Assembly: GCA_030039895.1 (NCBI GenBank)
Contig: JASHUR010000315.1
Coordinates: 1-34,059 of the forward strand
Origin: Acidobacteriaceae bacterium
Lineage (GTDB): Bacteria > Acidobacteriota > Terriglobia > Terriglobales > Acidobacteriaceae
Reading direction: 5' to 3'
DNA length: 34,059 bases
Positions 1 through 34,059 of this stretch are shown here, piece after piece. The notes under the pieces were generated by a model. The model searched no databases and had not been told where the DNA came from. It saw only the letters and a program-made list of their open reading frames with translations. Numbering within the stretch: the stretch's first letter is position 1; each line of letters starts with the position of its first letter. The translations under genes were made by a program, and so were the position numbers.

Positions 1-223
1 GTACGCCTTCGAGCGCCAGCAGCGATCGTAGCGTCGCCTCAATGTCTGCCGCCTCGTTCTTTGCCGGAAGAATCACCGCGACCTGCGTAGGCTCCATACG
101 CGGCTCACCGTATTTCCCATCCAACACATCGGGAATCTCAGGCAGTTTTTTTAGCGCCACTGCTGTACTTACAACCCACATTAGTGCGACCGCCCAAGCG
201 GTTATTCCCAGAACTGTCAACAT
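1..223 (-). CDS. Family 2 glycosyltransferase, N-terminal fragment (runs off the left edge)
   Basis: Minus-strand frame from ATG 223-221 reads MLTVLGITAWAVALMWVVSTAVALKKLPEI...PTQVAVILPAKNEAADIEATLRSLLALEGV: N-terminal TM helix followed by the GT2 'VILPAKNEAxxIExTLxSLL' motif. The start overlaps the dnaE stop (TGATG). Confidence 0.75.
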   Translation of the reverse strand, partial: MLTVLGITAWAVALMWVVSTAVALKKLPEIPDVLDGKYGEPRMEPTQVAVILPAKNEAADIEATLRSLLALEGV

Positions 224-3200
224 CAATCGAGCGCCTGCACCATACCGCGTCCCAGCAGCGCTTCGACCTTCTCGATCAGCGCGCGGTCGGCGGCAATCTT
301 CATCTCCGCCGGCTCGAGCACCACACAGAACTCGCCCGCCTGCTCGAGATTCAGCATCAGCTTCGCCGTTCCCGGAGCGGCCTCCATCATCTCCTTCAGC
401 TCCGTCAGCGATGCCTCGCTCACGCGCTCCAGCGGCACGCGAATCCGTACATTCTGGGGCAGCCGCACTTTCACATCTTCAAGCGGGACGATGGATGACA
501 CGGTAAGTTTCGGCGCTGCATCCTCTTCAGCCCGTAACTGCCCGCGCACCAGCACTGGAACCTCAATCTTCAAACTCTCCGCCAACCGCTCATAATCCTT
601 CGGGAAGCAGATAAGGTCGATTTTTCCAACTGTGTCTTCGAGAGACGCCTGAGCATACAGCTCACCCGACCGCTTTGACTTCGCCACTTTTAATCCCGCA
701 ATCACACCCGCAATCGCAATTTCATTCTCAGGAGCAGCCTGCCCCCGCCGTCCCGTTGAAGGCGCTGGCTTCATCTCCAGAGCCGTTGCCGTGTCCACCA
801 CGCCCGGCAGGTTCCGTAGCTTCTCCGCATACTTGTCGAGCGGATGCCCGGACACGAAGAACCCCAGAACCTCTTTCTCCGACTGCAATCGCAGATTCTC
901 ATCCCAGTCTGGAATGTTGGGCAACTCATCCGCCTTCGACGAAGCCGGATGATCGTCAAAGATGCCGAAGAGCCCCGCCTGCCCTGCTGCCTGGTCGCGC
1001 TGCGCCTTCTGCGCCCGCTCCATCGCTTTGTCCACCGACGCCAGCAACTGCGACCGTCGCCCGAACGAATCGAGTGCACCGGCCTTGATCAGCGATTCCA
1101 GCACGCGCTTGTTCATCAGCCGCAGGTCGACCTTCTCGCAGAACTCCCAGAATGACGTGAAGCTCCTGTTCTCCGCTGCCAGATCTGTGCGAGCCGCCAG
1201 AATCGAGTCGATCGCGTTGCGGCCCACGTTCTTGATCGCCGTCAGGCCGAATCGAATTGCCCTGCCGTGCGGCGTGAAATCAGCATCGCTGAACAGCACA
1301 TCAGGACGCTCAACCGGAATCCCCAGTTCCCTGCACTCCTTGATGTACTTCACCACGTTCTCAGGTTTTGAAATCTCCGACGTCAGCAACGCTGCCATAA
1401 ATTCCACTGGGTAGTGGGTCTTGAGGTAAGCCGTTTGGTACGCCAGCAACGCATACGCCGCAGAGTGTGACTTGTTGAAGCCGTAGCCGGCAAACTGCTC
1501 CATCAGGTCGAAGATGCGAACCACTTTGTCCTTCGGGAATCCGCGCTCTACCGCGCCAGTCACAAACCGGTCGCGCTGCTTCGCCATCTCCGCCGGATCT
1601 TTCTTGCCCATTGCGCGACGGAGCAGATCCGCTTCGCCCAGCGAGTAGCCCGCCAGCACGTTCGCAATCTGCATCACCTGTTCCTGATACACAATTACGC
1701 CCAGCGTCTCCTTGAGCAGCGCCTCCAGCGGAGGCAGCTCGTACTCAACTTTCTTGCGGCCCCACTTGCGCTCGATGAAGTCGTCGATCATGCCGCCCTG
1801 GATCGGCCCCGGCCGGTACAGCGCGTTCAGCGCTGTCAGGTCTTCCACTGTTGTCGGCCTATATCGCCGCAAAACATCACGCATCCCGCCAGACTCAAAC
1901 TGAAATACGCCCGACGTCAGCGCGCGGTGGAATATCTGCTCATATGTTTCCTGATCATCCAGAGGAACCAGCGACATGTCCAGCTCTTCGCCACGATTCT
2001 TCCTGATCAGCTTCAGGCAGTCATCGATCACGGTCAGCGTCGTCAGGCCCAGAAAGTCCATCTTGAGCAGGCCCATTTTTTCGACCGCTTTCATGTCGTA
2101 GGCGGTCACGATTTCGTCGTTCTTGCTGCGCGCCACGGGAACCAGATCGGTGAGCGGACGCGGCGCGATGACCACGCCGGCCGCGTGCACACCCGCGCCG
2201 CGGACGAGGCCTTCCAGCCTCCTTGCCGTGTCAATCAGCTCGCGAACCTGTGCGTTGCCCTCGTACGCCTCCTCCAGCTGCGGAGAGTCCTTGAGCGCCT
2301 GCTCAATCGTCACGCCAATCGTCGTCGGAACCAGCTTTGCAATCCGATCCACATCGCCGTACGGCATGTCCAGCGCTCGGCCCACATCCTTGATCGCCGC
2401 CTTGGCCGCCATTGTATTGAAGGTGATGATCTGGGCCACCTGCTCACGCCCGTACTTGCGAGTGACGTACTCAATCACCTCGCCGCGACGGTTCATGTCA
2501 AAGTCAATATCGATGTCCGGCATCGACACGCGCTCGGGATTCAGGAACCGCTCAAACAGCAGGGCATTCTGCAGCGGATCAATGTCCGTTATTTCCATCA
2601 CGTAGCTCACCAGCGATCCCGCCGCCGAGCCGCGTCCCGGTCCCACCGGAATTTCATGCTCCCGTGCATAGCGAATGAAGTCCCACACAATCAGGAAGTA
2701 CCCCGGGAACTTCATCTGCTTAATGATGTCGATCTCGCGCTCCAGCCGCGCCTCATACTCGCTTACTGGATTTCGCAGCAGTCCGCGCTCCTGCAGATGC
2801 CGGATTGAAGAGTCCAGCCGCTTCTTGAAGCCCTTGCGGCAAATCATCTCAAAGTAGCTGTCGATCGTGTGTCCCTCCGGCACCGCAAACTCCGGAAAAG
2901 GGTTCTCGACCTTGTTCAGCTTCAGCGAGCACCGCTCCGCAAACTGCATCGTGCGGCTTACCACCTCCGGAGCATGCGCAAACAGCTTCTCCATTTCTGC
3001 CGCAGACTTCACGTAAAACTGATCGGAGTCAAACTTGAACCGCTTCGGATCATGGATCGACCCTGCCGTCTGCACGCATAACAACACCTCATGCGCGTGC
3101 GAATCGTCCTCGCACAGGTAGTGGCTGTCGTTCGTCGCTACCAGTGGAATTTCTAACTCCTTCTCCAGCCTGAACAGATCTCCATGTATCTTCTTTTCTA

Positions 3201-3741
3201 GCTCGAGGCCCTGATCTTGAATTTCGAGGAAGAAGTTTCCGCGCCCGAAGATGTCCTGATACTGTCCCGCCGTCTGCCTTGCTGCCTCATAGCGCCCGGC
3301 CATCAGGTGCTCGCATAGCTCACCCGCCAGACAGCCGGAAAACCCGATCAGCCCTTCGGCATGTTCGGCCAGATATTTCTTGCTTACCCTCGGCTTGCGG
3401 TAGAACCCATGCAGCGAAGCTTCCGAGGTGATCCGCACCAGGTTGCGGTATCCCTCTTCGTTCTCCGCCAGCACCAGCAGGTGATTGTAGTCGTCGCCCT
3501 GCGGGTCGGCACGATGATCCTCTCTCTTGCAGATGTACAACTCGCAGCCAAGAATCGGCTTGATGCCTTTTTTCTTCGCTGCCTCAAAAAAATGCACTGC
3601 GCCATAAATGTTGCCGTGGTCGGTGATGGCAACAGCCTTCTGGCCGATGCTGGACACGCGGTCCACCAGCTTTTCCACGTCGCAGGCGCCGTCCAGCAGG
3701 GAGTAATCAGTATGCAGATGAAGGTGGGTAAATTCAGCCAT
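223..3741 (-). CDS. dnaE: DNA polymerase III subunit alpha
   Basis: 1172-aa ORF with PHP domain start (FTHLHLHTDYSLLDGA), VGPGRGSAAGSLVSY, PDIDIDFDMNRRGEVIEYV, GAGVHAAGVVI, FQFESGGMRDVLR and GYGFNKSHSAAYALLAYQTAYLK motifs. Confidence 0.98.
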   Translation of the reverse strand: MAEFTHLHLHTDYSLLDGACDVEKLVDRVSSIGQKAVAITDHGNIYGAVHFFEAAKKKGIKPILGCELYICKREDHRADPQGDDYNHLLVLAENEEGYRNLVRITSEASLHGFYRKPRVSKKYLAEHAEGLIGFSGCLAGELCEHLMAGRYEAARQTAGQYQDIFGRGNFFLEIQDQGLELEKKIHGDLFRLEKELEIPLVATNDSHYLCEDDSHAHEVLLCVQTAGSIHDPKRFKFDSDQFYVKSAAEMEKLFAHAPEVVSRTMQFAERCSLKLNKVENPFPEFAVPEGHTIDSYFEMICRKGFKKRLDSSIRHLQERGLLRNPVSEYEARLEREIDIIKQMKFPGYFLIVWDFIRYAREHEIPVGPGRGSAAGSLVSYVMEITDIDPLQNALLFERFLNPERVSMPDIDIDFDMNRRGEVIEYVTRKYGREQVAQIITFNTMAAKAAIKDVGRALDMPYGDVDRIAKLVPTTIGVTIEQALKDSPQLEEAYEGNAQVRELIDTARRLEGLVRGAGVHAAGVVIAPRPLTDLVPVARSKNDEIVTAYDMKAVEKMGLLKMDFLGLTTLTVIDDCLKLIRKNRGEELDMSLVPLDDQETYEQIFHRALTSGVFQFESGGMRDVLRRYRPTTVEDLTALNALYRPGPIQGGMIDDFIERKWGRKKVEYELPPLEALLKETLGVIVYQEQVMQIANVLAGYSLGEADLLRRAMGKKDPAEMAKQRDRFVTGAVERGFPKDKVVRIFDLMEQFAGYGFNKSHSAAYALLAYQTAYLKTHYPVEFMAALLTSEISKPENVVKYIKECRELGIPVERPDVLFSDADFTPHGRAIRFGLTAIKNVGRNAIDSILAARTDLAAENRSFTSFWEFCEKVDLRLMNKRVLESLIKAGALDSFGRRSQLLASVDKAMERAQKAQRDQAAGQAGLFGIFDDHPASSKADELPNIPDWDENLRLQSEKEVLGFFVSGHPLDKYAEKLRNLPGVVDTATALEMKPAPSTGRRGQAAPENEIAIAGVIAGLKVAKSKRSGELYAQASLEDTVGKIDLICFPKDYERLAESLKIEVPVLVRGQLRAEEDAAPKLTVSSIVPLEDVKVRLPQNVRIRVPLERVSEASLTELKEMMEAAPGTAKLMLNLEQAGEFCVVLEPAEMKIAADRALIEKVEALLGRGMVQALD

Positions 3742-3836
3742 GACGATGGTTCAATTCTAGTCTCGCTGTCAGGCTGCAAATGCATGTTCGCGTGGAAAAG
3801 CCGGGACAAAACTCGGAAGCAGCTTCGTAGCGGTCT

Positions 3837-4040
3837 CTAACTGTCTTTGGTGTACAGCATGTCCCGGATGGCCTTGCGGCGCGCAGAATCCTGCTCGGCG
3901 TTGCCGCTGCTCAAGCTCTTCGGGGCATCTTCGGCATCGGGCTCGCTGCACGCCGGACAGCGGTTCGCAAATCCCGGCTTATCCGGCAGCAGTTCAAACT
4001 CCTCGGAACAAATCACGCAGACTTTCATAGGAAAAGGCAT
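3837..4040 (-). CDS. Small zinc-ribbon-like protein
   Basis: Frame of the 83-aa ORF; likely start at MPFPMKVCVICSEEFELLPDKPGFANRCPACS. Two CxxC pairs (CVIC...CPAC). ORF track start is 4088. Confidence 0.55.
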   Translation of the reverse strand: MPFPMKVCVICSEEFELLPDKPGFANRCPACSEPDAEDAPKSLSSGNAEQDSARRKAIRDMLYTKDS

Positions 4041-4135
4041 TGCAATCACTCCATTCAAGAAATCATCAGGTGTTCCATCTAGCAGCATCCCGCTGCCGCT
4101 ACCTGGTCCAGCGTGTATGCCCGAACTGCGAGCCC

Positions 4136-4990
4136 CTATGCCATCAGCTTATGCAGGTACTCGTAGCTCCCCCGGATGCTCTTAAATGGATGCCCGTAGG
4201 TGTCATCCTGCTCCACAAAATAGTGCTCCATTTCCAGCTGCTCCGCCGCTGCCAGAATCGGCTTCCAGTCAATTGAGCCTTTGCCAACCGGGACGAAGTG
4301 TGCCGATGATGGCCCCATGTCATACGAAATAGGAAAGCCCGGCTTGCGGTCTTTCAGGTGCAGCATCCGTATGCGCCTGCCCATCCTCTTCATCATGGTC
4401 AGCGGATCTTGCCCAGCCTGCACCGCCCAATAGCAGTCCAGCTCAAAGAACACGAGCTTCGGATCTGTTTCCTCCACGAGCACTTCATATCCAGTGTTGC
4501 CTCCGCCATAGTTGGCGAATTCGTAGTCGTGATTGTGGAATGCAAACCGCAATCCAATATCCTGCGCCCGCTTGCCGAATTCGTTAAACTGCTTTGCAGC
4601 CGCGTGAAATCCCTCCAGCGTCCACATCGCATGCGGAATCATCGGGCACACCACCCACTGCAGCCCCAGTTGGCTCGCATATGGCAGTTGATTGATCAAT
4701 GTATTGAAGTCAAAGTGCCCGCTCGGCGCGCGCAGTCCTGCCTGTTGAATCATGTACAGCAGTTGGGCCGCCGGATACACATAACTCCCGCCGTACGTCT
4801 CCACTTCCTCGTACCCGATCTTTCTGATCTTGGCGAGCGTCTCCGGCAGGTCCTGTTCCGCTACCTGCCGCACCGTGTAAAGCTGGACGCCCAGTGGAAC
4901 GCGCGATGCCGCCCAAACCGCGCTGTTGCGAAAAGCCAGAATGGGCAGCAGTGCCGCCGAAGACTTCAGAAAATCTCTGCGGGAAGTCAT
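4136..4990 (-). CDS. Tat-signal-bearing sugar phosphate isomerase/epimerase (xylose isomerase-like TIM barrel)
   Basis: N-terminus MTSRRDFLKSSAALLPILAF (twin-arginine signal); body LGVQLYTVR, FAFHNHDYEF, HLKDRK, VGKGSIDWKPILAAAE typical of the AP endonuclease 2-like TIM barrel family. Confidence 0.85.
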   Translation of the reverse strand: MTSRRDFLKSSAALLPILAFRNSAVWAASRVPLGVQLYTVRQVAEQDLPETLAKIRKIGYEEVETYGGSYVYPAAQLLYMIQQAGLRAPSGHFDFNTLINQLPYASQLGLQWVVCPMIPHAMWTLEGFHAAAKQFNEFGKRAQDIGLRFAFHNHDYEFANYGGGNTGYEVLVEETDPKLVFFELDCYWAVQAGQDPLTMMKRMGRRIRMLHLKDRKPGFPISYDMGPSSAHFVPVGKGSIDWKPILAAAEQLEMEHYFVEQDDTYGHPFKSIRGSYEYLHKLMA

Positions 4991-5002
4991 ATCGAAACCA
5001 TC

Positions 5003-6241
5003 TTACGCAATCGATTCGCTCGTTGTCGCACCCGCATGCACCATGTCTCCGATAGCCTGTGCTGTTCGCCTCATCTCTGCATCGCTCGTCAGACAGTCCG
5101 GACACAGCCGCAGCCACTCCCCACGCGCATCACAATCCATTCCCTCGTCGGCCAGCCGATTCACCACCTCGCGCGGGTTCTTTATCCGCACCGCGAGAAA
5201 TGCGCCATGCCGCGGGTCGCCGCCTGTTACATCCTTTATGCCAGCATCGGCAAGATAACCGCGCAGAGCTTGCAGTTGCCGTAGCCCATACTCCCGCAGC
5301 CGCGGCACTCCCATCGCGAGAGTGAACTCCTGCCCGCTGCGCGCCTGGTACCAGGTCAGTACGGGCGGAGTGCCCTCCAGAAACGCGTCTCCGCCTGCTT
5401 TCAACCTGATGGCCTCGTCCCGTTCAAAGGCCATCGGCTCGGCCTTGGCAAACCATCCCGTGTCCAGCGGGCGCAACCCGCTTTCGAGCGCTGTCCGCGA
5501 GACATATAAATATCCCGCTCCCGGTCCGCCACGCAGGTATTTGTAACTGCCACCGGTCATGAAATCAGCGCCCATCGACCGCACATCCACCGGAATCACG
5601 CCGACCGCATGGTACGCATCCACGAGTAGCCGCGCTCCGTGCGCGTGGCACGCTTCAGCCAGCCGTTCCAGTCCGTGGACTACCTGCGAGGTCTGATACA
5701 TCACCTGCGAAACTACTACCAGGTCCGTACCGCGCTCGGCCTCTGCAATCAACGCCTCCACGTCAAACTCGCGCTGCGCGTCCGGCTCGACCCAGCGCAC
5801 TTCGGCCCTGCCCAGCGCAGCATATTGCTTCAAAATCACATCGGTTGAGTCGAACTCACCGCGCGTCGCTACCACGCGCGGTCTGTGGCCCAGCGCGTTC
5901 AGCACCGCCCGCAGCCCCTGTCCAGCCGCTGTTTTCGGAACCACGCAGTCCGGCCGCTCCGCTCCGATCAGCCGCGCAATCCTCCGGCGAAAGGCCTCTC
6001 GCTCGGCCAGCCAGTCATCCCAGGCCTCACCCATCTTGCTGTACCAAAGCGATGTGGCGTCGGTTACGTCCTCTGCCATCGCATCCAGCGGACGCCCCAG
6101 CGAGTGGTTCGCCAGGTACACACGGTCCGTCGCCAGCACTCGCGTGAACAGAGGCGCAATGTGCCTTGCAATCGCCTCTTCGCTCAACGGCCCCGCTCCC
6201 ATCGCCGCCACTGCCGCTTGAATTTTCTCCGCTGTACTCAC
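5003..6241 (-). CDS. kynU: Kynureninase / class V aminotransferase-like protein
   Basis: Likely GTG start at 6241 ([11 protein letters not shown]...), overlapping the upstream TDO stop as [55 protein letters not shown] (PLP-lysine region). The longer 475-aa ORF start lies inside the TDO gene. Confidence 0.8.
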
Positions 6242-7089
6242 CGCTGCTTCAACCCCGTCCGGACCGCCAGCAACTCCGGAAAGAACTCCAATTCCAGCGC
6301 TTGCCGCAAGAATCCTACGCCCGACGAACCGCCCGTCCCCGGCCGGAACCCGATGATTCGTTCCACCGTTTTCATGTGCCGGAAGCGCCACAACTGGAAG
6401 TACTCCTCCACATCCACCAGCTTCTCGCACATCTCATATGCGTCCCAGTGCTTCCGCGGACTCTCGTAGATACCTCGAAACACCTCTACCAGCGCTGCAT
6501 TCTTCTCGTGCGGCCGGCTCCAGTCCCGCTCTATGCACTCTTTTGGGACTGCCAAGCCGCGGCGCGCCAGGTGGCGCAGGAACTCGTCGTACAGGCTCGG
6601 AGCGTCCAGCGCGCTCATCAGGTCCGCGTGGATCGCTACGTCGCTCGCAAACACTTTCAGCGCGTCCCGGTTTTTGTTTCCCAGCAAAAACTCCAGCTTA
6701 CGATACTGGTACGACTGAAACCCGGATGCGTGCCCGAGCACCCCGCGGAACTCCATATACTCCGACGGCGTCAGGGTTTCCAGCACCGCCCACTGGTCGA
6801 AAAGCTGCATCTGGATCAGCTTCGCCCGCGACAGAATCTTGAAGCACGGATCAAGCTGGTCCTGCTGCACAAACCGTATCGCCGCCGTCAGCTCGTGGAT
6901 CAGCTGCTTCATCCACAGCTCCGACACCTGGTGCTGAATAATGAACAGCATCTCGTCGTGGTGCTCGGGACGCGACAACGGACGCTGCTGCGCCAGAAGT
7001 TCGGGCAGGCACAAATACCCGGCGTAACTCATCCGGTGCGAAAAATCCGTCACAATGCCCGGCTCCAGCGGGCGCTCATTCTTCTCCAT
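6238..7089 (-). CDS. kynA: Tryptophan 2,3-dioxygenase
   Basis: Motifs [87 protein letters not shown]. Confidence 0.95.
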
Positions 7090-7313
7090 AACCTCTCCGG
7101 CCGGTTTTTACCGTTGCGCAAAAAAGATGCCCGGCGGTAAAGGCCAACTCAGCCGCCAGGCACAGGGAGGCATACTTCCCTCAGCAAAACTTATCAGCTT
7201 GAGGCCCGTAGCATGCTATTGTCAACCATAAAATCAGACCCTGGCTTGCTTTACATACTGCATGACGACACAAAGTAAATGTCATCCATCGCTTCCCTCG
7301 TTCATCTTGCAGC

Positions 7314-7341
7314 AAAAAGGGAGAGCTTCCTAAGCCCTCCC
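7314..7341 (-). terminator. Rho-independent terminator
   Basis: Minus strand GGGAGGGCTT-AGG-AAGCTCTCCC followed by TTTTT: 10-bp stem with one G-U wobble, 3-nt loop; just downstream of the 7370 stop. Confidence 0.85.
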
Positions 7342-7369
7342 TCACGGTCTCTTACTCCAACTCGAATTC

Positions 7370-8323
7370 CTACTTCACTACTGTCTGAAACAACGGCGAG
7401 TGCAGGAGTGCTGAGAACTGGCTATCGGAGCTTGAGTAACTCACATCAAGATCTCCTGCGCTCGAATCGATCGTCGTCGAATCAATCGCCTGCTTCTCAA
7501 CCGGCGTGCCGCTTATCTTCTCGTACATCGCCGCGGCATTCAGTAGTGAGGACAGCGTCGCCGCCGTGAACGTATCCGGCGTCTGCACCTGCAGCGCAAA
7601 CTTCACCCCATTCTGGAAGTCCATGGTGTAAGTCGAGCCAAGCAAACGTTTTCTGATCTGTTCGTAATCCGCAAGCTGCGCCGCCTGCCCCAGTAGCCCG
7701 CGCATCATAAACTGCGTCCCCTGCTGATCCAGAATGCTCCACAAGGCCTGGGAATCCACCTGGCTCATCTCGCTCAACATCGTCTGGTTGGTCAGGAAGT
7801 TCGGCGCCAGCCCATCGCGTGCATCCAAGGCCGGCTTCAGCGCGTCAGTCGAACCGAACACCATCGTCGTCGGGTTTAGAAACACCACCACCATCCCGCT
7901 CTTGCCCATCGGGTACAGGGCATTCGCTCGGATCATCTTCGGCTTAATCTTCTCTTTCTTGAAGTTCGCCAGAATATCCGGCAACGAGAACTCCCCTTGA
8001 GCAATCCCCACTGTGCGCACGCCGCTTTGGCCATTCACACGAAACGCCGCAAACGCGAGCTCGTCCACATCATTGTTTTCGTTAAACCCGGACTGCTGGA
8101 GCGCGACTTCCAGCTGCTTCAGCTCCGGCGGCAGAATCCGCGCCTTCAGGTCCATCGCCGCCGGTGAGTTCTGCATCGCATGGTAGTCCACCACAATGAT
8201 CTGCTGCACATTGCTAGGAATCGCCGTTCGCGCATCCGTGTCGAGCTGCGCTGCATGCGCTGCACCAGCAAATATGACTGCCAGCACCGCCGCCAGTCCC
8301 GCCGTCCACCTGTTCACCTTCAC
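7370..8323 (-). CDS. Secreted hypothetical protein
   Basis: Likely GTG start near 8317-8323 giving (V)NRWTAGLAAVLAVIFAGAAHAAQ signal peptide with AxA cleavage site; no motif recognised in the body. ORF track start is 8383. Confidence 0.65.
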   Translation of the reverse strand: MKVNRWTAGLAAVLAVIFAGAAHAAQLDTDARTAIPSNVQQIIVVDYHAMQNSPAAMDLKARILPPELKQLEVALQQSGFNENNDVDELAFAAFRVNGQSGVRTVGIAQGEFSLPDILANFKKEKIKPKMIRANALYPMGKSGMVVVFLNPTTMVFGSTDALKPALDARDGLAPNFLTNQTMLSEMSQVDSQALWSILDQQGTQFMMRGLLGQAAQLADYEQIRKRLLGSTYTMDFQNGVKFALQVQTPDTFTAATLSSLLNAAAMYEKISGTPVEKQAIDSTTIDSSAGDLDVSYSSSDSQFSALLHSPLFQTVVK

Positions 8324-8439
8324 CTTTGTTTCTTCCTCCGGCCAGCGCTTCACACGCCGTACCTCGTCATCGTATCGCTGCACACTGCTTACTCAAAGTC
8401 TCGCAAGACCGTGTATTCGTTTAGACGTTTCGTCTCGCG

Positions 8440-9375
8440 TCATGTTGCGATCGCAGCCTGCGCACCCGGCCAACGCATGGGCCGCTTGAGCCGCCGTTCC
8501 AGGATCTTCTCCTCTGGATCAAACTCATGGAAATGACGCAGCCAGTCACTTTCCCGCTCAGCTGCCTCTTCAGGAATCAGCCCAATCAATTCCCCGCGCG
8601 ACACCTGCACGCCAAACCGCGCTGCCTTTTCTTCTACCGCCTTATATACCTGGCTCACAGGAGTCTTCTGGAAGTCAGTAATATTCATGGAGATCTGCGC
8701 CTCGCCGTGCGCCATCACCCCTATTGCTTTAACGCCCGTCAACCCGCCGCTGGATGCGCGAATCTCCCGCGCAATCGACCGCGCCGTCGCCACATCGCTG
8801 GTATTTAGATACAGGTTCCACGCAATCAGGAATCGTCGCGCACCTACGACTGAGGCGCCCGCCGTTGGATGCAGATCGGGCCCACCTACGTCCGGCCGGC
8901 GCGCGGCCTCGCGCTTTACCGCTTCGCGCAACCCCTCAAACTGTCCGCGACGCACATCCTCCAGCAACACACGGTCGGGACGCGCCGCTGCCGCCTCGTA
9001 AAAGTACACAGGGACTCCGTATCGGTTCCAGATCTCCGCGCCAGCCTGCCGCGCCAGCAGTACGCACTGCTCAAGCGAAACATCCCTCACCGGCACAAAC
9101 GGAACCACGTCCGCTGCGCCGATTCGTGGATGAACGCCTTGCTGCTTCGTCAGGTTAATTCGCTCCGCTGCCATACCCGCGCCGCGAACGGCCGCTTCCA
9201 TCACTGCTGCCGGCGCACCTGCAATCGTCACTACCGACCGGTTATGGTCTGCGTCCAGCGAATAGTCCAGCAGCGACACTCCGTCTACAGCCATGGCGGC
9301 AACAATCGCCTCCACGACTGCGGGCTCGCGCCCTTCTGAAAAATTCGGAACACATTCAATCAGTGGATCACTCAT
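8440..9375 (-). CDS. ftcD: Glutamate formimidoyltransferase
   Basis: MSDPLIECVPNFSEGREP..., LLDYSLDADHNRSVVTIAG, HPRIGAADVVPFVPV, GVKAIGVMAHGEAQISMNITD; formiminotransferase domains only, no cyclodeaminase. Confidence 0.93.
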   Translation of the reverse strand: MSDPLIECVPNFSEGREPAVVEAIVAAMAVDGVSLLDYSLDADHNRSVVTIAGAPAAVMEAAVRGAGMAAERINLTKQQGVHPRIGAADVVPFVPVRDVSLEQCVLLARQAGAEIWNRYGVPVYFYEAAAARPDRVLLEDVRRGQFEGLREAVKREAARRPDVGGPDLHPTAGASVVGARRFLIAWNLYLNTSDVATARSIAREIRASSGGLTGVKAIGVMAHGEAQISMNITDFQKTPVSQVYKAVEEKAARFGVQVSRGELIGLIPEEAAERESDWLRHFHEFDPEEKILERRLKRPMRWPGAQAAIAT

Positions 9376-9400
9376 TGTTCAAGCCTTAGCGACGATGTTC

Positions 9401-10135
9401 TTAGTGCCACCACGTATAACCGATTTGGAACTGCACGCTCGCGTTTACACCGGGGTTTTTGTCTCCAAGGGACGAGCTGGAAATATGCACTGCGTTCGCT
9501 TCGAAGTCCAGTGATCTTCGCGGCTTAAGAAAATAGTGGACCCCAACGCCAAACTGCGGCGTGAAATTAAACACGCTCGTCCCACCCGGCTGCCCATGTA
9601 CCACCAACACATCGGGCGGAAACTTGTGCGTGGTGTAGACCAGCCCGCCCGCACCCTGGATCCACGGTGCGAAGCGCTTGCCCGGCACGAAGTTCCAGCG
9701 CAGGATGATAGGCGTGATGCTGAAGCCTGTATATGTACCGCCGCCGAAAGGCTCCTGCGTGTAGCCGACAGTCTGACCGCTGCTATTCACCACACGGACG
9801 TTTCCAATATGCGGCGGCGGCGTAAACGCCTGCCAGTAGGGCATCAACTCACCCGCGTACTCAAACTGTCCGCGCAGAAAGCCCTTCAGGTGCTGGTCGG
9901 TGATGACCTTGCCCAGACGCACACCGGCCGCGGTGAACTCAAAGTCGTCGCGATCGCCCGTGCCCACTCCTCCCTGAAAGAATGCGGTGATCTCCCACGG
10001 ATCAGTCGCCAGCATCGCCTTCGCCGGAGCATCATTGGCTACTGCCGCCTTCGTCGTCTGTGCTCCTGCACCCATTCCCCACATAGCAGCAGCCGCTACC
10101 AGCAATCCGCCCAGCCAGCACTTTCTCATCCTCAT
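9401..10135 (-). CDS. Acyloxyacyl hydrolase / PagL-like lipid A 3-O-deacylase
   Basis: Likely start at MRMRKCWLGG... with signal peptide (LVAAAAMWGMGAGAQ); C-terminal NAVHISSSSLGDKNPGVNASVQFQIGYTWW matches the PagL His-Ser active-site and NPG region, ending in an aromatic outer-membrane strand. Confidence 0.75.
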   Translation of the reverse strand: MRMRKCWLGGLLVAAAAMWGMGAGAQTTKAAVANDAPAKAMLATDPWEITAFFQGGVGTGDRDDFEFTAAGVRLGKVITDQHLKGFLRGQFEYAGELMPYWQAFTPPPHIGNVRVVNSSGQTVGYTQEPFGGGTYTGFSITPIILRWNFVPGKRFAPWIQGAGGLVYTTHKFPPDVLVVHGQPGGTSVFNFTPQFGVGVHYFLKPRRSLDFEANAVHISSSSLGDKNPGVNASVQFQIGYTWWH

Positions 10136-10156
10136 CCGCGTCCATGTCTCCTTCGC

Positions 10157-10184
10157 AAAAGAAAGGCCGCCCTTCACGGCGGCC
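10157..10184 (-). terminator. Rho-independent terminator downstream of yebC
   Basis: Minus strand GGCCGCC-GTGAAG-GGCGGCC followed by TTTCTTTT. Confidence 0.8.
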
Positions 10185-10209
10185 CCGTCGTTCTCGTTCT
10201 CGATAAGGC

Positions 10210-10959
10210 CTAGCCAGCAACCTCTTCTAATTGCTGCGCGTCCATGTCGAAATTGGAATAGACGTTCTGCACGTCGTCGTGGTCTTCCAGAGCTTCGAGC
10301 AGCCGAATCATCTGTCCCGCTGCGGGTCCCTCGAGCTTGGTGTAGGTTGAGGCGATCATCGTGACCTCGGACATCACTGTCTCGATGCCCGCACTCTTCA
10401 CCGCCTGCGCCACAGCTTCAAACGCCTGCGGCTCGGTGATGATCTCCCATGTATCGCCTTCGTCGCTCAGGTCTTCGCCGCCCGCTTCCAGCACAATGTT
10501 CATCAGTTGCTCTTCGGTTGCTGCTGTCTTGGGAACGGCAATGAGTCCCTTCTTCGAGAACATGAAGCGCACCGAGTTCGGCTCGCCCAGATTGCCTCCG
10601 TTCTTGGAGAAAGCGTGGCGGATTTCGCTGACGGCGCGGTTGCGGTTGTCGGTCAGGCATTCGACAATGATCGCCACTCCACCCGGTCCGTAGCCCTCGA
10701 AGGAAATCTCTTCGTAGGTCGTGCCTTCCAGCTCGCCGGTGCCGCGCTGGATGGCGCGCTTGATATTGTCGGCCGGCATGTTCTCCGCCTTGGCGGCAGC
10801 AACGGCGGTACGCAGGCGGGGATTCCCATCCGGATCGCCCCCGCCAGCGCGTGCCGCAATGGTGATTTCCTTAATCAGCCGGGTAAAGATTTTCCCGCGC
10901 TTCGCGTCGAGCGCGCCCTTCTTGTGCTTGATTGTCGCCCATTTGGAATGGCCGGACAT
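10210..10959 (-). CDS. yebC: YebC/PmpR family transcriptional regulator/translation factor
   Basis: MSGHSKWATIKHKKGALDAKRGKIFTRLIKEI signature; TYEEISFEGYGPGGVAIIVECLTDNRNR. Confidence 0.97.
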   Translation of the reverse strand: MSGHSKWATIKHKKGALDAKRGKIFTRLIKEITIAARAGGGDPDGNPRLRTAVAAAKAENMPADNIKRAIQRGTGELEGTTYEEISFEGYGPGGVAIIVECLTDNRNRAVSEIRHAFSKNGGNLGEPNSVRFMFSKKGLIAVPKTAATEEQLMNIVLEAGGEDLSDEGDTWEIITEPQAFEAVAQAVKSAGIETVMSEVTMIASTYTKLEGPAAGQMIRLLEALEDHDDVQNVYSNFDMDAQQLEEVAG

Positions 10960-11095
10960 GGCAACCTCTTGATCTCAAATCGTTCGGAATCTGTGTAGCG
11001 AAGCGCCGGAATAATGCCTCTGAGCAGCATTCGCCCACAAACTCGAAGTATAGCAAAATCAATACGGCCCGGTCATCGCTGCTAAAATCAATCGT

Positions 11096-11374
11096 ATGAC
11101 GCAGCTCGAAGTGCTTTACCAGTACGACCGCCATCCGACGGAAGCCATCATGTTCGCCATCGGCAAAATGCGCGACGTCTACGGCGTGCGCCGCATTCAG
11201 TTCGACGAGCAGCTGAGGACCGTCCGCGTCGAGTATGACGCTACGCGGCTTAATAAGCAGGTGATCTACCAGTTGCTGCGGCGCACCGGTCTCGACATCA
11301 CCGTCGAGCTGTCGCTTATCCCGCCGCAGTCTCAGACAGAAGCCGCCGCAGCCGCTCCTGCGCCGGCCAAATAA
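11096..11374 (+). CDS. Small hypothetical protein, possibly heavy-metal-associated-like fold
   Basis: 92 aa; MFAIGKMRDVYGVRRIQFDEQLRTVRVEYDATRLNKQVIYQLLRRTGLDI has the beta-alpha-beta pattern of HMA-like domains but no CxxC; 17 nt upstream of the HAD gene. Confidence 0.6.
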   Translation: MTQLEVLYQYDRHPTEAIMFAIGKMRDVYGVRRIQFDEQLRTVRVEYDATRLNKQVIYQLLRRTGLDITVELSLIPPQSQTEAAAAAPAPAK

Positions 11375-11391
11375 GTGAGACCTGCTGAAGC

Positions 11392-12012
11392 ATGAAATTG
11401 GCGCTCCCCGAAGGGCCATTCAAGGCCTATCTCTTTGACTGCGATGGGACGATCGCTGACTCTATGCCGCTGCACTACCTCGCGTGGCACGAGGCGTTGG
11501 CGGAGCAGGGTTGCGATTTCCCTGAACGGCTTTTTTACGAGTGGGGCGGCATGCCCGTGCTGGAGATCATCTCCTCGCTGAACCGTCAGCAGGGGCTGGA
11601 AATGGACGTGGAAGCCGTCGCGCATCGCAAGGAGAACCTCTACTACGAGTACCTGCCTCGACTGACCGCCGTGCCCGAGGTGCTTGAGGTCATCAAGTCT
11701 GCCCACGGCACACTTCCCTTCGCCGTTGTCTCCGGCAGCACACGCGAGTCGGTCACGGCGTCGCTCAACGTGCTCCACCTGCTCGACAAATTCGACACGC
11801 TCGTCTGCGCGGGCGACTACACCCGCAGCAAGCCTGACCCGGAGGGCTTTCTGCTGGGCGCTGAACGGCTGGGCGTTCCACCCGCGAGTTGCCTCGTCTT
11901 TGAGGACACAGCCATGGGCATCCAGGCAGCAACCGCTGCCGGAATGGCGTCGGTCAAGGTCCTGCAGCCGTGGGAGCGCAAGCAGAAAAACCAGGACCTT
12001 TCGTGTGCTTAG
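11392..12012 (+). CDS. HAD family hydrolase, beta-phosphoglucomutase-like
   Basis: KAYLFDCDGTIADSMPLHYLAW (DxDGT), VVSGSTRESV, GDYTRSKPDPEGFLLGAERLG, LVFEDTAMGIQAATAAGM. Confidence 0.92.
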   Translation: MKLALPEGPFKAYLFDCDGTIADSMPLHYLAWHEALAEQGCDFPERLFYEWGGMPVLEIISSLNRQQGLEMDVEAVAHRKENLYYEYLPRLTAVPEVLEVIKSAHGTLPFAVVSGSTRESVTASLNVLHLLDKFDTLVCAGDYTRSKPDPEGFLLGAERLGVPPASCLVFEDTAMGIQAATAAGMASVKVLQPWERKQKNQDLSCA

Positions 12013-12018
12013 CACCCG

Positions 12019-12047
12019 TTGCGCAGCGGTTCAAAACCCTGTATCTT
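12019..12047 (+). promoter_or_regulatory. Candidate sigma-70 promoter for the tRNA-Arg gene
   Basis: TTGCGC - 17 nt - TATCTT, about 30 nt upstream of the tRNA. Confidence 0.4.
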
Positions 12048-12078
12048 AAGATAGTTCGTAGTCACCTTTCACACGTGT

Positions 12079-12155
12079 GCGCCCATAGCTCAGTTGGATA
12101 GAGCGACTGACTACGAATCAGTAGGTCGGAGGTTCGAATCCTTCTGGGCGCACCA
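12079..12155 (+). tRNA. tRNA-Arg (anticodon ACG), CCA encoded
   Basis: GCGCCCA acceptor pairs with TGGGCGC; anticodon arm ACTGA-CTACGAA-TCAGT; T arm GGAGG-TTCGAAT-CCTTC (one non-canonical closing position tolerated); discriminator A then CCA. Confidence 0.95.
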
Positions 12156-12172
12156 TTCAAACTACAGAAATC

Positions 12173-12300
12173 AATGCACTTGTACAGCGATCCGAGCTCG
12201 CCTGATTTCGGACAGGTCACCAGCACCGTCGATACTCATTTCGGAGGACCACCGGGACAGGTCGCGGCTCTGCTGCCGTTCTACATTCGCTCTCCTAAAC
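12173..12300 (+). pseudogene. Possible C-terminal remnant of a TonB-dependent/Oar-like outer-membrane receptor
   Basis: Plus frame reads MHLYSDPSSPDFGQVTSTVDTHFGGPPGQVAALLPFYIRSPKHEGR; the 'SPxFGQVTST...PGQV' pattern resembles the terminal region of acidobacterial receptors ('SFGxITST...PRQIQ'). No upstream body is present because the tRNA lies immediately 5'. Confidence 0.3.
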
Positions 12301-12335
12301 ATGAAGGGCGCGGGTTCCACACCCGCGCCCTTCAT
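12301..12335. terminator. Strong hairpin, candidate bidirectional terminator
   Basis: ATGAAGGGCGCGGGT-TCCAC-ACCCGCGCCCTTCAT: 15-bp perfect stem, 5-nt loop, between the tRNA and the convergent 12367 gene; weak T tract. Confidence 0.6.
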
Positions 12336-12366
12336 ATATGTGGTACTGGAGATTCGCGCTTGAGAT

Positions 12367-14916
12367 TTAGCGCCGAAGTTCTACGATATCGGCCGCGCCC
12401 AAAGGAAGCGAAAAGGTCACACCGTCGCCCTGACGCTGCAAACTGATATTTCCGCGCGTTACGCTTACCACCTGGCGTATTCGGAAAGGGACGCGAACTC
12501 TGACCTTGATCGACGACAGGTCGCGACCAGTCCAATTAAGGAGTGTTATGGCGTCTCCCTCGGGAGATTCCAGAATCGGGGATTCGACATATGGAATGTT
12601 CACCTGGACGGGAGGCGAGACACCAGCCGAGCGAACAGGCTTCAATACCAGTTCACGAAGCGAATTGGCGGCCGCGTTATCCAACAATTCCAGATGAGGC
12701 CCCAGGGCAAGGTGAGCATAGGCGATCCCGGGAAACCAGGAGAAGGTCAGGATGCGTCCCCGGTCGACATCGTGTTGAGTGATGGCTGGCATGTGATCGT
12801 CGAAGGTCAAGAGTACGGTTCCCCCGCGTGGCGGGTCCGGCGGCTCTCCGAACACAGGCTCGCCGCCGACCGTTGCGACTTGCTTGAGCGAGAGCGCATT
12901 CCGAACATAGGCTCGCTCATGTGAGAGGCTCCCGGTCAGCAGGGTAAGGGTTTTCGCGGGCTCGTCGTACCGGTCTCCCTGGGCGGCTCCGGGCACCATG
13001 ACCAGAGTTCCTCCTGCTTTTACCCATCGCGTTACAGCACGCTGACCACTATTCGGGACATCAGGTTCAGTAACGTAAAGAACTTTGTAGTGGTCCAGGG
13101 TGGCGTCTGTAAGTTCATCTTCATCGATAAAATCAACTGGAATATCGCTCATCTCGAGAGCAAGATATTCGTCATATTCCTCGGCCATATAGTCGAGGGT
13201 TGCTGCGTTGGGGTTGTTGTTGGTAGCGCCGACAACGGCACCTCCCGGAGGAAGAGACAAACCGTCCCAGACTTCAGAACTGCGGGGCTCGAGGATTGCC
13301 ACCTGGGCCTGTGGCTTGCGCCCAGGCCACAAAATGTTTTCCGACTTTGCGATCATGCTATCGGCACGGCCCAATTGAGTGGGCACTCCGGGGACCTCCG
13401 AGTAGCAGTTCCCCGGCCAGTTGTATGCGGGGCCGAAGTTGTAATAGAAGACAGCCTTGGCGCCGTTGCCCACGAGAGCCAAAATCCGCTGCGTGAGACC
13501 GTCTGGCGGGTCGCCATCTACCCGTCCGATTACGTAGCCGCCGAATCCGAGCCCATTCTGGTAACCAATTGAGGCAAATTTGGCAGCGTAATAGGACCAC
13601 TGATAGGCCCGATTGTTAGCAAACCAATCCTCAGTCCACATCAGGTCGGCGCCATGCATTTGTCCAAACTCGAACCAGTCCGGCGCGCCCATGGCTGCGT
13701 CGGGGTTGTGAGGTGAAGGGTTGTTGGCCGCGAATCCTTCAAAATAGAACTGGTCCGCGAAATTGTTAAAGTCGCTGAACGTTTTCAGTTCAGGAGTAAA
13801 AGCTCGATGTAACTGAGCCGTGGCACTTCGCATATACTGGGCGCTCTTCCACGAGAAAAAGCGGCAGGTCCAGTAAAACAGACGCCGCCTTGATAATGGA
13901 GCGCTTGTCGAAACTCCACCGTGCCCAACAGGATAGACTTGGCTCCAGTTCGCTGCGCCCAGCATCGTCGGTGTGAGATGCTGCTGCGCCATATAGCTTC
14001 TGAATTCGTCTAGCGAGGTCGGATCTCCCTTCACAGCCTCTAGAACCATTGGAAAGTACCATCCAGGCTCGTCAGCGATCGCGATGATGGAGAAGTCTGA
14101 AGGTGAATAGCCGGCTTTAAGGTACTCGGCCGCCAGTTCTGATGCCCATTTGTCGAGAGGTTGTGTTTTGGTACCCCCGCCTAGAGCTCCGCCCGGTGGA
14201 GAATAGACGGCAAGAGCAACTCGCCCAACACCATCTTTCGTCAACATGCCCGGCAAGGGCCCCAGGGGCGGGACTAGCATTGCGGTAATACCGACCTCCG
14301 CAAGATGAGATATGCCCTGCTGCCAATCGAGAATGTCGTCATCCCCGCCGATGAATCGATCGACTATAAGAAATCGCTTGGGTCGTTGCGAAGGCGGGAT
14401 CGCAGCGCGATCAAATTCAGCCCAGTACCGTTGGTTATAACCCGCCATCGTTTCGGCCCGCGGCGCATTAGAATTCACATCACGCCAGATCATCAGGGCA
14501 AGACTGGGACCGAAAAGATCGGCGGAAAGGTTTGCTTCGCGAGCGGTTCCCGAGAAGCGGACCTGAACATTCACAGATGTTGGATCGACGACTGGAGAGA
14601 CCTGGAGCCTGATGATAGCCGGAAATCGGCGGAGGTATGAACTTGAGTAGCCGTGAAGTGCAGTCCTAACGTCAGCCGGAGTAAAGTCAAGCCACGGACT
14701 CCATGCACTGCCCTGTGACTTGACTGTTAGCTTTCCCCACTTATACGTGTACGACTGTGTCGACAGCAGGTGTCCGGCGCTCTTAATGACACGCACACGA
14801 ATGCTAAACGGCGGAATCCCGCTGGCATCAAGTGCCGGTGGGCGTTGTGCAAGTGTGCTCGCTGTGCAAGCTATAACCAGAGCGATCCAGGCACGTGCGA
14901 TCCGACGCGGGCTAAT
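12367..14916 (-). CDS. Large secreted glycosidase-like protein (TIM-barrel plus beta-galactosidase trimerisation/GATase-like region)
   Basis: 809-aa ORF from GTG 14796; 40 further in-frame codons upstream from ATT 14916-14914 encode ISPRRIARAWIALVIACTASTLAQRPPALDASGIPPFSIR (signal peptide/lipobox-like), preceded by TAGGAGG. Body contains DYMAEEYDEYLALEMSDIPVDFIDEDELTDATLDHYKVLYVTEPDVPNSGQRAVTRWVKAGGTLVMVPGA, typical of GH42-type trimerisation domains. Confidence 0.7.
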   Translation of the reverse strand: MSPRRIARAWIALVIACTASTLAQRPPALDASGIPPFSIRVRVIKSAGHLLSTQSYTYKWGKLTVKSQGSAWSPWLDFTPADVRTALHGYSSSYLRRFPAIIRLQVSPVVDPTSVNVQVRFSGTAREANLSADLFGPSLALMIWRDVNSNAPRAETMAGYNQRYWAEFDRAAIPPSQRPKRFLIVDRFIGGDDDILDWQQGISHLAEVGITAMLVPPLGPLPGMLTKDGVGRVALAVYSPPGGALGGGTKTQPLDKWASELAAEYLKAGYSPSDFSIIAIADEPGWYFPMVLEAVKGDPTSLDEFRSYMAQQHLTPTMLGAANWSQVYPVGHGGVSTSAPLSRRRLFYWTCRFFSWKSAQYMRSATAQLHRAFTPELKTFSDFNNFADQFYFEGFAANNPSPHNPDAAMGAPDWFEFGQMHGADLMWTEDWFANNRAYQWSYYAAKFASIGYQNGLGFGGYVIGRVDGDPPDGLTQRILALVGNGAKAVFYYNFGPAYNWPGNCYSEVPGVPTQLGRADSMIAKSENILWPGRKPQAQVAILEPRSSEVWDGLSLPPGGAVVGATNNNPNAATLDYMAEEYDEYLALEMSDIPVDFIDEDELTDATLDHYKVLYVTEPDVPNSGQRAVTRWVKAGGTLVMVPGAAQGDRYDEPAKTLTLLTGSLSHERAYVRNALSLKQVATVGGEPVFGEPPDPPRGGTVLLTFDDHMPAITQHDVDRGRILTFSWFPGIAYAHLALGPHLELLDNAAANSLRELVLKPVRSAGVSPPVQVNIPYVESPILESPEGDAITLLNWTGRDLSSIKVRVRVPFRIRQVVSVTRGNISLQRQGDGVTFSLPLGAADIVELRR

Positions 14917-15066
14917 GTGATTGCCTCCTAGACCGGAACATGCCGAAGACTTAAAGTGGCGTCAGATACGGGGCCGAACTGGCATCTGCGGCTGGGGTCG
15001 AGCATTTGAGTGAAGATGCGAAAGCGCTTCCCGATGCCTGAATAGATGATTTCGAACTGCAAGAGG

Positions 15067-16476
15067 CTACAAGTGGACGATCTTGTCCCTGCCTTCGCGG
15101 ACTTTGCCCGTGGCGTTGCGTGTGTCAATTACCAGAAGGCTTTCTTTCACAATCAACGAGTAGTCATAGCTGCTGTGGTCAGTAACAATCAGGACGCAGT
15201 CGAATTGCTTCAGGCTGTCACTGCCCAAGGGAGCTGAGGTAAGGCGAAGGTCGTACTTTCGCATTTTTGCCAGATAAGGAACGTAAGGGTCGTTATATTC
15301 GACTGTCGCGCCTCTCTTCTGCAGGATGTCGATGATCCTCAGCGCCGGCGATTCCCGAGTGTCGTCAACATCCCTCTTGTAGGCGACGCCAAGAATCAAA
15401 ATCCGGGATCGCGAAAGTGGTTTCCCTCTTTGATCGAGAGCGGCAGCCACTCCTTCAACTACATGATCAGGCATCGCAGTGTTAATTTCGCCAGCAAGCT
15501 CGATAAATCGCGTCGTGAATTCAAACTCCTTAGCCTTCCATGAGAGATAAAAGGGATCGACGGGAATGCAATGGCCGCCCAGTCCGGGTCCTGGATAAAA
15601 GGCATTAAAACCAAATGGTTTGGTCTTTGCGGCTTCGATGACTTCCCAGAGGTTGATACCTGCGCGCATGCAAAGCAGCTTCAACTCATTGACCAGAGCA
15701 ATGTTCACGCAGCGATAGGTGTTCTCCAGAATCTTTGTCATCTCTGCAACTCGAGATCCGGACACGAGAACGGTGACATGAAACACTTGCGCATAGAGCG
15801 CCTGAGCCGCCCGAGCACTGGTGCCGTTGACGCCACCTACCACCTTGGGGATCATCGATCTCTCAGTTTGTTTGTTACCGGGATCTTCTCGCTCCGGCGA
15901 AAAAGCCAGAAAGAAGTCCGATTCGACTTCGGATTCGTTCTGAACTTCATTTCCAATAACCGAATACGCCGCGGGCGGGCATTTCAGCTCGGAACGCTCC
16001 AGGATGGGCAACATTACTTCCTCAGTCGTTCCCGGATAGGTCGTACTTTCCAGCACGACAAGCTGGCCTGGGCGTAAAACGACGCTGATCGCCTCCGCAG
16101 TATCCCGGATGAAGGACAAATCTGGTTCCCGGTGGGCATCCAGGGGAGTTGGGACGCAGACGACAACCACATCCATCTCGCGAAGCTTAGCGAAGTACCC
16201 CGTGGGTTGGAACCGCTTTTGCTCGATCTGCTTGATGATCAGCGCATCCGGAATATGCCCAATGTAACTCGCACCCTGCTGAAGGCTCTGAACCTTTGCG
16301 TCATCGACGTCGAATCCTGTCGTTGAGAATCCGTTTTCGGCGAAGGCAAGGGCAAGAGGCAGGCCAACATACCCCAGACCGATAATTCCAACCTTCGCTT
16401 GTTTGTTCAGGATTCTCTCGCACAGTCGATCGGCTGAACTTTCTTCGTTTCGATACAAGGATTGAGTACTGCTCAT
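15067..16476 (-). CDS. Nucleotide-sugar dehydrogenase, UDP-N-acetyl-D-glucosamine/mannosamine 6-dehydrogenase (WbpA/TviB/WecC type)
   Basis: KVGIIGLGYVGLPLALAFAENGF, VPTPLD, LESTTYPGTTEEV, FSPEREDPGN, NTYRCVNIALVNEL, FYPGPGLGGHCIPVDPFYLSWKA. Start at MSSTQ (16476) has AAGGAG SD; ORF track start is 16515. Confidence 0.93.
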   Translation of the reverse strand: MSSTQSLYRNEESSADRLCERILNKQAKVGIIGLGYVGLPLALAFAENGFSTTGFDVDDAKVQSLQQGASYIGHIPDALIIKQIEQKRFQPTGYFAKLREMDVVVVCVPTPLDAHREPDLSFIRDTAEAISVVLRPGQLVVLESTTYPGTTEEVMLPILERSELKCPPAAYSVIGNEVQNESEVESDFFLAFSPEREDPGNKQTERSMIPKVVGGVNGTSARAAQALYAQVFHVTVLVSGSRVAEMTKILENTYRCVNIALVNELKLLCMRAGINLWEVIEAAKTKPFGFNAFYPGPGLGGHCIPVDPFYLSWKAKEFEFTTRFIELAGEINTAMPDHVVEGVAAALDQRGKPLSRSRILILGVAYKRDVDDTRESPALRIIDILQKRGATVEYNDPYVPYLAKMRKYDLRLTSAPLGSDSLKQFDCVLIVTDHSSYDYSLIVKESLLVIDTRNATGKVREGRDKIVHL

Positions 16477-16533
16477 GTATTCTCCTTTTTGGATGCTCAA
16501 CAGAAAACTCGACAATTCAAAACGGATTCAGCT

Positions 16534-18255
16534 TCAGATCCATCGGACTGCAATTCCCAGAGCGCGGACCTTCTCTTCTGGAATTTTGCCGCTGGATACC
16601 AGAACTTCATTGACAACATGTTTGCTGGTAACCTTTCGAAGGTCGCTGGGGTTGTAAATTGATACTCCGTGCAGGCGTCGCCCGGCCTTGCCCCAATCAT
16701 CGTCAAGAAAGCCCACGGGAAAATGCGTGCCTTGGTTCAGAATTTGCCTCACCAGAAGGTCGCCCTTCACGCCGGCACCGTAGATCAGAACTCGGCTTGC
16801 CGCAGCCCGTGCCGCCCGTTGACCGTGCAGCCAGGCCCCGAAGAGTCTTAACGCAACGCGGCTGCCGCCGACGAAAAGTAGTAACAGAATCGCGTTTAGA
16901 ATCAGAACGGCAATTGACAGACGAGGATGGGGATGCGCCACTAGAATGGCCGCCGTCGCCGCAGCCGAGGCAAGTACGACGCACTGGACGATGACAATCA
17001 CATCCTCAATCCCGACGTAACGCCACATCCCGCGATAGATCCCGCCGAGTAGGAAGGCTATCATCTCGACTCCGAGTATGAGGGGCGCGAAACGCTGGAA
17101 GATCAGTAATTGCTGGCCTGGAATTATGCCTCCGAAACGAAGCAGAAACGCGCCGTAATATGCCAGCGTCATCAGCACCAGATCAAAGAGAACCTCCAGG
17201 ATGCGCCGCTTATAGGAAAATTTCATCAGGAATGAGAAGGCATTGCTTTGGGGAACGGTGCCGTCTTCATAAGAACGAAGCAAGCCCAGGTGAAGGGCAA
17301 AGAAAAGTACCACCAAGGCGAAGCACGGCACGATGAGATAAAGAACCTCCGCATGCAAGTACCGTAAGGTAAAAGCGATCCCTCCGGAGACAGCAGTGAG
17401 GCCATACATCAATATCACAGCACGCCGTTCTGAGAGCCCGGTGGCCACCAGGCGATGTGAGACATGATCCCTCCCACCCTGCGAGATCCTTCGCCCGTGA
17501 AGGATTCGAGTAATTGTCACGAGGGAGGTATCCACAATCGGCACCAGCATGATCAGCACAGGGGTCAACAATACGGCCACTAGTCCACGAGATCGGCCCC
17601 AATTGCTCAGCAGCGCTATTCCACCCAGCATGAATCCCAGGAAGAGCGATCCACAGTCCCCCATGAAGATCGAGGCTGGAGAAAAATTGAATACTAGAAA
17701 ACCTCCAATCGCACATGCCAAGACGAATGAGACAGCGACAGCCGCGTCCTGCCCGCTCGCCAGGAAATTCGCACCCAGGAAAATGCAGGCCAGCGCCGCA
17801 ACTCCCCCGGCCAAACCATCCATATTGTCGAGCAGGTTCACAGCGTTCGTGATTCCGACCATCCAGAAAAGAGTGATCAGGTCGTTGACAATTGCGAAAG
17901 AAGTCCAAGGCAGCACCAGCCCGGCCAGCGGCAGCACGGAAGCTGCCGCAACTTGCATTACCAACTTGGTCTGCGGCTTCAGAGTTCGAAGGTCATCCAC
18001 GAGCCCGATGACAAACATGCCCGTCGCCGCGCCCGCGAGTGGCCAGAATCCCGGAACTGAGGGGTGAAGCACCAGAACACCAACGGCAAACGCAGTAAAG
18101 ATCCCAATCCCGCCAAGAAGCGCGGTTGGTTTGCGGTTCCAGCGGTCAGGCCGAGGCATAGCCACTACGCCCCATCGTCGCGCCAGTTTTCCTACCAAAC
18201 TGGTTGCGACGACGGAGGCAGCCAACACGATGATCAACGCAATTTCAATTGTCAT
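16534..18255 (-). CDS. Fused WecA/MraY-type polyprenyl-phosphate sugar-1-phosphate transferase and FlaA1/CapD-like TM-plus-Rossmann region
   Basis: N-terminal half: MPRPDRWNRKPTALLGGIGIF, GLVDDLRTLKPQTKL, NAVNLLDNMDGLAGGVA, FNFSPASIFMGDCGSLFLGFMLG, GGRDHVSHRL. C-terminal half: YKRRILEVLFDLVLMTLAYYGAFLLRF...GIYRGMWRYVGIEDV...ASRVLIYGAGVKGDLLVRQIL...FLDDDWGKAGRRLHGV. Start probably MTIEIAL (18255); ORF track 18315. Confidence 0.88.
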   Translation of the reverse strand: MTIEIALIIVLAASVVATSLVGKLARRWGVVAMPRPDRWNRKPTALLGGIGIFTAFAVGVLVLHPSVPGFWPLAGAATGMFVIGLVDDLRTLKPQTKLVMQVAAASVLPLAGLVLPWTSFAIVNDLITLFWMVGITNAVNLLDNMDGLAGGVAALACIFLGANFLASGQDAAVAVSFVLACAIGGFLVFNFSPASIFMGDCGSLFLGFMLGGIALLSNWGRSRGLVAVLLTPVLIMLVPIVDTSLVTITRILHGRRISQGGRDHVSHRLVATGLSERRAVILMYGLTAVSGGIAFTLRYLHAEVLYLIVPCFALVVLFFALHLGLLRSYEDGTVPQSNAFSFLMKFSYKRRILEVLFDLVLMTLAYYGAFLLRFGGIIPGQQLLIFQRFAPLILGVEMIAFLLGGIYRGMWRYVGIEDVIVIVQCVVLASAAATAAILVAHPHPRLSIAVLILNAILLLLFVGGSRVALRLFGAWLHGQRAARAAASRVLIYGAGVKGDLLVRQILNQGTHFPVGFLDDDWGKAGRRLHGVSIYNPSDLRKVTSKHVVNEVLVSSGKIPEEKVRALGIAVRWI

Positions 18256-18403
18256 TTTGGGGGGCCTAAAGACTACGGGGGGAATTTTCGGGCATGCGTT
18301 GGGAGAAGCCGGCAATCAGACAGCTGCAATCGGCGAGCTGGGCTGTTGCTGCTCGGACCAATCAATGGCCTTCCACAGACCGCTCTGAACATCAGCCAAT
18401 AAT

Positions 18404-18547
18404 TCATGCCTCACGTACGATGTGCTGTCGAAATATTCGCCAGGGAATGCTTGACATCATCTGGGCGAGCGTTCCCGACCTGTACCTGAGGCGGAGGTTG
18501 TCACCAATTTTGTCTGCCACAAGCTCATAGACACGATTGAGCGTCAT
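18404..18547 (-). CDS. Candidate small ORF (47 aa), not in the ORF track
   Basis: MTLNRVYELVADKIGDNLRLRYRSGTLAQMMSSIPWRIFRQHIVREA; starts 8 nt after the epimerase stop in an otherwise unexplained intergenic gap; weak SD. Confidence 0.3.
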   Translation of the reverse strand: MTLNRVYELVADKIGDNLRLRYRSGTLAQMMSSIPWRIFRQHIVREA

Positions 18548-18555
18548 TATGGTTC

Positions 18556-19602
18556 TCAAATGACCGCGGCTATCTGCCAATCCCCCTTCACTTCCTGTAC
18601 AAGGGTGGACTCGTCGGATGCAATAGTCGCCTGGTCCGCCGCAGCCGTTCTCAGGTGCGAGATCACGTCCTTCAGCGTATCCTCCAGCGTGTAACGCGGG
18701 ACAAACCCGGTGAGGGCGTGCAATTTCGAGGTGTCGGGAACTCGGCGGAGCATATCCTCGAATCCTTCTTCGTAGGCTTCTTTATAGGGAATCTTCACAA
18801 TTCGTGATGCCGATCCGGTCATTGCCCTCACCTTTTCGGCCAAGTCCTGAATCGTAATTTCTTCCGTGTTGCCGATGTTGTAGACCTCGCCGACTGCCTG
18901 AGATTTCGCCATGAGCTGAGTGAGTGCCCTGACTGCGTCGGCCACATGGAGAAAGCAGCGGCGCTGAGTGCCATCGCCATAGACCGTGATGTCCTCCTGT
19001 TTGAGTGCCTGGCGAACAAAGTTGGGGACCACCATGCCGTAGCGTCCGGTCTGCCGTGGGCCTACAGTGTTGAAAAGGCGAACCACAGTGGTCGGCACGC
19101 GCTTCTCTTTCCAGTACGCCAGCGCCAGGAATTCATCCAGAGCCTTGGAACAGGCATAGCTCCAGCGGCCTTTGCTGGAGGGTCCCATCAACAAATCGTC
19201 ATCTTCCTGGAACGGCATTTGAGTGCGCTTGCCATACACCTCGGAAGTTGACGTCACCAGCACACGTTTCTTCTTTTTCGCCGCCAGATTCAAAATGAGT
19301 TCCGTCGCGCGAACGTTGGTTTCGATCGTGCGCACCGGGCTCTCTACAATCAGCCGCACGCCCACTGCCGCGGCAAGATGAAAGACCACATCGCACTCAT
19401 CCACGAGTTCTGCCGTCACCTGACGGTTCTCAACGCTATCCAGGAAGTACGAGAACCGCTTGTGGGCTTTGAGGGGCCGGATATTTTCAATTGAACCGGT
19501 TGATAAGTCGTCAATCACGAATACTTCGTCATTGTGCGCAAGGTAGTGTTCGGCCAGGTGGGACCCAATAAATCCGGCTCCGCCCGTAATAAGGACCTTC
19601 AT
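18556..19602 (-). CDS. NAD-dependent epimerase/dehydratase (extended SDR, NDP-sugar)
   Basis: MKVLITGGAGFIGSHLAEHYL, VFHLAAAVGVRLIVESPVRTIETNV, TSTSEVYG, YACSKALDE (YxxxK), VVRLFNTVGPRQTGRYGMVVPNFV; AAGGAGGAG SD. Confidence 0.94.
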   Translation of the reverse strand: MKVLITGGAGFIGSHLAEHYLAHNDEVFVIDDLSTGSIENIRPLKAHKRFSYFLDSVENRQVTAELVDECDVVFHLAAAVGVRLIVESPVRTIETNVRATELILNLAAKKKKRVLVTSTSEVYGKRTQMPFQEDDDLLMGPSSKGRWSYACSKALDEFLALAYWKEKRVPTTVVRLFNTVGPRQTGRYGMVVPNFVRQALKQEDITVYGDGTQRRCFLHVADAVRALTQLMAKSQAVGEVYNIGNTEEITIQDLAEKVRAMTGSASRIVKIPYKEAYEEGFEDMLRRVPDTSKLHALTGFVPRYTLEDTLKDVISHLRTAAADQATIASDESTLVQEVKGDWQIAAVI

Positions 19603-19623
19603 GGAGTATCTCCTCCTTAGTTA

Positions 19624-20814
19624 TTAGTTATCCGTCAATCGCCCGTTTCTGTGATCGAGTACAGACACATATACCTTTTCGATCTCTTCCACCAGTCGTT
19701 CTTTGGAGAAATTCTGTTCGGCAAAGTAGCTTGCTGCCTGGCCCATCCGGGCTCGGCGCTGCGGTTCGTTCGACAGCCAGCGCAAGGCATCTGCAAAAAC
19801 TTCTGGAGTACGTCTCGTTACCAACACTCCGTTATCGAAGACTTGATAACCAGGATGCTCATCAGGCTGACCTGACATAAGATCAGCAACACCTCCAACA
19901 TCCGGAAGAATTACGGCGCAGCCTGCGGCCATGGCCTCTATAGCGGCGACTGGTGTGCCTTCATTCTTTGAAGTCAGTATGAGGACATCCGTCTGCCGAT
20001 AGATGGAGCGCATGTCCCGCTGCCAGCCAATAAGCTGCAGTCGTTCTTCGAGGCTGAGACGGCATGTCTCAGCCTCTACCTCTGGGCGAAGCTCCCCATC
20101 CCCAACCATCAGAAATGTTGCCGCCGGGTTCGTACCTGCGCAAAGCGCTGCGATCTTCGGATACATGAGCGGCTCTTTCACTCCAGTCAATCGTCCCGCC
20201 CAGGTAACAACAAGGCGATTGTCCACACTCTTTTCTAAAACGCGCGCACGCCCGAGTTCGAGAAATTGGGACAGGTCAAAACCGAGGCGGACCGTGGAAA
20301 TTCGTTCCAGTTCCGCAATCTTGAAACGGCCCGACAGGTCCTGACGTTGTTTGGCGCTGATAGCGATAATGCGCGCAGTTCCTCGTGCAAGAAGGCGTTC
20401 GATGAGAAGGTAGACTGCGGACTTTCGCCGCGAAAAATAGCCCTCGAAAATGTTTCCGTGGTAGGTGTGCACACAAGGCGTACCTGAAGCAAAGGCAGCA
20501 AGCCGGCCTACGGCCCCAGCCTTCGCGGTGTGAGTATGAAGAATATCCGGCCGCTCATGCTTGAGCCAGCGATAAATGAGCCAGAAGGCCCGGATGTCGT
20601 TAAAGGGAGAAACCTCACGCGACAGCCAGGGAATGCGAACTACGTTAACGCGCATCTCATCCGCAAGGTATTCCATGCTGCCTTCGGATTCGGGCACATT
20701 GCCAACAAGCAGACTCGTTGTGTGGCCGGCATCTGCCAGTTCGCGGGTAAGCAGGACAGCTTGGATAGCTGGCCCGCCTATATTCAGCCGAGCAATTGCG
20801 CGGGCGATTTTCAT
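19624..20814 (-). CDS. Family 4 glycosyltransferase
   Basis: MKIARAIARLNIGGPAIQAVLLTREL, DILHTHTAKAGAVGRLAA, VTWAGRLTGVKEP, FLMVGDGELRPEVE, TSKNEGTPVAAIEAMAAGCAVILPDVGGVADLM. Confidence 0.93.
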   Translation of the reverse strand: MKIARAIARLNIGGPAIQAVLLTRELADAGHTTSLLVGNVPESEGSMEYLADEMRVNVVRIPWLSREVSPFNDIRAFWLIYRWLKHERPDILHTHTAKAGAVGRLAAFASGTPCVHTYHGNIFEGYFSRRKSAVYLLIERLLARGTARIIAISAKQRQDLSGRFKIAELERISTVRLGFDLSQFLELGRARVLEKSVDNRLVVTWAGRLTGVKEPLMYPKIAALCAGTNPAATFLMVGDGELRPEVEAETCRLSLEERLQLIGWQRDMRSIYRQTDVLILTSKNEGTPVAAIEAMAAGCAVILPDVGGVADLMSGQPDEHPGYQVFDNGVLVTRRTPEVFADALRWLSNEPQRRARMGQAASYFAEQNFSKERLVEEIEKVYVSVLDHRNGRLTDN

Positions 20815-20881
20815 GCTTATGCGAGTGATTTATGGGGATCACAAATGGCAGGTGCATCGAACGCTCTTGCCGAAGACGATG

Positions 20882-22012
20882 TCACGATGATTTGCGAGGC
20901 TCTGTAGCGCCGTCGGACATACATTTTGTCGCAGAGGCAAGCACGTTGTAGACGCGCGGGACCTGGACCTTAGCACAGTACCAGGTCTCGACCGTATTAC
21001 GACCTTCCTGCCCGAGACGCCGCCGCAGCTCCGCAGAATTGATCAGCAGAGTTAATTTCATCACCCACTCATCCTCAGAGGCCGCTAGGAAACCGTTCAC
21101 GCCATCTCGGACGAGTTGAGCATTCATACCGACGGGCGAGCACACTACGGGGACCCCCACGCCCATATACTGGAGGGCCTTGCACCCACACTTGCCACGT
21201 CCCCAACTGTCATCCGGTACAGGCATCAGACCTGCCCACGCTCCGCGGAGGTCTGATGCCTCAGTTTCCGGCTGCCAAGGCACAGTTTCCACGTCGATCC
21301 CGGGAAGAGAAATTCGTGGCGCGCCAATCACACGAAGCCGGAAATCGCAGTGCTTCCGGAGGCGCACCAAAGCGCCGCACAGGCTTTCAAGGTACGGTGC
21401 TGTGGTCGGGCTTCCTGTCCATACGAGTTGCGGCCTAGGGCTCTCCTGTAATGGCTGCCTCGGCTTGTACTTATCTGTGTCAATCGTTGTCGGCACTACT
21501 GTTACATGGTGGTTGTATCGCGAGGCATATTCCGCCAGGAAATCGTTTCCGGCCATTACGTGCGCTGCTAGCATGCATGCTGTCGCTGTCTTGCCTGGGA
21601 ACTTCAGGAACGCGAAGGCCCGGTTGGCGTCACTAGCATTCGGAAGAAAGATCGCATCATCGAAATCGAATATATAAGGAACTCTCTTGAGTCTTATCCA
21701 ACGCTCGAATAAGGCAGGACCGAGCAGGGCGGTCTCTCGCTGTACATACACCAGATCAAATTCCCTAACGCGCAGAAGATGCTTTGCTCGCCGCAGCAGC
21801 GCCTTGACAATCAATGTTGTCTTTTTGCCGTACCTTTGCGGCTGGTAAAGAATTGAGTCCAGATCAGGCGATGTGAAAGGCTCAAATTCAAGCCGTACGC
21901 CCAAGGATCGAAGTCCGGGCGCCCATTGTTCGATTCGAAAGCGCTGCCCGGGTGACCGATCCAATGGAGCGAGGCATAGAACAAGCACGCGCATGTCGGT
22001 ATGACGTTTCAT
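20882..22012 (-). CDS. GT4-like glycosyltransferase
   Basis: MRVLVLCLAPLDRSPGQRFRIEQWAPGL, PYIFDFDDAIFLPN, VWTGSPTTAPYL, PVPDDSWGRGKCGCKALQYMGVGVPVVCSPVGMNAQLVRDGVNGFLA. Start is 22012 (MKRHT) or 21994 (MRVLV); ORF track 22039. Confidence 0.85.
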   Translation of the reverse strand: MKRHTDMRVLVLCLAPLDRSPGQRFRIEQWAPGLRSLGVRLEFEPFTSPDLDSILYQPQRYGKKTTLIVKALLRRAKHLLRVREFDLVYVQRETALLGPALFERWIRLKRVPYIFDFDDAIFLPNASDANRAFAFLKFPGKTATACMLAAHVMAGNDFLAEYASRYNHHVTVVPTTIDTDKYKPRQPLQESPRPQLVWTGSPTTAPYLESLCGALVRLRKHCDFRLRVIGAPRISLPGIDVETVPWQPETEASDLRGAWAGLMPVPDDSWGRGKCGCKALQYMGVGVPVVCSPVGMNAQLVRDGVNGFLAASEDEWVMKLTLLINSAELRRRLGQEGRNTVETWYCAKVQVPRVYNVLASATKCMSDGATEPRKSS

Positions 22013-22176
22013 GAGAAGTTTGCCCCTCTCCGGGCACATTTAAAGCGCAGCCGACACAGCGGACACCGATCCATGTCTAAATTTGGGATGTCATTCCTTA
22101 CAAGAATGCGAGCAGAACCCCCGGTTTGCAACTGATGCTCCAGAGAAGTTATTCCTTCGATCGACTTCCCATCAAC

Positions 22177-23028
22177 TCATTCCGTACGCTTCAGTCCAAC
22201 GGCACACCAATAGGGTGGGGCCTCGCAAAACTGGACATTTTCAAAGCCCGCCGTGCTGAACATATCTGCTATCTGGGCACGCGTGAATCTTTGCTCAAGT
22301 CGCGTGCCCAGCCGATCCAAAGCGTCAGTGCGCATTACATAAAGTGAGTGGTGCTGGTAATAGGAGAGTGGCCAACTTTCAGTCTTTACCCTGACGCTGG
22401 AAAGAAGCGCGCCTATGCGTGCCAAGGGCCAGTAGAATACGAGCGCCGCCACTTCCGCGATTATGACTTTAAGATGTTGAGGCAGGCGGGATACTATCAG
22501 TCTCGCGATATCACTTAGGCGCCAAATCCAGCGGTACCATGCCGGTCGGTTGTCAAATGCGTAGTAGATATACACCAGCAGAGGGGCCCCAGGCTTCAGT
22601 TTTTTGGCAATTGCATGTATGCCTGCCTCAGGATCGGGAATGTGATGGAGCACGCCCAGTGAGTAGGCGAAGTCGAGGCTCTCATCGTCAAAAGGTAACT
22701 TGCCAATACTGCAACAGTGAAACCGCACGTTTCTGTGGCCTGATAGGTTCGTTTGCGCGACTTCGAGGGCCTCAGAACTCGCATCAACGAGGAGGAGTTC
22801 TCTTACCAATGGAGCTACTAATCTTGCCCACCTCCCACTCCCGCAACCGATGTCAGCACCGCAGCCTCCATCCTCAGGCAGCGACTCCCAAGGAAATATG
22901 GCAAAGTACTGTCCAAAGATCTCTTCAGCTTCCTTCTCTTTAAGGCTAGCCTGTCCGAAGCGGCTCCACTCTTTGCCAAACCCAGCTACAGTTTCAGCGT
23001 CAACATTATTGCTGTGTGGCGACATCAT
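22177..23028 (-). CDS. Class I SAM-dependent methyltransferase
   Basis: GADIGCGSGRWARLVAPLV, FDDESLDFAYSLGVLHHIPDPEAGI; ATGATG start overlaps the upstream TGA stop. Longer ORF start (23244) lies inside the upstream gene. Confidence 0.88.
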   Translation of the reverse strand: MMSPHSNNVDAETVAGFGKEWSRFGQASLKEKEAEEIFGQYFAIFPWESLPEDGGCGADIGCGSGRWARLVAPLVRELLLVDASSEALEVAQTNLSGHRNVRFHCCSIGKLPFDDESLDFAYSLGVLHHIPDPEAGIHAIAKKLKPGAPLLVYIYYAFDNRPAWYRWIWRLSDIARLIVSRLPQHLKVIIAEVAALVFYWPLARIGALLSSVRVKTESWPLSYYQHHSLYVMRTDALDRLGTRLEQRFTRAQIADMFSTAGFENVQFCEAPPYWCAVGLKRTE

Positions 23029-24341
23029 GCTAGGCTTCCGGCGCTGTTGGCGTCCAAATACGATCGCCCGCGCCGTGTTCCAAACAGCAAGGCGAGCAAG
23101 ACGATAATGGGCATGACTTCCAGGCGTTCGCGAACCGCCATCCCAAGGTTTCCGAAGCCGCCGAAACCATAGAGCACGGCCCAGCACATGACATAGGCCA
23201 GCGCCCAGGAGACCACAGGATCCCGAAGGCGGCGAAGGCTCCAATGTCTGGCCGCAAAGATCGCTAGCATTAGCAGTACTGAGCCCTCCAGTGCGGCCAT
23301 TACCGTAAATGCATTATGAATGTCCCACGGCAGCGGCCGGAAGAGCACGGTAAAAACGCCCCAAGGCAAGAACAGAATCATCGAACCGACTGAGTGAAAA
23401 CCGTGGAAGGCCTGGCCGCTGCCTCCGTATGCTAAATCACCAACCGTGGCATTCACTTCTGGAAGGACACTCGATAGACCATCGGAGAGGAATTGCCGGT
23501 GAAAGAGGGTAAAGGCGTAGACCATACCGGCTACACCTCCAGTCACACTCAGGACACGCTGGATGGGATGGCGCAAGCGCGGCGTCACCACAAACAATAG
23601 TGGAGCTACCATGATTACGCCATACCATTCGCGCACGAAGATGGCGATCAAGATTCCCCAAGCCGCCGGCAAGGCATAGCCGATTCGATTTGTGCGAAGC
23701 CAACCTGCTGCGCCCAGGGCATACAGGCCAGCGCCAAGGAAGATCACAGGATCTTTTCCCAGAATGGAGGACCAGAACAATACGGTCGGAGTAAAACCAA
23801 CCAGATAGAGGAGCCAGGGCTTCCGGCTGGAGAGATAATGGCAGGCAGCACGATAGAAGCAGAAACATCCCCACAAACCAATGAACGAGTATACGATCTT
23901 CATGGCATGGTAACTTGAACCCGTCATGTAACCCAGAAGAGCGGAAAATCGCAGGATAGTTTCTGTACCGTTTCCCAGTACCGGCAGGAGTGAAGCGTGC
24001 TGACCCCAAACACCCCACCAGAAATACGTGTAGGCATCCAGCCCGTAGTGCCATTCGTAGATCAGCATCGCTCCCAGATCCACTGCTATTTTCACGAGCC
24101 AGACGTGCACCAACGGAATCCGGTCATCTAATGGCAGCACACATAATAACGCTGTAAGTCCGAGTGCCCATATCCAGCCGCGGACGTAATCGCCAGCCAT
24201 GTGCGGCTGGGGGATATTTCGCCCAAACAACCCCATGTGCCCGAGCAACCAAACGGCGCCGAGACTAGTTACGATACTGGCGATGAGCACACCGCTGACC
24301 TGCAATCCGGCCACCAACGTGCCGCTTCTCGCTTCATTCAT
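23025..24341 (-). CDS. Polytopic membrane protein, candidate Wzy-like polysaccharide polymerase
   Basis: 438 aa, many hydrophobic helices, long charged loop region (YEWHYGLDAYTYFWWG..., TPTVLFWSSILGKDPVIFLGAGLYALG); position in an EPS locus between a methyltransferase and asnB. Confidence 0.55.
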   Translation of the reverse strand: MNEARSGTLVAGLQVSGVLIASIVTSLGAVWLLGHMGLFGRNIPQPHMAGDYVRGWIWALGLTALLCVLPLDDRIPLVHVWLVKIAVDLGAMLIYEWHYGLDAYTYFWWGVWGQHASLLPVLGNGTETILRFSALLGYMTGSSYHAMKIVYSFIGLWGCFCFYRAACHYLSSRKPWLLYLVGFTPTVLFWSSILGKDPVIFLGAGLYALGAAGWLRTNRIGYALPAAWGILIAIFVREWYGVIMVAPLLFVVTPRLRHPIQRVLSVTGGVAGMVYAFTLFHRQFLSDGLSSVLPEVNATVGDLAYGGSGQAFHGFHSVGSMILFLPWGVFTVLFRPLPWDIHNAFTVMAALEGSVLLMLAIFAARHWSLRRLRDPVVSWALAYVMCWAVLYGFGGFGNLGMAVRERLEVMPIIVLLALLFGTRRGRSYLDANSAGSLA

Positions 24342-24350
24342 ATCGTCTAC

Positions 24351-26297
24351 TTAGACCTGCACTGCTTGCCCACGATATTGCTGGGAATGCTTTATCAGCC
24401 GAGGAGGTTCGGCAGCTGCTTGCCTTCTGTGCCACGCCTGGAACATGAGCACAGCCCAAAGCCGATGGTGATTTGCCTGCTTACCAGCGCGAAACTCTGA
24501 CCACTCGCTGCGGATAGCCTCAGGGCAAAGGAAGTCCTGTTTCCGAAGGACCTCAGCGCTGAGTAGACTTTCCGCCCACTCTTCCAGTGGACCCCGTAAC
24601 CACGCTGCAAGCGGGATTGCAAATCCGGCCTTTGGTCTTTCCACCAAGTCGGCAGGAACATGCTTATAGAGAACCTGCCGCAGCAGCCACTTCGTGCACT
24701 TTCCGCGGATCTTCATTTTGAGCGGCAGAGACGCTACGAATGCAATGAGTTTGTCATCCAGCAATGGGACACGGGCCTCCAAGCTCACTGCCATGCTGGC
24801 GCGGTCTACTTTCGTCAGGATGTCATCCGGTAAGTAAGTGAGCATATCGAGACGGAGGAGATCGGCTACCGCCTGCGCAGATTGCTTCCCCGCGGGTTCC
24901 GCTGCTATCGGGTGCGGCCTTCCGCCTGCCTGGAAACGGGTGCGGCAAAGCCCCCAGTAAATCTCGGCCAAGGAAGAGGCCTGTAACGCGTTGGCGCCTT
25001 TCATGGCCTTATCTGCCGCCAGCCCGTCCCAGCCACATCGCCTCACGACTTTGAGGGATCCCGTCAGTGCGCCTGATAGCGGTACCCTGACTGCCATCGG
25101 AATGAACTTCACTGCACGCCAGATCTTGGGTGCGTAAAGGTAGCGGTTGTACCCTCCGAAAAGCTCATCGCCTCCGTCGCCCGACAAAGCCACGGTGACC
25201 TGTGACCGGGTCAACTGTGAAATCAGGAATGTAGGTATCTGCGAGGAGTCGGCAAAAGGTTCGTCGTAAATCTCCGGCAGTTTCGGAATCACAGCAAGAG
25301 CATCCTCTGGAGACACTCTCATTTCGGTGTGGTCCGTTCCCAGATGATGCGCGACTTCCCGCGCAAAGATCGACTCATCGAACCCCTTCTCGGCAAAGCC
25401 GATGGAGAATGTTTTCACGCGGCCACGCGCCTTTGCGCACATCATAGCCACCACTGCGGAGGAATCGATCCCCCCTGAAAGAAGCGCTCCCAAGGGAACA
25501 TCGGACACCATGTGCCGCTCAACCGCCGACTCAAGCACATTCTCTAACTTTTCGATGGCCTCCTGGTCGCAGCCAGTCCATGGACTGGCTGCAAAAGCCG
25601 AAGCGAGATCCCAATACCGTTGGGGTGCACCAGGATCTTTTCCAGCACGAACTTGCAACGTCGTGCCCGGCTGAAGCTTTCGAATCCCCTCGTAGATACT
25701 TAACGGCGTCGGAACATAACCAAAATCCAGATAGAACTCAACTGCTTCATGGTCAATCCGGCTTTCAAAGCCCGGGTACTGCTTGAGGGCGGATAACTCC
25801 GAGCCAAAGAGAAATGTGCTTCCGCTCCATCCATAGTAGAGAGGCTTAATGCCGACCCGGTCACGGGTAAGATGGAGTGTCCTTTCTTCTCGATCCCAAA
25901 GCGCATATGCAAACATGCCTTGTATGCGAACAAGCGCCTCACTCGCACCCCACTCTACGGCGCTTGCAAGAATGACTTCCGTATCTGTCCCTGTGCGAAA
26001 TGTGTGCCCCAGCCCTTCCAGCCGCGCTTGCAGTTCCCGAAAGTTATAGATCTCCCCGTTAAAGACGACCACGTAGCGTCCATCGGCGGAAACCATCGGT
26101 TGATGCCCGCGTGGCGAGACATCGAGAATGGCCAGCCGCCGGAAGCCCATCGCGATTCCGGCTCGCTCATCCACCCACGTTCCGCCGTCATCTGGGCCGC
26201 GATGATGCAAAGCCTGCGCCATCCACCGAACGACCTCTTCGGGGTTGTCAATACTGCATTCACCGTGATGCGACAAAAACCCTGCAATCCCGCACAT
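24351..26297 (-). CDS. asnB: Glutamine-hydrolysing asparagine synthase-type amidotransferase
   Basis: MCGIAGFLSHHGE (Cys2 nucleophile), HHRGPDDGGTW, VVFNGEIYNFRELQ, LFGSELSALKQYP, LGALLSGGIDSSAVVAMM (PP-loop), VALSGDGGDELFGGYNRY, VDRASMAVSLEARVPLLD. Confidence 0.93.
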   Translation of the reverse strand: MCGIAGFLSHHGECSIDNPEEVVRWMAQALHHRGPDDGGTWVDERAGIAMGFRRLAILDVSPRGHQPMVSADGRYVVVFNGEIYNFRELQARLEGLGHTFRTGTDTEVILASAVEWGASEALVRIQGMFAYALWDREERTLHLTRDRVGIKPLYYGWSGSTFLFGSELSALKQYPGFESRIDHEAVEFYLDFGYVPTPLSIYEGIRKLQPGTTLQVRAGKDPGAPQRYWDLASAFAASPWTGCDQEAIEKLENVLESAVERHMVSDVPLGALLSGGIDSSAVVAMMCAKARGRVKTFSIGFAEKGFDESIFAREVAHHLGTDHTEMRVSPEDALAVIPKLPEIYDEPFADSSQIPTFLISQLTRSQVTVALSGDGGDELFGGYNRYLYAPKIWRAVKFIPMAVRVPLSGALTGSLKVVRRCGWDGLAADKAMKGANALQASSLAEIYWGLCRTRFQAGGRPHPIAAEPAGKQSAQAVADLLRLDMLTYLPDDILTKVDRASMAVSLEARVPLLDDKLIAFVASLPLKMKIRGKCTKWLLRQVLYKHVPADLVERPKAGFAIPLAAWLRGPLEEWAESLLSAEVLRKQDFLCPEAIRSEWSEFRAGKQANHHRLWAVLMFQAWHRRQAAAEPPRLIKHSQQYRGQAVQV

Positions 26298-26310
26298 GAT
26301 TATGCTTTGA

Positions 26311-27585
26311 TTACCTCAGCGAGCTACATGCGTCTTTGTCTAATTTAGTAAGCTCGAGTTCCTCTACCGTCCCATCCAGAACACGATATATCCTTCTGTA
26401 GGAAGCCACCCCTCGTTCCAGCGCGAAGTGACGTTGTGCGACTTCAACGCAGCGTGTCCTGAGTCCCTCCTCCGCGCTGAGCCTGAGTAGTTCATCGACA
26501 GCCGCCATCCAAGCCTCTGGCGAAAATTCACTCATCACTACTCCAACTCGATCCCTGGAGACAACGGCATCCATGTCGCCCACGCCGGCGTTCACCAGGC
26601 AAGGAATGCCGCAGCCCAGAAACTCGCCCAACCGTGTTGGCGCCGAGCTCTTCTTCGAAAATGTGGGCTTGATGAAGAAGGCCGTGGCATCCATACAATG
26701 GATATATTCGGGAATCTCGCGGTAATCTGCGGAGTACAGTCTCACGCTGTCCATAGGCACGCCAACTGCTCTCAGCCTTCCTTGGATATATTCATGCCCG
26801 CCTCGGTTCACAATCAGCAGCCTGGCATCCGGCCGCGCTTTCTGCAGCTCCTTAAAGCATTCCAGGACTTCGTCAAACAGATAAAATGTTCCGACTGAAC
26901 CAACATATCCAAGCACGAACCCCTGGCGCTCGCGGCCGCCGCAGTAACTGGCCAGGCGGAACAGCTCCAGGTCCGTGCAGGTTGGAATTACCTCAAACCT
27001 GACCTCGCGCCTACGAAGGTAGGGGAATTTCCTCATTTCCTTCACGCCAGCTTGCGTAAGCGAAACCACCACATCAGCCTCAAGCAACAGCTTCTTCTCA
27101 AGCCGCTTCGCGATTCTGTACACGACCGATCCATTCCGCCACGCACCCGCGTCCACTTTTTCATCCGGCCAGAACCCGCGCATGTCAAAAATGAACCTTG
27201 CTCCCGTGACACTCTTGAGAGCAAGTCCGATCGCCCCAGCCACGTATCCTCGTACGTGCACAATCCCTGGCTTCTGCCGCAAGGCCGCCCCAATGCCTCG
27301 TATCACGCCGTGGACAATATCAAACGCCGTCGCCGGAACGCTTGGCCGCTTGTGGTAACGTAGCGGAATCCATTCGATTCCTGCCTTGCTCAACTGCTCC
27401 TGCAACACTCTGCGCCGCACGCAATCGGCCAAGTCTCCCGGCTTCTCAAAGCTCAGAATAGTGATGGCAAACTCGCCAGCCAGCCCGCACAGATAGGGCA
27501 GCACCTGCGATTGCCCTAACGGTTCCAGCAACCCGTCATACGTAATGTAGAAAACCGATGACCGCGGCAAAGAAGGATCCTTCAT
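26311..27585 (-). CDS. Family 4 glycosyltransferase
   Basis: MKDPSLPRSSVFYITYDGLLEPLGQSQVLPYL, ARFIFDMRGFWPDEKVDAGAW, VLGYVGSVGTFYLFDEVLECF, KKSSAPTRLGEFLGCGIPCLVNAGVGDMD; ATGA overlap with upstream stop at 27582. ORF track start is 27783. Confidence 0.88.
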   Translation of the reverse strand: MKDPSLPRSSVFYITYDGLLEPLGQSQVLPYLCGLAGEFAITILSFEKPGDLADCVRRRVLQEQLSKAGIEWIPLRYHKRPSVPATAFDIVHGVIRGIGAALRQKPGIVHVRGYVAGAIGLALKSVTGARFIFDMRGFWPDEKVDAGAWRNGSVVYRIAKRLEKKLLLEADVVVSLTQAGVKEMRKFPYLRRREVRFEVIPTCTDLELFRLASYCGGRERQGFVLGYVGSVGTFYLFDEVLECFKELQKARPDARLLIVNRGGHEYIQGRLRAVGVPMDSVRLYSADYREIPEYIHCMDATAFFIKPTFSKKSSAPTRLGEFLGCGIPCLVNAGVGDMDAVVSRDRVGVVMSEFSPEAWMAAVDELLRLSAEEGLRTRCVEVAQRHFALERGVASYRRIYRVLDGTVEELELTKLDKDACSSLR

Positions 27586-29741
27586 TGCTTCGCCCGTCGC
27601 TCGACAAGCCGATCGTTCAGCCGCAGTGCAATTCCAGCCGGCAGCGCCGCCAGCCACAGTGCCCGCGCCCGCATCGAACCGACTTCTCCAATTTGCGTTC
27701 TTGCCGAAATTCCCTGCATCCAGGAAAACCGAATGTAGTTGGCGGCTGCCCGGTAGAATCGAACCGGCGCGTACGAAAACCAACCGATCTGGTGCCTAAA
27801 CAGGCTCAAGTGCGCGGCCCTGATTCCCGGCGCGTGCTTCAGTCCGGCGCTGGCGTTCACGCCGCACGACTGATGTCCCTGCACATCCGTCCTCTCGCCT
27901 GTATGGACCTTTAGCATTCTGCGGTTGACATGCCTTTGCAGGTACGACGCTGCTAGACGATTGATCACGGTGGTCTCGGGAAGATAGTTGCAATATCCGG
28001 CGATCAGCTCAAAGGGGTATTCCCTGATGATTTCTGTTCTGTAACACTGCCATGAGTCCTGAAATCGCTTCAGGCGGTAAGTTACTGCCAAGTGACTGCA
28101 GTCGAGCGGTGACATCGGCAAGTCCGGTCCATAGGGCGCCCCGTTTTGATCCATTGCTAGCACCGTGACCCCCGAGAATCGGTCTCGCTCTTTCGCAGGA
28201 ATGTTTTCCCAATGTTCCTTGAAACTCGACAGCGCATCAGCAACACACTCATCGTCGGAGTCAAGGCACACAAAAAATTCACCCCGAGCCAGTTCCAACG
28301 CCCGATTCCACGCCGCCGCCTTACCCGCGTTCTCTTGCCAGACATAGCGGATCGGGAAATTCGCGTTATGCTGCCAGATCTCGATCACATCGCGCGTACT
28401 ATCAGTTGAGCCGTCGTCCACAACCAACCACTCAAAGTCTCGCAATGTTTGGCGGCACAGGCTTTCATAAGGCCGTCGCAGCGTCCCGGCCCGGTTGTAG
28501 GTCGGCGTAACAACGGTAAACAATGGAGCTTTGTCAGCATCGGTCTCAACCCTCTCCGGAATGCTTTCAGATGGACTGAGTCCAGTACTGACGGAAGCAT
28601 GTTGCATTGTTGCTGATTCGTCAGCACAAATTGCCCGCATCAGCTCGTAATGCCCCCTGCACATCTGTTCAAGCGAATACTGGTTTTCGACTCGAGTTCG
28701 TGCATCTCTGGCAATCGCGCGGTATCGGCTTGCATCGCAAACAAGTAGTGCTGTCTGGACCGCTAGTTCTCTGGCATCCTTCGGAGGCACCAGAACCCCG
28801 CAACCGCCCGTCAGCAAGTCGCGTATCCCACGAACGTCAAACCCCACCACCGGCACCCCGGAAGCCATCGCCTCCGCGCAGGCTAGACCAAAGCCTTCGC
28901 ATTCACTTGTATGCCACAACACGGTCGCTTGACGCAGGTATTCCTCAGGCCGGGGTACCGATCCCCAGAACCTCACGTCATCATTCCATCCTTTCGCTCC
29001 CGCGACAGACGTCAATTCGTCCCGCATGGGCCCGTCTCCGACGAACCACAGCCGGGCACTCGGGAACTTCTTCTTCAGGATGGCAAAACTCTCCAGCGCA
29101 TGCAGTGGACCTTTTTGTGAAATCAACCTTCCGAGAAAGCCCACGATCACATCGTCTGTCGGGACGTGCTCTTCGAATGTGAATCGCTCCGTGTCCACAC
29201 CGTTCGGAATCACCACAATCTCCTCGCGAGCCAATCCGAGCCCCCTGGCTGCATCGTCGGCGAGCGAAGGTGATACAGCAGCTACCCGTGCCCGCAATAT
29301 GCGGCGAGCCCAGCGCTGTAATTCGCGGGACATTTTCCGCCGGACTGTCGCTGCGTCCCAGCACACGTCGTGCCCGTGCAAAACCCATAGCGTGGGAGCG
29401 GAAATTCTTGCCAGCGCAGCCACGATTGCTGTTTTCGGGGAATGTATTGCCACTACATCGGGCCGCAAGCGCGCAACAGTGCGTCGCAGCCGCCACGCAG
29501 CCATTGGCACCGACCAAGGCCAGCGAAATTCGTCCGCACTGAACAACGGCTGCCACCCAACGCCTCGGTACGGGCCATCGTCAAGTATGCGTTCGTCGCG
29601 TAGCGTAACAATGCGAGCCTCGCAACCTTCGCCATGCCCAGCCCGCGCAAGCTCCAGAACCACGCGTTCAGCCCCTGCCAATTGCAGGCTCTCAACCAGA
29701 AGAACAATTCGCATTTCCACGCCAGTCGTTGCACTGCTCAA
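27582..29741 (-). CDS. Bifunctional glycosyltransferase: GT4 (N-terminal) fused to GT2 (C-terminal)
   Basis: N-half MRIVLLVESLQLAGAERVVLELARAG, VIPNGVDTERF, VGFLGRLISQKGPLHALESF, TSECEGFGLACAEAMASGVPVVGFDVRGIRDLL; C-half FTVVTPTYNRAGTLRRPYESLCRQTLRDFEWLVVDDGSTDSTRDVIE, LARGEFFVCLDSDDE. Confidence 0.92.
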   Translation of the reverse strand: MSSATTGVEMRIVLLVESLQLAGAERVVLELARAGHGEGCEARIVTLRDERILDDGPYRGVGWQPLFSADEFRWPWSVPMAAWRLRRTVARLRPDVVAIHSPKTAIVAALARISAPTLWVLHGHDVCWDAATVRRKMSRELQRWARRILRARVAAVSPSLADDAARGLGLAREEIVVIPNGVDTERFTFEEHVPTDDVIVGFLGRLISQKGPLHALESFAILKKKFPSARLWFVGDGPMRDELTSVAGAKGWNDDVRFWGSVPRPEEYLRQATVLWHTSECEGFGLACAEAMASGVPVVGFDVRGIRDLLTGGCGVLVPPKDARELAVQTALLVCDASRYRAIARDARTRVENQYSLEQMCRGHYELMRAICADESATMQHASVSTGLSPSESIPERVETDADKAPLFTVVTPTYNRAGTLRRPYESLCRQTLRDFEWLVVDDGSTDSTRDVIEIWQHNANFPIRYVWQENAGKAAAWNRALELARGEFFVCLDSDDECVADALSSFKEHWENIPAKERDRFSGVTVLAMDQNGAPYGPDLPMSPLDCSHLAVTYRLKRFQDSWQCYRTEIIREYPFELIAGYCNYLPETTVINRLAASYLQRHVNRRMLKVHTGERTDVQGHQSCGVNASAGLKHAPGIRAAHLSLFRHQIGWFSYAPVRFYRAAANYIRFSWMQGISARTQIGEVGSMRARALWLAALPAGIALRLNDRLVERRAKQ

Positions 29742-30805
29742 TCGCTTACTATCACCGCCCGTTTTGAATTTGCCTGTTCTCGTATTGCGGTCCGCGCAAG
29801 GAACGGCACCACGAGGTCTTTTGCTAGTCCCCTGATGCCAATCCCTCCCTGCGATGTGGGCCTGTAGGTGCCGCCCACCAACAGTGAAAGCAAGCGGCCC
29901 GCGGTTCTGGCCTGCGATGGCGTTGCGGCATACAATGATGCCCTGAATGCCAGTGACTCTGCTCGCTCCTCGTGCCAGCGTTGAGCGCGTTGCAGGCGCA
30001 ACCGCAGTTCCGGTAAGCGTTCCGCTGCTCCGCTGAGCAATTTGGCGAAAAGGAGCTCCGTTTCCGCTTGGTCTGCGTATTCTGCATGGCCCACTCTAGC
30101 CGCTGGAGCATACTCTCTCAGACCGCCCGGGCGAAAGCCACATGTGTTTCTTTCGTGCTGCCGATAGAGAGCCAGCACATCCGGAATCAACACGATCCGT
30201 CCAATTGCTTCGGCGGCAAAGAAAAGCCAGTATTCGTGCCCCCTTTCTGGGGCTGACAGGGGTGGGGATGGTGGCATCTGCCTGAGAAGGCCAGCTCGAA
30301 ACACGCACGCGAAACCCGGGCACATGCGAAGCATAGATCCCAGCGGGCGCCATCCCCGTCGCCCATATGAATCAATACACGTTTCGCGTCGCGCCGATGG
30401 AGTGGAAAAACCGACTGGTCTAAGATTCGAGTCCACCACTCGCCCAGAGTGAACCACCAAATTGCTTTCAGTGTCGAGAATCGCTGCGGAGCACCTTTCT
30501 AGCTTCTCTTCAAGCCAAACGTCATCCTGATCAGAGAAAGCAATCAGCTCGCCGGAGCATAAAGACGCTGCGCGCAGGAAGTTTCTGCCATGTCCTAGCC
30601 TGTTTTCATTCTGATAGACGCGTACCAGAAAGGGCGCCACCACTTCAAACCTGCGCAGAATATCGAGCGTGGCATCGGTCGAGCCGTCATCACAAGCTAC
30701 AAGCTCCAGAGGCAAAAGCGTCTGCCGTGCCAGGCTTTCCAATTGCTCCTTTAAGAAGCGCTCGCCATTGTATGTGGCCATCGCCACGGAAACTTGAGGT
30801 TTCAT
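29738..30805 (-). CDS. Family 2 glycosyltransferase (rhamnosyltransferase-like)
   Basis: MKPQVSVAMATYNGERFLKEQLESLARQTLLPLELVACDDGSTDATLDIL, LIAFSDQDDVWLEEKLERC. ORF track start is 30865; ATGA overlap with next gene. Confidence 0.92.
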   Translation of the reverse strand: MKPQVSVAMATYNGERFLKEQLESLARQTLLPLELVACDDGSTDATLDILRRFEVVAPFLVRVYQNENRLGHGRNFLRAASLCSGELIAFSDQDDVWLEEKLERCSAAILDTESNLVVHSGRVVDSNLRPVGFSTPSARRETCIDSYGRRGWRPLGSMLRMCPGFACVFRAGLLRQMPPSPPLSAPERGHEYWLFFAAEAIGRIVLIPDVLALYRQHERNTCGFRPGGLREYAPAARVGHAEYADQAETELLFAKLLSGAAERLPELRLRLQRAQRWHEERAESLAFRASLYAATPSQARTAGRLLSLLVGGTYRPTSQGGIGIRGLAKDLVVPFLARTAIREQANSKRAVIVSD

Positions 30806-30836
30806 TTTCGCCTTGGTTGGGGCGTCGATGCGGCCG

Positions 30837-31595
30837 CTATTCAACGAGGAGTATGCCAATTCCATATCCTCCCTGACGGGGGTCGGCGATGATCTCTCGG
30901 TGAACGTAGCCGTGCTTTATTTCGCCCCAGAATCTTGGTACGCCCCCAACGGCTTCTGCCTGGCCCTCAACGATGTCGTGAAAAGCTATCAGTCCACCCT
31001 CACGGACCATTGGCCGATACGTCTCAAAATCGCTCTTTACGCCCTCGTAGTTATGGTCACCGTCGATGAAAAGGTAATCAAGCGGCTTATTCTCAAATAC
31101 AACCTTCACCTGTTCAAACATCTCCTTCGAGTGCGAATCTCCCTGAAGAAGGTGCAGCCGCTGATCTCGACGAGCGAAATGCCGATAGAGCCGCCTGCGA
31201 TGTGTACTGTAACCACCCCCGAATTTTCCACCAGGTAAGTCCACGCTTACCACAGTCGCATGTGGGCTTGCCAATCGTGTTAGCAGGAGCAGGGTTCCGC
31301 CGCGAAATGTCCCAATTTCCAGCGCCCTGTCAGGTCTCAGTTGAGCCAGAGTTTCGGCCAGCGCAACCAGCTCACCCCGAACCTGGCTCGCATTGAAGAA
31401 GTGATTGTCGAGAACAAAATCTGTGAGTTCGCGCGCATTTCTGTGATGCGCAATCGATAAATAGCGTGCCCAGCAGCAGCAGACTCGCCACCTCCAGGCC
31501 AGCTTGTAGCGGAGTGTATATCGGGTATCTGCAACCGGCCTCGGGCCGACAGGATCCTTCAGCGCGCCAGTTTGAGCAAGAGCCTGATCTGCCAT
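30837..31595 (-). CDS. Class I SAM methyltransferase / cephalosporin hydroxylase-like
   Basis: RALEIGTFRGGTLLLLTRLASPHATVVSVDLPGG, DYLFIDGDHNYEGVKSDFETY, GGLIAFHDI; start probably MADQALAQ (31595), overlapping the flippase 3' end by 37 nt. Confidence 0.82.
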   Translation of the reverse strand: MADQALAQTGALKDPVGPRPVADTRYTLRYKLAWRWRVCCCWARYLSIAHHRNARELTDFVLDNHFFNASQVRGELVALAETLAQLRPDRALEIGTFRGGTLLLLTRLASPHATVVSVDLPGGKFGGGYSTHRRRLYRHFARRDQRLHLLQGDSHSKEMFEQVKVVFENKPLDYLFIDGDHNYEGVKSDFETYRPMVREGGLIAFHDIVEGQAEAVGGVPRFWGEIKHGYVHREIIADPRQGGYGIGILLVE

Positions 31596-33091
31596 CTTTC
31601 CTCCAAGTTGAGTACATAGCGCCATGTGACCAGCAAAAATCCGATGGAAAGTAATAAAGTCAGAGCCGTATCGGTAAGCAGGAGCCGCGTATAAGCGGCG
31701 AGAAACGCCAAGCCTACTGCAAGCGCCCCTAAGATTGCGGTGCTGCGCGCCAAATCTTTGCCCGCAAGAAGGCGAGCAGGCGTCTGCGTTATCCAGCAGG
31801 CTGCAGCAAGGAGCAGTACGAAATCAGAAGTCACCCGAATGGCCCAAGCGGCCGCTGCTCCCGGCAGCCCGAACTTCGTAACCAGATACCAGACTAATCC
31901 GATATGGATAGGCAGTTCCGCTAGATGAAACTTGGCGGGAAGGTCCGGACGACCAATACCATACAGAAGGCTATACGGCACCTGGGCGAGTGAGTTGGCG
32001 AACACGGCTACAGCCATGATCTGGAGAACGAGCGTCCCCTCGCTGGCATACCTTGCACCCAGCCAAAGCGTCAAAGCCGGCCGAGCAAAGAAAGCCAATA
32101 GGAGAGCCAGAGGGCCCATAACCAGGATCAGGAACTTGAGGGATCTGACCAGTGTCTTTCGTATCCACTCCGAGTCTCCACGCCCGGCGGAGGTGCTAAA
32201 AGCCGGGAAAAGCGTTGACATGAGACTTGCCGGAAGAATCCAGAGCCTGGTTGCAATCAGGTAGGGCGGCGCATAAAACCCAACAGCGGCGACCGAAACG
32301 AGAGCACCGATCAGGAACCGATCGAAATAGACAAGGATCGGGCCGACAATGCCGGACACAGTCACCCAGCCGCCAAAACCGAGCAGCGAGCGAACCAGCC
32401 GGAAATCAAAAGCGATATGTGCCAACGCGGGATAGAGCCGTATGCAGGTGTAAGAAACGCATACAAGAGCGACGATGCGGGCCACAGCTAGCGAGAGTAC
32501 AACGGCGGGCAGCCCGAACCCCAGCGCCAGGACGCCCACGGGTAGAAGGTAACTGGTTGAACTCGCTGGTATGCTGATCGCGTTTAACAGATCAAAGCGC
32601 TGGGATGCGCCCAGAACACCCTGAATGGATGCGCTGGCAAAATCGAACGGCAACAGCGCCGCCATAATCAGAAAAATCACATTGGCCTGAGAATGGAGTT
32701 CGGCCGGGATCTTGAGCACGTGCTGCACAAGGAATGGAGATAACACGGCCAGCAAAATGCCACCGATAATCCCGAGACCAGTCTGACTGGCAACTGCCGT
32801 CCAGACGAGTTCTGGAAGTTTCTCGATTTCTCCTTTGCCCAGGAGTTCCGCCACGAACTTTGTGGTGGCAGGGCCTATTCCGAGGTTGAAAAGCGCGAAG
32901 TAGCCAACAACAATCCAAGCCAGCGAGTAAAGACCATAGCGATCCGGGCCCAGGTGATGGATCACATATGGAACGGTGACAATGGCCAATAGCAGCGGCA
33001 CAATTCGCCCGGCAAGGTTCAGGACGGTGTTGTGCGCGAGCCGCCGCCCGCTGATGTCAACTTGAGCCGCGGAATTTGGTTCAGTTTCCAT
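31559..33091 (-). CDS. Wzx-like oligosaccharide flippase (MOP/RfbX family)
   Basis: LAHNTVLNLAGRIVPLLLAIVTVPYVIHHLGPDRYGLYSLAWIVVGYFALFNLGIGPATTKFVAE; ~12-14 hydrophobic segments. Confidence 0.9.
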   Translation of the reverse strand: METEPNSAAQVDISGRRLAHNTVLNLAGRIVPLLLAIVTVPYVIHHLGPDRYGLYSLAWIVVGYFALFNLGIGPATTKFVAELLGKGEIEKLPELVWTAVASQTGLGIIGGILLAVLSPFLVQHVLKIPAELHSQANVIFLIMAALLPFDFASASIQGVLGASQRFDLLNAISIPASSTSYLLPVGVLALGFGLPAVVLSLAVARIVALVCVSYTCIRLYPALAHIAFDFRLVRSLLGFGGWVTVSGIVGPILVYFDRFLIGALVSVAAVGFYAPPYLIATRLWILPASLMSTLFPAFSTSAGRGDSEWIRKTLVRSLKFLILVMGPLALLLAFFARPALTLWLGARYASEGTLVLQIMAVAVFANSLAQVPYSLLYGIGRPDLPAKFHLAELPIHIGLVWYLVTKFGLPGAAAAWAIRVTSDFVLLLAAACWITQTPARLLAGKDLARSTAILGALAVGLAFLAAYTRLLLTDTALTLLLSIGFLLVTWRYVLNLEERWQIRLLLKLAR

Positions 33092-33129
33092 CAGTATCTC
33101 TCATACGCCAGAACCTACTCTTACTCTTA

Positions 33130-34059
33130 TTAGCGGACAATCAGGTACCCCGTAGCCCACAAAGCAGCGGTTCCTACACCCTTCACCACTGCCAATCCGA
33201 CGGTTTTTCCTCGGTCACCGGGCACATAGAGCAGGTCGTTTGCCTCAAGCGCAACGTCGTGTTCTTTGCGGTCCATAATCTTCCGCAGGTTTACCGGAAT
33301 GACTTGCCGTTGACCACCAGGGTTCTGGCGCACGATCACGGCCTTGGTCGGATCCGAGTCCGGTTGCCATCCGCCTGTCAGCGCCATAAGGTTCGCGATG
33401 GTGAGACGCTGATCACCTTTTAGATCAAAGGCTCCAGGGCTTTTGACAGCTCCCGCAACAAATACTCTCTGTCCGGAGAGAACCTGGATCGAATCGCCGG
33501 GCTTGATTTGAATATTGGAACCAGGGTCGGTTCCGGCCATCACCTTCGAAAGTTGAAGATCGTAAGAGACCACGCCGCCATTGGGATTAGCTCGAGTCAC
33601 AACCACACTATTTCCGGAATCGCCCTGCGGACCGCCCGATAGCATGAGCACTTCCTGCAGAGTGAAAGGGCGAATTTCTTCGAGGACTTGCGGTGTCCTT
33701 ACGTCACCCCCTACTACAACCGGCTTGCTTTCCACTTTGATGACAGCGACGCTCACTTGCGGGTCAAGCAAGATCTGAAGCCGTTTCAGTTCAGCGGCTA
33801 CCTGCTCTTCAATCTGTTGAGTCTTCTCCCCCTCTATATTGAGCGCCTGAGGTAAGTAGGACAGCTGCAATGCTCCGTAAGAACCAACGACCGCAGTTTG
33901 ATCGAGTTCAGCCATGTTATAGACCGTGATCTCCAGAACATCTCCCGGTCCTACGCGATACTCGGGCGGGGCCTCCGTAGGTAAAGAAACTGATGCTGCT
34001 GGACTGCTCCCTTGTCCGGGCGAGGACGAGGAAGGTGATTGGACTGATGGCTCTGACTG
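33130..34059 (-). CDS. Wza-like polysaccharide export protein with SLBB domains (5' end beyond window)
   Basis: Open frame to the window edge: ...PTEAPPEYRVGPGDVLEITVYNMAELDQTAVVGSYGALQLSYL..., VGGDVRTPQVL, VFVAGAVKSPGAFDL, LYVPGDRGKT. Confidence 0.92.
   Translation of the reverse strand, partial: QSEPSVQSPSSSSPGQGSSPAASVSLPTEAPPEYRVGPGDVLEITVYNMAELDQTAVVGSYGALQLSYLPQALNIEGEKTQQIEEQVAAELKRLQILLDPQVSVAVIKVESKPVVVGGDVRTPQVLEEIRPFTLQEVLMLSGGPQGDSGNSVVVTRANPNGGVVSYDLQLSKVMAGTDPGSNIQIKPGDSIQVLSGQRVFVAGAVKSPGAFDLKGDQRLTIANLMALTGGWQPDSDPTKAVIVRQNPGGQRQVIPVNLRKIMDRKEHDVALEANDLLYVPGDRGKTVGLAVVKGVGTAALWATGYLIVR

Follow-up and report, generated by a model that had tools for sequence, protein, structure and literature searches.

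An Acidobacteriaceae bacterium probably uses a genuine, lineage-specific AUU start codon for a predicted exported, GH42-like glycosidase with low expression. The gene lies on the minus strand of the window, the whole stretch of 34,059 nucleotides that was analysed. For this gene an earlier note had left two options: either an ATT codon is used as start, which is known mainly from infC-type autoregulation, or an ATG has mutated and export of the enzyme is lost or reduced. Use of the ATT emerges as the best reading from the Shine-Dalgarno (SD) sequence, the signal peptide, the homologues and the predicted fold, which together stop short of proof.

Read from the ATT (14914..14916), the ORF (12367..14916) comprises 849 codons and a stop, within an open frame of 864 codons that is free of internal stops. 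Upstream, the frame is bounded by a TGA (14962..14964), and the 15 codons between this TGA and the ATT read CGC CAC TTT AAG TCT TCG GCA TGT TCC GGT CTA GGA GGC AAT CAC. From the ATT onward the codons are ATT AGC CCG CGT CGG ATC and so forth, and the forty in-frame codons up to the first canonical start, a GTG at 14794..14796 (codon 41), were correctly read as SPRRIARAWIALVIACTASTLAQ. The minus-strand sequence bore out that no ATG, GTG or TTG occurs in frame between the TGA and this GTG. Letter for letter, the ATT was also found 7 nt after TAGGAGG, which begins at 14930, ends at 14924, contains the SD sequence AGGAGG (14924..14929) and is separated from the ATT by the spacer CAATCAC. The sequence preceding the GTG, CCGCCGTTTAGCATTCGT, contains no SD-like run, in line with the lack of an obvious ribosome binding site that had been reported for it. 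An out-of-frame mini-ORF (ATG to TAG, 14912..14941, minus strand, MFRSRRQSH), the ATG of which is not preceded by an SD, shares the last T of the ATT with its TAG and would be relevant only in case of a frameshift or coupled reinitiation. RNA structure around the ATT was not stronger than in shuffled sequences (z 0.18 and -1.08), and a promoter and terminator scan of positions 14780-15250 gave no match.

The background frequency of this arrangement was determined in 140 contigs of the same genome (1.12 Mb including the window, 954 long ORFs). Near the 5' ends of these ORFs, AGGAGG stood 5-9 nt ahead of a non-canonical codon in 77 of 63,034 cases (0.12%) and ahead of an ATG in 1.1%, and the glycosidase gene was the sole long ORF combining AGGAGG, an ATT and the absence of a nearby canonical start. 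Statistics on the distance to the first start were of limited use, because their tail is contaminated by spurious ORFs. With AGGAGG at 7 nt, the gene has the strong SD at functional spacing that is expected of AUU-initiated genes. Since this SD and the onset of the signal peptide coincide at one and the same codon, initiation very probably takes place at 14916-14914.

The signal peptide is predicted at residues 1-24 (ISPRRIARAWIALVIACTASTLAQ; 14845..14916, minus strand), both from the hydrophobicity profile and from a helix spanning residues 3-24 in the AlphaFold model. A simple profile supports the earlier reading of an export signal encoded from the ATT, showing the Sec (SPase I) features of a basic n-region, a hydrophobic h-region and a small-x-small cleavage site: the hydrophobic 9-mer has a mean KD of 2.69, with three Arg residues upstream of it and small-x-small sites downstream. 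The homologues have similar profile values, and an equally good or better profile was found in only 0.1% of stop-free 40-codon stretches. VIAC at residues 14-17 does fit the lipobox pattern [LVI][ASTVI][GAS]C, as had been noted, but most homologues are missing the Cys at this site, so that a lipobox in the N-terminus is weakly supported by the sequence.

Searches of more than 1,000 genomes yielded eight full-length homologues with 34-41% identity, one of which (L008) comes from the same phylum and the others from genomes reached via a Verrucomicrobia record; L007 and L010 are the same gene. In the full-length alignment the N-terminus of all eight has a hydrophobic segment, after which comes the strand F.(I/V)R.RV or a similar form of it, and Arg40 and Val43 are invariant among the nine aligned sequences. 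The GTG directly follows Arg40, within the first beta-strand of the model (residues 37-46). The earlier note would have given up its proposal had homologues lacked a signal peptide and begun at the GTG, which is the case for none of the eight. From the alignment, the predicted fold and the SD statistics we conclude with good confidence that the 40-codon extension upstream of the GTG is real coding sequence. A cytoplasmic enzyme truly starting at this GTG is barely credible: it is the sole canonical start in the ORF and a likely choice of gene callers, but it is not preceded by an SD, would bisect strand 37-46 and would lose both the family-invariant Arg40 and the export segment that every homologue possesses.

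The ATT thus marks the N-terminus as defined by homology, where no canonical start is present, while the codon itself is not conserved. The homologues start at ATG and, in one case, at GTG. Among eight congeners no close orthologue was found, the nearest relative being a 43% identical fragment from the same family (Acidobacteriaceae) with its 5' end cut. As the homologues are distant, with ATG or GTG starts, and no orthologue above 43% identity was found, phylogeny lends the ATT codon no support. A non-canonical start conserved across the glycosidase family was considered, because three homologues (L009, L011 and L136) seemed to be start-less near the signal peptide, and was rejected, as these have longer N-regions and an upstream ATG, in two of the three with a good SD. 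Neither do these data support infC-type autoregulation, of which an ATT shared with the homologues and a product that is IF3 would be the marks; the product here is a GH42-like glycosidase.

The assignment of this product as a glycosidase-like protein is supported by its predicted fold, which is GH42/GH164/GH35-like (clan GH-A). The AlphaFold model (pLDDT 77, pTM 0.80) contains the barrel and trimerisation-like domain of GH42-like enzymes, and over its whole length Foldseek matched it to GH42 beta-galactosidases (E 3.6e-21, TM about 0.5-0.6), with further matches to a beta-1,2-glucosyltransferase, GH164 beta-mannosidases and exo-beta-D-glucosaminidases. Conversely, in Pfam the match to the GH42 trimerisation domain (Glyco_hydro_42M), at 22.0 bits, remained below the cut-off of 25.8 and the GH42 catalytic domain gave no match; profiles of DUF4350 and exo-beta-D-glucosaminidase were also matched below threshold. 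Because the cut-off was missed and the fold matched, we call the protein GH42-like by fold and not a GH42 member, and no curated family model above cut-off exists for its family. The whole-length fold is shared with Gan42B (5dfa/4oif), the GH164 enzyme Bs164 and exo-beta-D-glucosaminidases, to which the identity is only 10-15%, whereas the protein described here additionally possesses a beta domain at its N-terminus and a signal peptide. Every family-invariant column of the alignment is retained, including E283, following strand 275-282, and E429, in strand 425-430, which from their position are candidates for the catalytic pair; with both of these Glu residues intact, the gene is unlike a pseudogene. 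One Verrucomicrobia genome (G447; L009, L010) contains two close paralogues of this family and four others that are more distant.

The draft genome consists of 407 contigs and is 76% complete. Within it, the glycosidase gene follows a nucleotide-sugar dehydrogenase gene and adjoins a polysaccharide gene cluster (15067-34059, minus strand), in which we recognised by eye the nucleotide-sugar dehydrogenase, an epimerase, several glycosyltransferases, a WecA-like transferase fused to a second membrane/NAD domain, and asparagine synthase-like, flippase-like and polysaccharide export proteins. Elsewhere in the window (5003-7089), adjoining genes resemble, also by eye, kynureninase and tryptophan 2,3-dioxygenase. 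The codon-usage score of the glycosidase gene, 0.119, is low for this genome, a score above 0.12 being taken as that of a typical gene. Together with the sporadic occurrence of the gene, absent in the eight congeners, and its nearest full homologues in Verrucomicrobia, this suggests horizontal acquisition. No relative was found in viral and plasmid collections.

Start codons of this type are already known in bacteria, so that the glycosidase ATT is uncommon but not new in kind. In E. coli, infC and pcnB are AUU-initiated (PMC9410913; pcnB also via a paper title cited in PMC13009471), and with these genes the glycosidase gene would share the AUU start and the low, IF3-sensitive initiation expected from it; infC differs in that its product is IF3 and its rare start serves autoregulation, whereas the glycosidase has no known link to IF3. 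In S. aureus, cvfC1 has an AUU start with an extended SD and an output of about 10% of that of AUG in poor medium, and ccpN has an AUA start (PMC13009471). Both combine a non-canonical start with an adjoining strong SD, as found here, but they were mapped by ribosome profiling and are conserved in the genus (cvfC1) or between genera (ccpN), while the glycosidase ATT is known from sequence alone. Streptomyces sigR, likewise a non-infC gene with a non-canonical start overlooked by start prediction, differs in codon (GTC), in function and in the experimental demonstration of its repression by IF3 (PMC5472188). As infC was not found in the 76% complete draft itself, infC of ten relatives (L123-L132) was used as a control. 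All ten start at ATC with a GGAG-type or similar SD ahead, and none has a conserved ATG, GTG or TTG at this point, which indicates that ribosomes of this clade are able to start at AUH codons.

In the reading that we prefer, AGGAGG at its 7-nt spacing would set the initiator tRNA over the AUU at 14916, and the protein would begin with fMet. Initiation would be inefficient, by analogy on the order of 10% of that at AUG, so that little enzyme would be made, all of it carrying the export signal. The codon would have changed from ATG to ATT in this lineage, a change tolerated owing to the strong SD and to low expression being enough. The second option of the earlier note, a mutated ATG, taken as giving lower expression, fits with this reading and comes close to it.

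The strongest competitor, though an unlikely one, is that the draft assembly contains a consensus error or a strain mixture and that the true codon is an ATG, which differs in one base (14914) and forms an ordinary start with its SD. The SD spacing is exactly as expected for an ATG, homologues of the same architecture have ATG or GTG as start, the draft genome is fragmented, and a single base change would suffice. Moreover, true switches from AUG to AUU are very rare, with 1 among 61,358 ancestral AUG starts (PMC5622118). Against this, the 849-codon frame is otherwise intact, and no obvious frameshift is seen in the neighbouring genes of the window. Short-read consensus errors typically occur at about 1e-5 per base or lower, which makes an error at one given codon no likelier than a true rare start.

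Less probable again, and doubtful, is that the AUU start was selected as a means of expression control, the strong SD with a weak codon tying export of the glycosidase to the IF3 level or the growth state. If so, a cell-surface glycosidase of a polysaccharide cluster would be regulated in this way, outside infC and regulators. We consider it improbable that the gene is decaying, having recently lost its ATG and the useful amounts of its product with the frame still unbroken. Its absence in the eight congeners and its low codon-usage score do point to a gene that was probably acquired and is possibly dispensable, but 849 codons without stop or frameshift, the conservation of all family-invariant columns with E283 and E429, and the strong SD that has been kept argue against decay. 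Very improbable, finally, is a one-base indel, either an error or true, masking a real start at ATG 14941, in which case the product would begin with MFRSRRQSH-ISPRRIARAW... and have a long basic N-region. This ATG does lie 25 nt upstream of the ATT, one frame off, and long N-regions occur in L009, L011 and L136, but it is not preceded by an SD, the AGGAGG 7 nt ahead of the ATT would have to be a coincidence of 0.12%, and short-read assemblies contain fewer indels than substitutions.

If the ATT start of the glycosidase is real, the gene joins the very few AUU-start genes other than infC, here with a secreted enzyme as product. Gene calling limited to ATG, GTG and TTG would then render an exported protein as a truncated cytoplasmic one, and annotation limited to canonical starts would likewise misplace infC in the sampled relatives. 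Alignment of homologues against the first canonical start offers a general route to such cases.
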